Positions 1 through 64,000 of a stretch of DNA of 64,000 bases are shown here, in pieces. Origin of the DNA: Comamonas testosteroni TK102 (lineage in GTDB: Bacteria > Pseudomonadota > Gammaproteobacteria > Burkholderiales > Burkholderiaceae_C); NCBI RefSeq assembly GCF_000739375.1, contig NZ_CP006704.1, forward strand, positions 3,162,001-3,226,000. Reading direction: 5' to 3'. The notes under the pieces were generated by a model that saw nothing but the letters and a program-made list of their open reading frames with translations, was not told where the DNA came from and ran no database searches. The translations under genes and the position numbers were made by a program. The first letter of the stretch is position 1; each line of letters begins with the position of its first letter.

Positions 1-978
1 CCCCTGGAACTTATTACGGCAGCACGTGAGCGCATGCGCGCCATGTCCATCCCCGCAGAACTGGTCCGCAAGACTGAGGAAACCGGGGTCGCCCAGGCTC
101 GCTACCCCTTGCAGGCTCCGGTAAATGGCGTGGTGACGGAACTCGGTGTTCGGGAAGGAGCCCAGGTGTCACCTGGCCTGACGTTATTCCGCATCTCCGG
201 CCTGGAAAAGGTCTGGGCCGTAGCTGAAGTGCCGGAGGCACAAGCCGTACGCCTGACGCGTGGCCAGAAGGTCAAGGCCGTTCTGCAAGCCGATGCATCC
301 CAAACCTTCGACGGCGAATTGAAGGAGATCCTACCGCAGGTCAACGCCAGCACGCGCACCTTGCAGGCACGATTCGAGGTCGATAACCGCAGCGGCAAAC
401 TGATACCGGGGTTGCTGCTGCGCTTGCAGGTTGGCGGGGCTCCAACCTCTCGCCTGGTCGTGCCTGCTGAAGCCGTCATCCGTACCGGCACCCGTGCATT
501 GGTCATCGTCCGCAAGGAGTCTGACAACTTCGAGCCTCGGGAAATCAAACTGGGCGAGGACTTGGGTGATCAATTGGAGGTGCTGCAAGGCTTGCGCGAA
601 GGCGAGGAAGTAATTACCAGCGGCCAATTCCTGGTGGACTCCGAAGCGCGGCTCAAGTCAGCTCTGGGAGCCATGGAAGCCGGCCAACCCCAACCTGTGC
701 CTGCTACGGCCACCGAAGCCTCGGACATCTACCGCGCCGAGGGCAAGGTGGAAAGCATCGATGACGACGGGATCACGATCTCGCATGGTCCCGTACCCAA
801 ACTCAAGTGGCCCGCCATGACAATGAGCTTTGGCAAGGCCGACTCGATAACGCTCACGGGTTTGAAGCCAGGAGATCTGGTGCGCTTCGAGTTCCGAAAA
901 GGCGGGCCCCTAGATTGGGAAGTCGTCTCCGTGCAGAAAAGCGGCAGTGACGCAGGAACCACCGGAGGCGCCAAGTGA
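1..978 (+). CDS. cusB: CusB-type RND efflux periplasmic adaptor with C-terminal CusF-like domain (5' end outside window)
   Basis: This is the membrane-fusion (adaptor) subunit of a heavy-metal tripartite pump, linking the inner-membrane RND protein to the outer-membrane channel. The frame is open from base 1, so the N-terminus lies upstream; 325 residues are visible. The lipoyl/beta-barrel part is followed by a C-terminal CusF-like domain (about residues 244-312). That domain carries His262, Trp270, Met273 and Met275 in [14 protein letters not shown], the same spacing as the Cu(I)/Ag(I) ligands His36, Trp44, Met47 and Met49 of E. coli CusF. The stop overlaps the GTG start of the pump gene (GTGA), so the two are translationally coupled. 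Specificity for copper/silver is inferred from these ligands and from the CusA methionines. Confidence 0.9.
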
Positions 979-3900
979 TTGCTACCCTTATCCGTTGGTC
1001 CATCGCCAACCGCTTTTTGGTGTTGGTCGTCACAGCGTTCCTTGTGGCGGCAGGCATCTGGTCGGCATCTCGCACTCCAGTCGATGCACTGCCAGACCTG
1101 AGCGACGTGCAGGTAATCGTCCGCACCACCTATCCAGGCAAACCACCTCAGGTGGTGGAAGACCTCGTGACCTACCCGCTGACCACGACCATGTTGAGCG
1201 TACCTGGGGCTAAAACCGTCCGAGGCTATTCGTTCTTTGGCGACTCCTTCGTCTACATCCTGTTCGACGACAAGACCGATCCGTACTGGGCACGGTCACG
1301 GGTGGTGGAGTATCTGAACCAGGTGCAAAGCCGCTTACCAGTAGGTGCGACAGCCGCGCTAGGCCCGGATGCCACAGGTGTGGGCTGGGTCTACGAGTAC
1401 GCGCTGGTCGACCGCAGCGGCCATAACGATATTGGACAGCTGAGAGCCCTCAACGACTGGTTTCTGAAATTCGAGCTGAAAACCGTTCCGGATGTGGCAG
1501 AAGTCGCCAGCATCGGCGGCATGGTCCGCCAATACCAGGTGGTGCTCGACCCGGACCGGATGCGAGTGCTCGGCATTACGCAGTCCATGGTCGTGCAGGC
1601 TCTGCAGAAGGCCAATCAGTCGTCGGGCGGTTCGGTAGTGGAAATGGCCGAGACCGAGTACATGGTGCGCTCGCGCGGATTCCTTCAATCACTGGAGGAC
1701 TTCCGTACCATCCCGCTCACCCTCAGCGGAGCGACACCTGTGCTGCTGAAAGACGTGGCCACCGTCCAGATTGGCCCAGAAATGCGCCGAGGCATCGCCG
1801 AACTGGATGGCGAGGGTGAAGTCACGGGCGGTGTGGTGGTCATGCGCTCCGGAAAGAATGCCCGTGCCACCATCGAAGCCGTCAAAGCCAAGCTGGAGAA
1901 GCTAAAGCCCAGTCTGCCCAAAGGCGTTGAGGTGGTGGAAACCTATGACCGCTCCCAGCTCATTGATCGTGCGGTCGACAACCTGCGTGTCAAGCTCCTG
2001 GAGGAGTTCGCCGTCGTCGCCGTAGTCTGTGCCATCTTCCTATTCCACCTGCGCTCCGCGCTGGTGGCCGTTGTAACGCTGCCTATTGGGGTGCTAGCGG
2101 CTTTCGGCGTGATGCACTGGCAAGGCGTGAGCGCGAACATTCTCTCGCTGGGCGGTGTGGCCATTGCTCTAGGGGCCATGGTCGACGCCTCTGTGGTCTT
2201 GGTCGAAGCTGCGCACAAGCATCTGGAGCACTTTGAAGAACGACATGGACGCCCGCCGTCCGTGGCCGAGCGCTGGGAACTGATCGCTCAATCGGCCGTG
2301 GAGGTTGGCCCAGCGCTGTTCTTTTCGTTGCTGGTCATCACCCTGTCATTCCTGCCCGTGTTCACACTGGAGGCCCAAGAAGGACGGCTGTTCTCGCCGC
2401 TAGCCTTCACCAAGACCTACGCGATGGCTGCTGCTGCCGGCCTCTCGATAACGCTGGTTCCGGTGCTGATGGGATACCTCATTCGCGGGCGCATACCTAA
2501 GGAAACTGCGAACCCGATCAATCGCGGCCTGATTGCGCTCTACCGACCGGCTCTCGAGCTAGTCTTGCGCTTCCCTATAGCAACGCTGCTGGCAGCGGCA
2601 TTGGCCCTGGCTATCACCGCAATTCCGGTCATGCGGCTGGGCGGTGAGTTCATGCCGCCGCTGGACGAAGGCGATCTGCTGTACATGCCCTCGGCGTTGC
2701 CTGGTATTTCGGTCTCAAAGGCCGCAGAGTTGTTGCAACAGACAGACCGGCTTATCAAAACAGTGCCCGAGGTTAAGCGTGTGTTCGGCAAGGCGGGACG
2801 GGCCGATACCGCCACCGATCCAGCGCCATTGGAAATGTTCGAGACCACCATCCAGTTCAAATCGCGCGAGCAATGGCGCCCTGGCATGACGCCAGAGAAA
2901 CTGGTCGAGGAACTCGACCGGGTGGTCAAGGTGCCGGGCCTGTCTAACGTATGGGTGCCGCCCATCCGCAACCGCATCGACATGCTGGCCACCGGCATCA
3001 AGAGCCCCGTGGGTATTAAGGTCGCCGGACCAGACCTCGCCACCATCGACAAGCTCGCGGCACAGATTGAATCCGCCGTGCGCGGAGTGCCTGGTGTTTC
3101 TTCCGCATTGGCCGAACGCTTGACTGGGGGCCGGTACATTGACGTGGATGTAGACCGACAAGCCGCTGCACGGTTCGGACTTTCTGTGGCCGACGTGCAG
3201 GCGGTCATAGCCACCGCCATCGGTGGTGAGAATGTCGGAGAAGTCATTCAAGGTCGAGAGCGCTTTCCGGTGAACGTCCGCTACCCGCGCGAAATCCGCG
3301 ATTCGCTGGAACGCCTGCGCAAGCTGCCTTTCGTGACTGACAAAGGCGCCACCGTGCTCCTGCAGGACGTCGCCAAGATCGTCATCGCAGAAGGCCCGCC
3401 CATGATCCGTAGCGAAAACGCACGACTCTCGGGCTGGGTGTATGTGGATGTGCGTGGCCGGGACTTGCGCTCCGTCGTCCATGACATGCAAGCCGTTGTC
3501 GCCAAGCAGGTGGCAATGCCTGCCGGCTATGCCTTGTCGTGGTCTGGCCAATTCGAGTATTTGGAGCGGGCTACGGAACGCCTGAAAATCGTCGTACCAC
3601 TCACTTTGGCCGTCATCTTCATGCTGCTCTACGTGCTGTTTCGCAGCGCAGGCGATGCCGCATTGGTCATGGCAGCAGTTCCATTCTCGCTGGTCGGTGG
3701 GTTCTGGTTCATCTGGGCGCTCGGTCACGCAGTGTCAGTGGCCTCGGCCGTGGGGTTCATTGCCCTGGCCGGCGTTGCCGCCGAGTTTGGCGTCGTGATG
3801 CTGGTCTACCTGCAGAACGCCTGGAAACAGCATCTGGCCGCAGGCGAGCCGGACAATGAGGCAACGTTGCTGGCCGCCATTCGCGAGGGAGCCGTCATGC

Positions 3901-4122
3901 GCGTGCGGCCGAAGGCCATGACCGTAGCGGTAGTGATGGCGGGTCTGCTTCCCATTCTGGTTGGACACGGCACCGGCTCGGAAGTTATGACCCGCATCGC
4001 CGCTCCGATGGTCGGCGGCATGGTCACAGCCCCGCTCCTGAGCATGCTGGTCATCCCAGCTGCCTGGTACTTGATCCATCGCAAGCGTCCAACTGCAGAG
4101 CGCCCCCCCCCTCAAACCTTGA
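975..4122 (+). CDS. cusA: CusA-type Cu(I)/Ag(I) RND efflux pump; as read the frame runs on to 4511 because of a 9-C tract
   Basis: Inner-membrane proton-driven heavy-metal RND transporter. It starts at GTG 975, inside the stop of the adaptor gene. Met571, Met621 and Met670 sit in contexts equivalent to the three-methionine Cu/Ag site of E. coli CusA (573, 623, 672), and Met638 matches Met640. The TM4 motif [16 protein letters not shown] is typical of the HME family. As printed, the frame does not stop after the last membrane segment but continues through nine C (4103-4111) into the downstream cusF gene, giving 1178 residues. With eight C the frame ends at TGA 4120-4122, giving 1048 residues, almost exactly the length of E. 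coli CusA (1047). I therefore give 4122 as the likely true end and treat the fusion as an artefact or slippage product. Confidence 0.88.
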
Positions 4123-4172
4123 AGCATCTGCAATCAAGGCTTCATAACCATTACACCTTGGAAGATAGAACC

Positions 4173-4511
4173 ATGAAAACAGCCCACATCCTTACCGCAG
4201 CCGTCGCGTTAGCAGCGTTCACAACAACTCATGCGCAGGACATGAAAATGCCGATGCAGCCTGCAGCCCGAGCCACTTCGGCCAGCATGCCCCTCGTTGA
4301 TGGCGAGGTTCGCAAAATCGACGCTCAAAAGAACCTCATCGTATTGCGTCACGGAGATATTCCGAACCTGGCCATGCCTGCCATGACCATGGGATTTGAG
4401 GTAGCCGACAAAAAGATGCTCGACGGCCTGAAGGTCGGCGACAAGGTTAAATTCCAGGCCGAGGCTATCAAGGGCAAGGCGATGGTCACGGAACTGAAAC
4501 CGAACCATTGA
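4173..4511 (+). CDS. cusF: CusF-like periplasmic copper/silver chaperone
   Basis: Small periplasmic metallochaperone of 112 residues that would hand Cu(I)/Ag(I) to the CusBA pump. It has its own ATG with GGAAG upstream at 4160-4164 and a clean signal peptide cut near Ala21 (TTTHAQ). The CusF fold region follows, with His60 and Met68, Met71 and Met73 in [14 protein letters not shown]. Position 68 is Met where E. coli CusF and the adaptor tail have Trp. As printed it is in frame with the preceding pump ORF, but its own ribosome site and signal peptide show it is a separate gene. A strong hairpin lies directly downstream. Confidence 0.85.
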
Positions 4512-4516
4512 TAGAA

Positions 4517-4548
4517 AAAGGGACTGCCATGTAAATCGCAGTCCCTTT
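4517..4548. terminator. Bidirectional hairpin between converging cus and iron-permease genes
   Basis: An 11-bp perfect stem (AAAGGGACTGC, 4517-4527, with 4538-4548) with a 10-base loop starts 6 bases after the cusF stop. A and T tracts on the two sides would let it end transcription from both converging gene sets. Confidence 0.8.
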
Positions 4549-4607
4549 GTTGTAAAGCCTCGTTTAAACCGCAAACCCTGATAGCTATGCATCAGGTCTG
4601 CTATCCG

Positions 4608-6569
4608 TCATTGCGCTATATTTTCCGGCTTCCGTTGAGCATTTCGGAAAAAGAAGGCCAGCACGAACAGAAGAACCAGGCCCTGCGCGACAAGCCCGAT
4701 CACTGAAGGGAAAATGCCTAACACTTCCAAACGAGGTGCTGGCAAAGCACTGGGAGCAATCCATCCTGCTTCCTGCAACGCGGCAATTCCCTTCCCGGTT
4801 AACACCACCGCCAAAACTGCGACCAGCCAAGAACTTACAGAGAAGAATTTACCAATTGGCAGCTTGGCGCTGTATCGCAGCAGCAGAACCGTTATCAGCG
4901 CAAGACACAGCACGCCCACCCCAAGGCCTGCAAGGATTGCTCCATCATTTCCTTGGCCCCACATTGCGGCGAAGAACAAGATGGTCTCGAATACTTCACG
5001 GTACACGGCGACGAATGCCAGACCAAACATAAAGAAGGCCGAACGGCGATTCAGTGCAGCAGACATGCGCTCTCGCAGATACGCCTGCCACTGACCAGCG
5101 ACGCTCTTTTGGTGCATCCAGATACCCACACTCAAAAGCACTGCCGCTGCAAACAGGCTGGAAAGCCCTTCGGTGACCTCACGATTGGCACCGCTGATCG
5201 AAACTGCATACGTCGCAATAGCCCAGGTGACGCCACCTGCAGCCAATGCTCCGAGCCAGCCAGCGTGTACATAAGGCAGAACATCAGGACGCTTTGCCTG
5301 GCGCAGGAAGGCGATCATTGCGACAACGACTAAAAGCGCTTCGAGGCCCTCACGAAGTAGGATAGTCAAGCTGCCGAAGAATGCCGCGGTCGCGTCAGTG
5401 CTAGATTCAGTGAGAACCTGATCCGCCGCATTAAATAGATCCTGAATACCGATAGCTGCCGTTTCAATCTCTTGAGCCGAAGCCTTCGACGCAATCAACG
5501 AGCGATACTGACCCATAGCCACTTCAATGCGGGTCTTCAGTGTTCCGTCTCTTGTTGCCAGAGCTTGTTCGAAGGGCTCGACTCCATCTAAATAGGAAGA
5601 CAAAGCAAACTCGGCTGCCTCCTTTGGTTTGCCGTCCTTGATGGCTGCAACACTCTGATTCAGTCGTTCACGGGCAAGCGTCAGGCTCTTTACACGCGGA
5701 GCAGAAAGCGAATCCGGATGAGCCTGAAGAAAAGCTACAGTGGCCTTGGCCTGGTCCTCTCCCAGAGAGTCCGCCAACTCTGCCTCAGTTAGACGAACAA
5801 AATGATCCATGCCTGCGACCTCAGTCCGGATCTTCTCTGACTCCTTCCAAAGTAGCTGCCCTTGTTGGCGTTGGTGATCATCATGAGCGAAAGTTCCTAG
5901 GAACATCGCCACAGACCAACGGTCCTCCTCTGAAAGCTGTGCAAATGCGGGCATTGCTGTACCTGCGATTCCCTGACTCACCGCCTGGTAGAGCGCGAAA
6001 ACACTGCGCTGACGGGCACGGTCATGGTCCGTGAACGCAATGGGTTTGGGGTCAAGCTGCTTGGCTAAAACTCCGTCCCCATTTCCTGATGCACCATGAC
6101 AAGCAGCACAGTTGGCCGCATACACAGAAGCACCCAATTGGAGATTCGGAACTGAGGTCGGGGCCAGTGGGACTGGATATACGGCAATCACGTGATTGGC
6201 TAGGCCCTTTGCCAAGCTCCCCACAGTAGCAGGATCTGACTTGGTCGCAATTGCAGCCTGTAGAGCTTCGCTCTCTTTCAGTAGCGTCTGGCGCTCCGGC
6301 TTTTCCTCCAGAGAACTGATCTTGTTGCGAGCTGTCTGTGCAAACTCCTGCATTTCGTCATACTCAGATGGTGCGATCACCTTTCCATCTTGCACAGCAC
6401 CGCCATAGTCCACCGCGAGATAGTCAAGTATCTGCCACACACGACGCACGTCAGCTTCAGAAGCACTGGCAACTGCAGCCCAACTCACTGCGAGAAGCAA
6501 TAGGCAAGTTGCAAGAACCTTTCGTGCAACGTGAGAGGTGGCTGGGTATGCCACGTAAGTACGACTCAT
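4608..6569 (-). CDS. pbrT: Cytochrome c / FTR1-family metal permease (PbrT-like)
   Basis: Inner-membrane iron/lead-type permease of 653 residues. There is a signal peptide (about residues 16-36), then a periplasmic part with a c-type heme site CAACH (154-158) and a likely axial Met in GTAMPAF (Met206). The C-terminal half is an FTR1/ILT transporter with REGLE (406-410), REVTE (463-467) and REVFE (524-528), the Fe-binding signatures of the family. Fusion of a cytochrome c to FTR1 is known in bacterial iron permeases, and the family includes PbrT of the Cupriavidus pbr lead operon. Here it lies downstream of a Cd/Pb/Zn ATPase in the same direction, which favours the PbrT reading, although iron uptake cannot be excluded. 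Confidence 0.85.
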   Translation of the reverse strand: MSRTYVAYPATSHVARKVLATCLLLLAVSWAAVASASEADVRRVWQILDYLAVDYGGAVQDGKVIAPSEYDEMQEFAQTARNKISSLEEKPERQTLLKESEALQAAIATKSDPATVGSLAKGLANHVIAVYPVPLAPTSVPNLQLGASVYAANCAACHGASGNGDGVLAKQLDPKPIAFTDHDRARQRSVFALYQAVSQGIAGTAMPAFAQLSEEDRWSVAMFLGTFAHDDHQRQQGQLLWKESEKIRTEVAGMDHFVRLTEAELADSLGEDQAKATVAFLQAHPDSLSAPRVKSLTLARERLNQSVAAIKDGKPKEAAEFALSSYLDGVEPFEQALATRDGTLKTRIEVAMGQYRSLIASKASAQEIETAAIGIQDLFNAADQVLTESSTDATAAFFGSLTILLREGLEALLVVVAMIAFLRQAKRPDVLPYVHAGWLGALAAGGVTWAIATYAVSISGANREVTEGLSSLFAAAVLLSVGIWMHQKSVAGQWQAYLRERMSAALNRRSAFFMFGLAFVAVYREVFETILFFAAMWGQGNDGAILAGLGVGVLCLALITVLLLRYSAKLPIGKFFSVSSWLVAVLAVVLTGKGIAALQEAGWIAPSALPAPRLEVLGIFPSVIGLVAQGLVLLFVLAFFFRNAQRKPENIAQ

Positions 6570-6633
6570 TTTTGTTCCTGAGCGAAAAGCAGGCCCGTCT
6601 TGCGGGCCGAAAAATTGCGTTGAGCAACGCTAG

Positions 6634-9555
6634 TTAAACGCGGGAGGCTTTAAGAAGGCGAAGGCCATTGAAAACCACCAACAAGCTAGCCCCCATATCT
6701 GCAAAGACAGCCATCCACATCGAGGCGTTGCCAAAGACTGCAGAAGCAAAGAATACGGCTTTGATACCAAGGGCAATGGTGATGTTTTGCCAAAGGATTG
6801 CATGGGTTCGTTTGGAAAGACGAATGGTTTCAGCCACCTTGCGCAGATCGTCGTTCATGATCAGAACATCGGCAGCTTCCTTAGCCGTATCTGTACCAGC
6901 GGCCCCCATGGAAAATCCAATCGAGGCAGCCGCGAGCGAAGGACTGTCGTTCACGCCATCGCCAACCATACCGACGACGTGACCTTCAGCCATCTGCGCG
7001 ACCCAGGACTGTTTGTCCTGCGGCAACAGATTGGCACGCACTTCATTGATACCAACCTCTCGTCCGATCGCTGCTGCTGTGGCTTCGTTATCGCCGGTCA
7101 GCATGACCGTCTGTACACCCAAGGCCTTCAATTCAGCAATGGCTTGCCGACTGGATTCCTTGGTGGTATCAGCGACCGCAAATACTGCGAGTACTTCACT
7201 GTCATTGGCAAACAACGACAGTGTGCGACCTTGCAACTCTTGTTCTCGCAGGGCCGCTTCAAGTTCAGATGAACACTGACCGCGTTCGTGAATCCAGCGA
7301 TGATTGCCCAGCACGTAATTCACGCCACCAATGCTCCCGTGAACTCCTTTGCCCAGTTCCGCAGCGAAGTTCTGAACCTCTATCGCATCATTTGCCAAAC
7401 CGTTAACAACGGCCTTAGACACGGGATGGTCAGAGCGCTCCGCTAGGCTCTTAGCCCAGCTCAGAACATCGGCTTCGCTGCTGACAGTGGATAGCACTTT
7501 GCTAAACACAAGCTTGGGACGCCCCTCGGTAAGAGTTCCCGTCTTATCCAGTCCGAGCATAGACAGCTGACGAGCCTGTTCCAAGTACGCTCCTCCCTTG
7601 ATGAGGATGCCTCGACGAGCAGCTGCGGCGAGTCCACTGACAACAGTTACTGGGGTGGAAATGACCAAGGCGCATGGGCAGGCGATTACCAGAAGGACCA
7701 GTGCCTTGTAGATTGCTGTCATCCACTCCCACCCCAAAAACAAGGGCGTTCCAAGAGCGACCGCTAGAGCCATTACGAAGACTGCTGGCGTGTAGACGGC
7801 TGCAAACTTATCCACGAACCGTTGTGTTGGGGCGCGTTGGCTCTGTGCCTCTTCTACCGCATGAATGATCCGCGCCAACACAGTGTCGCTTGCCGGTCTA
7901 GTGATACGAAATTCCAGCGAGCCACTTTGGTTGATAGTGCCAGCATAGACATCGTCGCCTGGACTTTTATCCACGGGAACGCTTTCCCCTGTGACAGGAG
8001 ATTGATCTACCGCACTGTTGCCTGCAATGACACGTCCATCCAAAGCAAACCGTTCACCTGGTTTCACGCGCGCCAATGATCCAACTGGCACCAGTTTCGC
8101 GTCCAAGGCGCTCCAAGAGCCATCCGGCTGCTGAATCTCCGCCTGTGACGGCGACAATGCCAGCAAGCCGGCGATGGCGTTGCGCGCTCGATCTACTGAC
8201 CGAGCCTCAATCAGTTCGGCCAACGAATACAGCGCCATGACCATCGCGGCCTCAGGCCATTGTCCGATGAGAAATGCGCCAATCACTGCGACGCTCATCA
8301 GCGCATTGATATTTAACTGCCACCGCAATAGCGCACCAAGCCCTTTCTTGAAAACAGAAAGTCCAGATAGTGCAATGGCCATCGCCGCGACGCCCATACC
8401 AAGCCCCTTCCACGGCAGGCTGTCGGGCGCAAAAAAGTGGACGCCTTCTGCGAGTATTGCAACTACCAATGCTGCGATCAGGCGATTCAATTCAGTGCGT
8501 TGAGCTTGAGCCGTTTGCTCTGCCGACAAGGGAGCACTAAGCACTTCAGACTTGAATCCAGCGTTCAACAGCTCCTGGATGATCGAGTCTTTGGCCGACT
8601 CAGGGGCGTCTACGGACAACATGCGTGCGGGTAGATTGAACTGCAGTCTCCGCACTCCCGAAATGCCTTCGAGTGCGCGACGGATCTGCCCTTCTTCTGT
8701 AGGGCAGTCCATCGCGGGTACTCTCAGAAGTAATCCGCCCTCGATTGCATCAACCTTTGCGGTTGAGACTGGGAGCGTAAGGGGTGTTTCACATGCCGAG
8801 CCTCCGCAGCTTGTGCCCTCACACGAGCTATTGGATACGCGTGCAACTAAGTCAGCTTGCAACTGAGAATTCGACGTTTCTGGCTCAGCTTCAAACCCTA
8901 GTCGATTGATCGCTTCGATCACCGAAGGCCAGGATGTCTGGGTGGCATCTACGAACAGCTTGCGCTGTGCCAAATCGAAACGCATTCCCGACACGCCGAC
9001 AACCTGCTCCACTGCGGCTCGAATAGGTCGCTCCTCGTTAGGGCAGTCCATTGATGGAATGTGCAGTCGCAATTCCTTCGGACTCACATCAGCATTCGGC
9101 TGCGCAGCAATGGGAGACGTCACTTCACATGCAGCGCTACTGCAAGGGGAATCTCCACAGTGTGTGCTTCCAGTTGAGATATCCGTTTTGCAGGCATCTT
9201 GTTTGGACAGCGGGGCTAAGGGCTCGACCTGAAAGCCCAACCCTCTGATCGCCTCAATTACCACCGGCCAAGAAGCGCTAGAGGCATCCACAGACAGGGT
9301 GCGCTGAGCCAAATCAAAGCGCATCCCAGTGACACCAGCGATTCGCTCTACGGCGTTCCGAATTGGGCGTTCTTCGTTTGGGCAATCCATGGAAGGGATG
9401 CGCAAGCTCAGAAATGGCACTGCCTTTGCCTCTGGAACACTGGACTGCTCGATTGACTGGTCGTCGATACAACTTAATGAGCAACCGCCCGAGCAGGTAG
9501 CAGGCTCGTGTGAAGCGGTTGTCGAAGGTGTTAGGCATGTAGGAGTGGTACTCAT
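6634..9555 (-). CDS. cadA: P1B-type heavy-metal ATPase (Cd/Pb/Zn exporter) with three N-terminal HMA domains
   Basis: Cytoplasmic-membrane ATPase of 973 residues that would export Cd(II), Pb(II) or Zn(II). Three HMA-like domains (about residues 49-112, 162-225 and 275-338) each carry MDCP(N/T)EE with a single Cys (58, 171, 284) instead of CxxC. They are separated by Cys-rich linkers such as CSGGCSLSC and HCGDSPCSSAAC. The catalytic part has TGES (522-525), CPC (626-628), the phosphorylated Asp670 in DKTGT and GDGVND. The CPC motif and the neighbouring CadR/PbrR-type regulator suggest divalent soft metals rather than copper. The start ATG lies only 7 bases from the -10 box of the MerR-type promoter, so the transcript would be nearly leaderless. 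The gene could equally be named pbrA or zntA. Confidence 0.92.
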   Translation of the reverse strand: MSTTPTCLTPSTTASHEPATCSGGCSLSCIDDQSIEQSSVPEAKAVPFLSLRIPSMDCPNEERPIRNAVERIAGVTGMRFDLAQRTLSVDASSASWPVVIEAIRGLGFQVEPLAPLSKQDACKTDISTGSTHCGDSPCSSAACEVTSPIAAQPNADVSPKELRLHIPSMDCPNEERPIRAAVEQVVGVSGMRFDLAQRKLFVDATQTSWPSVIEAINRLGFEAEPETSNSQLQADLVARVSNSSCEGTSCGGSACETPLTLPVSTAKVDAIEGGLLLRVPAMDCPTEEGQIRRALEGISGVRRLQFNLPARMLSVDAPESAKDSIIQELLNAGFKSEVLSAPLSAEQTAQAQRTELNRLIAALVVAILAEGVHFFAPDSLPWKGLGMGVAAMAIALSGLSVFKKGLGALLRWQLNINALMSVAVIGAFLIGQWPEAAMVMALYSLAELIEARSVDRARNAIAGLLALSPSQAEIQQPDGSWSALDAKLVPVGSLARVKPGERFALDGRVIAGNSAVDQSPVTGESVPVDKSPGDDVYAGTINQSGSLEFRITRPASDTVLARIIHAVEEAQSQRAPTQRFVDKFAAVYTPAVFVMALAVALGTPLFLGWEWMTAIYKALVLLVIACPCALVISTPVTVVSGLAAAARRGILIKGGAYLEQARQLSMLGLDKTGTLTEGRPKLVFSKVLSTVSSEADVLSWAKSLAERSDHPVSKAVVNGLANDAIEVQNFAAELGKGVHGSIGGVNYVLGNHRWIHERGQCSSELEAALREQELQGRTLSLFANDSEVLAVFAVADTTKESSRQAIAELKALGVQTVMLTGDNEATAAAIGREVGINEVRANLLPQDKQSWVAQMAEGHVVGMVGDGVNDSPSLAAASIGFSMGAAGTDTAKEAADVLIMNDDLRKVAETIRLSKRTHAILWQNITIALGIKAVFFASAVFGNASMWMAVFADMGASLLVVFNGLRLLKASRV

Positions 9556-9561
9556 GACATC

Positions 9562-9592
9562 ATTAGAAAACCTGTACCTACTACAGAGTCAA
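9562..9592 (-). promoter_or_regulatory. MerR-family promoter/operator for the metal ATPase
   Basis: Read on the - strand, there is a -35 box TTGACT (9592-9587), a 19-bp spacer containing CTGTAGTAGGTACAG, and a -10 box TCTAAT (9567-9562). The overlong spacer with a dyad centred between the boxes is the hallmark of MerR/CadR/PbrR activated promoters. It lies between the ATPase and the divergent MerR gene. The expected transcription start is at or within a base or two of the ATPase ATG at 9555. Confidence 0.85.
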
Positions 9593-9638
9593 GCCCAAAA
9601 ACCTTAAAATTTCCAAGCATTCACTTTGCGAGCACTCG

Positions 9639-10049
9639 ATGAAAATTGGCGAGCTTTCCGTCTCCTCGTCCACGCCGGTAGAAACAATTCGCTTTTATGA
9701 GCGAGAAGGATTGTTGCCTGCACCTGCTCGGACCCAAGGGAACTTTCGGATCTACGAATCTTCGCATCTGGAGCGACTTCAAATGATTCGCCATTGCCGC
9801 AGCCTAGACATGTCTCTCGCCGAGGTGCGTGTACTACTTCGGTTTCGAGACGACCCCGGTGCTGCTTGTGGTGATGTCAACGCCTTGCTGGATGCGCATA
9901 TCAGCCAAGTCTATGAGCGAATTAAGGAGTTGCATCTTCTACAAAAGCAACTCCAAGATCTACGCAAACGCTGTGGTGAGGAGCGAACTGCTCAACATTG
10001 CGGAATCCTTGCCGGCCTAAATGAGCACCTTCAGATTCATCCCGTATGA
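9639..10049 (+). CDS. cadR: MerR-family Cd/Pb/Zn-responsive regulator (CadR/PbrR type)
   Basis: Metal-sensing transcription factor of 136 residues. It has an N-terminal MerR winged helix (IGELSVSSSTPVETIRFYE), a dimerisation helix and Cys77, Cys112 and Cys121 at the positions used by CadR/PbrR for Cd/Pb. Cys53 is also conserved in the PbrR context IRHCRSLDM. The short C-terminus (HLQIHPV) lacks both the CVCD tail of PbrR and the His-rich tail of some CadR proteins, so the exact metal cannot be read from sequence. It is divergent from the ATPase and would activate it from the intergenic 19-bp-spacer promoter. Confidence 0.9.
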   Translation: MKIGELSVSSSTPVETIRFYEREGLLPAPARTQGNFRIYESSHLERLQMIRHCRSLDMSLAEVRVLLRFRDDPGAACGDVNALLDAHISQVYERIKELHLLQKQLQDLRKRCGEERTAQHCGILAGLNEHLQIHPV

Positions 10050-10566
10050 CTGTGATAGCAAAGGCTTGACGGACGTGGAGATCGGAGACGCTTGCGCCAT
10101 ACAGCTACACACAAGATTGCAACACTCCTACCGCCTAAGCGGTAGTTAGTGTGTTGCATCTACGACTGCTAATGGGCGGCTCTTTGGCAGATCATCGAAT
10201 GACTGGTCATGGCCGATTGCTGCCCGACATGAACGGCCGCTAACGGGTACTTCAGGTTTGTTTCGCTGCCCCATCAAGTCTGCTTTTCGGCGACAGATCG
10301 CTCCCAGGCTCGGATGAGGCCAAGTCATCGAGCCCCGTATTGACGTGGTTGCAATCATCTTCCACATCTAGGAAGGCTTCAGCGACTTGTGGGCTCTGGC
10401 AATGAAGGCCCTTCAATGGCAATAAGAATCTTGAATTCAATGATTGTCAAAGCAACTAAAAATCGTTACCTTTCGTGTCTTCTGTGAGTGATTGCGATCT
10501 TTTTCATGGATATGGATCACTCCTATGTAAGTGCATTTACGCAAGCATTTGGGAGGTATCTTCGTC
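10050..10566. other. Intergenic stretch with one hairpin (10120-10153), no convincing gene
   Basis: The stretch between the MerR gene and the autotransporter holds a compact inverted repeat (CTACCGC 10128-10134 with GCGGTAG 10139-10145, four-base loop) flanked by imperfectly paired CAACACT/AGTGTGTTG arms. It has no T run, so it is not a typical terminator. The autotransporter ribosome site GGGAGG is at 10551-10556. Short ORFs here show no recognisable features. Confidence 0.5.
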
Positions 10567-13500
10567 ATGAATCGGATTTACAGAAGCATCTGGAACGCAG
10601 CGTTAGGTACCTGGATTGCTGCTCCAGAAACCTCTCGTGCCGCAGGTAAGCGCGGAACCACCGTGGTCGTTGGCGCGGTAATCGGTGTAGTGCTTGCACT
10701 CAGCGCAACTCATGCTGATGCAGCCTGCACTGCGGCAGGCTTCAACGTCAGCTGTTCGGGCGCTGCCAATCCTCTGGCTCCCAGCTATTTCAATGCGGCC
10801 AGTAACCTCAGCGTCACGGTCAATCCTGGCGGTAGCCTGGGAGTGTTGCTCGGTGTCGGCGGCAATGCCATGACACTGAGTGGAAGCAATGGCACGCTGA
10901 CCAACAACGGCCGCATCGACCCAACCCTGCTCGGCACCGGCTTGGGCGTGCTGTCCTCGGGCGTGGTGATGGGCAATGCCTCGGCCAGCACCCAGACGGT
11001 CACCAACAACGGCACCATGGCCGGTACCACCGGCCTGTCGATCGGCCTGACCGGCATGGCGCTGGCGGTGCAGAACGGTGCGGGCGGCACCACCAACATC
11101 ATCAATACCGGCACCATGTCGACCAGCGGCATCATCGGTGCCACCCTGCTCGGCCCGGATGCTGGTGTGATCGCTGCCTATGGCGGCGGGCAGGTTAACG
11201 TCAGCAATTCCGGCACTATCACCGGGCGGGTGGCGCTTGGCAGCTCGGCCGGCGGCAACACCTTCACCAACTCCGGCACGGTGAACGGCAGCGTCTCGAT
11301 GGGCGCCAACAGCACCAACCAGTTCATCGCCACCACCGATTCCTCGGTGAACAGTTCGGGCGGGACCGGCCTGGCGGTCAATCTCGGCATCGGCTCGGTC
11401 ACCATCAGTTTCGCGGCCACCGGCACCGTCGACGGCGGCGCGGGCGGCAACAACAGGCTGATCCTGCAGCAGGGCACCTCCGCCACCGGCACCATCAACA
11501 ACGGCAACTACGTCAATTTCAACCACCTCGACTTACAGAGCGGCACCTGGACGCTGTCGGGCGCATCGGGCGCGGTCGACGCGACACTGGGCAACGGTGC
11601 CACCGCGGTGGTCAACAATGCCGCCTCGCTCGGCACCGGCGCCATCAGCGCCAACGGCGGCGCGATCCAGTCGACCACGCCGGGCCTCACGCTGTCCAAC
11701 AACATAGCCACCAGCGGCGCCGGGCTGGGCGTGTCGGGGAGTTCAAGCCTCAACCTGTCGGGCACCGTCTCGGGCACCGGGCCGGTCACCCAGTCGGGCA
11801 GCGGCACGCTGACCCTGTCGGGCAACAACACCTACACGGGCGGCACCAATCTCAACGCCGGCATGATCGTGATCGGCAACAACCAGGCGCTCGGCACCGG
11901 CACCCTGACGGCCGGCGGCAACGCCACGCTCGACAGCAGCCAGGCCGTCACCGTCGCCAACCAAGTGGCCGTCAACGCCGGCGCCTCGCTGGCGTTGGGC
12001 GGTAGCAACGCCATGACGGTCGGTGGCGTAATCTCAGGCGCGGGCGGCTTGCTCAAAAACGGCGCGGCCACCACCACGCTGACGGGCGCCAATACCTACA
12101 CGGGCGGCACCACCATCAACAGCAGCACGCTGGCCCTGGGCGCGGGCGGCTCGCTAGCGGCCACCGGCGCGGTCAACCTGGCTGGTGCGGGCGCGGGCTT
12201 CGACATCAGCGCCTCGGGCGCCAACCAGACCATCGGTGCGCTAGCCGGCGCGTCAGGCACCACTATCTCGCTCGGCGCGAACACGCTGACCATGGGCGAT
12301 GGCACCAACCAGAGCTTCGGCGGCTCCATTGGCGGCACCGGCGGCATCGTCAAGCAGGGCTCGGGCACCGAGGCGCTGACAGGTACCCACACCTACACAG
12401 GCGGCACCACCATCAACGGCGGCACCCTCGCCCTGGGCGCGGGCGGCTCGCTGGCTGCGAGCGGCAGCGTCAATCTCGGCACCGCCGGCGCGGGTTTCGA
12501 CATCAGCGCAGCGGGCGCCAACCAGACCATCGGCGCGCTGTCGGGCGTGGCCGGTACCACCGTCTCGCTGGGCGGCAACACGCTGAGCTTCGGCGACGCG
12601 ACCAACCAGACCTTTGGCGGCGCGATCGGCGGCACGGGCGGCATCGTCAAGCAGGGCTCGGGCACCGAGACGCTGACGGGCGCCAACACCTACACGGGCG
12701 GCACCACCATCAACGCGGGGACCATCGCGATCGGCGCGGGCGGCAGCCTGTCGAACCAGGGCACGGTGAACCTGGCGAACGCGGGCACCTCGCTCGACCT
12801 GAGCGGGGCGACCACGCCGCAGGCGATCGGCGGCCTGGCGGGGGCCGCAGGCTCCAGCGTGAGTCTGGGTGCCAACGGGCTGACATTCGGCGATGCGGGA
12901 AATCACACCTTCGGCGGCACGATCGGCGGAACTGGTGGCGTCACCAAGACGGGCACCGGCACGGAAACGCTGACGGACACGCAGACCTATACGGGCGGCA
13001 CCACCATCAACGGCGGCACCTTGGCGCTTGGCGCTGGCGGCTCGCTGTCGGCCGGCGGCGCGGTACACCTGGGTGGCACGGGTGCGAGCTTCGACATCAG
13101 CGGCGCGGGCGCGGCACAGACCATCGGCGCCTTGTCCGGCGTGGCGGGCACCACGGTGGCGCTGGGCGGCAACGGCCTGACTTTCGGCGACGGCAGCAAC
13201 CAGACCTTTGGCGGAGCAATCACCGGAACGGCCGGCATTGTCAAGCAAGGCTCGGGCACCGAGACGCTGACGGGCACCAGCACCTTTACCGGCGGCACCA
13301 CCATTAATGCGGGTACGCTGGCGATCGGTGCCGGCGGATCGCTGGCGGTCGGCGGCGCGGTCAACCTGGCCAACGCAGGCACGAGCTTTGACATCAGTGG
13401 CGCGACCTCACCTCAGGTGGTTGGTGCATTGTTGGGCGTCGGCGGTTCGAACATCAATCTCGGCTCCAATACGTTGAGCTTCGGCGACGCAACCAACCAG

Positions 13501-16500
13501 ACCTTTGGCGGCGCGATCGGCGGCACGGGCGGCATCGTCAAGCAGGGCTCGGGCACCGAGACGCTGACGGGCACCAACACCTACACGGGTGGCACTACCG
13601 TCAACGCCGGGACTATCGCGATCGGCGCGGGCGGCAGCCTGTCGAACCAGGGCACGGTGAACCTGGCGAACGCGGGCACCTCGCTCGACCTGAGCGGGGC
13701 GACGACGTCGCAGGCGATCGGAGGCCTGGCGGGGGCCGCAGGCTCCAGCGTGAGTCTGGGCGCCAACGGGCTTACATTTGGCGATGCGGGCAATCACACC
13801 TTCGGCGGCACGATCGGCGGAACTGGTGGCGTCACCAAGACCGGTACCGGCACGGAAACGTTGACAGGTACGCAGACCTACACGGGCGGTACCACCATCA
13901 ACGGCGGCACCCTGGCGCTTGGCGCGGGCGGCTCGCTGGCGGCGGGCGGCAGCGTCAATCTCGGCACTGCGGGAGCGAGCTTCGACATCACCGGCGCAGG
14001 CGCGGCACAGACCATCGGCGCGCTATCGGGCGTGGCGGGCACCACGGTAGCGTTGGGCGGCAACGGCTTGACCTTTGGCGACGGCAGCAACCAGACCTTT
14101 GGCGGCTCGATCACCGGCACGGCCGGCATTGTCAAGCAAGGCAGCGGTACGCAGACCTTGACCGGCACAAGCACTTTCTCGGGCGGAACCGCCCTCTATG
14201 CCGGTGGTCTGATGATTGGAAACAACGCGGCGCTGGGCAGCGGCACTGTCACCGTCAACGGTGCAGCGACGCTGGATTCCGTGAGTGCGGCGACACTGGC
14301 CAACAATGTCGCGTTGAATGCGGACCTCACTGTTCTCGGCAGCAATGCACTGACCCTAAACGGCGATATTACTGGCACGGGCTCTCTGACCAAGGACGGA
14401 AGCGCGACGCTGACCTTGAATGGGACCAACGCTTACAGTGGCGGTACCTTCATCCGCGCAGGCACTTTGGCGCTCGGTGCAGGAGCAAGTCTTTACGCCA
14501 ATGGCGTAGTCAATCTTGCAACCGGAGCCACCTTCGATCTATCGGCCGGCAATGGCACGCAGACATTTGGCACCCTCATTGGCAATGGCACCGTCAACCT
14601 GGGCGGGAACTCGCTGACTGTTGGAGGCCCAATTAACAGTGTATTTAGTGGCTCCATCGGCGGCACTGGAGGCCTGATCAAACAGGGAACCGGTACCGAG
14701 ACTTTGACCGGTGCCAATACCTACACCGGCGGTACTAGCATCAATGCAGGCATCTTGGCGATTGGCGCAGGTGGCAGCCTGGCTTCTACCGGAGCCGTTA
14801 ACCTGGCGGCTGCGGGAACGGGCTTCGACATAGCCGCAGCCGGCAATCAGACCGTGGGCTCTTTGGCAGGCGTTGCAGGTTCGAACCTGTTTCTGGGCGG
14901 TAACTCGCTCACACTCGGAGGAGTAGGCAACACGAATTTCGGAGGCTCCATCGACGGAACCGGAGGGCTGATCAAGAGCGGTCTTGGAGTGCAAACGCTG
15001 GCAGGAGCCAACACTTTCAGCGGCGGGACGACACTCAATGCGGGCGGCCTGGTCGTGGGAAGCAATAGCGCTCTTGGCACCGGTCTGCTGAGTGTTGCTG
15101 GCAGCAGTACTTTGGATAGCACTTTTCCTGTGCACCTGAGCAACGCCATTGACCTGGGGTCTGGTGTCAATCTCCAGTTGCTCGGCAGCAATGATCTGAC
15201 GTTGAGCGGAGACATCTCCGGAGCAGGTGGATTGACCAAGGGCGGCGCAGCCACGGTGACTTTGGCGGGTTCCAGCAGCTATACCGGCGACACCACGATC
15301 AACAGCGGCGCAATCTTGGTGGGAGCTGGGGGCACACTCTCGGATCGCAGCACGGTCAATCTGGCTGGAGCCGGATCGCTCAACATCGGTGCCAGCGGCA
15401 ATCAAAACATCGGAGGATTGGCTGGAGTGGCCGGCAGCACTCTGCTTCTCGGTGGCTCCAACCTGACGACTGGTGGCAACAACGCCAGCACCACGTTCTC
15501 GGGAACCATCAGTGGAACAGGTGGTCTGCTGCAAACAGGCTCTGGAACCCTGACACTGACGGGCAATAACCTCTATTCCGGCAGCACCACAATCAATGCC
15601 GGCGGCACGATACAACTCGGCAATGGCGGCTCAAGCGGAGCGGTGAACGGCAGCATCGTCAATAACGGCTCGCTGATTTTCAACCGCAGCGATGCGGTAA
15701 CTGTTGCGGGCTCTATTAGTGGCAACGGCAACATCACACAGGCTGGCCAGGGCACCACGATACTGACTGGCGACAACACTTACCAAGGCAGTACCACGGT
15801 GGGTGCAGGCACCTTGCAGGTAGGCAATGGCGGCACTGGCGGTAGTCTGGGAAGCGGCGCGATCAACAACAACGGCACATTGGTCTTCAATCGCAGCAAT
15901 GACCTCACGTTGAACAACTCCATCAACGGCTCAGGAGGCTTGACTCAGGCTGGCGGCGGCACGTTGACACTGAGCGGCAGCTCCAGCTACGGAGGTTCTA
16001 CACAAGTCAACGCAGGAACCCTCAACTTCACAAATAGCAGCCATTCACTGGGCGGTGACTTGAACGTAGCGGGTAACGCCTCGCTAGGCGTCACGACAGG
16101 AGCCGCGGTCGCCGTATCAGGCACTGTTCGACTGGCCAACACATCCACCCTGTCGCTGGACTCAACGAGCTTGGCCCCGGGCTTGACAGCGTCCAGCCTG
16201 CAGATTGGCAGCGGTGTTGGCTTGAACCTCTCGGGCATCACCTCCTCCAGCCAACTCGACCGCGTGCTGATTTCGACCACAAACGGCATCAGCGGCGACT
16301 TTGCTCTCACCAGTGTGGGGGGCTTCACTGGCGAGGTCGACTACCTCACACTGAACACGCGCAAATCAGTGGACGGGAAACAGTATCTGGCCAGTTATAG
16401 CCAGAGCTGGACCGCCAACAATAATTTGGCACACGGCACCTTCACCCTGAGCAATTTGCAAGACCAGTTTGAGGTCGGCGTGGCTCTCGAAAACCAGGCA

Positions 16501-18858
16501 TCCAACAGTGCTTTGGGATGGGATGGAACTTCGTTGACTAAAAACGGCGCCGGCAGCCTGACCTTGTCTGCCGCCAACAGCTATACAGGCACCACCCGCA
16601 TCAATGGCGGCACCCTGCAAGTGGGCAACGGCGGCAGCGTCGGCAATCTCGGCTTGGGCGCGGTGACCAACAACGGATCTCTGGCCTTCAATCGCAACGA
16701 CGCCTTAACTGTCTCCAACGATATCAGCGGCAGTGGTTCTCTTCAGCAAAACGGCTCCGGAACGACAACGCTAACAGGTACCAATACCTACTCGGGCGGC
16801 ACCACAGTCACCGCAGGCACTTTGCGAGCGGGCTCCGCTGGCGCTTTGGTTCAGAACGCCAGTTATTCCATCAGCCAGGGGGCAACTCTGGACCTGAACG
16901 GTCATACATTGACCAGCTCTCAAATCGTTAGCAACGGCAATATCCAGCTGGGCTCTGCCAACCTGGTCATCAATAGTGCTTCCGGCCAGGTTGACAGCCT
17001 TGGCGGCAAGGTCTCCGGGACGGGACACGTGGTCAAGCAAGGCGCAGGCGTACTAGCCCTGAACAGTGCCAGTGACTTCAGCGGCGGCGTCGATCTCAAG
17101 CAGGGTACGCTGAACTTGGGCAATGAAAAGGGCCTTGGAAGTGGCACGCTGTCCATGGACGACGGCACCAAGATTAACTTGACCGCCAACGGCATGACCA
17201 TTGCCAACAACCTGTACATGACTGGTGACAATGATCCCGTCGTAGACACCGGTGCCAACAACGCGACCTGGGCAGGTGCGATTACCGGTGCAGGCTTCCT
17301 GACCAAGCAGGGCACCGGTGTGCTGACGCTGACCAACACCGCCAACACCTACACCGGTGCCACCGACGTGGCTCAAGGCACCTTGCAGGCCGGAGCGGCC
17401 AATACCTTCAGCAGCACCTCGGCCCACACCGTGGCCAGCGGCGCCGTGCTGGACCTAGCCGGCTTCAACCAGACCCTGGCCAGCCTGAACAACAGCGGTA
17501 CCGTCAAGCTCAGTAGCAACTCTGGAGCAGTACCAGGAGCCGTGCTCAAGGTCACCGGCCCCTATGTGGGCAACAACGGTAATCTGGGCCTGTCTACCGT
17601 GCTGGCTGCTGACGGCAGTGCCACCGACAAGCTGCTGTTGTCCGGTGCCACCGCCGTGGCCAGCGGCAACACCACGGTGCATATCACCAATGCTGGCGGT
17701 CTGGGTGCCCAGACGACAGGCAACGGCATCGAGGTCATCGGTACCGAGAACGGTGCCAGCCTGCAGCCAGGCTCTTTCACTCTGGTAGGCGGCCATGTGG
17801 ATGCCGGTGCCTACGAGTACCGCCTGACACAGACCGCCCAAGGTGCGGCGCTGCAATCGACGAATACGACACCAACGACACCGACCACGGCCTACCGTGC
17901 CGAAGTGCCGCTGCTGTCGGCCCTGCCGGCACAGCTGCGCCAGGCCGACATGGCCATGCTGGGCGATCTGCGCAAGCGCATGGGAGATGAAGGCACGCAA
18001 GCGACCACCAGCTCCGACTCTGGTGCCAGCCGCCGTGTCTGGGGCCGCATTCTGCGCACCGATCCCAAGATCCGCCAGCAAGGCACGGTCAGCCCGGAAA
18101 GCAGCGGTCACCTGACCGGATTCCAGGCGGGTCTGGACCTGTATGCCGACCAGAGCATCAAGGCCGGCATCTATGTAGGCCAGCTCGAAGGCGACATGAG
18201 CGTCAAGGGCTTTGCCAGCGGCGAGGATCGCAAATACGTGGGCTTCAACAACCTGCGCACCCGCTACCTGGGTGTCTACGGCAGCTGGCAAGATGCCTCA
18301 GGCCTGTATGCCGATGCCGTGCTCCAGGGCGCGGACTACCGCAGCGATCTGCGCACGGCTGGCGATACGGCCCAGGCCCGCACTAAGGGCAGTGGCTGGC
18401 TGGCTTCTGTGGAAATGGGCAAACCCTTTGCAGTGAGCTCCAACTGGCAGATCGAGCCTCAGGCGCAGATCATCTACCGCAAGCTCAGCATTGATGACAC
18501 GGCGCTGAGCCTGGCCACGGTCAAAAACAAGGCCGACGACGACTGGACCGTGCGCCTGGGCGCGCGCATCAAGGGCAACTTTGCAACCGGTGCCGGTGTG
18601 CTGCAGCCTTACGGTCGCATCAATGTCTACAGGGCCAGCAACACCACCGATATCGCCAGCTTTGTGGCGCCTGGCGGAACCACCGACATCAAGGCTAGGG
18701 GCGGCTACACTGCAACCGAGATGGCCGCCGGTGCCAGCCTGCAGATCAACCCGCGCACCAGCGTCTATGGTGAGTTGGGCAAGCTGTGGGCCAATGGCGG
18801 TGACAGCCGGGTCAAGAGCGGGGTACAGGCCTCCATTGGCGTGAAGGTGCAGTGGTAA
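10567..18858 (+). CDS. Giant type V autotransporter adhesin with passenger beta-strand repeats
   Basis: Self-secreted surface protein of 2763 residues. I chose ATG 10567 over an ATG 36 bases upstream because it has GGGAGG ten bases ahead and begins MNRIYRSIWNAALGTWIA, the extended signal peptide region typical of large autotransporters. A hydrophobic signal core follows, ending near Ala-Asp-Ala. The passenger (about 60-2300) is Gly/Thr/Asn/Ser-rich beta-helix with dozens of autotransporter-associated strand repeats of the form LTGxNTYTGGTTINxGTL. A pertactin-like linker (about 2325-2420) and a 12-strand beta-barrel (about 2490-2763) ending in Trp complete it. No protease motif is visible, so adhesion or biofilm function is inferred. 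The passenger contains an 891-bp internal duplication. Confidence 0.93.
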   Translation: MNRIYRSIWNAALGTWIAAPETSRAAGKRGTTVVVGAVIGVVLALSATHADAACTAAGFNVSCSGAANPLAPSYFNAASNLSVTVNPGGSLGVLLGVGGNAMTLSGSNGTLTNNGRIDPTLLGTGLGVLSSGVVMGNASASTQTVTNNGTMAGTTGLSIGLTGMALAVQNGAGGTTNIINTGTMSTSGIIGATLLGPDAGVIAAYGGGQVNVSNSGTITGRVALGSSAGGNTFTNSGTVNGSVSMGANSTNQFIATTDSSVNSSGGTGLAVNLGIGSVTISFAATGTVDGGAGGNNRLILQQGTSATGTINNGNYVNFNHLDLQSGTWTLSGASGAVDATLGNGATAVVNNAASLGTGAISANGGAIQSTTPGLTLSNNIATSGAGLGVSGSSSLNLSGTVSGTGPVTQSGSGTLTLSGNNTYTGGTNLNAGMIVIGNNQALGTGTLTAGGNATLDSSQAVTVANQVAVNAGASLALGGSNAMTVGGVISGAGGLLKNGAATTTLTGANTYTGGTTINSSTLALGAGGSLAATGAVNLAGAGAGFDISASGANQTIGALAGASGTTISLGANTLTMGDGTNQSFGGSIGGTGGIVKQGSGTEALTGTHTYTGGTTINGGTLALGAGGSLAASGSVNLGTAGAGFDISAAGANQTIGALSGVAGTTVSLGGNTLSFGDATNQTFGGAIGGTGGIVKQGSGTETLTGANTYTGGTTINAGTIAIGAGGSLSNQGTVNLANAGTSLDLSGATTPQAIGGLAGAAGSSVSLGANGLTFGDAGNHTFGGTIGGTGGVTKTGTGTETLTDTQTYTGGTTINGGTLALGAGGSLSAGGAVHLGGTGASFDISGAGAAQTIGALSGVAGTTVALGGNGLTFGDGSNQTFGGAITGTAGIVKQGSGTETLTGTSTFTGGTTINAGTLAIGAGGSLAVGGAVNLANAGTSFDISGATSPQVVGALLGVGGSNINLGSNTLSFGDATNQTFGGAIGGTGGIVKQGSGTETLTGTNTYTGGTTVNAGTIAIGAGGSLSNQGTVNLANAGTSLDLSGATTSQAIGGLAGAAGSSVSLGANGLTFGDAGNHTFGGTIGGTGGVTKTGTGTETLTGTQTYTGGTTINGGTLALGAGGSLAAGGSVNLGTAGASFDITGAGAAQTIGALSGVAGTTVALGGNGLTFGDGSNQTFGGSITGTAGIVKQGSGTQTLTGTSTFSGGTALYAGGLMIGNNAALGSGTVTVNGAATLDSVSAATLANNVALNADLTVLGSNALTLNGDITGTGSLTKDGSATLTLNGTNAYSGGTFIRAGTLALGAGASLYANGVVNLATGATFDLSAGNGTQTFGTLIGNGTVNLGGNSLTVGGPINSVFSGSIGGTGGLIKQGTGTETLTGANTYTGGTSINAGILAIGAGGSLASTGAVNLAAAGTGFDIAAAGNQTVGSLAGVAGSNLFLGGNSLTLGGVGNTNFGGSIDGTGGLIKSGLGVQTLAGANTFSGGTTLNAGGLVVGSNSALGTGLLSVAGSSTLDSTFPVHLSNAIDLGSGVNLQLLGSNDLTLSGDISGAGGLTKGGAATVTLAGSSSYTGDTTINSGAILVGAGGTLSDRSTVNLAGAGSLNIGASGNQNIGGLAGVAGSTLLLGGSNLTTGGNNASTTFSGTISGTGGLLQTGSGTLTLTGNNLYSGSTTINAGGTIQLGNGGSSGAVNGSIVNNGSLIFNRSDAVTVAGSISGNGNITQAGQGTTILTGDNTYQGSTTVGAGTLQVGNGGTGGSLGSGAINNNGTLVFNRSNDLTLNNSINGSGGLTQAGGGTLTLSGSSSYGGSTQVNAGTLNFTNSSHSLGGDLNVAGNASLGVTTGAAVAVSGTVRLANTSTLSLDSTSLAPGLTASSLQIGSGVGLNLSGITSSSQLDRVLISTTNGISGDFALTSVGGFTGEVDYLTLNTRKSVDGKQYLASYSQSWTANNNLAHGTFTLSNLQDQFEVGVALENQASNSALGWDGTSLTKNGAGSLTLSAANSYTGTTRINGGTLQVGNGGSVGNLGLGAVTNNGSLAFNRNDALTVSNDISGSGSLQQNGSGTTTLTGTNTYSGGTTVTAGTLRAGSAGALVQNASYSISQGATLDLNGHTLTSSQIVSNGNIQLGSANLVINSASGQVDSLGGKVSGTGHVVKQGAGVLALNSASDFSGGVDLKQGTLNLGNEKGLGSGTLSMDDGTKINLTANGMTIANNLYMTGDNDPVVDTGANNATWAGAITGAGFLTKQGTGVLTLTNTANTYTGATDVAQGTLQAGAANTFSSTSAHTVASGAVLDLAGFNQTLASLNNSGTVKLSSNSGAVPGAVLKVTGPYVGNNGNLGLSTVLAADGSATDKLLLSGATAVASGNTTVHITNAGGLGAQTTGNGIEVIGTENGASLQPGSFTLVGGHVDAGAYEYRLTQTAQGAALQSTNTTPTTPTTAYRAEVPLLSALPAQLRQADMAMLGDLRKRMGDEGTQATTSSDSGASRRVWGRILRTDPKIRQQGTVSPESSGHLTGFQAGLDLYADQSIKAGIYVGQLEGDMSVKGFASGEDRKYVGFNNLRTRYLGVYGSWQDASGLYADAVLQGADYRSDLRTAGDTAQARTKGSGWLASVEMGKPFAVSSNWQIEPQAQIIYRKLSIDDTALSLATVKNKADDDWTVRLGARIKGNFATGAGVLQPYGRINVYRASNTTDIASFVAPGGTTDIKARGGYTATEMAAGASLQINPRTSVYGELGKLWANGGDSRVKSGVQASIGVKVQW
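12582..14175 (+). repeat. Imperfect 891-bp tandem duplication inside the autotransporter passenger
   Basis: The block beginning CGCTGAGCTTCGGCGACGC at 12582 recurs at about 13473, a shift of 891 bp (297 codons). Near-identical stretches cover the SNQGTVNLANAGTSLDLSGA segment and the following repeats, until the copies diverge near 14175. The frame is preserved. This region is also more GC-rich than the passenger after 14,200. Confidence 0.8.
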
Positions 18859-18903
18859 CCTCGAGGGAATAGCCAATAAGGCATGAGCCTAAGCTAACAT
18901 CAC

Positions 18904-18936
18904 AAAGGCTCGCAGTCATAGCAACTGCGGGCCTTT
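18904..18936 (+). terminator. Rho-independent terminator after the autotransporter
   Basis: A 13-bp stem with one G-U wobble (18904-18916 with 18924-18936) and a 7-base loop is followed by TCGTTTTT, 45 bases after the stop codon. The roughly 260 bases from here to the next gene hold no recognisable coding sequence. Confidence 0.85.
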
Positions 18937-19203
18937 TCGTTTTTCGAAAGATGCTCTCTTCGGATGTGAGGCCCTGACATGCTTGTGGCCGAAAGCTGAG
19001 ACAGCAAACGACCCATTTCGATCGTCCGGAACGCCTCGCTCAACGACTGCTGCGGAGCGACAATGGTCAATACAATTGTGGCGCTGACACCGCTGTCTGC
19101 ATATCGCACGAAGCTTTCACTTGAGCCGCGACCCGGACTTGGGCGCTCACTTACGCTGGCAGTGAAACTGTCCCGTACCAAGACCCTCTACTAGGAGTTA
19201 ACC

Positions 19204-20385
19204 GTGTCAACTTGGGCATCAGTGGATCTGGGCTGCATGACAGTCACAGAAATGCAGAATCACATCAACCAGTGGTACTTCAAAAGAAAAGAACGGACGG
19301 TCGAAAAGTCCGAAGATGAAGACTACCCCGTGAGATACCTCTACAAGGCACCAGTAGAAGTCATCGCACGCCGCCTAGCTCTGGACGGCTACGACAAGGA
19401 TTCGCTGCGCACGGACTTCACCAAGGAGCTGGCACGAAAAGCTCAGTTATGCAGATACATGATTGCAGAGGATTTGGACACTGACGGCGCGAATGCTGCA
19501 CTTTTGCCCGCTCTGGAGAACAGCACCCTTGAGGACTGGCTTGCCCGCCTCAAGAAGATCGCTACCGAAAACCTCAAGGCGAACATTTATGGAGAGAAGC
19601 GCACTAACTACAGCGATCAGCTTCTGAATTACATGCTGAGTGGCGCCGATGGATTTATCTTTTCAGACGAGCTTGGGATGGGCGGGTTTGGCTTTCCATG
19701 CTCAACAGAAAATATGTATGCAGTGGCGCTGATAGAAGTGATGCCGAATGAAAAATTCTTTGTCCTTGATGCAACCTATATGGTCGACTCAGGATGGACA
19801 GAGGATTTTGACGACTTGATCGAATACCACTCTGACAATACGCATTTCTTCAAGGACTTCACAGACTCGCTCGATTCAACCAAGGACTTGGCAAATCTGG
19901 CACCAGATAACCCAGCTCTCATGCGCTTGCTCTATGCCAACGTCATTACAGTGATGGAAGCCTACCTGAGTGACACCCTCAAGAAGCAAGTCATGAAGCG
20001 CAGCGCAGTGTTAAGGCGATTTGTCCAAAGCCACGATGCATTCAAAAACAGCAAAAGAGAGCCAATAAGCGAAATCTTCAATACATACGACAAAATATTG
20101 AAGCTGGCGAATGATGCTATTGACGAGATCAGCTTTCACAACGTTGTGACCGCGAAGACTCTCTATGAGAATGTACTGTCAGTCAATTTTCCAAAGGATG
20201 TTGCCTGGCTGATTAAAGCCACCACCAATCGACATGACATCGTTCACCGCAACGGCAGAACCTTAAAGAATGAGGTCCTGAATATTGTCAGTGCAGACAT
20301 CGACGAACTCGTCACAAAGGTGGTAGCTTTAGTCAAGGAGATTGACGCACAGGTGAAGGATGGGTTGCTGGACAATATTGATTGA
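19204..20385 (+). CDS. HEPN-domain protein, putative RNase (defence or toxin-like)
   Basis: Protein of 393 residues starting at GTG 19204, chosen because TAGGAG lies six bases upstream. The C-terminal third (about 240-385) looks like a RiboL-PSP/MAE-type HEPN helical bundle, with LLYANVITVMEAYLSDTL and the catalytic RxxxxH signature Arg343-HDIV-His348 in NRHDIVHRNG. The N-terminal part matches nothing I can name; HEPN/Toprim-associated proteins have a comparable layout. HEPN proteins of this kind usually cut RNA in toxin-antitoxin or anti-phage systems. No obvious antitoxin (MNT or small partner) lies beside it. It stands alone between the autotransporter and the mobile module. Confidence 0.7.
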   Translation: MSTWASVDLGCMTVTEMQNHINQWYFKRKERTVEKSEDEDYPVRYLYKAPVEVIARRLALDGYDKDSLRTDFTKELARKAQLCRYMIAEDLDTDGANAALLPALENSTLEDWLARLKKIATENLKANIYGEKRTNYSDQLLNYMLSGADGFIFSDELGMGGFGFPCSTENMYAVALIEVMPNEKFFVLDATYMVDSGWTEDFDDLIEYHSDNTHFFKDFTDSLDSTKDLANLAPDNPALMRLLYANVITVMEAYLSDTLKKQVMKRSAVLRRFVQSHDAFKNSKREPISEIFNTYDKILKLANDAIDEISFHNVVTAKTLYENVLSVNFPKDVAWLIKATTNRHDIVHRNGRTLKNEVLNIVSADIDELVTKVVALVKEIDAQVKDGLLDNID

Positions 20386-20871
20386 CTATGGAATATTTAA
20401 TGTTTTCCTGTCCAGGTCATTCATTAAGCGTGTACAACGACGTACCAGAGTAAGCTTCGCGTGTGTTGCCTTGGCTGGACTTTTGTTCCTGAGGCGCGCG
20501 AAGCCGACGTCTACGGCAATAAGATAAAGATGATCGGTTGCTCTTCTGGGTGAATTTAATATGTCAAAAGGCACGGACGTGCCCAATCGAGCTGAGCATT
20601 GCCCGCCCACGCTCGAGCAATCGACCCCAAGAACGAAGCAGCCGACCGTTACAAGTTGACGAGGAAGCCGTCATTCGGTGGAGCACTGCGACTGTCCGCT
20701 ACTGGCCGAACTCAGTCGGTCACGACCAGCAGACTGGCCAGCAGCAACCGGCACAGGCGGTCAGTTCGACCGGAATACGCAGCATATCAAGGTAACGTAC
20801 CTTCTGCGCATCTTTCCGTGATCGACGGACGGCCAAGGAAACTAGGACAGCAGGCCCGGCACCACCAATGA
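20386..20871. other. Gene-free stretch at the edge of the mobile module
   Basis: There are short open frames on both strands, but none has a ribosome site, recognisable domain or normal composition. It resembles decayed sequence between the HEPN gene and the strong terminator at 20872. Confidence 0.45.
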
Positions 20872-20910
20872 AAAAAGCCCAGTCACAAGAACTTGTGAGC
20901 TGGGCTTTTT
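20872..20910. terminator. Strong bidirectional terminator at the end of the - strand gene array
   Basis: AAAAAGCCCAGTCACAAG (20872-20889) pairs with CTTGTGAGCTGGGCTTTTT (20892-20910) with one bulged base. A and T runs at the two ends fit termination of the - strand operon and of any + strand transcript from the HEPN gene. Confidence 0.85.
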
Positions 20911-20921
20911 GGGTGTGGCAA

Positions 20922-21356
20922 TTACATGCCAGGACTCAGAGAGTCGTTAGTGACTTGCTTAAGCAATTGCTCGTGACGCAGGGTCACAAAGTCTGGGCAT
21001 GTCAATGTAGCGATGTTGGCTTCAGCCTCGACGCCATCCCAACTATCGTTACACCAGGCACTGATGTCGAAGTCCGACGCAAGATCTGGGGAGTAGATGA
21101 CATTGGTTTCGTTGTAGAAGAAAACGACCTCTGGTTTTCCGTTGAACTCCGCTTTCAGGATCACATAGGGGCTATGTTTCTCCTGAATGCCGGTCATCAA
21201 AGGCGCATCAGCGAGTAATGATGACGCGGCTGCTATCCACCCCTTAAAGGTGCGGAGATCGTGGCCAGCGATGGCAATGGCGACCTGTTCAGCAGTCAGT
21301 GCGTAGCTCTGACGATCCGCAGTTGTGCAAAGCGGCTGATTGTTAGTTGCGGTCAT
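20922..21356 (-). CDS. Orphan protein, mobile-element accessory
   Basis: 144 residues. ATG 21356 was preferred to an upstream ATG because GAGAG precedes it and the extra residues look non-coding. The sequence is acidic and mixed alpha/beta in appearance, with YVILKAEFNGKPEVVFFYNE suggesting beta strands. There is no signal peptide or membrane segment. I do not recognise the family. It is the last gene of the - strand array and sits behind an intrinsic terminator/attenuator at 21423-21441, so it probably has its own promoter or depends on readthrough. Confidence 0.6.
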   Translation of the reverse strand: MTATNNQPLCTTADRQSYALTAEQVAIAIAGHDLRTFKGWIAAASSLLADAPLMTGIQEKHSPYVILKAEFNGKPEVVFFYNETNVIYSPDLASDFDISAWCNDSWDGVEAEANIATLTCPDFVTLRHEQLLKQVTNDSLSPGM

Positions 21357-21422
21357 TTCCAACTCTCTAAACTGGAAAGGCGCGGCCCGACTGGGCGACA
21401 ACGCCCGTCCGGGTTAAAAAAT

Positions 21423-21441
21423 CGCTGGCCCTTGGCCAGCG
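21423..21441 (-). terminator. Intrinsic terminator between two orphan genes
   Basis: Read on the - strand, CGCTGGCC-AAG-GGCCAGCG is followed by ATTTTTT. The perfect 8-bp stem lies 22 bases after the stop of the 328-residue gene and within the leader of the next gene. A second small hairpin, GGGCG-TTGT-CGCCC (21406-21393), follows. Confidence 0.85.
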
Positions 21442-21463
21442 CGAGGTTCAAATAGCTTGCGCT

Positions 21464-22450
21464 TTAGATGGCGATAACGGACGCAAAGCACACCTTCAGA
21501 TACCCATCGGAATCCTGGTATCCAGGCCAGTCTTTACTGCAACTGCTCATATCACCTGGACGATAGTTGCAGTGGCCGCAAGATGCGCATAAGTCATCGT
21601 CAGCGATGCTTTTGACGCCAAATGACTGGACCTTGAGCAATGCACCGCTCGCCAAGGCATATGCCTCGTGAATAGGGATGCAGTTCTCGCCCTCCTCTGC
21701 TGTCACTTCACACGGCCCGAACACCTTTGCCCCGGAAAAGCCAGCCCAACTATCTCCAGCCCAAAAGCCCGTTTTATCTTGTACGAATTCGTGATCCGAG
21801 AAGACAACGAACAACTTGGATTCGAGCTGCAGAATTGGCGGCACAAAGCCCAGAATGCGGTTCAGAACCGATCCTATGCCTTCGCCAGGATGCTTTTGGA
21901 AAGCGCCCTTCAAGAGCCGCGCATGCATCGTGTCAAGACGCTTGAGCACATCCTGTTCATCGAGTACCGGCCATTCACCTTCTTGTGGCAAGACATCACA
22001 GAGCAGAGATGGCACATAGGCTTGATAGTCCTTGGATTGCAGCAAAGCATATGTGCCAAGATCTTCCTCGCTGTCAGTGAACCAAGCCCACACAGGGTTA
22101 TCGGTTGGCAGCACGGACGGCATCTGTTGGCGAAAGCCCAGCTGTAGCAGTCGTCTGTCAGATTCCGTTTGCGTGTAAGGCTCGTGCTCGATGAAATCAT
22201 TACTCCCATCGAACATTGCTTCGATAGCCAGGCGATCCATCATTTGGCGAGGGACTACTAAGCCATGCTCTGCAGTCACGGTGAGCAACCAGCCAGAGTC
22301 CTTCGACCCGAGCTCCACCAGTGAGGTGTAGTAAATGTCGCCTTCGGAATGAATATTGGCAAAGAATGAGCCTGTTGGGCGGTCGTAGCCGCATTCCAGA
22401 ACCATTTCAATACCGTTCACGTTCGTTTGATTAATTAAGTGCTTGGACAT
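21464..22450 (-). CDS. Orphan protein with C-terminal Cys cluster
   Basis: 328 residues. The start ATG 22450 is fixed by AAAGGA just upstream. It is soluble and acidic with no signal peptide. Near the C-terminus CASCGHCNYRPGDMSSC gives four closely spaced cysteines plus a histidine, consistent with a zinc-binding knuckle. I cannot assign a family. Its leader is unusually rich in hairpins (22451-22510). Genes of this type fill the cargo end of conjugative-element maintenance modules. Confidence 0.62.
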   Translation of the reverse strand: MSKHLINQTNVNGIEMVLECGYDRPTGSFFANIHSEGDIYYTSLVELGSKDSGWLLTVTAEHGLVVPRQMMDRLAIEAMFDGSNDFIEHEPYTQTESDRRLLQLGFRQQMPSVLPTDNPVWAWFTDSEEDLGTYALLQSKDYQAYVPSLLCDVLPQEGEWPVLDEQDVLKRLDTMHARLLKGAFQKHPGEGIGSVLNRILGFVPPILQLESKLFVVFSDHEFVQDKTGFWAGDSWAGFSGAKVFGPCEVTAEEGENCIPIHEAYALASGALLKVQSFGVKSIADDDLCASCGHCNYRPGDMSSCSKDWPGYQDSDGYLKVCFASVIAI

Positions 22451-22510
22451 GGGATTCCTTTCGTTGAAAGCAGAAAGGGGACCGTCCCCCCCAGGGGCAT
22501 GACGGCGCCC
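22451..22510 (-). promoter_or_regulatory. Hairpin-rich leader with the ribosome site partly in a stem
   Basis: Read on the - strand, the leader holds GC-rich complementary runs (GGGGCGCC..GCCCC, GGGGACGGTCCCC) and then CTTTC-AAC-GAAAGGAATCCC before the ATG. The GAAAG half of the last stem is part of the Shine-Dalgarno AAAGGA, so folding would mask it. This is a candidate translational control element. Confidence 0.4.
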
Positions 22511-22561
22511 CAAGGGTAAAAAGAGAGTTAGAAGAAGATTACCCAGTGAATACGGGACAAG

Positions 22562-22807
22562 TTACAGAACCCTGTCTTTCGCTGTGAGCGCTTTCTGGAG
22601 CATCGTGCGAAGATGATCCTGTTCCAGTACAACACGAGCCTTATATTTCTCTTTAGCAGATGGTTCCAAGGCATCGTTTGAAGCTAATGTCCAAATTAAT
22701 GCAATCACCATTACCTGGTCCATCAACAATTCAATGCTCGGGTTTTTCTCTGTATGCACCATGGATTTGTAATTCCTTGGACGTTCAAAGGTGTTTTCGA
22801 GGCTCAT
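22562..22807 (-). CDS. Small orphan protein
   Basis: 81 residues. ATG 22807 was chosen because GGAG lies six bases upstream; the ATG at 22813 would sit directly against that site. It is largely helical with a hydrophobic stretch QVMVIALIWTLAS (about 32-44) followed by a charged helix. A single membrane helix is possible but the flanks are not typical. Function unknown. It lies 64 bases downstream of the 247-residue gene. Confidence 0.55.
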   Translation of the reverse strand: MSLENTFERPRNYKSMVHTEKNPSIELLMDQVMVIALIWTLASNDALEPSAKEKYKARVVLEQDHLRTMLQKALTAKDRVL

Positions 22808-22871
22808 ATTCATCTCCAGTAGATAAGGAAGATGGACACTTGCCCCAGGGCATCTAGTGCCCATCAGGGAT

Positions 22872-23615
22872 TTATAGGTTGACACCCAACTTGCTCATTG
22901 CCGCAGACGCCGAAGCCTGCACATTTGCTTTTCGGTATGCCAGGTACGCATCAATGTCTTTGGTACCCACGTACACGGACTTTTGATTGCTCATCAACTC
23001 AGAATGGACCCTGCGACAAGCGGAGGCGTAAACAAATGAATAGGCTACTGCCCGCATCCGTTCCTTCACGCTTTGTTTCTCATGAAAGGTCAGATATAGC
23101 GACAGGATAAATTCATTGGCTGGTACGTTGAGATACCGCTTATTCAAATGAAACCAATCACCAACGCAACTGCGCGTTTTGAAGTTGTCAGCCTCAAGCA
23201 ATAACTCAAGCTCTAGCTGAAACTCCACTTCATCGCCATGCCAGCGTGCTTGCGCAAACGCATCGCATTCTTCATTCTGATCGGCAAGAACCGTCTTATC
23301 GTAGAACTCCTTATAGCTCTTAGCCCAATTTTCTAGCGGAACCAGCGACTCGGCGAGATCGCGCATCATTGTTGAGGCATCCTTCAATTGCTTCAATTGA
23401 GTTGGATTGAGGTTCTCGAAATTACTTTGAGCTTTCACCAATGAGGTGGCGGTTCGCTTCGCATGGGCAATCTGATGTTTGATCTTCGCAACGCCTCGGA
23501 GCTGAATTTCAAAGTACCAACGTTCAATGAGCTCCATATCCAATGACGCGCCACGCCTTGAAGCCTTCAATGGATGCAATTCGAGATAGCGTTCAAGGAC
23601 TGATTTCTTATTCAT
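22872..23615 (-). CDS. Orphan helical protein
   Basis: 247 residues with TTTGGAGGCC just before the ATG. The sequence is almost wholly helical and charged, with likely coiled coil around residues 40-110 and a basic N-terminus. There is no signal peptide. No family is recognised. It starts immediately after an intrinsic terminator (23644-23677) that ends the preceding - strand gene, so it is probably expressed from its own promoter in that gap. Confidence 0.6.
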   Translation of the reverse strand: MNKKSVLERYLELHPLKASRRGASLDMELIERWYFEIQLRGVAKIKHQIAHAKRTATSLVKAQSNFENLNPTQLKQLKDASTMMRDLAESLVPLENWAKSYKEFYDKTVLADQNEECDAFAQARWHGDEVEFQLELELLLEADNFKTRSCVGDWFHLNKRYLNVPANEFILSLYLTFHEKQSVKERMRAVAYSFVYASACRRVHSELMSNQKSVYVGTKDIDAYLAYRKANVQASASAAMSKLGVNL

Positions 23616-23643
23616 ATGGCCTCCAAATATTCGAACAAAGAAA

Positions 23644-23677
23644 AACCCACTACCCGACGAATTTCGGGTAATGGGTT
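23644..23677 (-). terminator. Intrinsic terminator
   Basis: Read on the - strand, a 14-bp stem with one mismatch (23677-23664 with 23657-23644) is followed by TTTCTTTG. It ends transcription of the 145-residue gene upstream. Confidence 0.75.
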
Positions 23678-23692
23678 GGTTAGAGCCTCTGC

Positions 23693-24130
23693 TTAGTTAT
23701 CTGTGCCAGTTGCCTTGCGAGACAACGGGAGCATGATGACATTGGCAGAAGGAGCCGGTGGCTTAGGCGATTTATGGGACTTTTGCAGCTTGTACTCATT
23801 GAGAGCCACACGGGTCCAACGAGCAAAGCAAACGCTAAGCGACCAAAGGGCACGAAGCAACTCCAAACACTTTCGCTTGATTCGCGCAGTAGCCTGACCC
23901 ACGTCATGAGCCTTTGCATATCGAATCTGCGAGCGCTTGACCGTCTCTTCCGCCATCAGATAGGCACCTAGGAACTGAAGTTTCAGATCCGGGTACATAT
24001 CCAACGTGTTGAGAAATATGCGTGCTACGACAGGGTCGTTGACGCGAGAGATCATCTTCACCAGCAGCTGGCGATCCACGTCAAAAGGCGAGGATGCCGG
24101 CTTCTTGGCAGAACGTTGAGATTGATGCAT
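23693..24130 (-). CDS. Orphan basic protein
   Basis: 145 residues, with CTAGGAG seven bases before the ATG. The N-terminus is basic (HQSQRSAKKPASS), the middle helical, and the C-terminus Lys/Pro-rich (KSHKSPKPPAPSANV). The composition suggests nucleic-acid or protein binding but no domain is recognised. It is followed by a clear terminator and preceded by a leader hairpin at 24161-24189. Confidence 0.58.
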   Translation of the reverse strand: MHQSQRSAKKPASSPFDVDRQLLVKMISRVNDPVVARIFLNTLDMYPDLKLQFLGAYLMAEETVKRSQIRYAKAHDVGQATARIKRKCLELLRALWSLSVCFARWTRVALNEYKLQKSHKSPKPPAPSANVIMLPLSRKATGTDN

Positions 24131-24160
24131 GTGTTGCTCCTAGATGTTGGGCAACACGGT

Positions 24161-24189
24161 CCCCGACGGGATTGTGTTATCCCGTGGGG
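24161..24189. other. Leader hairpin
   Basis: CCCCGACGGGAT (24161-24172) pairs with ATCCCGTGGGG (24179-24189) with one bulge and a 6-base loop. It lies upstream of the 145-residue - strand gene. The rest of 24190-24382 shows no gene. Confidence 0.5.
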
Positions 24190-24382
24190 TTGAAGAATGT
24201 CCTCGCCAGCGTGAGCTGATGCGCATCTCTCAAGGACTCAGATGCTACAAAGCTCCGAAGAGCCAATGTGCGTCGATTTTAGCGCCGAAACTGAGTGCAA
24301 CGCAATCCTTGCTTCCAGCAAAGCAACCATCATCTCTTAAAATGCCTCATAATATGTTCTGTCATTTTAATGGAGCATATTG

Positions 24383-24679
24383 ATGTCTAACTCTGCGGTG
24401 TCGTACAAGGATCTGCTGGCCCAACGCGCAACACTCGAAGCCCAGATTGAAGCAGCACGTAAAAGCGAAATCGGCACAGCCGTGCAACAGATTAAGGGTT
24501 TGATCGCGACATATGGATTGACCCAAGACGATATATTCCCCCAAGCGAAAGCAAAAGCAACTCGCGGCTCTGTTGACCCCAAGTATCGTGACCCTGAGAC
24601 TGGTCAAACTTGGACAGGCCGTGGCAAGCCTCCTGTCTGGATCAAAGATAAGGATCGCTCGCAATTCGAAATCAAATGA
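24383..24679 (+). CDS. H-NS/MvaT-like histone-family nucleoid protein
   Basis: 98-residue H-NS family protein. An N-terminal coiled-coil oligomerisation helix (about 8-40) leads to the C-terminal DNA-binding motif KYRDPETGQTWTGRGKPPVW typical of beta-proteobacterial H-NS paralogues. It is the only + strand gene in the module, with TGGAG seven bases upstream and a terminator right behind. Element-borne H-NS proteins usually silence AT-rich transferred genes and lower the fitness cost of the element; that role here is inferred from context. Confidence 0.88.
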   Translation: MSNSAVSYKDLLAQRATLEAQIEAARKSEIGTAVQQIKGLIATYGLTQDDIFPQAKAKATRGSVDPKYRDPETGQTWTGRGKPPVWIKDKDRSQFEIK

Positions 24680-24700
24680 TTGCAGCAGGTTTGATATTAG

Positions 24701-24724
24701 ATGGCCACTAAGTGGCCATTTTTT
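24701..24724 (+). terminator. Terminator after the H-NS-like gene
   Basis: ATGGCCAC-TAA-GTGGCCAT (24701-24719) is followed by TTTTT. It is a perfect 8-bp stem and probably also serves the converging helicase gene. Confidence 0.85.
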
Positions 24725-24742
24725 ATGAGCACTTAAAATAGA

Positions 24743-26194
24743 TCAGGCATATTCAAGTGCCCGCACTTCCTCGCGAGCTTCATCTGGCACAGTTTCTACA
24801 GCCGCTCGTTGTTGGACAGGCAATGCTTTCTTGGCTGCCTCCACCACTTCTATTTCTGTGGTGTGCTTGTTCTCCTGCAGCTGCAGCACGCCCTCATCGA
24901 TAGTGCCCTGGATGATGGGCACCAGGACCAGCACATCGCGGATCTGACCCAAGCGGTAGGCCCGGTCCTCTGCCTGGCGCATCAAGGCTGGCGTCCACGG
25001 CATGGAGGCAAATGCCACGATGTTGGCAGCCGTCAGCGTGATGCCCACGCCCGCAGCCATGGTGGTGCCAATGAATACCTTGATGCTTGCGTCCCTCTGG
25101 AACGCATCTACCGCAGCCTGCCGACGCTTCAAGCTATCCGAGCCGACCAGCGAGACACAGCCTACGCCAAGGCTGGCCAGGGCCTGTTTAAGGGCCTCCA
25201 CGGTGCTCATGTACTCGCAGAAGATGATGAGCTTGCCGTCCTCTCCCATTGCCTGCACGGTTTCGACCAGGTACGGAACCTTCAGACCTTCAAGGCATTT
25301 ACGCAGGCGAACGATCTTGGGCATGGCCTGCAGGGTCATGTCGCCATAGATCTCCTTGTAGACATCGAGCCCCTCTGGCGACAGAGGCACAAACTGCCTC
25401 GCCTTGTCACCCAGATCCTTGAGCACGTCCTTGCTGCGACGGATCATCCAGCCCTGGATCGCTGCAGCCAGTGCTGCTCGCTTCTCAGGGCTACCCGCGT
25501 AGCTCTTGCGGAACTCAGCCAGCGTGAGACTACCGAGGCGATGGCCCGTGATGCGCAGCAGTGTATGCATCTCAATCTCGCGATTGAGCAACGGCGTGCC
25601 GGTGACGACAAAGCATCGCTCTATCCGTGCTGCCAGCAGGAACACATTGCGCGTGCGGCCGCTCTTGTATTCCTTCAGGTAGTGGGCTTCATCCACGGCC
25701 ATCACCGCGAACTCCAGCTCACTCTCGCGCACTAGGCCGCCCATGCGTTCGTAGTTGCCGATCACCCAGTCACAGCCAGCCAGCGTCGAAATCCGGTCCT
25801 CACCGATCATCCCGACGCGAGCGTCTGGGTAGACCATCTTGATCTCTCGCTCCCAGTTCAAACGTAGGGATGCAGGGCATACGATCAGGACCCGGCCGCT
25901 GCCAGCAGCCATCCGGGATGCCACGACCGTCTGGCGGCTTTTGCCCAGGCCCATGTCATCGCCCATGCAGGCGCCCGATTGGCGCAGCATATGTGCGACG
26001 CCTTCGGCCTGGTAGTCGCGCAGCACGCCACAGGCGACCAGGCTGGCCAGGGCCACCCGGTCATACGGCATGTCATCGACGTGGCCATGCTCAGTCGATA
26101 GGAAACCGGTGCCCTCTTCTTCACCAGGCCCGCCGCCCCCCGCCCAGCGGTGGCGATGCAGCGGGCACGCTGATAGGCGAGCCTTCGTTGCCAC
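24743..26194 (-). CDS. SNF2-type DNA helicase/translocase, C-terminal part of a frameshifted gene
   Basis: Superfamily 2 ATPase core. It shows DYQAEGVAHMLRQ (Q-like), a Walker A variant DDMGLGKSRQT, DEAH, the SNF2 motif III-like FVVTGTPLLNREIE, and motif VI QAEDRAYRLGQ. SNF2 proteins move along DNA or remodel protein-DNA and fork structures. The first ~30 residues of this frame are out-of-frame sequence. The real N-terminus is the HARP-like segment encoded at 26121-26747, joined if one C is removed from the six-C tract at 26136-26141. The corrected gene (24743-26747) would encode about 667 residues, a normal size for a bacterial SMARCAL1-like protein. In PFGI-1-type elements topB commonly follows ssb; here this helicase is found in that area. 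Confidence 0.82.
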   Translation of the reverse strand: MATKARLSACPLHRHRWAGGGGPGEEEGTGFLSTEHGHVDDMPYDRVALASLVACGVLRDYQAEGVAHMLRQSGACMGDDMGLGKSRQTVVASRMAAGSGRVLIVCPASLRLNWEREIKMVYPDARVGMIGEDRISTLAGCDWVIGNYERMGGLVRESELEFAVMAVDEAHYLKEYKSGRTRNVFLLAARIERCFVVTGTPLLNREIEMHTLLRITGHRLGSLTLAEFRKSYAGSPEKRAALAAAIQGWMIRRSKDVLKDLGDKARQFVPLSPEGLDVYKEIYGDMTLQAMPKIVRLRKCLEGLKVPYLVETVQAMGEDGKLIIFCEYMSTVEALKQALASLGVGCVSLVGSDSLKRRQAAVDAFQRDASIKVFIGTTMAAGVGITLTAANIVAFASMPWTPALMRQAEDRAYRLGQIRDVLVLVPIIQGTIDEGVLQLQENKHTTEIEVVEAAKKALPVQQRAAVETVPDEAREEVRALEYA

Positions 26195-26747
26195 TTGTGG
26201 TCAACTCTTCGATGACCACCGGCTGCTCATGGACGAATACGAACTCCGACGACACGCCGGCAATGCTGGCCAGCCGCTCCATGATGAGCTCAGGATCGGC
26301 TCTGACTTGCCACGCTGACGCATGCTTGTGGAAGTAGCCGCCCAACGAGCGCATCGCCTTCACGCATAGCGGGTCGTAGGTAAAGCTAACCGCCCATGAA
26401 CCGCGTGCTAGGTCTCCCTTCACCAGCGGGAAGATCTGAACATCGAGCAACTGCGAGAAGTAGTCGGGATCAGGAGCTGCGACAGCGGCGCGCAGTTGCA
26501 CATCGAGCTGCTCCATATCCACGAAGTGCCCAGCAAACGCATGCTTAATCACATCGTCGGCATAACTGGAGTCGGTAGTTTGAAGCAGCCACATGCGCCG
26601 AGCTCCACTCCACCAAGCATCGTAGTTTGCAAGTGGACGGCTCACACCTGGAACTGCCAGGAGCTGCAGGCCGAGCCTGCGTCCATCCGAGACGGCTTTG
26701 ATAAGGAGATCCGGCGGGCGGATCGTGACGGGCCTAGGCAACATCAA
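26121..26747 (-). CDS. HARP-like N-terminal part of the frameshifted SNF2 helicase
   Basis: 208 residues as read. The region VSFTYDPLCVKAMRSLGG followed by FHKHASAWQVRADPELIMERL resembles the HARP module that precedes SNF2 domains in SMARCAL1-type annealing helicases. The last residues (GGGRRAW) come from reading through the six-G tract. One G fewer gives PPLGGGGPGEEEGTGFLS and runs directly into the ATPase frame. The ATG overlaps the stop of the upstream 94-residue gene (ATGA), so the two are translationally coupled. Confidence 0.7.
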   Translation of the reverse strand: MMLPRPVTIRPPDLLIKAVSDGRRLGLQLLAVPGVSRPLANYDAWWSGARRMWLLQTTDSSYADDVIKHAFAGHFVDMEQLDVQLRAAVAAPDPDYFSQLLDVQIFPLVKGDLARGSWAVSFTYDPLCVKAMRSLGGYFHKHASAWQVRADPELIMERLASIAGVSSEFVFVHEQPVVIEELTTSGNEGSPISVPAASPPLGGGRRAW

Positions 26748-27028
26748 AGCCCCTCGCGAACAACTCTTGTTGCTGGTGACTCATAACCCCAACCTTCGGC
26801 CATCCATAGCGCCCATGTGAGCGTTGAATCAGAAACCTGCAGCCCCGATATAAGCGGATCAAAATCGCTGGAACACTTCAAGATAAAAGTGTCGTAGGAC
26901 TTCCCGATCAGAGCGATATTTTTATTGAACACATCCTGGCAAGTATTGGCCCATGCCACAGGATCGAAATTCGTATCGACTGGATCGGGAACAACGAGCC
27001 CCAAAAATTGATATTTTTCTTGCACCAT
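26744..27028 (-). CDS. Small orphan protein coupled to the helicase gene
   Basis: 94 residues. ATG 27028 was preferred over 27061 because CAGGAGA precedes it. Its stop overlaps the helicase start by four bases. Tryptophans and acidic residues are frequent (TWALWMAEGWGYES). It has no signal peptide, no membrane segment and no recognised family. A role tied to the helicase or SSB is a guess from position only. Confidence 0.58.
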   Translation of the reverse strand: MVQEKYQFLGLVVPDPVDTNFDPVAWANTCQDVFNKNIALIGKSYDTFILKCSSDFDPLISGLQVSDSTLTWALWMAEGWGYESPATRVVREGL

Positions 27029-27082
27029 ATTCTCCTGTGGACTCAATTGGCGACTGAGCATGCGCCACAGGAAAACCGATAT

Positions 27083-27409
27083 TTATTCTGTCATCTGGTA
27101 GCTGAAGTTATGACGGACAAGCCATAACCGCACCACCGCATCAACGCGACTATCAAAGTCGCCAATCAACATAGAGTCCGACTGCGACGATTCATCGTAT
27201 GTGACCGTGAGACGCGTGTGCCAGGTACCATCAAACTGGAGCTTGCAATATCCCACGCATACATCCTTGCCATTGGAATCTCGCACGACTAAGAATGCGG
27301 GTGCATTTTCTTCATTCACCTTTTGCGATGGCGCAACCACCATGGTGAATCGACCATCGACAAGCAATGTGATGTCGTCCGAGGCCTGTTGATCGGGATG
27401 TAAAGTCAA
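27083..27409 (-). CDS. Orphan protein with TTG start
   Basis: 108 residues. The start is TTG 27409, fixed by AGGAG seven bases upstream; no ATG is available in that region. Alternating hydrophobic residues suggest an all-beta fold (FTMVVAPSQ, AFLVVRDSNG, WHTRLTVTYDESS). Function unknown. It lies between ssb and the small gene coupled to the helicase, all in one direction. Confidence 0.58.
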   Translation of the reverse strand: MTLHPDQQASDDITLLVDGRFTMVVAPSQKVNEENAPAFLVVRDSNGKDVCVGYCKLQFDGTWHTRLTVTYDESSQSDSMLIGDFDSRVDAVVRLWLVRHNFSYQMTE

Positions 27410-27436
27410 GATGTGCTCCTTGGTTAAAAACGGTCT

Positions 27437-27883
27437 TTAAGCAGGCTGGCCTGCGTGGTAGGGTTCCTGCACTTCGCCTGAGGAGCCATCCGACTGCTCC
27501 GTGGACGAGCGGCGTGAAGCCTCGAACTCAATGGTCTTCACACGCGACAGCAGAAGTGCGACATCCTGGGCCTCGATCTTGAACACCATCACTTGACCGC
27601 CAGTAGCCTCATCGCGCGCCATGTACTCAAGCTCTTCCCCCATCACTAGCACTCTGGCTCCCTTGCGCAGGAGCCGCGCGGCATCGCGAGCCTTCGCTCC
27701 GTAGATTTCCACCTCGCGCCAAAAACCGCCAACCTCTTCGATTCCGCCCTCCTCGGTGCGGCCGTATCGGCTGAACCGAACACGCATACTGGCGACATCA
27801 AACTCGCCGTTAGGCCCACCCTTGAGCGTCCTGAGACTAGGAGAACTACCCAGGTTTCCCTTGCCGATAAACAATTGCGACAT
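27437..27883 (-). CDS. ssb: Single-stranded DNA-binding protein of the mobile element
   Basis: SSB-family OB-fold protein of 148 residues. ATG 27883 was chosen (AAGGAAA nine bases upstream; begins MSQLFIGKGNLGSSPSLRTL) rather than an ATG 45 bases earlier. The OB core shows the usual RVRFSRYG..GFWREVEIYGAKARDAARLLRKGARVLVMGEL-like pattern. The C-terminal tail is polar and lacks the DDDIPF tip of housekeeping SSB, which is common for element-borne copies. It sits in the DUF3158/ssb part of a PFGI-1-type maintenance cluster and would coat single-stranded DNA during replication or transfer. Confidence 0.85.
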   Translation of the reverse strand: MSQLFIGKGNLGSSPSLRTLKGGPNGEFDVASMRVRFSRYGRTEEGGIEEVGGFWREVEIYGAKARDAARLLRKGARVLVMGEELEYMARDEATGGQVMVFKIEAQDVALLLSRVKTIEFEASRRSSTEQSDGSSGEVQEPYHAGQPA

Positions 27884-27949
27884 ATCCAATTTCCTTGCAG
27901 TGCTGATTGAATGCCCGAGCTGCTGCACCAGGTCAGCCCAGGCACGGAC

Positions 27950-28561
27950 TTAGAGGGTCGAAATCGGGGAGCGTGGATAAAGAAAGACAGGAGCCTTGTC
28001 CACGCTCACGCGAATACGCTTGATATCGCCACGCGTCTGCTGGTGCTCCTCATTCAAGGCCACAGCGCGTTGGGACGCTGCCATGCACCATTGACGGAGT
28101 TCACTGGGCAGGCCTGACGCAAGCTCCTCCACCTCTTCAAAGCTCAAATGGCGGTTAGAGCCCATGCGTTGGCGCCAGCGCAGAAAGACATAGCCCGTTG
28201 TGCTTTTCTGGTGCACGACCAGATAGAAGCTCAGTCCTGGAACAGATTTCGACTTCTCGGACAAATCGCGCATCTGTTTCAGGATTGCGTCGATGCCGTC
28301 AAGTTTCTGGCGCAATCTGGACAGGGTGCCCCTACCCGTAAGGGCCTTTACGTCAGCTCGATCTTGACAGTCCTGATCCGCCAGGGCTTGACGACCCCAC
28401 AGCACGTTGTTGACGACTCGGGCACGACCGGTGTGCTGCGAAGCCCCTTTTATTTCCAGATCCCTTTTCACACCAATCCCTTTCAATATCAGTTCCAAAC
28501 GACTGCGCGCGGTCTTAATCAGCGGTGGCTGTAGCTTCTGGGCCAGTAGAAGCGGATGCAT
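27950..28561 (-). CDS. DUF3158-family integrating-element protein
   Basis: About 203 residues (222 if the upstream ATG at 28618 is used). The core (GLSFYLVVHQKSTTGYVFLR, then NRHLSFEEVEELASGLP) matches the DUF3158 family found next to ssb and the PFL_4669-type gene in PFGI-1, ICEclc and SPI-7 relatives. The role is unknown. The 5' end overlaps the neighbouring gene by 47 bases or more, and the start is uncertain because no strong ribosome site is visible. Confidence 0.75.
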   Translation of the reverse strand: MHPLLLAQKLQPPLIKTARSRLELILKGIGVKRDLEIKGASQHTGRARVVNNVLWGRQALADQDCQDRADVKALTGRGTLSRLRQKLDGIDAILKQMRDLSEKSKSVPGLSFYLVVHQKSTTGYVFLRWRQRMGSNRHLSFEEVEELASGLPSELRQWCMAASQRAVALNEEHQQTRGDIKRIRVSVDKAPVFLYPRSPISTL

Positions 28562-29639
28562 CGGAGCCATGCTCTTGCGCCTGCTGCAATTGGTCGCCAA
28601 CTTGCTGCAGCAACGCACGTTCGGCTTCGCTGATGTTGATGAGCCGGCGCGAATGCGAAGGCTTCACTTCGGCCTTGTAAATCTGGGCTGGCACTGCACC
28701 AAACGTGCTCACCACAAACTGAATGCGCTTCGCAGCTTCCGGGTCTGCACTGAACCAGTCAGAACGGCTCAGCTCACGAATCTCTGGACGGCCAAGCCAT
28801 TTGTCGAATCGGGCAGTGCCGTAGAACACGCCAAGGATGGCGCGGCTCATTGCGCTCAGCACAGCACGCGCCTGCTCATCACTCAGCAAGTTCTTGCGCT
28901 GCAGCGTTTTCTGGATACGAACAAAGTAGTCGTAGTCCACGATCAACATGGAGATCGCATAGCCGTAAGGGCTGCGGAATCCGAGGTTCAGGGTCATAGG
29001 GCGAGCGGACTGAACGATGCTCAGGCTCAGGCCGCGCTTGCGCTGGCTCTCCAGCAGCTCCTCGGCTTTAGCGATTTGGGTGCGCAACGACTCTTGAACT
29101 TGCGAGATGCCGTACTCATGGCGTACCAGTGCCCAATCTGCATATGGGTTGTCACGGCTCGTCAGTACCCAAAGGTTCCGCAGAGAGGAAGCAACGCGCT
29201 TGCCGCCAATGATCGCGTTCAAGCGCTTTTCAGGCTCCCCAGATCGCCCCTGAAAAAGTCGGTGGGCCTCGATGGTGTGAATCGTCATCTGGTCCACGCC
29301 TTCGTTCGTCAGCGGCCCGAGATCATCAATGCCTTGTGCTTCGGAGTTCGTCACCACCGCGTCCGCACCACGACGATCCCGTCGCTCCGCTTGCATCTTC
29401 TGGAATTGCTCTTTGCGATCTTCCAGCTCTACATAGCGATCAAACAAAGGATCGTCTTCAGACGCGCCAGCCTGGATGAATGCCGCCAAAGCAGCTTCTT
29501 CACCAGCAATTGAGTAGCCGTCACGAAATGGCGAATTCGGGTCGGTGACGAATTTAATGCCTGGTGCACCTGCACCCAATACACCGGCCAGCATTACTGG
29601 CTGAAAGCCGGGGTCTGTTTTGATTCGATCAGTAGCCAA
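28515..29639 (-). CDS. PFL_4669-family integrating conjugative element protein
   Basis: 374 residues from TTG 29639, which has GGGAGA six bases upstream. The segment GPLTNEGVDQMTIHTIEAHR..LFQGR followed by NPYADWALVRHEYGISQVQE is characteristic of the TIGR03761/PFL_4669 family, present in the maintenance region of PFGI-1-class integrative elements. The molecular function is unknown. The low-complexity C-terminal tail (ASASTGPEATATAD) is probably disordered. Confidence 0.82.
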   Translation of the reverse strand: MATDRIKTDPGFQPVMLAGVLGAGAPGIKFVTDPNSPFRDGYSIAGEEAALAAFIQAGASEDDPLFDRYVELEDRKEQFQKMQAERRDRRGADAVVTNSEAQGIDDLGPLTNEGVDQMTIHTIEAHRLFQGRSGEPEKRLNAIIGGKRVASSLRNLWVLTSRDNPYADWALVRHEYGISQVQESLRTQIAKAEELLESQRKRGLSLSIVQSARPMTLNLGFRSPYGYAISMLIVDYDYFVRIQKTLQRKNLLSDEQARAVLSAMSRAILGVFYGTARFDKWLGRPEIRELSRSDWFSADPEAAKRIQFVVSTFGAVPAQIYKAEVKPSHSRRLINISEAERALLQQVGDQLQQAQEHGSDASASTGPEATATAD

Positions 29640-29667
29640 GGTCTTCTCCCTAAATTAAATACTTCGT

Positions 29668-30120
29668 CTATCCAGCGTCCGGGACTTCTCCCGACTTCCC
29701 GCCCTCGTCGGCACTGGCGTTCTCTATTGCCACTTGCGCAGCTTCTTTAGCGATGTCTTCATTCCAACCGTCGATAAATGGAAAGTGCTTCTTACTAACT
29801 GATGGCAGCCGCTCGGCAATGGGCTGTCTTAGCAAATCGAGTACCGCATCGCGATTCACGGTCACCAGCGTTTTCGTGTTCTTCTGCACGCGGACATTAA
29901 TAAATCCGGTCTCTTGCAACCGCTGGAGAGTTCGTTTTACGGTGGGTAATGGAATGGTTCGGCACAGTTCGACTTCAGTGATCGACCCAGACGTAATGGC
30001 GATCTCTCCAATATCCCCCCGCTCTTTGAGTAAGACCCAAAGAACCGCAGCATCCGTGTAGCTTCTGAATTGCTGAACGAGCTGAATAAATAGATCGTTC
30101 CCTGATTTCTGATAGCTCAT
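29668..30120 (-). CDS. Winged-helix regulator
   Basis: 150 residues. The region from about 18 to 105 reads as a winged helix-turn-helix (TDAAVLWVLLKERGDIG..ITEVELCRTIPLPTVKRTLQRL..TGFINVRVQKNTKTLVTVN). It is probably a DNA-binding regulator of the downstream replication genes. Its start lies 24 bases from three 36-bp palindrome-bearing repeats (30144-30251), which are a natural candidate operator for it or for the upstream protein. Confidence 0.68.
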   Translation of the reverse strand: MSYQKSGNDLFIQLVQQFRSYTDAAVLWVLLKERGDIGEIAITSGSITEVELCRTIPLPTVKRTLQRLQETGFINVRVQKNTKTLVTVNRDAVLDLLRQPIAERLPSVSKKHFPFIDGWNEDIAKEAAQVAIENASADEGGKSGEVPDAG

Positions 30121-30143
30121 ATTGCTTCTCTTGAAAATTGCTG

Positions 30144-30270
30144 TGGCTCATTTCGAGCTACATGGCACTAAGTGCCGCGTGGTTCATTTCGAGCCACATG
30201 GCACTAAGTGCCGTGTGGTTCATTTCGAGCTACTTGGCACTGAGTGCCATATGGCCCATCTCGGGTTATT
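30144..30270. repeat. Three 36-bp direct repeats with internal palindrome (iteron-like), plus a decayed fourth
   Basis: Units lie at 30144-30179, 30180-30215 and 30216-30251, with a degenerate fourth from 30252. Each contains TTTCGAGC and the dyad GGCACT(A/G)AGTGCC. They are directly adjoining, without spacers. They lie between the large winged-helix protein gene and the 150-residue regulator. Iterons, an operator array or a ParB site are the likely readings. Confidence 0.85.
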
Positions 30271-30281
30271 CGGAAGTCAGC

Positions 30282-32039
30282 TCATTTCTTCGCCATTCCG
30301 ACCTTCGCTGCCCGCTCATTGCGAAGAGCAAGCAACTTGGCACGCGCCGCTTCTTTGCCCAAAGGCCCATTGCCTTCGACCGCCACTCGCACTGGATTGG
30401 CGACGGCGTTGGCCGATCCTTCGTGAAAAGCTTTCAGCGATGCTTCTTTCTGGGCCTGTTGAGCATCGGCCTGTTTGGCTAACTCAATGCGCTCTGCAGC
30501 GATGACGGGGGCATACGCCCAGATGCATTCGCCGTCTCTATATTTCTTCACCACACTGTTTAGCCAGGCCACTGGCGACTTCACTTTATGAAATCGCCGG
30601 TTCGCACCTTCCATCTCGTCCAACGCTTGCTGTTGTTGCTCAAGGGGAAACTTGGCCAGCACCTTGGAGAGGGACGCGTGCAGTGACTTCTCAATCCAGG
30701 TGGGGAAGATGAGGCCAGAGGCAAGTCCGGCGTTCAGCTTGTCCGAACTCGAAGACTTACCACCCTCACCTGCCTGAACGTCAGCCGTGCTGCTGGTGTT
30801 CACCGGCGAAGTAGTAGTGGATTGAATAGAAGTCCTTTGAATATTGATTGCGGGAAACGGCAGATCAAGCCTGCAGGTTTCGTCCAAAGAGTCAGGCTCT
30901 TGTTTGCAGGAAACGGCAAACGATTCCTTCGCTCCACCCTCGCTACCCTTATCGCTAAAGCTCTTCGCTAACTCCTTGCTGGCATTGGAGATTTGCTCCG
31001 ACTTGGCGGGCTGCTCACTGATCGAAGAAGTAGCTCCAGCTTGTCGGATTTCGACAGGTTTGTGAGGCACCAGATCGTCGTTCAAAAAAGACAGCAAGAG
31101 ATCGCGCGGGCGGGGAGCAGGAGGGGTCGCGGACAGTCCAAGCGTCGCTTGCGAGAACGCGAATGAAAGGCCGGACAGGTCCAGCGTCTGGTTCGTGGCT
31201 GGAGCGCTATTTGACGGTGCAGCCTTCGTTGACGCCGCAGGAGTAGCCTTGTCCGCGTCAGCCTTGCGAGGCAAAGGCTTGATGCTTTGCCCACGCAGGC
31301 ACAGCAGAATGGCGTCGAAGTTAATGCGGACCAACGCTCCGCCGATGCCGACCTCGTTAATGAATCCAGCCTTCTTCAGCCGCTCCCGAGCATTGCGCTG
31401 GACCTTCGGACCGAGCACAAGCGCTGTTGAGATTTCATCCTGGCTGACCGGGATAGCGCCATCGGTGAGCTGGCCTAGCTTCAGACACTCCCGGTGCCGC
31501 TGCAGCAGATAGGCCAAGTACAGCCCGCCTGCGATGCTTCCAGCCACATCAGCCAGGGGCTTGTAGTAGACCTTGCAGCCCTTGAACCAGCTACTTGCCA
31601 AGTCCCACGTAAGTTTCTGCCCCTTGCCGCGCATGGCCAGTGCCTTGGCGAGTGCAGGTACGTTCAGGCGGTAGTTCAGCACCGCAGGACGCCCAACGAG
31701 CATCTCTTCGAGAACGCCCTCGCCCATCAGCAGCTCGCGCACACTGGCTTGCTCGGTGCGGGTCAGCCCAATGGCCGACTTCCACTGCTGCAAGGACATA
31801 AAGAACCAGCCACCGCGCTCGGGATGGTTGCGGAGACTGTGGCGCGTCCAGTAGAGCGCCATGCCCACGAAGATGGCGGCTTTGTGGCCGAATTTTTCAG
31901 CCAGCACCGGATGAAATGGAACGAAACCTCGATCGTCCAGGTGCAGAAAAATTTGCTCGGCACCCTGGTGGATCGGCGCATCCTCCGGCAGTTCATAACG
32001 AACTGTTGGAATAGCTGCGAGTGAAAGAGAGCCGCGCAC
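30282..32039 (-). CDS. Large tandem winged-helix protein, candidate replication initiator
   Basis: 585 residues from GTG 32039, chosen because GGAG lies seven bases upstream; a TTG two codons earlier is too close to that site. Two winged-helix-like segments are seen. One is at about 35-130 (FGHKAAIFVGMALYWTR, then GLTRTEQASVRELLMGEGV). The other is at about 160-255 (GGLYLAYLLQRH, then VQRNARERLKKAGFINEVG). A long Ser/Ala-rich linker (about 265-455) and a helical C-terminus with a Lys/Arg-rich end follow. It occupies the place of replication proteins in PFGI-1-type clusters, but I cannot match it to the STY4528 family. Adjacent 36-bp repeats make an iteron-binding Rep plausible. Confidence 0.6.
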   Translation of the reverse strand: MRGSLSLAAIPTVRYELPEDAPIHQGAEQIFLHLDDRGFVPFHPVLAEKFGHKAAIFVGMALYWTRHSLRNHPERGGWFFMSLQQWKSAIGLTRTEQASVRELLMGEGVLEEMLVGRPAVLNYRLNVPALAKALAMRGKGQKLTWDLASSWFKGCKVYYKPLADVAGSIAGGLYLAYLLQRHRECLKLGQLTDGAIPVSQDEISTALVLGPKVQRNARERLKKAGFINEVGIGGALVRINFDAILLCLRGQSIKPLPRKADADKATPAASTKAAPSNSAPATNQTLDLSGLSFAFSQATLGLSATPPAPRPRDLLLSFLNDDLVPHKPVEIRQAGATSSISEQPAKSEQISNASKELAKSFSDKGSEGGAKESFAVSCKQEPDSLDETCRLDLPFPAINIQRTSIQSTTTSPVNTSSTADVQAGEGGKSSSSDKLNAGLASGLIFPTWIEKSLHASLSKVLAKFPLEQQQQALDEMEGANRRFHKVKSPVAWLNSVVKKYRDGECIWAYAPVIAAERIELAKQADAQQAQKEASLKAFHEGSANAVANPVRVAVEGNGPLGKEAARAKLLALRNERAAKVGMAKK

Positions 32040-32051
32040 TGACAAGCTCCA

Positions 32052-32504
32052 TCAGTGCGCAGCTGCGGCTACGGAGGTTGTCGCTGCACTTCGCATTGCG
32101 CTGGCCAAGGGCATGGCTTGTTGCTGCAAAAGCTCAAGCAAGCGTCGCTTCGAGATCCGATAGGTAATGATGCGGCCCTGACCAGCATGCTCATGCAGGA
32201 TGCCCAAGTCCACGAGTGTCTTGCGGCAGGTTTGCTGCTGTGCCCTCGTTATGCCGGTGTCCTTCGTGCAGCATGACGATGACATAAGGATTTCGAAAAA
32301 GTCCTCCGACTCACTGCGACGTTCCCGCTCCATCGCATAGGTAAGCCAGAGTGCGCTCAAGACGTTACCGGTGAGATCCACGAAAGCGCGGTTGATGGTG
32401 ATGGGCTCTTGGCCGATGAGTTCCAGAAACAGTGCGGACTTCAGAAATTCACTATCACTATTCGACAGCTGGGCGGGTAAGTTCTTGGTGTTCTTCATGT
32501 TCAA
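32052..32504 (-). CDS. Winged-helix protein related to the neighbouring large protein
   Basis: 150 residues. It has the same pattern as the N-terminal domain of the downstream 585-residue protein: hydrophobic helices (VLSALWLTYAMERE), then DTGITRAQQQTCRKTLVDLG and a wing (GRIITYRISKRRLLELL). It ends with a TGA in the same frame as the next gene, only a few codons before that gene's start. It is probably a paralogous DNA-binding subunit of the same replication module. Confidence 0.6.
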   Translation of the reverse strand: MNMKNTKNLPAQLSNSDSEFLKSALFLELIGQEPITINRAFVDLTGNVLSALWLTYAMERERRSESEDFFEILMSSSCCTKDTGITRAQQQTCRKTLVDLGILHEHAGQGRIITYRISKRRLLELLQQQAMPLASAMRSAATTSVAAAAH

Positions 32505-32547
32505 GCTTTATCGATAATGGTTGTAAATAGAACGTCCTACGGCTGAT

Positions 32548-33171
32548 TTATTTGCCCACCGGGAAGGCATTTCTCCTGGGAAGAGCCAGGCTATCCTCGT
32601 CTTCAAACTCTTTGAGCGTTGAATAAAGCGAGTCGATGGTGTACTCCGCAAAACGAGAATGGAGCTCGAAAATCCAATCACGTAGAGATTTCCCAGGCGC
32701 CGATTGGCTGGTAATTTCGGCCCAAGCTTGATGAATCTGATCCCGAACATCAAACTTCTTGGGTAATTTGGCCCTACCGCCGGTGACGCTTCCACCAACC
32801 AATTCACGCATCCTACGAATATCGTCTGCGGAGCGCTTAAAAAGCCGGGTAATCAGTGCACGCGATGCGCCATTACGCACAAAATATTCGCAAAGTGCAT
32901 CGTCTTGCCGTTGTCGGTCCAGGCCTTCCAGTTGCTGCCGGAGTTCGCCAGGAGAAAATACGAGTTTAACCCTCGTTAACTTAGTAGAAATATCCAGAAT
33001 ATCGCGAGTCTTGCGATGCCGAAGTTGGTCAATCAGTTCGGCATCGCAACCCATCTGCAATAACTGATCTATTCCAACCTCGGTTTCGATAGCACGAATT
33101 ACCTCCGTCAGCAGCAGAAAATTTAACTGCGGATTCGTGTGAATATCGACGGGAACAATATGATCTGTCAT
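32548..33171 (-). CDS. DUF2857-family protein of integrating elements
   Basis: 207 residues. The order of conserved pieces (LLLTEVIRAIETEVGIDQLLQMG, then LFSPGEL-like VFSPGELRQQLEGLDRQ, then YFVRNGASRALITRLFKRS) fits DUF2857, which in PFGI-1/SPI-7-like islands lies just downstream of the ParB gene, as here. ALITRLFKRSADDIRRMREL looks like a helix-turn-helix. It is probably DNA binding. It is 16 bases downstream of parB. Confidence 0.72.
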   Translation of the reverse strand: MTDHIVPVDIHTNPQLNFLLLTEVIRAIETEVGIDQLLQMGCDAELIDQLRHRKTRDILDISTKLTRVKLVFSPGELRQQLEGLDRQRQDDALCEYFVRNGASRALITRLFKRSADDIRRMRELVGGSVTGGRAKLPKKFDVRDQIHQAWAEITSQSAPGKSLRDWIFELHSRFAEYTIDSLYSTLKEFEDEDSLALPRRNAFPVGK

Positions 33172-33187
33172 TGCTTAACTAACGTGT

Positions 33188-34876
33188 TTATTCCGTAAAT
33201 AACGGTTTATAGGCTTCGCGGCTATCCTCTTGCACGGCGATATTAAATTCAGCGAGTGTTTGCATCAGTGCAGACAAGCATCTAGCAACCGCCGCATTGC
33301 CGAAGAGATACCCATAATGGTCAGAAGTGACATAAAGCTGCCCATTCTTCCCGCACAGAATTGCTCTATCTGTGCACTCCTGACGGAACGTATCAACGCC
33401 AGCCTGAATAGCCTTTACCCAGCGGCTTTCTGGGTCGCATTTCGAGAGTAGGTTTGCGTTGCACTGCCCGGTTTGCGTTGCAAGAAATGGCCAGAGATAC
33501 ACACGCAGAGTTTCGAGTTCTTCGGAGAGCTTTTGATCGCCCAAATACGACATACGTTCTGGAATATCCACCAAGAACCCGTATGGCAATGCCGGCATTG
33601 GCTTCACGAAGTCCGACAACGGTACGACAGCATTCAGATCCACAAGATTCTGCGATAGCCGTGCGGAAAACGCTGCCAGCTTGTCTGCTGGGCCAGCACC
33701 CGCCCCTTGCCGATCGGCCTTTGTGGTGGCTCTTTTACTGCTAGGCGATGCAGCCGCCGACACGCCGCCAAGCATTCCCGACAGTGGCGCCTGCTTGGCT
33801 TGCTGTTGCACCTTCTTGTTCTCGCTCTCTATCGAGCGCATGTCCTCAACAGAAAGCTTCGGGTCCTGGAGATAGGACTGGACGACTGACTCGATATGGT
33901 CGGCGGCAATACCAAAGTGCTTCGAGGATACAGACTGGATCTGGGTGAGCAGCGATTGAACATCCAACTTGACCTCTGTCCGGCTTGCAGGATCGGCCTC
34001 GGAGTTCGCTTGCTCCATGGCCTCAAGATCGGTCGCGTGCATCAAGAAGATTTCCTCGATGGAGTTTTTGACCTCATCACGCTTATCAAACTTAGATGCC
34101 ATTTCGTGAAGTGCTGAAACGGTAGGACGAATATTTATATTCACGTCAGACGTTTGAAGCCAATTACCAATCAACGCGAGATTTTCGACAGCGAAGATGA
34201 AGTTTTGAACCATCCTCACGCCATAGCTCAATCCAACCTCTTTAAGTACTTTATTAAGTTCGGTGGCGGAGAATGATTTAGCAGTCTCCTTCTCAATTTC
34301 ACGCTTGTAATTCATTACGCCCTGAGCTCGCTCCCAGAACGAAATATCACTTCGATTGTCGTTTTCGCTCAAGTGCGCGGCAATGACAGCAGCCTCGCCA
34401 GGCCACTTTCGAGTAACGACATGGATGCGCCGCAGTTTCTCGACGCCTTCATTCACCAGCTCTTTTGCGATCTCCACACGAGTATTTCCGCCACCATATG
34501 GAAAATACTTCTCCGTGGGGTTTCGACGCGTAACCGAGAACATGTTGGTGATGCCATCGACCTTCATACTCGCTTTGATTTCCGCCCGCTGGGAATTAGC
34601 TTTCTTGCGAGGATTCAGCGAATATTCATCAATATCAAAAACATCCAAGACGATGATGGAGCCATCAATCTCATCCATCGGATCAAAACTGGTAGTTGAT
34701 CTTTCAGAGTCTCGATGAAGAGCTGCTTTAGCCGCCTCAAGACGTGCTTGATTTGGAGTGAGCTTTGGTTTATCTGGTGCAGTCATAGCTGACGTCCCTT
34801 GCTTATTTCCAGGGGACGTAGTTAGGTTTAGCGAGGCTGCCCGTTCGCGAGCAGTCATGGTTTCAGGTGTACGCAT
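33188..34876 (-). CDS. parB: PFGI-1-class ParB-family partition protein
   Basis: 562 residues, with AGGAGG upstream of ATG 34876. The ParB/Srx nuclease-like N-terminal domain lies at about 80-190. It has EYSLNPRKKAN, then KVDGITNMFSVTRRNPTEKY and YGGGNTRVEIAKEL (ParB box with GGNTR in place of GERR). The helix-turn-helix region (about 195-270) follows, and the long C-terminus is coiled and low-complexity. The family is TIGR03764-like, restricted to integrating conjugative elements. It is 15 bases downstream of parA in one operon. The dnaB gene often present between parA and parB in such elements is missing here. Confidence 0.85.
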   Translation of the reverse strand: MRTPETMTARERAASLNLTTSPGNKQGTSAMTAPDKPKLTPNQARLEAAKAALHRDSERSTTSFDPMDEIDGSIIVLDVFDIDEYSLNPRKKANSQRAEIKASMKVDGITNMFSVTRRNPTEKYFPYGGGNTRVEIAKELVNEGVEKLRRIHVVTRKWPGEAAVIAAHLSENDNRSDISFWERAQGVMNYKREIEKETAKSFSATELNKVLKEVGLSYGVRMVQNFIFAVENLALIGNWLQTSDVNINIRPTVSALHEMASKFDKRDEVKNSIEEIFLMHATDLEAMEQANSEADPASRTEVKLDVQSLLTQIQSVSSKHFGIAADHIESVVQSYLQDPKLSVEDMRSIESENKKVQQQAKQAPLSGMLGGVSAAASPSSKRATTKADRQGAGAGPADKLAAFSARLSQNLVDLNAVVPLSDFVKPMPALPYGFLVDIPERMSYLGDQKLSEELETLRVYLWPFLATQTGQCNANLLSKCDPESRWVKAIQAGVDTFRQECTDRAILCGKNGQLYVTSDHYGYLFGNAAVARCLSALMQTLAEFNIAVQEDSREAYKPLFTE

Positions 34877-34891
34877 GCTTTCCTCCTAAAA

Positions 34892-35785
34892 TTAATTGGA
34901 GGGTGCGTTCAGATCGAGATATTGGGGGTGGTTAGATGCGTACATCTCCGACACGCTGGGCACAATTTCCCAAAGAAGGGAATGAAGCGTGTTGGACGCT
35001 TTCACTGGATCAACCCAATGCACTGGAACTCCGGCACTGGCCGCTTTTTTCCAAGCCGTTGCATCGGGAACATCGGTATCCAGCATCGTGATTTTTCCGC
35101 TCAGCTCAATAAAGCTTTCGCGAATCATTGCGGACATTTCCTTGCTATCGCTAGTCTTCTGGCTTTTATTGAGAAATGCCTTCATCTGAGGCATCTTCAA
35201 GCCCATGCTAGACACGCTATCGTGGCGTTCAATGAGTGCCTTCACATTTGCGATGAACTCGCGAGCAGAGATCATGTCTGGCGTTGCAGGCACAAGAAGC
35301 AGATCAGCAGCAACCACTGCAGCATCTTGCAGATGACCCACAGCACCTTGGGTATCAATAATCACCACGTCATATGCGCTAGCGATTGCAGGGTGCTTCA
35401 AGGGATTCTTGAAGCTGAACTGCATGCTCACTGGATTGCGATTGGCCATCCAGACCTGCAAAGACGAGTCCTTGGCGTCAGAGCGAACGATATGCAGGCA
35501 ACCGCCCTCGCTCTTAGGTGCCTTCTCAAGCTTGCCTTGATAGGAAGTCGGTGGCAGTTGGCAATGCGAGATGCAGTCCGGGGTCAGTGCACCAGACTGC
35601 ACCAACTGCGTGAGCCCAAAAGGTGCCGCATAGCGCAGCTGGTAATAGCGTGAGAGCGACGGCTGAATATCGCCGTCGATCAGCAGCGTCCTAAAGCCGA
35701 TGTCGTGCAGCAGGCCGCCCAGATTCGCAGCTGTAGTTGTCTTGCCGACTCCGCCCTTAGAAGCCAGCACAGTGATGATGAACAT
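34892..35785 (-). CDS. parA: ParA/Soj-family partition ATPase
   Basis: 297 residues. ATG 35785 was chosen for its GAGGA ribosome site and because the protein then begins MFIITVLASKGGVGKTTTAA, placing the deviant Walker A at the N-terminus as in other ParA proteins. Walker A' (VVIIDTQGAVG) and the VPATPDMIS motif are present. It is the first gene of the maintenance operon and works with ParB in element stability. In PFGI-1-type elements this gene (soj) lies at the attachment-site end, which fits its place at the right edge of the module. Confidence 0.92.
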   Translation of the reverse strand: MFIITVLASKGGVGKTTTAANLGGLLHDIGFRTLLIDGDIQPSLSRYYQLRYAAPFGLTQLVQSGALTPDCISHCQLPPTSYQGKLEKAPKSEGGCLHIVRSDAKDSSLQVWMANRNPVSMQFSFKNPLKHPAIASAYDVVIIDTQGAVGHLQDAAVVAADLLLVPATPDMISAREFIANVKALIERHDSVSSMGLKMPQMKAFLNKSQKTSDSKEMSAMIRESFIELSGKITMLDTDVPDATAWKKAASAGVPVHWVDPVKASNTLHSLLWEIVPSVSEMYASNHPQYLDLNAPSN

Positions 35786-35980
35786 TGAAAGTCCTCGTTG
35801 AATGGTTGTTGATCCATTCAACGGGAGCTGAAGTTCGCTCGCGCATTGGTAGGCCATTGCGACCAGAACTCAGGTCGCAATGGCCCTAAGAAGCCACCCT
35901 TGATCGATGGTTATTTCGTAACCTTTTGTTGAATATCAGGCAAAAAGCCTTGACTTTCAGCTTAAAAAAGTGTCAGAAAA

Positions 35981-35992
35981 TATACATCGTAT
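35981..35992. repeat. 12-bp direct repeat, left copy (possible att site)
   Basis: TATACATCGTAT here is repeated at 38192-38203, on the far side of the Rep/VC1465 element. It lies in an AT-rich stretch after parA. It contains CGTAT as in XerC half-sites of dif, but I see no canonical XerD half-site. Confidence 0.45.
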
Positions 35993-36067
35993 TCAATAAA
36001 GAAGAAGTTCGGGCAGAGGCGTCACGACCGTGATACCCGCGCCCAGCTTGCTCAGAACTTCCGTGCC

Positions 36068-36532
36068 ATGTACCGAAGCCTCGGCATGGATCTGCATGGC
36101 TGCGCGCAGTTTCTTCATGTGTCGACCAGGACTGTACATAACTGGGAATCCGGCAAGCACGACATCCCATATGCCACGTACAGGCTGATGCGCCTGCTCA
36201 ACTTCATGGAGCTTCCAGGCAAGGCCTGGCAAGGCTGGTGCTTCGCTGGCGGCAAGCTGATTTCGCCCGAAGGTCGTTCGTTCGAAGGTAAGGACAGTAG
36301 CTGGTGGGGGCTGTTGCTTTTGAGGGCACGCGTGAACGACCGTCTCACGCAACGCTTGGGGGTCGAAGGCGCAGCGCGCACGGTCACGGGGGCAGCGGGA
36401 GCTGACCGCGTGGCCGGGGGCGTAGTGCCTCGTCCCACGGACGTGTCCGTGGGACGGCGCGAAGCGCCGGCCCTAGATTTATCTCATAGACACTTTGGAA
36501 CATGGAGGGAGAGAAATGGTCGACGCGACTGA
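36068..36532 (+). CDS. VC1465-family Xer recombination activation factor (XafT-like)
   Basis: 154 residues from the first ATG; the frame is open further upstream without a clear start. The N-terminal half is a Cro/C1-type helix-turn-helix (MDLHGCAQFLHVSTRTVHNW, then GKHDIPYATYRLMRLL), followed by the WQGWCFAGGKLISPEGRSF and WWGL signature of the VC1465 family. VC1465 of the Vibrio cholerae TLC satellite phage activates XerCD recombination at dif. The tail after about residue 85 is low-complexity and encoded over strong hairpins, so it may not be conserved. It heads a small element with an HUH replicase. Confidence 0.72.
   Translation: MYRSLGMDLHGCAQFLHVSTRTVHNWESGKHDIPYATYRLMRLLNFMELPGKAWQGWCFAGGKLISPEGRSFEGKDSSWWGLLLLRARVNDRLTQRLGVEGAARTVTGAAGADRVAGGVVPRPTDVSVGRREAPALDLSHRHFGTWRERNGRRD
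36431..36468. other. Two adjoining hairpins, candidate single-strand origin or packaging signal
   Basis: CGTCCCACGGA-CGTG-TCCGTGGGACG (36431-36456) has an 11-bp perfect stem and runs directly into GGCGC-GAA-GCGCC (36456-36468). They lie inside the end of the VC1465-type frame, ahead of the small genes and the rolling-circle-type replicase. Back-to-back GC hairpins are usual at origins or packaging sites of single-stranded elements. Confidence 0.5.
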
Positions 36533-36734
36533 CGATGAGCCTGATGAGATGGATCTCGGCGACTGCACACTGCGCTGCAACTTCGACACAAGGGTCATCA
36601 CGATGCACCTCAAACCTGAAGCAGCGGTGTTTATGACGCGTCAAGAGAAGCGGGATCTGGAGCGCAGGACGTACAAAGCGGCTCTCAAGTGTGCTGAGGG
36701 CTTGGTTCTCAAAGTACAGAAAGGATGGGCTTGA
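36516..36734 (+). CDS. Small orphan protein of the HUH-replicase element
   Basis: 72 residues; GGAGG lies just before ATG 36516. The N-terminus is acidic (VDATDDEPDEMDLGD) and is followed by a likely beta hairpin and a basic helix (RQEKRDLERRTYKAALK). It overlaps the VC1465-type gene slightly and its stop overlaps the next ATG (TGATG), so the three genes form a tight + strand operon. Family unknown. Confidence 0.6.
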   Translation: MVDATDDEPDEMDLGDCTLRCNFDTRVITMHLKPEAAVFMTRQEKRDLERRTYKAALKCAEGLVLKVQKGWA

Positions 36735-37009
36735 TGACAACTTTAGCAATCATGTCGGGTGCAACGCCCTCTCCTTGCCATAGCTTGGCAAGCTGCCTAG
36801 AGCAGGTCCAGCCAGGTCAAACCGTCATTGCAGACACCTTTGCTGCTCTGGGTGCGACTCTTGGCGAATGTATCGACAGCATGCTGCTCATCAAGGGTAA
36901 AGGGGGCTTCGTCCATGTACCCGGAGTCATGGACACCTCTACTGCTGGCGGGGCATTGGCAGTGGATCTGTTGAGCGCTGTGAAGATCGCTACGGTCGAT
37001 CAGCACTAA
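36734..37009 (+). CDS. Small protein resembling part of a serine-resolvase catalytic domain
   Basis: 91 residues; ATG 36734 with AAGGA upstream. GQTVIADTFAALGATLGECI followed by DTSTAGGALAVDLLSAV mirrors the stretch GD.lvV..LDRLGRs..dl ... IDTsTp.GrlvF.ll.a of serine resolvases. The N-terminal strand with the nucleophilic Ser and the catalytic Arg of DRLGR are not there, so it should not be a recombinase. It may be a regulatory or structural remnant. It overlaps the preceding gene and lies 67 bases ahead of the replicase gene. Confidence 0.55.
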   Translation: MTTLAIMSGATPSPCHSLASCLEQVQPGQTVIADTFAALGATLGECIDSMLLIKGKGGFVHVPGVMDTSTAGGALAVDLLSAVKIATVDQH

Positions 37010-37076
37010 AAGAAAAGCCCCAGCGCGTGTTCTAGCACGCCTGAGGCCATGACCAATCTTGAAAGGAACAAGACTG

Positions 37077-37970
37077 ATGGATCGGATTGTAGGTCGTGAT
37101 CGATTTGTTAGCACCTCTGGCGGCGGATACGAACTTGTTCGTCGCACTCTTGGCAATGGCCATGTCGAGTGCACTGTTCGGGAACTGGTGACCTGGCACC
37201 ATGCCGGTGAGCTGACCGAAGAGGCCTATCAACAGTATCTAGAGGCACGTGAGGCCAACGCTGAGGAACGGCGCCAAGCCAATCTGGAGCGTGCGGCCAA
37301 GCGAGCCAAAACCCGTGTTCGACATCTGTGCAAGGCTGCAGGTGTGGACACCCTCCTCACCCTCACCTACCGAGCCAACATGACCTGCTGGGCTACGCTC
37401 AAGCGGCACATGAAGGAGTTCAATCGGCGTATGGCTCGGCTGATTCCTGGCTGGTTCTACGTTGCTGCGTTTGAACGTCAAGCTCGTGGAGCATGGCATG
37501 TACACATGGCCGTGCATCGTGTGCCGCAAATGCTCAAGCATCCCTGTGGTGTCAAAGTCAAAAGCTACAGCGTCATCCGTTCAGTGTGGCATGCCGTTGT
37601 CGGGGAGCTGGGTGGCAACGCTGACCTACAGCCAAGTAAACGTATGAGAGCGCCCTCCCGCATCGCTGCGTACCTGTCGAAGTACATGACCAAGGCCTTT
37701 GCGGATGGTGACGCCTGGAGCAACCGGTTCTCCTCCAGCAAGGGTCTGTCTGTGCCCAAGCCTCAGCGCATCCGATTTGTAGGGTGGAGCATGCCTGACG
37801 TGCTACAGGCAGTGTTTGATGACCTGGACTCAGTCGGTTACCAGTTCTCAGAGCAGTTGAGTGTGCGGCTAAGCCACTTCAAGGATGCCTGCTGGTTCAT
37901 TCTTGATACCAACATCCCCATGAGGGAACCCTCTTGGGCTGAGGCATCCAGCAGCGCTTATTGGGGCTGA
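37077..37970 (+). CDS. HUH-type replication endonuclease (Rep/Cri-like)
   Basis: 297 residues; ATG 37077 was chosen with AAAGGA nine bases upstream. It carries the three rolling-circle motifs in order. Motif 1 is TLLTLTYRAN (92-101). Motif 2 is the metal-binding WHVHMAVH with His141 and His143. Motif 3 is AYLSKYMTKAF with candidate nicking Tyr199 and Tyr203. It would nick and rejoin the element origin in rolling-circle replication, like phage gpII or the Cri protein of TLC-type satellites. It is the last gene of the small + strand element. Confidence 0.78.
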   Translation: MDRIVGRDRFVSTSGGGYELVRRTLGNGHVECTVRELVTWHHAGELTEEAYQQYLEAREANAEERRQANLERAAKRAKTRVRHLCKAAGVDTLLTLTYRANMTCWATLKRHMKEFNRRMARLIPGWFYVAAFERQARGAWHVHMAVHRVPQMLKHPCGVKVKSYSVIRSVWHAVVGELGGNADLQPSKRMRAPSRIAAYLSKYMTKAFADGDAWSNRFSSSKGLSVPKPQRIRFVGWSMPDVLQAVFDDLDSVGYQFSEQLSVRLSHFKDACWFILDTNIPMREPSWAEASSSAYWG

Positions 37971-38443
37971 TGGGGGTATCGGGGGCGTAGCCCCTGATGT
38001 AGCGAAGCGAAACCCGACAGTCGTCGATTAACCACTGGCGATATCCGCGATTAACTTCTGTTGAATCAACGGAGCGGCCGTTCGCGTCCTGATAAACAAG
38101 AAACCCTGAAAATAAATCCTCAACGGGGGATAAATAGGGTTTATTTACTCGCTGATGAAGATTATTATCTGGGGGAGTCCAGTTAATGCCTTATACATCG
38201 TATGATGTATTATTGAAAGCTACGAAAGCCCAAGTTACTTCATACAAATGAACGACAATCCAGCCTGCTCGCCAACTGGCAGCTCATCACCGTTCCGCTG
38301 AGTGCATTTTTTGCGCAGCCCAAGTGCAGTCAAGACACTGGGCAGACATACGGGTTGCGTCTTTATAAGCTTCGCGACCTCATCATCTGAGTGAGATGGA
38401 GCTCCTCATGAGCATCTTTCGTCGTACCAACAGGAGAAAGCTG
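37971..38443. other. Intergenic end of the HUH element with repeat copy
   Basis: It begins with a GC hairpin region (GGGGGCGTAGCCCC, 37991-38004) whose GGGGGCGTAG also occurs at 36417-36426. Next come AT-rich sequence and the right copy of TATACATCGTAT (38192-38203) within TACATC-GTAT-GATGTA. No coding sequence is seen up to the next gene. Confidence 0.5.
38192..38203. repeat. 12-bp direct repeat, right copy (possible att site)
   Basis: Identical to 35981-35992. Here it is part of the dyad TACATC-GTAT-GATGTA, followed by TTATTGAAAG. Together the copies bracket 2.2 kb holding the VC1465-type and replicase genes. Confidence 0.45.
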
Positions 38444-38752
38444 ATGATTGTTGAAATTGCAGACTTCAAGGTGGAGCCAGCCAAGCACAAGGATTTTGGA
38501 AGCGCCATTCGTCAGGCCGCAGACTCCGTGCTGAGCAAGGCCACTGGCTATCTTGGCCACACAGTCCTTGCCTGCATCGAGACCGAGGGCCGCTATGTGC
38601 TGACCGTACACTGGGAAACTCTGGACGACCACACGATTGGATTCCGCCAGTCCGCCGCTTTTGCCGAGTGGCGCGCCATCATCGGGCCTTATTTTGTGGA
38701 GCCACCGCATGTAGAGCACTTCACCGTCGAAGACAGCCGGGCTGCCAAGTAA
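38444..38752 (+). CDS. ABM-fold (antibiotic biosynthesis monooxygenase-like) protein
   Basis: 102 residues; ATG 38444 follows AGGAG. The ferredoxin-like ABM fold is indicated by MIVEIADFKVEPAKHKDF at the start, then GYLGHTVLACIETEGRYVLT, and the tail of a helix plus YFVEPPHVEHF. Family members include small monooxygenases and heme-degrading or stress proteins; the substrate is unknown. It is a single gene, the first of the normal chromosomal content to the right of the mobile elements. Confidence 0.8.
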   Translation: MIVEIADFKVEPAKHKDFGSAIRQAADSVLSKATGYLGHTVLACIETEGRYVLTVHWETLDDHTIGFRQSAAFAEWRAIIGPYFVEPPHVEHFTVEDSRAAK

Positions 38753-38978
38753 CGGAGATGGCTCAGATTTTCCACACCTGAGCCTTAACAGCCGCGGATC
38801 TCCATGCATGGAGCAACTGGTGCTCAAACACCAGTTACCTTCATCCGCCCTTCTCTATTCGAAGATTGCCGAGCTTCTGGCTTTCTCGATGATGAGTTCC
38901 GCATCACGCTGGAGCAAAAGCCGCTTCGGATTTCCACTGGACTCCCTGCATTGCAGGGAACTGATCCGGGCTTGACCC

Positions 38979-39347
38979 TTATTCAGGCGTGATGCCTGCC
39001 GCCTTGATGACCTGTCCCCACTTGGTGGTTTCTGCGGCCTGGAACTGTGCCAGTTCCGAGGCAGAGGTGGTCCAGGCTTCGGAGCCGGACATATTGAAGA
39101 AGGACTTGGCCGCAGCGCTGTTCACCGCCTTGGTCAACAGCTGATTGAGTTTGGCCGCGACAGGTGCTGGTGTATTGGCAGGCGTGTAGGCTGCGAACCA
39201 GTAGCCCATGTCATAGCCTTTGACACCGGCCTCCGCGATGGTCGGAACATCAGGCAACTGTGCGCTGCGCTTTTGTGTGGAGTAACCCAGCGGGCGCAGC
39301 TTGCCGGCCTTGATTTGAGGAACGCCCGTCGAGACGTCGGTAATCAT
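38979..39347 (-). CDS. C-terminal part of the frameshifted Bug-family binding protein
   Basis: Encodes the C-terminal third of a tripartite-tricarboxylate-type periplasmic receptor (MITDVSTGVPQIKAGKLRPL..PTIAEAGVKGYDMGYWF). It is in a different frame from the N-terminal part at 39250-39951. Removing one C from the seven-C tract at 39360-39366 joins the frames as LLGGQINLMITDVS and gives a 323-residue protein, the normal Bug length. Confidence 0.8.
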   Translation of the reverse strand: MITDVSTGVPQIKAGKLRPLGYSTQKRSAQLPDVPTIAEAGVKGYDMGYWFAAYTPANTPAPVAAKLNQLLTKAVNSAAAKSFFNMSGSEAWTTSASELAQFQAAETTKWGQVIKAAGITPE

Positions 39348-39951
39348 CAGGTTTATTTGCCCCCCCGAGGAGATCCGTGAGGGCGAGCGGATTGCTCTTG
39401 TAGGGAACGTGAAGGATGTCGACGCCAGCGAGTTGCTTCAGCATTTCGCCAGCGACACGGCTCGAAGAGCTGCCGCTGCCAAAACTCAGCTTGCCGGGAT
39501 TGGCTTTGGCGTAGCCCAGCAGATCGCCTACGGACTGATAGGGCGAAGTCGCAGGAACGACCAGGACCTGTCCACCTTTGCCCAGACCTGTGATAGGGGT
39601 GAAGTCCTTGACAGGGTCGTACGACAGCTTTTTGTACAAGTGCTCGTTGGCAGCGTGCGTCGTATTGGTCGTGATGAGCACGGTGTAGCCATCAGGTGCG
39701 GCCTTGGCCACCGCTTGAGCCGCAATCATGCCACTGGCACCGCCTTTGTTTTCCACCACGACCGGCTGCTTGGTCTGCTCGGAAACGGCTTGTCCCAAGG
39801 CACGCGCAAGCTGGTCTGTGGCACTGCCGGCGGCAAACGGAACGACAAAGGTAATAGGCTTGTTTGGAAATTCGCCCTGTGCAAAGGCCAAGGGGCTGAG
39901 CGCCAGGCTTGCACCGCATGCAAGAACAGTGCGTCGTGTCAGAAATTTCAT
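39250..39951 (-). CDS. Bug-family (TctC-like) periplasmic binding protein, N-terminal part
   Basis: Periplasmic solute receptor of the Bordetella uptake gene family. ATG 39951 (GGAGA upstream) gives a signal peptide ending SPLAFAQG. The family motifs FPNKPITFVVPFAAGSATD, then VVENKGGASGMIAAQAVAKA and DGYTVLITTNTTHAANEHLY are present. After LTDLLGG the frame is lost at a seven-C tract and reads about 30 unrelated residues. It is third in an operon with two AtuA-family genes, 31 bases behind them, so the ligand may be an isoprenoid-like or organic acid handled by those proteins; this is inference. Confidence 0.85.
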   Translation of the reverse strand: MKFLTRRTVLACGASLALSPLAFAQGEFPNKPITFVVPFAAGSATDQLARALGQAVSEQTKQPVVVENKGGASGMIAAQAVAKAAPDGYTVLITTNTTHAANEHLYKKLSYDPVKDFTPITGLGKGGQVLVVPATSPYQSVGDLLGYAKANPGKLSFGSGSSSSRVAGEMLKQLAGVDILHVPYKSNPLALTDLLGGANKPDDYRRLDGRSSNQGRQAAPAGLLHTKAQRTVA

Positions 39952-39982
39952 GCTTTGTCTCCTAGTGGTTGTTGTAGAAAAT

Positions 39983-40345
39983 TCAGGCGCTCGGACCGAT
40001 GAGCAGTGGCTCGAGATGGCATGGAACCACGACGGGCATTTCAAGCACCCTGAAGCACAGCGTTTTTCCATGGCTGTCCAGGTTCAGCGAGTCGTTGACA
40101 CCCCCATCCAGCACGTTGTCGAGCACCAGATTCATGGCGTGGAGCTTGGGTAGCAGGTATCGCCGGACATGGCTTGGCTTGCGGTCCGCAAACAGGTGCA
40201 TCACGACTTGTTCGGTGACTTGTTCGCACACCAAGTCCCACAAATCCGGATGCCATGCAATGACGCTGATATTGGAGCGGTTACCTTTGTCTCCCGTGCG
40301 TCCATGCGCAACCCGGTAAAGGGGAACGGTAAGGGTTGAGTTCAT
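39983..40345 (-). CDS. AtuA-related small protein (C-terminal AtuA-like domain)
   Basis: 120 residues. The start LTVPLYRVAHGRTGDKGNRSN and VIAWHPDLWDLV are hallmarks of the small AtuA-associated domain that often follows an AtuA/DUF1446 protein, either fused or as here as a separate gene three bases downstream. It is cytosolic and probably forms a complex with the larger partner. The reaction is not established for this clade. Confidence 0.82.
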   Translation of the reverse strand: MNSTLTVPLYRVAHGRTGDKGNRSNISVIAWHPDLWDLVCEQVTEQVVMHLFADRKPSHVRRYLLPKLHAMNLVLDNVLDGGVNDSLNLDSHGKTLCFRVLEMPVVVPCHLEPLLIGPSA

Positions 40346-40348
40346 GGC

Positions 40349-41728
40349 TTACTCCTGATGTGGCTTGGTCCAGTGGAAGCCAGTCGTAATCTGTTGCTGA
40401 GGTACCAAGCACGACACCATTCCCAGGCGCTGACGCATATGGGTGCGAACGCCCCCTCCCCCCGCCGGGCCGCAGCAGTACAAGGCGTTTATCTCGCGCG
40501 GCAGACGCGCAGCTACCGCATGGTCGGCATGCTGCCAGGCCATGCGAAGCCGGACATCCCGGGATTCGCCGGCAATGCCTGCTTCAGTCAGCCAGTCACT
40601 GCTGTCGTTTCCCCAGACGCTGGTGATACCGATCAGGTCGGTTCTGAGGGGAGCAATATTCGCCAAGCGCCTGGATATGGTCTGGGCCGCCAGACGCGCG
40701 CGCTCTTGCGCTCTCGGGCCCGCGTAGGAGATCTCTCCCTCGGCAAACCATCCTGACTCAAAGCAGACATTGACTTTGAGCATCTCCGGCCTCGGATGAC
40801 CAATGACACCTTCCAGGCGCACCCGGTCAGGCCCAACCGAAATCACTTCTGCCTGAGTGATGTCGGCAACAACGTCTGGCGTGAGGTAGCAGGCAGGGTC
40901 ATGGATTTCGTAGAGCAGTTGCTCCTTGACCGTGGCTGCAGTGATGCAGCCCCCGGTAAGAGATGGCTTGAAGATGGTGCTGTTGCCAGCGCTGTCGATT
41001 TCGGCAATGGGATACCCCAGGCGTTCCATGCCGGGTACATCTTTGTACCCCGGGTCTGCGAAATAGCCGCCAGAGACCTGGGTTCCACATTCCAGCAAAT
41101 GCCCGGTCATCGTGGCTTGTGCCAGGCGATTCCAGTCATCCCAGGCCCAGCCGAAGTGGGCCATGGCAGGTCCCACTACAAGCGAGGGGTCGGAGACGCG
41201 GCCGCACACCACAATGTCTGCACCTGCCAGCAGTGCCTCGGCAATGGGTCGTGCACCTATATAGGCATTGGCGCTCACCAGTTGCTGGTCTGGCATGTCC
41301 GAGCCCAGAGCTTTTTCGAGCAGCTGGTAGTGCGCGGGTCCGCTGAGGTCATCACCATGAACAACCGCTATTTGGGGTAGGCGCGTTCCGAGCTCCTTGG
41401 CCAATGCAGCAATGGCCCGGGCTGCACCTTGCGGGTTGGCTGCACCAAAGTTGCTGACGATTCGAATGCCATGCGCCAGGCAGTCGGCAAGCACAGGCCG
41501 GAGAAACTCCACCATGAGTGGCTCATAGCCTGCATCGGGATTCTGACGACGAGCAAGCTGTGCCAGTGCCAGAGTGCGCTCGGCAAGCGTTTCAAAGATC
41601 AGAAAGGCAGGTTTGCTTTGTCGAACCAGCTCCTGTACGACGGGTTGAGCCGCATCAATTCGATCGCCGGAAAAGCCTGCTGCACATCCGATGAGCAATG
41701 ACGTCGTTTCGTTTTGCACTCTTGTCAT
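40349..41728 (-). CDS. Acyclic terpene utilization AtuA-family protein (DUF1446)
   Basis: 459 residues. The ATG at 41728 has AGGAGG close upstream. Typical AtuA/DUF1446 motifs are GCAAGFSGDRIDAAQPVV near the N-terminus, FGAANPQGAARAI, VCGRVSDPSLVVGPAMAHFG and the Gly-rich CCGPAGGGGVRTHMRQRLG near the C-terminus. The family is named from Pseudomonas citronellol/geranyl-CoA degradation, but many members sit in unrelated operons. Here the partners are the small AtuA-like protein, a Bug receptor and a divergent LysR regulator, so it probably belongs to uptake and breakdown of an organic acid or terpenoid. Confidence 0.85.
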   Translation of the reverse strand: MTRVQNETTSLLIGCAAGFSGDRIDAAQPVVQELVRQSKPAFLIFETLAERTLALAQLARRQNPDAGYEPLMVEFLRPVLADCLAHGIRIVSNFGAANPQGAARAIAALAKELGTRLPQIAVVHGDDLSGPAHYQLLEKALGSDMPDQQLVSANAYIGARPIAEALLAGADIVVCGRVSDPSLVVGPAMAHFGWAWDDWNRLAQATMTGHLLECGTQVSGGYFADPGYKDVPGMERLGYPIAEIDSAGNSTIFKPSLTGGCITAATVKEQLLYEIHDPACYLTPDVVADITQAEVISVGPDRVRLEGVIGHPRPEMLKVNVCFESGWFAEGEISYAGPRAQERARLAAQTISRRLANIAPLRTDLIGITSVWGNDSSDWLTEAGIAGESRDVRLRMAWQHADHAVAARLPREINALYCCGPAGGGGVRTHMRQRLGMVSCLVPQQQITTGFHWTKPHQE

Positions 41729-41808
41729 GAAACCTCCTGATGCCCACTATAGGAAAACCGCTATAAGCTGTGAAATCGATAATTGAGATTAATTAATCCG
41801 CATTTCAA

Positions 41809-42699
41809 ATGAATCTATCGTCGCGTGATGTGCAGGCATTCCTGGTACTGGCCAAGCAAAAGAACTTCACCCAGGCCGCCAGCATGTGCCACCTGTCACA
41901 ACCGGCTTTCAGTGCACTCATCCGCGCCATGGAGCAAACGGTAGGTCTCAAACTTTTCGACCGCAGCACAAGACACGTGGTGCTTACCCGCGAAGGCGAA
42001 CGATTCCTGCAATCTGCAGAGCGCCTCGCCGCAGAATTCGCTGCCTGCGAAAGAGCGATGCGTGATACAGCACAACTGGCTCAGGGGCACGTATCAGTTG
42101 CATTGCTGCCATCCCTTGCCGCGGGCTGGCTTCCTGAGGTGCTGAAGGTGTACACGGCGCGGCATCCGGGAGTTCAGCTGGGTGTGTTGGATGTACTGTC
42201 CGAGCCATGCATCGCTGCCGTTGCCAACGGAGACGCGGATTTCGCGCTGGCCGCCATACGCGTGGATACACCCGACCTGAAGGCTGAGCCGTTTTGCAGC
42301 GACGGCTTCTATATGGTGTGCCCGGGCGACCATCCATTGGCGGACAAGGTCGAGCTGTCCCTGGAGGATCTGACACCCTGGCCGTTCATCCACCTGGCGC
42401 GCCACAGCAGTGTTCGCCAGTATCTGGATGCCGCTTTTTTTCCTCGAAAGATGCAGACTTTCGTTGAAGTTGAGCAATTGGCCACAGTGATGGGACTCGT
42501 ACAAGCCGGACTTGGCATCACCGTAGCTCCCGCACTGAGCCTGTTTCACTTCGACAAGCCTGGACTGGTAGCGCGACACCTGCTGCTGCCGGGTATGGAC
42601 CGGCAGATCTATATGGTCCGCAAGCGAGAGCGCAGCCTTTCACTGGTAGCTGAAGCGCTCTATCAATTGATGCAGCACATGCGTCCTGCAAATGCCTGA
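41809..42699 (+). CDS. LysR-family transcriptional regulator
   Basis: 296 residues. The N-terminal LysR helix-turn-helix (DVQAFLVLAKQKNFTQAASM, then SQPAFSALIRAMEQTVGLKL) leads to a periplasmic-binding-like effector domain. It is divergent from the AtuA/Bug operon across an 80-base AT-rich gap (41729-41808), the usual arrangement for control of that operon by its substrate. Its ribosome site is weak. Confidence 0.9.
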   Translation: MNLSSRDVQAFLVLAKQKNFTQAASMCHLSQPAFSALIRAMEQTVGLKLFDRSTRHVVLTREGERFLQSAERLAAEFAACERAMRDTAQLAQGHVSVALLPSLAAGWLPEVLKVYTARHPGVQLGVLDVLSEPCIAAVANGDADFALAAIRVDTPDLKAEPFCSDGFYMVCPGDHPLADKVELSLEDLTPWPFIHLARHSSVRQYLDAAFFPRKMQTFVEVEQLATVMGLVQAGLGITVAPALSLFHFDKPGLVARHLLLPGMDRQIYMVRKRERSLSLVAEALYQLMQHMRPANA

Positions 42700-43005
42700 C
42701 CTGGCTGATTGCAATATACACCTTGCCGATGCTAGCCCATCAGCCACAGGACGGAGCCGGCACAAGCCTCGCTGCGCAAAACACATATCTCGCCAGGGAC
42801 AGCCGGAGGCAAGCCGGGAGACTTTAATAGCGCCAATCGGCATGCAGAGTAAGCAGCAGCTGCGCCCTGTCGGCAATTTCGCGTCGTGAAGACATGCATC
42901 ATTCGCCATCAGCTCGCTCTCAGCCATCTGCCGTTACAGAGTTATCGAGTCGGTAATACAAGGCATCCAGCCTTGATCACCATCCCTAGAGCCCAGGAGA
43001 CATAC
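42700..43005. other. Intergenic stretch before the secreted lyase gene
   Basis: No gene, terminator or clear operator is seen. The ribosome site AGGAG for the lyase lies at its right end. The longer frame from ATG 42886 has no ribosome site and is not favoured. Confidence 0.4.
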
Positions 43006-44574
43006 ATGAAATACAGAACCAACCGCAAGCGCAGTGCCGTCTTGTCAAAATTGCCACATGGCCTTGCCGGTGGGGCGCTACGAAAGCTGATGGTTGCCAC
43101 GTTTGCGCTGGCATCGCTGGCCAATGGCGCGCTTGCGCAGGAGTCGAAGCGCGACGCCTTCTTCTGGCTGGGACAGATCAACAAGGCATCGGCAGTGATC
43201 AATACCGATGAGGGCTTGCTCGACAAGTCCATGGCTCCCAGAATTGCGCGAGGTCTCCAGAGCGTCTTGAAGGCAGGCGACGCTCCGAATGGCAAACGGC
43301 CAGGTTTGGTCATCACTTTCGAGCCCCTGCTCATTGATGCCGCTGGTGTGGAAGCCACTCTTCTGCATGCCGGGCGCTCAAGCCAGGATATGTTGGCTAC
43401 GGTGCGCTCTGCCATACAGCGGGACGATATGCTGCGCCTGAACAAACAGCTGGCGCAGACCCGTGCTCATCTACTGCGGCTGGCCCAGACTTATACCGAC
43501 ACGGTCGTTCCGAATTACACCAACGGGGTGGCCGCTCAGCCTAATAGCTATGGGCACTACCTTCTGGGACACCTTGCCGGTTTTGACCGGGACGCCCAGC
43601 GCCTTCACGAGGCATTCGCGCGCATTGACCAGTCAGCGATGGGCACCACGGTACTCAATGGGACCAGTTGGCCCTTGAATCGAGAGCGCATGGCCAAACA
43701 CCTTGGCTATCCAGCCACAGTCGACAACGCCTACGATGCCGCGCAGATTCTGGCTGCCGAGATGCCGGTGGAGATCGGCGCGGTTGCGTCGAGCATTTCC
43801 CTGCACGTCGGAGCTTTTGTCGAGGACGTCATGGTGCAGTATGCCCAGCCCAGACCCTGGATCCTTCTTCGCGAGGGCGGAGGAAACACCTATGTGTCAA
43901 GTGCAATGCCCCAGAAGCGAAATCCCGGACTTCTCAACGACACCCGCGCCAACGCTTCCCGCGTGCTGGCCCTGGGTGTGGGACGCCTCATCGGCCAGCA
44001 CAATATTCCACCAGGGATGAGCGATAACAAGTCGTCCCATGACTCCTCCGCGCTGATTGCAGCGACGATTTCCACTCTTCAGGGGTTTGACAAAGTGCTC
44101 AGCGGCCTGGTGATCAATCCCGAGCGTGCGCTTGAAGAACTGAATCTTGACTGGACGGCCTCCCAGGAGGTGGCGGATGTTCTGATGCGCAAGTACAAAT
44201 TGCCCTTCCGCGTGGGTCACCACTTTGCCTCGGAGGTCGTCAGCTTTGCCAAGGAACGCAACATCACCCCTCGCGACTTCCCCTACGCCGATGCCCAGCG
44301 CATCTATGCAGCTACCGTCAAACACGAAATGTCTATCGAGAACGGCAAGTTGCCCATGTCGGAAAGCGAGTTCCGGGCGACGCTGGACCCCGTAGCAATC
44401 GTGAAGAATCGCGTGACAGCCGGAGGCCCCCAGCCATCGGAAATGGCGCGCATGATTGCACGATCCAAGCAAATGCTCTCTCAGGAAGAGCAATGGACCG
44501 CAGAGCGAAATAACCGGATTGAGACGGCAATCAAGGACCTTGATCGCGACTTTGCACGCCTGGCGACTCCGTAA
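43006..44574 (+). CDS. Exported argininosuccinate-lyase/fumarase-superfamily lyase
   Basis: 522 residues. ATG 43006 was chosen for its CCAGGAGA ribosome site. It begins with a basic n-region and hydrophobic core (LMVATFALASLANGALAQ) giving a Sec-type signal cut near residue 46. The rest is the all-helical lyase fold with the superfamily signature SSAMPQKRNPG and MGTTVLNGTSWPLNRER, closest in look to argininosuccinate lyases. Such enzymes remove fumarate from N- or O-substituted succinates. A periplasmic member is unusual, because the known housekeeping enzymes are cytosolic. It stands alone, converging on the aspartate decarboxylase gene. The substrate is unknown. Confidence 0.8.
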   Translation: MKYRTNRKRSAVLSKLPHGLAGGALRKLMVATFALASLANGALAQESKRDAFFWLGQINKASAVINTDEGLLDKSMAPRIARGLQSVLKAGDAPNGKRPGLVITFEPLLIDAAGVEATLLHAGRSSQDMLATVRSAIQRDDMLRLNKQLAQTRAHLLRLAQTYTDTVVPNYTNGVAAQPNSYGHYLLGHLAGFDRDAQRLHEAFARIDQSAMGTTVLNGTSWPLNRERMAKHLGYPATVDNAYDAAQILAAEMPVEIGAVASSISLHVGAFVEDVMVQYAQPRPWILLREGGGNTYVSSAMPQKRNPGLLNDTRANASRVLALGVGRLIGQHNIPPGMSDNKSSHDSSALIAATISTLQGFDKVLSGLVINPERALEELNLDWTASQEVADVLMRKYKLPFRVGHHFASEVVSFAKERNITPRDFPYADAQRIYAATVKHEMSIENGKLPMSESEFRATLDPVAIVKNRVTAGGPQPSEMARMIARSKQMLSQEEQWTAERNNRIETAIKDLDRDFARLATP

Positions 44575-44577
44575 TTG

Positions 44578-44602
44578 GCAAAGAGGCCATAGGCCTCTTT
44601 GC
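44578..44602. terminator. Hairpin after the exported lyase gene
   Basis: GCAAAGAGGCC-ATA-GGCCTCTTTGC is a perfect 11-bp stem starting 4 bases after the stop. The T tract is poor, but its place between converging genes supports a terminator. Confidence 0.7.
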
Positions 44603-44790
44603 TGCAGTCATTGCGTGCTCAGCCCTCATTCATTCAGTTTGGTGCGGGTGACAAACAAACATTGTCACAGTGCTGGGGCGTGTCCTGCCGAAAGCGGTCA
44701 GCTCCTTGCACGGAACAACGCCGGCGCACTTTCACGTAGAAAAGCCATCAGGAGGATCTGCTCATGGCTTTTTCTTTCAGGCATTACCGC

Positions 44791-46422
<1,632 letters not shown>

Positions 46423-46436
46423 TCAGTGCAGGGGGT

Positions 46437-48122
46437 TCACGCGAAGGCAATGACCAGCGGACCCAACAAAGTCAGGAACACATTGGCCAAGGCATAAGTG
46501 ATTGCAAACGGGGTGGTGGGGATTGAATTGCCGGCCTTGTCCAGAACCTCGCCAAATGCGGGGTTGGCACTGCGTGCCCCGGACAGCGAACCCGCGAAAA
46601 CGGCCACATTGTCGTAACGCAGCACATACTTGCCGAACAAAATGGCAATCAGCAGCGGGATGATGGTGACCAGAACGCCCAGCATGAACAGCGTCAAGCC
46701 CTGCTCCATGACCGTGCTTACCGCCTGCTGACCGGACTGCAGGCCCACCATGGCCACAAAACCGGCCAGCCCCAGATCGCGCAGCAATGTCGAGGCGCTT
46801 GTCGGCATATTGCCCATGGTGTGCTTGCGGCTACGCCACCAGCCAAACAGCAGGCCCGAGAGCAAGGCACCGCCACCGCTGCCCAAGGTGATGGGAATGG
46901 CGCCTATGCGCAGCACCAGCAGACCGATCAGCAGGCCGACGACAATGCCGAAGCCGTGGAACACCCAGTCGGTCTTGTCGCTGGGAACAATGATGGGGCC
47001 GGCGGCCTGGGCAGCCTTCTGAACATCCTGAGGTGTGCCGAACAAGGTGACCACATCGCCGGGCATCACCATGGTCTGCGCAGTGATGGGAACCGGCGAT
47101 CCCGCGCGAATCAAGCCCTCGGCATAGACACCGTGCTTGAGGTCCTGAGACAGGCTGTCCAGAATGTCCTTGACGCTGCGGTTCAGAAACTGGGCATTGG
47201 AAATGGCCACATCGCGGCGCACCATCACCACATCCATGCCCTGGGCACCGGGCAGCTCATCGCCTACCGTCTGGCCCAGAGACACCACGGCGGGGCGGCG
47301 TCCGACCAGCAAAACAATGTCGCCAGCCTCTAGGACCAGGCTGGGGTCCACGCCGACCAGGGCATTCTTTCGCTGAATGCGCTCCACCGTGACCCTGCCC
47401 TGGGTCCCCCCGGCTTCGAGATCGGCCACGGTTTTGCCTGATTGGGCAACGCGGAAAATGCGCCCCACCAGATCGGGAGCTGCCGGCGACTCGCCCTGCG
47501 CGTAGACCCGCACGCCCTTGAGCTGCTCCTGCTCGGCCTGAACGGCGTCATCGCGTATGTTGCGCCCGGTAATCCAGGGCAGCACATTGACGCACATGAT
47601 GATGGCCCCGAAGGATCCGAATATATAGGTGACCGCATAGCCGATGGCGACATTGGCCTGCATGCGCTGCACTTCCTCGCCCGAGAGCCCGAGTTTCTCA
47701 ATCGCAGAACCAGCCGTCCCAATGATTGCCGACTGCGTCAGCCCGCCGGCCGCAAGACCTGCAGCCAGTCCCTTGTCCAGCCCGAATACCCGGGCAATCA
47801 CCACCACCGTGATCAAACCGGACAAGGCGACCACGACGGCCATCATGATTTCCTTGACCGAATGGCGTCCCAGGGAATTGAAGAATTGCGGGCCGCTTTC
47901 AAAGCCCACGGCATAGATGAACAAGGCGAAAAGCACGGCTTTGATGCCTGAATCGATCTGAATGCCGATCTGGCTGATCAAGACCGCCGCCAATAAGGAA
48001 CCTGCCACGCCCCCCAGCTGGAATGAGCCAAAGCGGAACTTGCCGACCCAGTATCCCAGGGCCAGAGACGCAAAAAGTGCGGCCTCCGGTGATTGGTGAA
48101 AAATGCTTTTGAGTAAATCCAC
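46437..48122 (-). CDS. aspT: Aspartate:alanine antiporter (AAE family)
   Basis: Inner-membrane exchanger of 561 residues. I prefer GTG 48122 (GAGG five bases upstream) to the GTG two codons earlier. Two hydrophobic blocks (about 10-180 and 375-560) flank a soluble middle with two TrkA_C-like domains (about 205-285 and 290-370), the AAE layout. The repeated family motif GLAAGGLTQSAIIG is matched by the later SLSGARSANPAFGEV. The partner AspD decarboxylates the imported aspartate, and the exported product is alanine. Confidence 0.93.
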   Translation of the reverse strand: MDLLKSIFHQSPEAALFASLALGYWVGKFRFGSFQLGGVAGSLLAAVLISQIGIQIDSGIKAVLFALFIYAVGFESGPQFFNSLGRHSVKEIMMAVVVALSGLITVVVIARVFGLDKGLAAGLAAGGLTQSAIIGTAGSAIEKLGLSGEEVQRMQANVAIGYAVTYIFGSFGAIIMCVNVLPWITGRNIRDDAVQAEQEQLKGVRVYAQGESPAAPDLVGRIFRVAQSGKTVADLEAGGTQGRVTVERIQRKNALVGVDPSLVLEAGDIVLLVGRRPAVVSLGQTVGDELPGAQGMDVVMVRRDVAISNAQFLNRSVKDILDSLSQDLKHGVYAEGLIRAGSPVPITAQTMVMPGDVVTLFGTPQDVQKAAQAAGPIIVPSDKTDWVFHGFGIVVGLLIGLLVLRIGAIPITLGSGGGALLSGLLFGWWRSRKHTMGNMPTSASTLLRDLGLAGFVAMVGLQSGQQAVSTVMEQGLTLFMLGVLVTIIPLLIAILFGKYVLRYDNVAVFAGSLSGARSANPAFGEVLDKAGNSIPTTPFAITYALANVFLTLLGPLVIAFA

Positions 48123-48501
48123 GGCCACCTCTATTTCCGGATAAAAGAATCAAGCAACAGAAAGTCCGTCCAGGCTCCAATACCAGGGCCTGGAAATGCT
48201 TGAACTCAGGAGAAAGCGGTTTGCTATTAGCAAGCGTGCATCGAGATCGCCCATCTCAAAACTGATGCCGCATCCATTGGCTGGTTGGTTCTTGTCTTCT
48301 TCTATTTCCCACCACTATTAAAGACAAAAGCGTACCCAAATGTAGGACGTTGCCGATTAATTATTTCAGGATAGTCATGGCTGGTCCGCTGTGGCTTGGC
48401 ATTCGCAGAGGATATTGATAAGCCACCGCATTAAGAGGCAGCCCGTGCAGCTGCATAGACAACAAGCCGCACGGGGCCGTGGCGGGACTGCCGGATATTG
48501 C
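48123..48501. other. Intergenic region between aspT and the KfrA-like gene
   Basis: It holds the presumed aspT promoter near its left end. No gene or clear repeat is seen in the rest. Confidence 0.4.
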
Positions 48502-49485
48502 CTAGCGCAGGGTTCGCCGGTTAATGGAGCGGCGGGTGGCCGCGAGATTGCTTCGACGAGACAGGGGTTGAGCCACATTCGACTCCGAGGTCGTGGCTGC
48601 AGCCGCAATTCTTTGCTGAGCCTCCAGCAGATTTTTGAGATCTGCAACACGCTCCTGCGCCAATGCTGCCGTGTTCTGGGCGGTCTGCAACTGGGCATGT
48701 AGATTCAGGATCTCCTGCTCGGATTGTTCAAAGCGAGTCTGCAACTCCTGATAGCGGGACTCTGCCTTGCGTTCCTGATCCTGCAGGCTTTTTCGCGCTG
48801 CAGTGAGTTCCTGCCGCGCACGATCGACCTCGTTGAGCATATGGCGCTCGTTACCCGCGTACTGCTCGGCCATGCGCTGGCGTTCCGCTGCGGCGGACTG
48901 AATTTCTTCGCTGTGCTTTTGCTGCTGCAACTCACGCTGGCGAACGGCATTGCCCAGCTCGTCACGCAGCTCTTCCAGGCGCTGATCGCGCTCCTGCAGC
49001 GTCTGCTGTATCTCGTCAAGACGACGTGCCAGGTCCTGGGCGTGGTTCTGGGCCGTCTGCAGGGCTTGATTCAGCGCATCTTTTTGCGCTTCCATGGTGG
49101 CCTCTCGCTGAGCGAGTTGCTCCTGCTGCGCCACAAAAGCCTGCTCCTCGGCTTTCAAAGCCTGTTCACGAAGATCCAAGGCCTTGCTGGCGGCAGCTTT
49201 CGCCTCTTCCAGTGCCGTATTCCAGAGCTCTTCGGCAAGGCGCTGCACAGGATCCGGCACCGACTGCAGCACGGATGGATCCTGTTCTCCCGCAACTCCC
49301 AGGCGACGCCCTAGCGTGGCAAACCAGGTCTCCAGCATGGGACTGACCGTATTCGGAGAGCCGCGCCCTATCTGCTGGCGCACGCGCTCTATGGTCGGGC
49401 GCAGACCCTGGGCGATCAAGACATCGGCTGCAGCCCAGACATCGGATTCCTGCACGCCCCTGGACGTGGTTTTGCTTGTATTCAT
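48502..49485 (-). CDS. KfrA-type DNA-binding coiled-coil protein
   Basis: 327 residues. The N-terminal KfrA_N helix-turn-helix (about 12-95; VQESDVWAAADVLIAQGLRP, then GRGSPNTVSPMLETWFATLG) is followed by a very long coiled coil rich in Glu/Gln/Arg (about 110-300) and a basic tail. Plasmid KfrA binds its own operator and helps partition; chromosomal relatives are common in Comamonadaceae. It is divergent from a tyrosine recombinase. Two palindromes directly upstream (49506-49526, 49554-49570) are candidate autoregulatory sites. Confidence 0.85.
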   Translation of the reverse strand: MNTSKTTSRGVQESDVWAAADVLIAQGLRPTIERVRQQIGRGSPNTVSPMLETWFATLGRRLGVAGEQDPSVLQSVPDPVQRLAEELWNTALEEAKAAASKALDLREQALKAEEQAFVAQQEQLAQREATMEAQKDALNQALQTAQNHAQDLARRLDEIQQTLQERDQRLEELRDELGNAVRQRELQQQKHSEEIQSAAAERQRMAEQYAGNERHMLNEVDRARQELTAARKSLQDQERKAESRYQELQTRFEQSEQEILNLHAQLQTAQNTAALAQERVADLKNLLEAQQRIAAAATTSESNVAQPLSRRSNLAATRRSINRRTLR

Positions 49486-49505
49486 ATCTATTTTTCAAAT
49501 AACTA

Positions 49506-49570
49506 ACGATAAGTGATTGTTATCGTGATCTATTAATTAATTATGTAATACACAATACATATCATGTATT
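49506..49570. promoter_or_regulatory. Two palindromes upstream of the KfrA-like gene
   Basis: ACGATAA-GTGATTG-TTATCGT (49506-49526) and AATACAT-ATC-ATGTATT (49554-49570) are perfect dyads in an AT-rich stretch 21-85 bases upstream of the start codon. They are candidate operators. The remaining 49571-49936 holds no convincing gene. Confidence 0.55.
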
Positions 49571-49936
49571 AAATATTACGTAAGAAATTTTCATACAGAT
49601 GACAACGTACATTAACCCGTTTTCATCCCTTTTGTTCAGGGTGGAGTCCGTTCGGCGTTCGAGCGAGAGCAATTTCGTTGGCTTGTACATACTGGTTGTT
49701 CTGCCAGAGCCCATGCTCAGGCCGGCCTGGCCCCGCCAAGCAGTGTCCTGATCGCTGTCATTGATAGGCAAGCGATAGCTGCCATCAGCCGCTGGCTTGC
49801 CCACGGAGTTGAAGCTGCCTGACTTGGCGTGGAGCCAGGGCAAACACGGTCCGCAGTGCTGTACCACCTTTGCCGACAGCCCCAGAGCGGCAAATCGATT
49901 TCAGCCGGCATGTAAAGTCAGGGCGAAAATAGCGCC

Positions 49937-51043
49937 ATGGATTCACACAAGCCCTCGCCCTTCCCTGCTCCAGCGGCCTTTGATGCCAACCGCCTACAGG
50001 TGCTGGATATGCCGGCTGCCGCCCTGGCACCCGAAGCGCATGAAGCCATCAAGGAACTGATGCATGAAGGCGAATCCAGCAACACGCGCAGCAGCTATCA
50101 AAGCGCCATGCGTTACTGGGCAGCCTGGCACCTACTGCGTCTGGGCCAGCCCATGCAACTGCCGCTGCAGGTTTCCACGGTGCTGCAGTTCATCATCGAT
50201 CATGCCCAGAGGCAGAGCGGTGTCGGCCTGCTTCATGAGATGCCACCCGAAATCGATGAAGCCCTGGTAGCTGCAGGCTACAAGGGAAAAAAAGGTGCGC
50301 CTTCGCACAGCACGCTGGTGCACCGCATGGCCGTGATGTCCAAGGCACATCAGGTGCATGCCATGTCCAACCCCTGTCAGGACGGGGCAGTCAGGGAGTT
50401 GATGTCACGTACGCGCAAGGCCTATGCAAGACGCGGTGATCTACCCCAGAAAAAAGAGGCGCTGACGCGTGATGTGCTGGAGATGCTGCTGGCCAGCTGT
50501 GACGACAGCTTGCGTGGCCTGCGCGACCAGGCGCTGCTGTTGTTTGCCTGGGCCAGCGGCGGGCGACGCCGCTCCGAAGTGGCCGGCGCCGATATGCGTT
50601 TCCTGCGCGCCGTGGCTGGTGGGGAATTCATCTACACCCTGAGCCATAGCAAGACCAACCAGAGCGGCACCGACGCCCCCGAGAATCACAAGCCCGTCAC
50701 AGGCCGTGCCGCCATCGCCCTGAGAGCATGGCTGGACGCAGCCTGCATCACCGAAGGTCCTATCTTCAGGCGCATTCGCAAAGGAGGCCATGTAGCAGAG
50801 CTGCTGACTCCCGCCGCCGTGCGAAATATTGTCAAGGAACGCTGTGCGCTGGCAGGCGTGGAAGGGGATTTTTCCGCACACTCGCTGCGCTCGGGCTTTG
50901 TGACCGAGGCCGGCAGACGCAATCTGCCGCTGGCCGACACCATGGCCTTGACGGGGCACCATAGCGTGAACACCGTGCTCGGCTACTTCAGGGCCGATTC
51001 GGCACTCAACAATCAGGCGGCGCGCATGCTGGACGAGGATTGA
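49937..51043 (+). CDS. Tyrosine recombinase/site-specific integrase
   Basis: 368 residues. A SAM-like N-terminal DNA-binding domain (about 40-150; SSNTRSSYQSAMRYWAAWHL) and the catalytic domain (about 175-360) are present. Catalytic residues appear in order: Arg in ASGGRRRSEV, Lys in the beta-hairpin LSHSKTNQSG, HSLRSGF (His-x-x-Arg), GHHSV, and Tyr in VLGYFRADS. The full set suggests an active enzyme. It is divergent from the KfrA-like gene and overlaps the converging hydrolase gene by 31 bases. No attachment site can be tied to it. Confidence 0.9.
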   Translation: MDSHKPSPFPAPAAFDANRLQVLDMPAAALAPEAHEAIKELMHEGESSNTRSSYQSAMRYWAAWHLLRLGQPMQLPLQVSTVLQFIIDHAQRQSGVGLLHEMPPEIDEALVAAGYKGKKGAPSHSTLVHRMAVMSKAHQVHAMSNPCQDGAVRELMSRTRKAYARRGDLPQKKEALTRDVLEMLLASCDDSLRGLRDQALLLFAWASGGRRRSEVAGADMRFLRAVAGGEFIYTLSHSKTNQSGTDAPENHKPVTGRAAIALRAWLDAACITEGPIFRRIRKGGHVAELLTPAAVRNIVKERCALAGVEGDFSAHSLRSGFVTEAGRRNLPLADTMALTGHHSVNTVLGYFRADSALNNQAARMLDED

Positions 51044-51933
51044 ACAAGCCCCATCAGCTGCAGCGCAGTCTGATGAATGGCGGACTGCGGATCGGCCAGT
51101 TGCAGCGGCAAATCAAAGTGGTTGGTCGCCGGCGCTTCCACCCACCGCCCCGGCAGACAGCGTGCCTGCCAGGCCGCCAGATAGTCGCGCGACTGGCGCT
51201 TGAATTCATGGCTTTCAAACTCCCCACAGCTCACGCGCAGTTGGCTCTGAGCATGGGTACCCGCATCGGGCAGCAGAAAGCGCGGACTGTTGCGTATGGC
51301 AGCAGCATCGTCGAGTTGCATCCAGTCGTTGATATGGGTTGTCAACAGCGGCTGCAGGTCGAACAGACCGCTCAAGGTCAGCGCTGATCGGGGTACGGCC
51401 TGCGCTGGCAGGTCGTAGTCTTGCTGCCAGTCCTTGGCCAGCAGCATGCCCACCAGATGTCCTCCGGCCGAGCTTCCGCAGACACAGATATTGCTGGCAT
51501 CGCCGCCGTAGATGGCGATATTGCGCACCACCCAGGCATAGGCCTGACGCATCTGATCGACTATATGGTCCAGTGTGACGGACGGGGCCAGATCGTAGTC
51601 AGGCACAACGACGATGGCGCCCTCCTGCGTCAGCGCCGGTGCCATGAATGCCGAATCATCCTTGCCCAAGGCCTTCCAGTAGCCGCCATGGATGAAGATG
51701 AAAACAGGCGCAGCTTGTGCGGTGCCTGCCTGGGTTGAGGGCAGATAGATATCCAGAACATCCGTAGCCCTGGGGCTGTAGCGCTGGTTGCGAACTGCGC
51801 CGGACAAGGCAAATGCGGCCTGGCTTTCCTGCGTGTAGCGCGCCAGGTAGGCAAGCGGATCCTGCACGCTGGCGCGGGCGTTGTATTGGCGGTCGTAGTA
51901 AGCGATCGTGGAGTTGGTCGAGATGGAAGGCAT
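51013..51933 (-). CDS. Alpha/beta hydrolase (esterase/arylformamidase-like)
   Basis: 306 residues from ATG 51933 (an ATG 51 bases upstream is less likely, as the extra residues look non-coding). Motifs of the kynurenine formamidase/esterase group are present: oxyanion HGGYW, nucleophile GSSAGGH and a late His in TNHFDLPLQL. The opening YYDRQYNARA is typical of the group. It probably hydrolyses an ester or formamide; a tryptophan-degradation role is possible, but no kyn genes are near. The 3' end overlaps the integrase gene tail to tail. Confidence 0.82.
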   Translation of the reverse strand: MPSISTNSTIAYYDRQYNARASVQDPLAYLARYTQESQAAFALSGAVRNQRYSPRATDVLDIYLPSTQAGTAQAAPVFIFIHGGYWKALGKDDSAFMAPALTQEGAIVVVPDYDLAPSVTLDHIVDQMRQAYAWVVRNIAIYGGDASNICVCGSSAGGHLVGMLLAKDWQQDYDLPAQAVPRSALTLSGLFDLQPLLTTHINDWMQLDDAAAIRNSPRFLLPDAGTHAQSQLRVSCGEFESHEFKRQSRDYLAAWQARCLPGRWVEAPATNHFDLPLQLADPQSAIHQTALQLMGLVQSSSSMRAA

Positions 51934-52122
51934 TTTCTGCGCGGCTTTGGGCTTCGGACGGTGATCAATCGCAGCGCACAGCATAAGTCAGGCGACAGAC
52001 TCGTCACTGCCGCGTCAGCATCAACTATTCAAGCCAGCATCCTCCAATTAGACCTGTTCACCTGTCATGTAGATACATTAGATTACATGCATGCAGATGA
52101 AATCAGAGCGTTGGAGCAGGCG

Positions 52123-53220
52123 TTGATAAAAACAAAAGCGGGGGCTGGCTGTGCAGCCATGATGTGGGGACTCTGCGCCCAGGCCGGCGGCCTTGATAGA
52201 ACGGGCCAGGACCTTGGGCCTTTGTTTGAAAACGGCCGCTATCTTTCCGTGGAGACCTATACGGTCAGGCCCCGGATCCAGGGCGCGGATGCGCTGGGAA
52301 AGTCCACCGGGCAAGTCGCCGACGACTATACCCAATGGGGCTTTGCATACAAGCAGGATGTAAATCCACGCACCTCGGTGCTGCTGATGTTGAGCAAGCC
52401 TTTTGGCCTTGACATCGCTTACAGCCCGCTGCAATCGCCTCTTTTTGGCGGCACGCAGGCCCGCGTGAGCAGCCATGAGCTTATGGGGGCGCTGCGCTAC
52501 CGCTGGGATGAGCACTGGGCCGTGCATGGCGGTCTGCGCCTGCAGCGCACGGAAGGACATGTCGCCCTGGGGGGCATGGTATTTGGAGCGCTCAGTGGGT
52601 ACCGGGTGGATTTCAGACCCAGTACCGAGCCAGGCTACTTGCTAGGCATGAGCTATGAGCGGCCGGATATGACTTTGCGCGTCGCTGCGACCTATTACTC
52701 GGCCATCAGGCACAAGATCGCGACCCGTGAAAACCTGTGGCCGGGCGAAACAAGGACCGCATCGACTGCTCCGCAGAGCTTCAACCTCGATGTTCAGACA
52801 GGCATCACGTCAAGTACCCTGCTCTTTGGACAGATCCGCTGGACCAACTGGTCGCAATTCCGGCTACACCCGCAGACCTTGGCGGCGATACTCCCAGGGC
52901 GCAGTCTGGCGGACATGGAGGACACCACCACCTACACGCTGGGTCTTGGGCAGAGGCTGGCGGCGAACTGGTCCGGCTTTGTCACCGTGGCTTATGACAA
53001 GCGCAGCGACAAGGCCGCGCTGTCGCCATTGCGCCCCACCGATGGCCGCCTTGGCTACACGGTAGGGGTGAGCTATCAGCAAGGAAAGTTCAAGCTCACG
53101 CCCTGGCTGAGCTACCAGCGTCTGGGCTCGGTTGATATCTCCAGCGGCGGCACGACCCTGGCGGCTTTCGATGCCGAGTCCGCCACGGCGTTCGGGATCA
53201 GGCTCGGCTATCAGTTCTGA
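52123..53220 (+). CDS. OmpP1/FadL-family outer-membrane transport protein
   Basis: 365 residues. I propose TTG 52123 because GGAG lies six bases upstream and the protein then starts with a neat signal peptide (IKTKAGAGCAAMMWGLCAQA). An ATG at 52087 in the same frame is the alternative. The mature part is a beta-barrel with alternating strands and a C-terminal Phe (RLGYQF), and fits FadL/TodX channels for hydrophobic compounds. It is shorter than E. coli FadL, mostly by lacking part of the N-terminal hatch. It stands alone. Confidence 0.8.
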   Translation: MIKTKAGAGCAAMMWGLCAQAGGLDRTGQDLGPLFENGRYLSVETYTVRPRIQGADALGKSTGQVADDYTQWGFAYKQDVNPRTSVLLMLSKPFGLDIAYSPLQSPLFGGTQARVSSHELMGALRYRWDEHWAVHGGLRLQRTEGHVALGGMVFGALSGYRVDFRPSTEPGYLLGMSYERPDMTLRVAATYYSAIRHKIATRENLWPGETRTASTAPQSFNLDVQTGITSSTLLFGQIRWTNWSQFRLHPQTLAAILPGRSLADMEDTTTYTLGLGQRLAANWSGFVTVAYDKRSDKAALSPLRPTDGRLGYTVGVSYQQGKFKLTPWLSYQRLGSVDISSGGTTLAAFDAESATAFGIRLGYQF

Positions 53221-53273
53221 GAGCAGTCGCAGCTTTCATGCTGCTGCAATCTGACAGCCGGCGCCCGAAGCGC

Positions 53274-53738
53274 TCAACCCAGCGCCGCAATCACGTCGGC
53301 CGGAGCCTGCACCAGCTCGATCAGCACGCCCTCGCCGGCAATCGGAAACTCGTCATTGCTCTTGGGGTGCAGGAAAGTGATGTCATAGCCTGCCGCTCCC
53401 TTGCGGATACCGCCGGGAGCAAATCGCACGCCATTGGCCGTCAGCCATTCCACGGCCTTGGGCAGATCGTCGATCCACAGGCCGATGTGGTTCAGCGGCG
53501 TGGCGTGCACGGCGGGCTTTTTCTCGATGTCCATGGGCTGCATGATGTCTACTTCCACCTTCATCGCGCCCCGCCCCATGGCCAGAATGTCCTCGTCCAC
53601 GTTTTCGCGCTCGCTCTGAAAGGTGCCGGTCTGCTCCAGACCCAGCATGTCCACCCACAGCTTTTTCATGCGCTGTTTATCGGTTCCACCGATGGCGACT
53701 TGCTGAATACCTAGAACCTTGAAAGGACGGTTGCTCAT
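53274..53738 (-). CDS. VOC-family protein, probable methylmalonyl-CoA epimerase
   Basis: 154 residues; ATG 53738 with AAGGAG upstream. It has two beta-alpha-beta-beta-beta modules of the VOC fold. [20 protein letters not shown] followed by LVQ is very like the C-terminal signature of methylmalonyl-CoA epimerases. Metal ligands are expected at four sites: His84 (LNHIGLW), Glu141 and Glu62 are in place, but the first ligand is Gln13 (IQQVAIGG) rather than His. It lies 1.1 kb downstream of pccA in the same direction and would supply (R)-methylmalonyl-CoA to the mutase. A glyoxalase-type role is the alternative. Confidence 0.72.
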
Positions 53739-53807
53739 GAGTGACTCCTTGATTGATAGCTTAAAGCGCAATATTGGTAAGCGCCAGAGCCGGTTTTTAT
53801 TGAAATA

Positions 53808-54620
53808 TCAGACCTCGCCAAGCAACCAGCTGCTGGCCATGGCAAAGTATTCGCGCAGCCAGGCATTGAAACGCGTGGCCAGAGGGGTCTCAGCCGCCAC
53901 GGGATAGACCTGAGGCAGATCCTGCCGCTTTGCAATGTCCATGGCGCGCATCAGATGAAAGTCGCTGCTGACCATGGCCATGGGGGCATCCGCAGCCACA
54001 CCGCGCTCGGCCAGCAAGGGCCGGCTGAGCTTGAGGTTCAGCTCGGTACTGGTGCTGAGCTTTTCCAGCACCAGCCGCTGCGCCGCAATACCGTGACGCT
54101 GCTGCAGATAGCGGGCCATGACCTCGGCCTCCGACTCTTTTTCACCCCAATCGACACCGCCGCAAACGGCGACCAAGGCCTGGGGCTGCAGCTTGGCCAG
54201 TTGCGCCGCCTGATCCAGCCGCGCAGCCAGAACTGGCCTGGGGTGACCATCGAGCGTGCCGCTGCCCAGCACGACGATGGATTGCACGGGCGGCACTTGC
54301 TGCGGCGAAAGACCCAGGCCGGACAGGCGGCTCCAGAACCAGAAAAGGCTGATCAGCCACAGCGCCAGGCCGGCCCAGGCCAGCGACCAGAGCCTTGCAT
54401 GCAGGGGCCTGGCTGCACGCCAGTGCTGTACGGCCCGCCATTTCCAACTCAGCCCCAAGGCCGCAGCACCCAAGCCGGCTGGCAGCACCACCCCTACATT
54501 GAAGTGCCCCAGGCACATCAGCACCAATGCGTCAACCAGCAGCAGCAAGCCCACCACAGCCAGCAAGGCACGAACGAACTTGGCGCGACCGGGAATCGTT
54601 GCAGACGCTTTTAATATCAT
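53808..54620 (-). CDS. YdcF/SanA-type membrane protein (DUF218)
   Basis: 270 residues. Three hydrophobic segments lie in the first ~110 residues (RALLAVVGLLLLVDALVLMC, then a second pair). A DUF218 domain follows: IVVLGSGTLDGHPRPVLAARLDQAAQL, then STSTELNLKLSRPLL and MVSSDFHLMRAMDIAKRQ. The family is linked to envelope barrier function and possibly to lipid or polyprenyl carriers. It lies behind the pcc terminator, so it is transcribed separately. Confidence 0.85.
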   Translation of the reverse strand: MILKASATIPGRAKFVRALLAVVGLLLLVDALVLMCLGHFNVGVVLPAGLGAAALGLSWKWRAVQHWRAARPLHARLWSLAWAGLALWLISLFWFWSRLSGLGLSPQQVPPVQSIVVLGSGTLDGHPRPVLAARLDQAAQLAKLQPQALVAVCGGVDWGEKESEAEVMARYLQQRHGIAAQRLVLEKLSTSTELNLKLSRPLLAERGVAADAPMAMVSSDFHLMRAMDIAKRQDLPQVYPVAAETPLATRFNAWLREYFAMASSWLLGEV

Positions 54621-54674
54621 AGCTACTTACACTTACTGGATAAGGGATACAGCTATTTTCCAATGAAAACTTAA

Positions 54675-54704
54675 AAGCCCGCAAAGCCAAAGCCTTGCGG
54701 GCTT
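54675..54704 (-). terminator. Terminator of the mutase-pcc operon
   Basis: Read on the - strand, a 10-bp perfect stem (54704-54695 with 54684-54675) with a 10-base loop is followed by TTAAGTTTTC. It lies 148 bases after the pccA stop. A second small hairpin (GCCCCTC-CAA-GAGGGGC, 54795-54811) lies between. Confidence 0.75.
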
Positions 54705-54851
54705 CCAATTTCAGGGCCTGAAGGCTGCGACGGCATTCAATGCCGGCCGGCCCCGAAAAATGACACCCCGCGCTCCTCACTGCGTGTGGTCTGGGCCCCT
54801 CCAAGAGGGGCGCTTTTCATCTTGGGGCGGCCCGGCGATGAAAAACCGGCA

Positions 54852-56900
54852 TCACTCGAATTCCAGAATGATGTCGTCCACCGCCAGCGAATCTCCCTTG
54901 GCAGCGCTGATCTTGCTGACCACGCCATCCTGGGCCGCGAAGAGAATGTTCTCCATCTTCATGGCTTCGATGACCGCCAGCTTCTCGCCGGCCTGCACCT
55001 TCTGGCCGGGCTGCACCGCCACGTCGACCAGCAGGCCGGGCATGGGCGAGAGCAGGAACTTGGACAGGTCGGGCGGTGCCTTGTAAGGCATGAGCTTGTG
55101 CATCTCTGCGCCCTTGGGCGAGAGCACCAGCACATCGGCTTGCGTGCCATTGTGGATGACGCGCAGTGCCAGCGGGTTCTTGCCATTGCCGCGTTCGATC
55201 TGGCAGGTGAAAGCCTTGCCATTGCAAACGCCGCGCACCACCAGATCGCGAATGTCTGCATTGCTGCGGAACTCGTAGGCCTTGTCGCCAATGACGACCT
55301 TGCAGACGCGCGCCTGGGCATCGAAGTCGGTCACCTCGCCAGTCACATACTGGTTCTTGCCTTCAGCACCCAGAACCACTGCGGTGTACTTCTCGCCCAC
55401 CTGCACCTGGTGGCCTTGCATCTGGCCGGTGATGGTCGATGCACGCGCACGATAGCGGCGATTGCGGAACAGGGCCAAAGCCACCAGGAAGTCGGGATCA
55501 TCGTGGGGCACGTCCTCGGCATGGAAGCCGTCGGCATAGTGCTGGGCAATGAAGCCGGTGTTGAACTGGCCCGAGACAAAGTCCGGGTGTGCCAGCAGAG
55601 CTGCCTGGAACGGGATGTTGGAGCTGATGCCGCGAATGGCAAAGCCGTTGAGCGCTTCGCGGGCCTTGGCGATGGCGTCGTTGCGGTCCTTGCCGTGCAC
55701 GATGAGCTTGGCGATCATCGAGTCGTAGTACATGGGGATTTCGCCGCCGTCATAGACGCCAGTATCCACACGCACGCCGTTCAGATGCTCAGTGTCGGAC
55801 TGCCACATGGTCTGCTCGGGCGGCGCAAAGCGAACTAGGCGGCCGGTCGAAGGCAGGAAGTTGCGGAACGGGTCTTCGGCGTTGATACGGCACTCGATGG
55901 CCCAACCGTCGCGCTTCACATCGGCTTGGGCAAAGGACAGTTTTTCGCCGGCGGCCACACGAATCATCTGCTCGACCAGATCGAGTCCGGTGATGCATTC
56001 GGTCACCGGGTGCTCGACCTGCAGACGGGTATTCATCTCCAGGAAGTAGAAGTCCTGGTCCTTGCCGACCACGAACTCCACGGTGCCAGCGCTCTGATAC
56101 TTGACGGCCTTGGCCAGGGCCACGGCCTGCTCGCCCATGGCCTTGCGGGTGGCATCGCTGATGAAGGGCGAAGGCGCTTCCTCGATCACCTTCTGGTGAC
56201 GGCGCTGTATCGAGCACTCACGCTCGTTCAGGTAAACCACATTGCCATGGCTGTCGCCCAGAATCTGGATTTCGATGTGGCGGGGCTCCTGTACGAACTT
56301 CTCTATGAAGATACGGTCGTCGCCAAAGCTGTTGCGCGCTTCGTTCTGGCAGGAGGCAAAACCTTCAAAGGCTTCCTTGTCGTTGAATGCCACGCGCAAA
56401 CCCTTGCCACCGCCACCGGCCGAAGCCTTGATCATCACGGGGTAGCCAATGCCCTTGGCGATTTCCACGGCCTGTTCGGGACCGCCGATGGCGTCGTTGT
56501 AGCCGGGGATGGTGTTGACCTGGGCTTCGCCGGCCAGCTTCTTGGACGCGATCTTGTCGCCCATGGCAGCAATGGAATGCGACTTGGGGCCGATGAAGGC
56601 AATGCCCTCTTCTTCGCAGCGCCTGGCAAAGCCCTCATTCTCCGAGAGAAAACCGTAGCCGGGGTGCACCGCCTGTGCGCCGGTCTGCTTGCAGGCCTCA
56701 ATGATTTTTTCGCCCAGCAGATAGGACTCACGGCTGGGTGCGGGGCCCAAGCGCACGGCCTCGTCGGCGAGCTTGACATGGCGCGCGTCCTTGTCGGCGT
56801 CGGAATAGACCGCCACGGTCTGGATGCCCATCTTGCGGGCGGTGGCGATGACTCGGCAGGCGATCTCGCCGCGGTTGGCAATCAGAATCTTGGTAAACAT
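54852..56900 (-). CDS. pccA: Propionyl-CoA carboxylase alpha subunit (biotin carboxylase + BCCP)
   Basis: 682 residues. The N-terminal biotin carboxylase (FTKILIANRGEIACRVIATA, ATP-grasp glycine loop KASAGGGGKGLRVAF) is followed by the BT/linker domain and a C-terminal biotinyl domain with Lys648 in EAMKMEN. It carboxylates biotin with ATP and bicarbonate; PccB then transfers CO2 to propionyl-CoA. It is the last gene of the operon mcm-meaB-pccB-pccA, 27 bases after pccB, with AGGAGATATATCC before the ATG. Confidence 0.95.
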   Translation of the reverse strand: MFTKILIANRGEIACRVIATARKMGIQTVAVYSDADKDARHVKLADEAVRLGPAPSRESYLLGEKIIEACKQTGAQAVHPGYGFLSENEGFARRCEEEGIAFIGPKSHSIAAMGDKIASKKLAGEAQVNTIPGYNDAIGGPEQAVEIAKGIGYPVMIKASAGGGGKGLRVAFNDKEAFEGFASCQNEARNSFGDDRIFIEKFVQEPRHIEIQILGDSHGNVVYLNERECSIQRRHQKVIEEAPSPFISDATRKAMGEQAVALAKAVKYQSAGTVEFVVGKDQDFYFLEMNTRLQVEHPVTECITGLDLVEQMIRVAAGEKLSFAQADVKRDGWAIECRINAEDPFRNFLPSTGRLVRFAPPEQTMWQSDTEHLNGVRVDTGVYDGGEIPMYYDSMIAKLIVHGKDRNDAIAKAREALNGFAIRGISSNIPFQAALLAHPDFVSGQFNTGFIAQHYADGFHAEDVPHDDPDFLVALALFRNRRYRARASTITGQMQGHQVQVGEKYTAVVLGAEGKNQYVTGEVTDFDAQARVCKVVIGDKAYEFRSNADIRDLVVRGVCNGKAFTCQIERGNGKNPLALRVIHNGTQADVLVLSPKGAEMHKLMPYKAPPDLSKFLLSPMPGLLVDVAVQPGQKVQAGEKLAVIEAMKMENILFAAQDGVVSKISAAKGDSLAVDDIILEFE

Positions 56901-56927
56901 GGATATATCTCCTGGTTCTTCTTGTTC

Positions 56928-58463
56928 TTACAGGGGGATGTTCCCGTGCTTGCGCCAGGGGTTGTCCAGCTGCTTGTTCTTGAGCATCTCCAGCGAGCGG
57001 CAGATGCGCTTGCGTGTTTCGTGCGGCTGGATCACATCGTCGATAAAACCACGGGCTCCGGCCACAAAGGGGTTGGCAAAGCGCTCCTTGTATTCCGCTT
57101 CGCGTGCAGCCAGCTTCACCGGATCATTCTTGTCCTCACGGAAGATGATCTCCACCGCGCCCTTGGCGCCCATCACGGCGATTTCGGCATGGGGCCAGGC
57201 CAGGTTCACGTCGCCACGCAAATGCTTGGAAGCCATCACGTCGTACGCGCCGCCATAGGCCTTGCGGGTGATGACAGTGATCTTCGGCACTGTGGCTTCG
57301 GCATACGCATACAGCAGCTTGGCACCATGCTTGATGATGCCGCCGTATTCCTGGGAAGTGCCGGGCATGAAACCGGGCACATCCACGAAGGTGACCACAG
57401 GGATGTTGAAGGCATCGCAAAAGCGCACGAAGCGCGCCGCCTTGATGGAGGACTTGATGTCCAGGCAACCGGCCAGCACCAGGGGCTGATTGGCCACGAC
57501 GCCCACGGTCTGACCGGCCATGCGGGCAAAGCCGATGATGATGTTCTTGGCGTACTCGGGCTGCAGCTCGAAGAAATCGCCATCGTCCACGGTCTTGAGA
57601 ATCAGCTCCTTCATGTCGTAGGGCTTGTTGGCGTTTTCGGGCACCAGCGTATCCAGCGACAGATCGGCGCGACCCACGGGATCGGTGGCCTCGCGCACAG
57701 GAGCCTTTTCCTTGTTGTTCAAGGGCAGGTAGTTATAGAGTCGACGCAGCATCATCAGTGCTTCCACGTCGTTGTCGAATGCCATGTCGGCCACGCCGCT
57801 CTTGGTGGTGTGGGTGATGGCCCCGCCCAGCTCTTCGGCCGTGACCTCCTCGTGCGTCACGGTCTTCACGACTTCGGGACCGGTCACGAACATATAGGAG
57901 CTGTCCTTGACCATGAAGATGAAGTCGGTCATGGCCGGCGAGTACACGGCGCCGCCGGCGCTGGGGCCCATGATCATGGAGATCTGGGGCACCACGCCCG
58001 AGGCCAGCACATTCTTCTGGAACACATCGGCATAGCCGCCCAGAGAGGCAACGCCTTCCTGGATACGCGCACCACCCGAATCGTTGAGGCCGATGACGGG
58101 AGCGCCGACCTTCATGGCCTGGTCCATCACCTTGCATATCTTCTCGGCATGGGTTTCGGACAGTGCGCCGCCGAACACCGTGAAGTCCTGGCTGAACACA
58201 AAGACCAGACGGCCGTTGATCATGCCGTAGCCGGTGACCACGCCGTCGCCGGGGATCTTGGTGTTTTCCATGCCGAAGTCCGTGCAGCGGTGCTCCACGA
58301 ACATGTCCCACTCTTCAAAAGTACCGTCGTCCAGCAGCAGCTCGATACGCTCGCGCGCCGTCAGCTTGCCTTTCTTGTGCTGCGCGTCGATGCGCTTTTG
58401 TCCCCCACCCAACCGAGCGAGTTCTCGCTTGGCTTCCAGCTGCTTCAGGATATCGTCTTGCAT
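56928..58463 (-). CDS. pccB: Propionyl-CoA carboxylase beta subunit (carboxyltransferase)
   Basis: 511 residues. Two crotonase-like carboxyltransferase halves with the oxyanion-hole glycines ([20 protein letters not shown] and [20 protein letters not shown]) typical of PccB. It transfers carboxyl from biotin to propionyl-CoA, making (S)-methylmalonyl-CoA. AGAGGACAAGC precedes the ATG. It lies between meaB and pccA. Confidence 0.95.
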
Positions 58464-58543
58464 GCTTGTCCTCTAACGTGATTTGGGTTGCTTGTCTCGC
58501 AATGGTGATGCTGCGATGCTATGGTAATAAGAGCTGCTAGCGC

Positions 58544-59548
58544 CTACTGCATTTGGGCTAGAAGTAGATTTCTTGCTGCGGTACTGGCAGCGATACGACC
58601 CGCTGTCACATCGTCCTGAAGGACGGGGAGCATGGCCTTGACCCGCGGATGCTGGCGAAACGCCTGCTTGAGGCCGAAGTCGATGCGCTCCCACATCCAG
58701 GCCAATGCCTGCTTCTCGCGGCGCAGGGCCAGGCGGCCGTTGGAGGTTTGCAGCTCCCTGAAGCTGCTGACTGCAGCCCAGAAGCCCTCCACTCCCTGTC
58801 CCAGCAAGGCACTGATCTGCAGTACGCGCGGCTGCCATAGTGCGCCGGTGTTGGCGTGGTCTGGATTGCCGTGCATGCCCAGCAGGCGCAGACTCGATGT
58901 AATCTGGGCCTGGGCACGCGTGGCGGCGTGGGGGTCGATGTCGGCCTTGTTGATGACCACCAGGTCGGCCAGCTCCATCACGCCCTTCTTGATGGCCTGC
59001 AGATCGTCGCCAGCGTTGGGGAGCTGCAGCACGCAGAACATGTCCGTCATGCCGTGCACGGCAATCTCGCTCTGGCCCACGCCCACGGTTTCGACGATGA
59101 CCACGTCATAACCGGCGGCTTCGCAGACCAGCATGGCCTCTCGCGTCTTTTCGGCCACGCCGCCCAGCGTGCCGCTGCTGGGACTGGGGCGGATATAGGC
59201 CTCCAGCCGCATGGACAGTTGCTCCATGCGGGTCTTGTCGCCGAGGATGGAGCCGCCTGAAACGGTGCTGGACGGATCAATCGCCAGCACGGCCACACGC
59301 AGCCCCTTCTCTATCAGAAACAGGCCCAGGGCTTCGATGAAGGTGGATTTGCCGACGCCCGGCACGCCGCTGATGCCAAGGCGAAATGCCTTGCCCGTGT
59401 GCGGCAACAGAGCGGTGAGCAGACCGTCAGCCTGTTCACGGTGGTCGGCCCGGGAGGATTCAAGCAAGGTAATGGCCTTGGCCATGGCCCGGCGCTGCAC
59501 GGCAGGGTTGCCGCGCAGGATGCCGTCTTGCATTTGCTCAGGGGTCAC
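58544..59548 (-). CDS. meaB: MeaB/ArgK-family G-protein chaperone of methylmalonyl-CoA mutase
   Basis: 334 residues. I choose GTG 59548 (AAAGGCGA seven bases upstream; begins TPEQMQDGILRGNPAVQRR). The longer frame upstream overlaps the mutase gene and looks non-coding. GTPase motifs are P-loop GVPGVGKST, VETVGVGQSE and NKAD. MeaB gates cobalamin loading and protects the B12-dependent mutase from inactivation. It begins 37 bases after the mutase stop and is followed by pccB. Confidence 0.93.
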   Translation of the reverse strand: MTPEQMQDGILRGNPAVQRRAMAKAITLLESSRADHREQADGLLTALLPHTGKAFRLGISGVPGVGKSTFIEALGLFLIEKGLRVAVLAIDPSSTVSGGSILGDKTRMEQLSMRLEAYIRPSPSSGTLGGVAEKTREAMLVCEAAGYDVVIVETVGVGQSEIAVHGMTDMFCVLQLPNAGDDLQAIKKGVMELADLVVINKADIDPHAATRAQAQITSSLRLLGMHGNPDHANTGALWQPRVLQISALLGQGVEGFWAAVSSFRELQTSNGRLALRREKQALAWMWERIDFGLKQAFRQHPRVKAMLPVLQDDVTAGRIAASTAARNLLLAQMQ

Positions 59549-59585
59549 GTTGCGGTCGCCTTTGCTATCGATGCTTGCCGGCCGA

Positions 59586-61760
59586 TCAGAGACCGTTGGC
59601 CTTCTTGATCTGCTCCAGCACATCCTTGGCGCTGGCAGGAATGGGAGTGCCGGGGCCGTATACGCCCTTGACGCCCGCGTTGTAGAGGAAATCATAGTCC
59701 TGGGCGGGAATCACGCCGCCCACGAAGACGATGATGTCGTCCGCCCCCTGCTTCTTGAGCTCGGCAATGATGGCCGGCACCAAAGTCTTGTGCCCGGCGG
59801 CCAGGGTCGACACACCCACCGCATGCACATCGTTCTCGATGGCCTGGCGCGCGCATTCTTCGGGTGTCTGGAACAGCGGCCCCATGTCCACGTCAAAGCC
59901 CAGGTCGGCAAACGCGGTTGCGACCACTTTGGCACCGCGGTCGTGACCGTCCTGACCCAGCTTGGCGATCATTACGCGGGGGCGTCGGCCCATGGCCTGC
60001 GAAGCGGTGTTGATCTCTTCCTTGAGCTTGTCCCAGCCTTCGGCCGAGTCATAAGCGGCAGCATACACGCCGGTCACCTTCTGGGTATCGGCGCGATGGC
60101 GACCAAACGCCTTTTCCATCGCGTCGGAGACTTCACCCACCGTGGCACGCAGGCGCACGGCCTTGATGGACAGATCCAGCAGATTGCCCTCTCCGGATTC
60201 TGCTGCAGCAGTGATGGCAGCCAGCGCTGCTTCGACCTGGACAGCATCGCGCTTCGCCTTGATATTCTTGAGCCGCGCGATCTGGCTGTCACGCACCTTG
60301 ACGTTGTCCACTTCCAGGATGTCGACCGGGTCTTCCTTGGCCAGCTTGTACTTGTTGACGCCGACGATGACTTCCTTGCCGGAATCGATACGCGCCTGCT
60401 TCTCGGCGGCGGCGGCTTCGATCTTGAGCTTGGCCCAGCCGCTGTCCACAGCGGCGGTCATGCCGCCCATGGCGTCGACTTCCTCAATGATGGCCCAAGC
60501 CTTGTCGGCCATTTCCTGGGTCAGCTTCTCCATCATGTAGGAGCCAGCCCAGGGGTCGATCACATTGGTGATATGGGTCTCTTCCTGAATGATCAGCTGC
60601 GTGTTGCGGGCAATGCGGGCTGAGAACTCCGTAGGCAGGGCAATGGCCTCGTCCAGCGCATTGGTGTGCAGGGACTGGGTACCGCCAAACACGGCTGCCA
60701 TGGCTTCGATGGTGGTGCGAACCACGTTGTTGTAAGGGTCCTGCTCGGTCAGCGACCAACCCGAGGTCTGGCTATGGGTGCGCAGCATCAGGCTCTTGGG
60801 GTTCTTGGCATCGAAACCCTTCATGATTCGGCACCACAGCAGGCGCGCGGCACGCATCTTGGCCACTTCCAGGTAGAAATTCATGCCCACGGCCCAGAAG
60901 AAGGACAGACGGCCCGCAAAAGCATCCACGTCCATGCCCTTGGCAATGGCAGTCTTCACATACTCCTTGCCGTCGGCCAGCGTGAAAGCCATTTCCAGAG
61001 CCTGGTTGGCACCGGCTTCCTGCATGTGATAGCCCGAGATCGAGATCGAGTTGAACTTGGGCATGTTCTGGCTCGTGTACTCGATGATGTCGCCAATGAT
61101 CTTCATCGACGGCTTGGGCGGGTAGATATAGGTGTTGCGCACCATGAACTCTTTCAGAATGTCGTTCTGAATCGTTCCGGCGAGTTGATCCTGTGGGACG
61201 CCCTGCTCTTCGGCTGCCACCACATAGCCGGCCAGCACGGGCAGCACGGCGCCGTTCATGGTCATGGAGACTGAGACCTTGTCCAAGGGGATCTGGTTGA
61301 AGAGAATCTTCATGTCCTCGACGGAATCGATCGCCACGCCGGCCTTGCCCACATCACCCGTCACACGTGGATGATCGGAGTCATAGCCGCGATGGGTGGC
61401 CAGATCGAATGCGACGGAAACGCCTTGACCGCCGGCGGCCAGTGCCTTGCGATAGAAGGCGTTGGATTCTTCGGCGGTGGAAAAGCCAGCGTACTGGCGA
61501 ATCGTCCAGGGCCGCCCTGCATACATGGTGGCCTGGGGACCGCGGATGTAGGGGGCGAATCCCGGCAGCGTGTTGGTGAATGGCAGATCTTCCGTGTCTT
61601 CCGCCGTGTACAGCGGCTTGACGGTAATGCCGTCCGGCGTGACCCAGTTCAGGTTGTTGATATCACCGCCAGGAGCTGCCTTGTTGGCGGCCTTGTTCCA
61701 GGCTTGCAGATCAGCGGGGGCGAATTCTTGTGGGTCCTGTACCGGATTCTCTTGGCTCAT
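59586..61760 (-). CDS. scpA: Methylmalonyl-CoA mutase (single-chain)
   Basis: 724 residues. The N-terminal TIM-barrel substrate domain ([20 protein letters not shown], then [10 protein letters not shown]) and C-terminal B12-binding domain with the base-off motif DGHDRG (His606) and GGVIPAQDY are complete. It interconverts (R)-methylmalonyl-CoA and succinyl-CoA using adenosylcobalamin. It is the first gene of the operon with meaB, pccB and pccA, which together form the full propionyl-CoA to succinyl-CoA route. It is divergent from a GntR regulator across a gap that holds a 16-bp palindrome. Confidence 0.95.
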
Positions 61761-61835
61761 GTTGTCTCTCGTATGCGGTGCGCGCAGTGAAGTTTGGAAT
61801 TGCGGTGAACTACCTAGATGCGTCTAGTGTACATG

Positions 61836-61851
61836 ATTCATAATTATGAAT
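61836..61851. promoter_or_regulatory. Perfect 16-bp palindrome, candidate GntR operator
   Basis: ATTCATAATTATGAAT lies midway in the 122-bp gap between the mutase operon and the divergent GntR gene. A second dyad, CTAGA-TGCG-TCTAG, is at 61814-61827. An operator for the neighbouring regulator is the obvious reading. Confidence 0.65.
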
Positions 61852-61882
61852 TCAAAATACTTGCAGCATATAATCACGCGTA

Positions 61883-62518
61883 ATGACAAGCAAAACACTT
61901 ACTCCTCTTGCGCTATATGAGCAGGTCGCCGAGCAATTGCGCCAGCGCATCTTCCGGCGGGAGCTTGAACCTGGTGCCTGGATCGACGAGCTGAAGATTG
62001 CCGAGGAATACGGCATCAGCCGCACGCCCCTGCGCGAGGCATTGAAGGTGCTGGCCGCCGAAGGCCTGGTGACCATGAAGCTGCGCCGGGGTGCCTACGT
62101 GACCGAGGTCTCGCGCAAGGACATCTCCGACGTCTATCGCTTGCTGAGCCTGCTGGAAGCGGATGCAGCGGCCGAGGTTGCCGGCAAGGCCACGGACGAA
62201 CAATTGCAGCGTCTGCAGCAGACTCATGAGGAGCTGAAACAGAACACAGCCGACGCCGAGCGGTTTTTCGCGCTCAACGAAAGCTTTCATATGCAGATTC
62301 TCGACATTGCCGACAACCGCTGGCGTAACCAGCTAGTAGCCGATTTGCGCAAAGTCATGAAGCTCAACCGCCACAAGTCGCTGTTCAAGCAAGGCCGTAT
62401 CGAAGACTCTCTGGCAGAGCACGAAGCCATCATGCAAGCATTGCTGCAGCGAGATCCGAAAATCGCCATGAGCGCAGTGCAGCAGCATTTCGCGAATGGA
62501 CTCGATGCGGCGATCTAG
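61883..62518 (+). CDS. GntR-family (FadR/FCD-type) regulator of propionate catabolism
   Basis: 211 residues. The winged helix (LYEQVAEQLRQRIFRRELEPG, then GISRTPLREALKVLAAEGLV) is followed by an all-helical FCD effector domain with metal/ligand-site residues in ESFHMQILDIADN and LAEHEAIMQAL. It is divergent from the mutase-meaB-pccBA operon, and the intergenic palindrome suggests it represses that operon and itself. The effector is probably an acyl-CoA or organic acid; this is inferred. Confidence 0.88.
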   Translation: MTSKTLTPLALYEQVAEQLRQRIFRRELEPGAWIDELKIAEEYGISRTPLREALKVLAAEGLVTMKLRRGAYVTEVSRKDISDVYRLLSLLEADAAAEVAGKATDEQLQRLQQTHEELKQNTADAERFFALNESFHMQILDIADNRWRNQLVADLRKVMKLNRHKSLFKQGRIEDSLAEHEAIMQALLQRDPKIAMSAVQQHFANGLDAAI

Positions 62519-62652
62519 ACGATCCCTCTTTGTCGGCTCATGGAAAATGCGCTTTGGTATTTATCCTACAAATTTGAAATATTGGATTACCCGATTCATG
62601 CGATGCTCGCAAAGTAACTGAATGTGCTTTCAGTGTTACAGGATCATGATTC

Positions 62653-64000
62653 ATGCTGGCGCAATTTTTCTGGGGCTCCTCTGCTGACGCTCACTTGATC
62701 AAGGGCGAATATGACCCTTTGCTTGTAATCCTGTCGCTGGCAGTTTGCTGGATTGCTTCCGGACAGGCATTGCGCCATGCGTCTTTTGCCCGATCAGCCA
62801 CTTCACGACAATTGCGCTACTGGTCTATTGTGAGCGGATCGCTGGCATTAGGCATAGGCATATGGGCCATGCATTTCATCGGCATGCTCGCTTATTCCCT
62901 GCATGCGGCGGTTCAGTATGATTTGACGGTCACGGTCCTTTCCATTATCCCGGGCATTGCGGCGTCTGCAGTGGCTCTCGCCTTGCTGACTCACAATGAG
63001 CTCAATCTCAGGCAATTGATCTTGGGAGGATTGGCGGTAGGCATTGGCATTGCAGCCATGCATTATTGCGGCATGGCTGCAATGCGCACACCGGCGACCC
63101 ACCAGTATTCAGCCGCCTGGTTTTTCATCTCCTTGGTTGTCGGCGTCGCACTGGCTACGCTTGCTCTCTGGGTCCGTTTCGGGCTGGCGCGCTTCAAACT
63201 CAAACAGGACCATTGGCGCAAGACACTGGCGGCTGTCACCATGGGCGCAGCAATATCCGGCATGCATTACACAGCCATGCTGGCGCTGCGAGTCACTTCG
63301 GACCATGAGATCCATGATGCAACAACATCGAACGACCGCCTGATTCTGGCGCTGACGATTGCCCTGATTACGCTTCTATTCGGTGGATTGATTGCACAGG
63401 CCAATGCCTTGATCCATTACCGTAGTCGCTGGCAGAAAGTGGATATGAATGAGGCCAGACTGCAAGCCTTGGTCAATATGGCGGCGGATGGAATTATCTG
63501 CATCGACAATCAGGGCCGAGTGACGGATTACAACCCTGCAGCGGAAGTCCTATTCGGCTGGAGCCCGGGGGAAGTATTGGGCAAGAACGTGAAAATGCTC
63601 ATGCCAGCCGCGTTAGTCACCCAGCATGATGCCTATCTGGAACAGCATGAAGCTGGTCAGCGCAATAACGCGCCCCCTCTGCAGAACAAGATTTCAGAGG
63701 TGCTGGGCCAGCACAAGGACGGTACGCTGGTTCCAATGCGTCTGGCATTGAGCCAGGCCGAGGCACGGGGCCAGCGGATGTATGTAGGGCTTCTGACCAA
63801 TCTCTCGGACCGCAAGCGAACCGAGCGCCAATTGCATATCGCAGCCACGGTATTCGATCATTCCCACGAAGGCATGGTGGTACTGGATGCGAACCGAAAA
63901 ATCGTGGACATCAATCCGGCTTTTTCGCGTATCAGCGGCTTGAAGCGCCAAGCCGCCAAGAACAAGGAGTTCGCCAGCCTTTTCATCCGTGGCGATGACG
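62653..64000 (+). CDS. MHYT-domain PAS sensor protein, probably c-di-GMP signalling (3' end outside window)
   Basis: 449 residues are visible from ATG 62653 (AGGA nine bases upstream); the frame is open to the window end. The N-terminal MHYT domain has about seven membrane helices with MHFIGM, MHYCGM and MHYTAM, the repeated motif thought to bind copper and sense oxygen, CO or NO. A PAS domain follows (about 275-395; MAADGIICIDNQGRVTDYNP), with the start of a second PAS domain (VFDHSHEGMVVLDANRKIVD). In this architecture GGDEF and EAL domains usually come next, but they lie outside the window. Confidence 0.88.
   Translation, partial: MLAQFFWGSSADAHLIKGEYDPLLVILSLAVCWIASGQALRHASFARSATSRQLRYWSIVSGSLALGIGIWAMHFIGMLAYSLHAAVQYDLTVTVLSIIPGIAASAVALALLTHNELNLRQLILGGLAVGIGIAAMHYCGMAAMRTPATHQYSAAWFFISLVVGVALATLALWVRFGLARFKLKQDHWRKTLAAVTMGAAISGMHYTAMLALRVTSDHEIHDATTSNDRLILALTIALITLLFGGLIAQANALIHYRSRWQKVDMNEARLQALVNMAADGIICIDNQGRVTDYNPAAEVLFGWSPGEVLGKNVKMLMPAALVTQHDAYLEQHEAGQRNNAPPLQNKISEVLGQHKDGTLVPMRLALSQAEARGQRMYVGLLTNLSDRKRTERQLHIAATVFDHSHEGMVVLDANRKIVDINPAFSRISGLKRQAAKNKEFASLFIRGDD

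Follow-up and report, generated by a model that had tools for sequence, protein, structure and literature searches.

A gene module near the right end of an integrative element in the Comamonas testosteroni TK102 chromosome is probably the replication and partition unit of a MobH/MPF_G integrative and conjugative element (ICE), with a 587-aa protein as its initiator. This assignment, in which we have good confidence, draws jointly on homologies, on the anatomy of the repeats and its conservation, and on a colinear plasmid, from which we infer binding, melting, and loading. We further propose, with slightly less than even confidence, that this branch of conjugative islands starts replication at an origin located within the initiator’s own gene, in a lambda-like manner, duplicated winged helices of phage-O type having taken the place of the DNA-binding part of STY4528 and the helicase-recruiting C-terminal domain having been kept, and that the origin block is portable. 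In the 64,000-nucleotide stretch analyzed here (the window), the gene order and coordinates given in the first-pass annotation proved correct, all genes from parA through ssb lying on the minus strand. The features are as follows.

24743..26194, minus strand: SNF2-type helicase, conserved beside the module (PF00176, 3.1e-19; 82% to p1_SCLZS63)
27437..27928, minus strand: single-stranded DNA-binding protein, ssb (NF006039, 1.9e-35)
27950..28618, minus strand: protein in the DUF3158 position (43% by tblastn to the protein annotated as DUF3158 family in p1_SCLZS63)
28515..29639, minus strand: PFL_4669/AcaB-type protein (TIGR03761, 6.1e-59; PF08900, 1.5e-47)
29668..30120, minus strand: downstream 150-aa winged-helix protein (part match to WH2)
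30142..30263, no strand: 36-bp tandem array, three copies of alternating palindromes (repeat search and shuffles)
30163-30177, 30199-30213, and 30235-30249, no strand: GGCACTNAGTGCC-type palindromes inside the 36-bp array
30282..32045, minus strand: 587-aa putative replication initiator, made up of WH1, WH2, a linker, and a C-terminal domain (phrog_9773, 1.3e-15)
30405..30737, minus strand: C-terminal domain common to STY4528-family initiators (hhalign 98.5, E 1.5e-15, 86 columns)
30806..30848, minus strand: AT-rich stretch with ACT ACT ACT triplets, putative unwinding element, abutting the last iteron
30849..30862, minus strand: internal iteron copy 3, TGCCGTTTCCCGCA (repeat search; 23 bp from copy 2)
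30872..30885, minus strand: internal iteron copy 2, degenerate, GGACGAAACCTGCA (by eye, weak; 33 bp from copy 1)
30905..30918, minus strand: internal iteron copy 1, TGCCGTTTCCTGCA (repeat search)
31260..31607, minus strand: WH2 of the initiator, residues 147-262 (hhalign versus WH1)
31608..31928, minus strand: WH1 of the initiator, residues 40-146 (alignment; O-like match)
32052..32504, minus strand: stand-alone 150-aa winged-helix protein, paralogue of WH1 and WH2 (hhalign 99.4 and 98.9)
32548..33171, minus strand: DUF2857 protein, BisC-type in ICEclc (PF11198, 3.1e-15)
33188..34876, minus strand: ParB of ICE type, TIGR03764 (1.2e-32; 113.6 bits, below the cut-off of 143.75)
34892..35857, minus strand: ParA-type ATPase (AAA_31, 1.1e-18; ParA_partition, 1.5e-23, below cut-off)
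35979..35990, minus strand: right-end att core ACGATGTATATT (2 exact copies in the 215 kb searched)

The element is chromosomal, measures about 139.7 kb, and lies between two dif-like sites; the window covers its right end only, the left end being located 104 kb upstream of the window. Large T4SS islands at dif sites are known from the gonococcal genetic island and likewise from other dif-integrated elements. The second exact copy of the att core is found at position 3058326 of the host genome (G000), and a single near-copy, the joined form, occurs in the plasmid p1_SCLZS63, between mobH and parA. No 14-mers, sought as element ends, are common to 18.8-24.4 kb and 35.8-39.5 kb of the window. 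Because the match to JL40 (L003, a near-copy of the window) extends beyond the right att core as far as 36377, the right boundary was set by the att core and p1_SCLZS63 rather than by JL40. An HUH Rep at 37059-37970 (phrog_3419, 2.6e-57) was set aside as the element’s replication protein: it is encoded beyond the right att core, close to a DUF3653 gene, and the gene table of p1_SCLZS63 names no such protein.

The earlier suggestion that an integrative element carries a replication module of plasmid type is supported by p1_SCLZS63 of C. aquatica, the only plasmid record found that is this close in type. This plasmid is circular and 143 kb long, and its backbone, read as a circle, is colinear with that of the Comamonas element. 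Relaxase and T4SS occur on one element: a TraI_2 match at G000 3061193 points to a MobH-type relaxase, transfer genes are annotated in p1_SCLZS63, and the matching chromosomal stretch is colinear by tblastx. No replication initiator is named in the whole PLSDB gene table of this plasmid (an incomplete table), and no Rep family match was obtained for 8 of the 29 ORFs (>=110 aa) in its annotation gaps and two annotated hypotheticals. Its GC-skew minimum falls at 1664 as linearised, at 79115 when rotated, and at 41651 when detrended, with no clear origin. MOB-suite typing in PLSDB describes this resistance plasmid as non-mobilizable and lists no replicon for it, so that replicon typing may miss this group.

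The two similar winged-helix segments reported for the initiator, whose length had been given as 585 aa, were confirmed: profile-profile comparison of WH1 with WH2 yielded a probability of 99.0 (E 3.7e-18). The upstream 150-aa protein is a third copy. The downstream one, also described as winged-helix and matched in seven relatives of the window (JL40 not counted), resembles WH2 weakly and partially (84.4 over 52 columns). Two tandem homologous domains, for which the winged-helix fold rests on the O-like family match, are a Rep_3-like trait and adjoin direct repeats here, as expected under the earlier proposal of a Rep_3 (pi/RepE) iteron plasmid initiator. We nevertheless consider that proposal highly improbable. 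A Pfam search of the 587-aa protein returned no family at E<=1, Rep_3 included; WH1 matches the phage “replication initiation O-like” phrog_9773 (1.3e-15 in the window and 2.3e-17 in p1_SCLZS63); and origin-like repeats lie inside the gene, as they do in O-like phage genes. The pi/RepE plan is thus contradicted at the sequence level. The phage lambda O initiator binds repeats hidden within its own gene, and the plan of the present module, with its N-terminal O-like DNA-binding domain, is in its predicted layout that of lambda O and not that of pi/RepE.

The C-terminal domain links the protein to the STY4528 family (NF040582), against which the whole 587-aa sequence scores 17.8 bits, below the curated cut-off of 130. 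Five of eight relatives match this family at E<=0.01, and none exceeds the cut-off. No homology of the N-terminal DNA-binding part to STY4528 was detectable when WH1 was compared with the family profile (0.6% probability). A sequence search for a solved relative of the C-terminal domain gave none that was convincing (best E 0.16).

A second repeat set, absent from the first-pass annotation, lies inside the 587-aa gene at 30849-30918 and constitutes a putative half of the replication origin (oriV). These iterons (TGCCGNNNCCTGCA repeats) are located in linker-coding DNA, with a period that is often 22-23 bp across the family, and the AT-rich stretch beside them falls within the gene’s AT maximum (60-nt windows), equally high maxima being present in some neighbor genes. 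Such intragenic iterons beside an AT-rich stretch, a lambda O-type trait, are weak in the window and stronger in its relatives. In counts that are not independent because many relatives are near-copies (L037/L038, L083/L087, and several phages), 15 of 16 initiator-type genes (all but L007; L040, a truncated ORF of L041 type, and L003 were omitted) had internal repeats that outscored each of 30 synonymous shuffles. The same held against shuffles for 13 of 16 STY4528-type genes (all but L082, L083, and L087; L081 was counted only in this set), where the repeats are palindromic in many, and against 15 shuffles for 33 of 36 distinct phage relatives, 22 of them with a period of exactly 23. The initiator gene had the top repeat score of its locus in all 11 loci with controls (35 control genes, which in relatives are tblastn-matched intervals rather than whole ORFs). 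The window’s own score, 14.4, is the weakest among the initiator-type genes that passed; the best of its shuffles reached 11.4, and its ParB gene scored 13.0.

Since linker conservation is poor and some copies repeat in frame (e.g., in L033), the internal repeats might be a side effect of a linker peptide that is repetitive and weakly constrained, rather than DNA sites. This is very unlikely, considering that the repeats exceed synonymous shuffles, that the same DNA repeat is found in an unrelated gene, and that periods of 22-23 bp shift successive copies between frames. Indeed, the best period is indivisible by three in 12 of the 16 initiator-type genes, so that copies are read in different frames, and the DNA itself therefore appears to be selected. 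DnaA boxes also adjoin the repeats: seven exact TTWTNCACA boxes were found in 31 genes and their flanks (<=1.5 kb), all seven at 50-158 bp from internal repeats, a distance limit chosen post hoc. Only 7 of the 31 genes have such a box, and none is present in or near the window’s initiator gene. Threonine runs favor ACT/ACA codons (p 2e-6 and 2e-11, with L003, L038, and L087 left out).

The previously noted iteron-like 36-bp repeats are real; their array score was reached by none of 200 mononucleotide shuffles, and a period of 36 was the best in nine of ten gaps tested. The array occupies the position of the 57-bp array in pKLC102 and is the counterpart of one of the two halves that make up the putative oriV published for the PFGI-1/pKLC102 islands. 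A plausible, albeit not favored, reading is that it is a centromere (parS/sopC-like) or an operator, bound by ParB, DUF2857, or the downstream winged-helix protein for partition or autoregulation; it resembles sopC of F. The array units contain perfect or near-perfect palindromes, the array begins 22 bp upstream of the winged-helix gene, and the operon includes ParB. Single or tandem palindromes are also found downstream of the STY4528 gene at loci where the downstream winged-helix protein is unmatched, making a shared protein such as ParB a candidate binder. However, this reading leaves the internal iterons and their AT stretch unexplained, and the PFGI-1 paper interprets repeats of this kind as an oriV (PMC2647930). 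An island-wide operator is further disfavored by the distribution of the palindromes. In the 6.06-Mb genome, the A palindrome has three matches at <=1 mismatch, all in the array, and three further ones at 3 mismatches, versus seven for the reversed control; the window has no further copy of the B palindrome at <=1 mismatch; and in p1_SCLZS63 each occurs once outside the array, with 3 mismatches. Nor was a promoter of the sigma-70-like type, the one type searched for, found in 29600-32600, where only 1.4 would be expected by chance.

Under the preferred origin model, the winged-helix domains, perhaps together with the stand-alone 150-aa paralogue, would bind the two or three iterons in the initiator’s own gene. 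The abutting AT-rich triplet stretch would then melt, aided in some relatives by DnaA at a box in the same linker, and the C-terminal domain common to STY4528-type initiators would recruit the replicative helicase, which would be the host’s where the element carries no dnaB. The 36-bp palindrome array would form the other oriV half, with a role in copy control or as a centromere/operator. The initiator iteron, common at the DNA level to the window and p1_SCLZS63, recurs four times, with spacings of 23, 33, and 33, within another, unrelated gene on this island. As this second cluster (G000 3059044-3059146) lies near the other island end, next to the relaxase, and again includes an AT/triplet stretch, the island, once excised, may have a pair of origins separated by about 6 kb.

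The presence of a MobH-type relaxase also raises the possibility that relaxase/oriT-driven rolling circle is the main mode of replication, the 587-aa protein being merely a regulator. A study of ICEclc found its copy number to depend on TraI and on oriT1 (PMC6561031); the same study describes four foci in a few cells even when traI or oriT1 is missing, and its authors allow other mechanisms. For the present element we regard this possibility as unlikely, since a 143-kb plasmid with the same backbone exists, the initiator is like phage O proteins, its C-terminal domain belongs to a family named replication protein, and ssb lies within the operon.

The idea of an undescribed system was not supported: gene order, the shared C-terminal domain, and two-part repeats place the module beside the putative oriV of PFGI-1. 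That oriV consists of repeats directly upstream of PFL_4669 in two halves, one AT-rich with palindromic iterons and the other with longer tandem repeats containing inverted repeats (PMC2647930). We read the module, from its sequence, as a variant form of the replication module known from SPI-7/ICEclc/pKLC102, one in which an O-type initiator stands where STY4528 would be. As in PFGI-1/pKLC102, a two-part repeat region lies at the initiator gene and before PFL_4669. The order parB-DUF2857-initiator-PFL_4669-DUF3158-ssb is of the same type, DUF3158 being assigned by tblastn to an annotated relative only (a Pfam search of ORF 27950-28618 itself gave no significant match), and in pKLC102 the repeats are likewise flanked by parB, DUF2857, PFL_4669, DUF3158, and ssb genes. 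Unlike these islands, the window has a 587-aa O-like WH-WH initiator instead of STY4528, stand-alone winged-helix genes on either side of it, a repeat unit of 36 bp rather than 46 or 57, and, as had been claimed, no dnaB among the ten proteins scanned. The dnaB gene is present in SPI-7-, ICEhin1056-, and pKLC102-type records. Its absence was rejected as a peculiar trait, since two other loci point the same way: a Pseudomonas veronii stretch (L092) reads parA-hicA-parB with no dnaB annotated within the 10 kb fetched, and in L081 only about 130 bp separate the parA and parB matches.

With the STY4528 family (pKLC102 and ICEhin1056 records), the initiator shares operon place, a homologous C-terminal domain, and internal repeats, whereas the N-terminal DNA-binding parts are not detectably homologous. 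With phage O-type initiators (phrog_9773 and relatives), it shares a homologous WH1 and intragenic iterons, which most of the phage relatives tested have at a spacing of usually 23 bp, but it differs in its duplicated winged helix, separate third copy, STY4528-type C-terminal domain, and ICE setting. The left end of ICEclc similarly places ParB-domain and DUF2857 proteins side by side, BisC carrying DUF2857; the order there (parA, shi, bisD, bisC, 96323, 95213, inrR) is deduced from construct names, and BisDC of ICEclc is a transcription activator (PMC7423338).

How ICEs of this class replicate is unsettled, and reports on ICEclc-type elements differ: ICEclc copies were described as relaxase-dependent in one (PMC6561031), and for the ICEclc-type elements of another no replication origin was predicted (PMC9298801). 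With a candidate origin that is conserved and spans a few hundred bases, together with its initiator, the question of ICE replication becomes directly testable. If true, the link between phage O and ICE initiators through the internal-origin layout would mean that replication parts have been swapped between phages and conjugative elements.

The module probably holds an initiator-driven origin whose core lies inside the gene of the initiator itself. The replication-module genes of the first-pass annotation are all present; they run from parA (35857) through ssb (27437) on the minus strand of the window (G000:C1:3162001-3226000, in a genome of one contig, 6.06 Mb). The features relevant to the origin are as follows.

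Window 30282..32045, minus strand: gene of the 587-aa putative initiator (two winged-helix segments, WH1 and WH2, a linker and a C-terminal domain)
Window 30142..30263: 36-bp array, three tandem copies
Window 28515..29639, minus strand: PFL_4669, AcaB-type gene
G000 3058510-3059652 (L002:1012-2157): 381-aa gene with a second iteron and AT/triplet block

The proposed duplication in the 587-aa protein was confirmed, WH1 (residues 40-146) being homologous to WH2 (147-262; hhalign 99.0, E 3.7e-18). A third homologue is the upstream 150-aa protein (hhalign 99.4 to WH1 and 98.9 to WH2), while the downstream 150-aa protein would at best be distantly related (84.4 over 52 columns). In Pfam, the 587-aa protein has no match at E<=1; among phage families, its WH1 matches phrog_9773, "replication initiation O-like" (1.3e-15), as do all three tested relatives of this initiator kind (2.3e-17 to 1.4e-13). 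Two proteins of the STY4528 family (NF040582), the initiator type in the corresponding operon place of related islands, matched no phage family in the same search. The C-terminal domain is common to both types (hhalign 98.5, E 1.5e-15), whereas WH1 shows no relation to the STY4528 profile (probability 0.6%). Among solved structures, the WH1 profile found none at E<=1 and the C-terminal-domain profile three (E 0.16-0.29).

The linker-coding DNA of the initiators contains repeats, the final copy of which directly adjoins an AT-rich stretch; the plasmid relative p1_SCLZS63 has two TGCCGTTTCCTGCA and one TGCCGAAACCTGCA, then ATCTATATACAAA. The repeats scored above all 30 synonymous shuffles in 15 of the 16 initiator-type genes, the exception being that of pSYMBR3459 (L007), and the initiator gene had the top repeat score of its locus in all 11 loci with controls (35 control genes). 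In 14/16 genes the AT maximum (60-nt windows) is no more than about 100 nt away from the repeats, L007 and L042 being the exceptions; equally high maxima occur in some control genes. For 12/16 genes the best period is indivisible by three and the copies are consequently read in different frames, and in L037 and in L039 one DNA repeat encodes two different peptides. Thirteen of 16 STY4528-type genes pass the same kind of shuffle test; those failing are L082, L083 and L087, the last two near-copies out of one genome. The phage set (52 relatives of the alignment, minus eight broken or open frames and eight identical copies) comprises 36 genes, several near-copies still included, and 33 have internal repeats above 15 synonymous shuffles, with a period of 21-25 in 26 and of exactly 23 in 22.

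Exact DnaA boxes (TTWTNCACA) number seven in 31 genes with flanks up to 1.5 kb, for a chance expectation of 8.4, and all seven are located 50-158 bp from internal repeats; the chance estimate for this clustering, 6e-8, uses a 170-bp limit picked after the fact. The window's initiator gene plus flanks has no exact box. Linker runs of at least three threonines occur in 12/15 initiator-type and 7/15 STY4528-type genes, and they favor ACT/ACA in the former (34/47 versus 148/416 elsewhere, p 2e-6) as in the latter (30/33 versus 106/335, p 2e-11). This bias suggests that selection acts on the DNA triplets, which may resemble the DnaA-trio.

The 36-bp repeats downstream are real: 36 bp is the best period in 9 of 10 post-initiator gaps, a set including the near-copy pairs window/L003 (JL40) and L037/L038, and the unit sequence varies between loci. 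The score was reached by 0/200 mononucleotide shuffles in eight of the nine and by 3 of 200 in L038; L039 has no 36-bp period in its gap and a weak one near its ORF end. Array units contain palindromes (GGCACTNAGTGCC in the window, GGTAACCGTTACC in L035 and TGGTACGGCGTACCA in p1_SCLZS63), JL40 having two of this type where the window has three. Of the two alternating palindromes, A is not repeated elsewhere in the whole genome above control level, and B, sought in the window and p1_SCLZS63, has no further copy in the former (<=1 mismatch) and a single one outside the array in the latter (3 mismatches). The array may represent the second half of oriV, a centromere or an operator. In pKLC102 the corresponding place holds instead a 57-bp array (15.2 copies), and in the distant module relative pSYMBR3459 (L007:11644-11708) the gap has two perfect palindromes, TGTTACCCGGGGTAACA and TGTTACCCCGGGTAACA, spaced 48 bp.

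The earlier interpretation, a plasmid-like replicon built from tandem winged-helix proteins, is supported in part, the observation itself standing; the system can hardly be called undescribed. In PMC2647930, a putative oriV of PFGI-1 is placed directly upstream of PFL_4669. Its AT-rich half comprises four 23-bp palindromes, and its GC-rich half has a 46-bp repeat in four copies, each of which includes an inverted repeat; thus, the two-part plan is already published as a prediction. Mutants in the homologous module of ICEHin1056 lose transfer, according to PMC3739013, and the STY4528 name serves as annotation in PMC12324682. The internal-origin reading is stated in no title among the matches listed; subscription literature falls mostly outside their coverage, so novelty is not proven.

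The 587-aa protein is matched in 19 of 299 genomes sampled from the same family, the window's own counted, and Comamonas testosteroni JL40 carries it at 99.8-100% identity, which places the window's genome in a Comamonas of that group. The nine genes from parA to ssb keep their order in JL40, p1_SCLZS63, L033, L035, L036, L037 and L038, with identities among relatives mostly of 30-60%. L034 has no match for parA and L039 none for the downstream winged-helix protein and ssb; in more distant loci fewer genes are kept. NF040582 is matched in 23/274 genomes of the class (over the cut-off in 12), and the STY4528 protein of L081 in 33 plasmid records, including pKLC102 and ICEhin1056.

A search of 72,556 plasmid records gave three matches to the 587-aa protein, of which only p1_SCLZS63 (NZ_CP104280.1, C. 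aquatica, circular, 143,067 bp; 50% identity over 83%) covers at least 80% of it. This plasmid has a relaxase of the MobH type as well as transfer genes of ICE type, with a tyrosine recombinase gene next to its pil genes. PLSDB gives it no replicon type and calls it non-mobilizable despite the annotated MobH and transfer genes; its record lists blaAFM-1, blaCAE-1, dfrA5, sul1 and other resistance genes. Compared with 215 kb of the window's chromosome, the backbones are colinear as a circle, accessory parts of the plasmid having no match or matching away from the colinear line.

Colinear tblastx segments of p1_SCLZS63 and the chromosome
Plasmid 0-7 kb: chromosome 3193-3186 kb
Plasmid 34-44 kb: chromosome 3140-3130 kb
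Plasmid 110-130 kb: chromosome 3086-3067 kb
Plasmid 134-138 kb: chromosome 3062-3060 kb
Plasmid 138-143 kb: chromosome 3197-3193 kb

The 12-mer ACGATGTATATT has exactly two copies in the 215 kb, at 3058326 and 3197979 (window 35979), the former within the best dif-like site (21/27 against a dif consensus). The plasmid has a single copy with one mismatch, which lies between mobH and parA at the point where both island ends would join. From these sites, the island measures about 139.7 kb, with only its right end in the window, and we infer integration at dif by host Xer recombinases. The DNA immediately beyond the right att core (window 36068-37970) carries a phage-type DUF3653 gene together with a rolling-circle Rep of the HUH class (phrog_3419, 2.6e-57), perhaps a filamentous-phage remnant within the same dif region. 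Inside the island are a 2775-aa ORF containing some seven tandem repeats of ~297 bp (window 10531-18858), perhaps a large surface protein, and a HEPN/Toprim-type protein (window 19204-20385; PF18871, 1.2e-23), possibly an island-borne defence gene.

A genome search also returned a match of ~40 residues within the unrelated 381-aa gene, which adjoins the relaxase gene (TraI_2 match at 3061193). Its protein hits no Pfam family at E<=0.1 and is matched in 9/249 other genomes, mostly through the C-terminal part. The gene contains one TGCCGTTTCCTGCA and three TGCCGAAACCTGCA at spacings of 23, 33 and 33, then CTCTATATACAA and ACTACTACTACG, and the match is a second copy of the putative origin block; p1_SCLZS63 has no second cluster. 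Once the island is excised, about 6 kb would separate the two iteron clusters.
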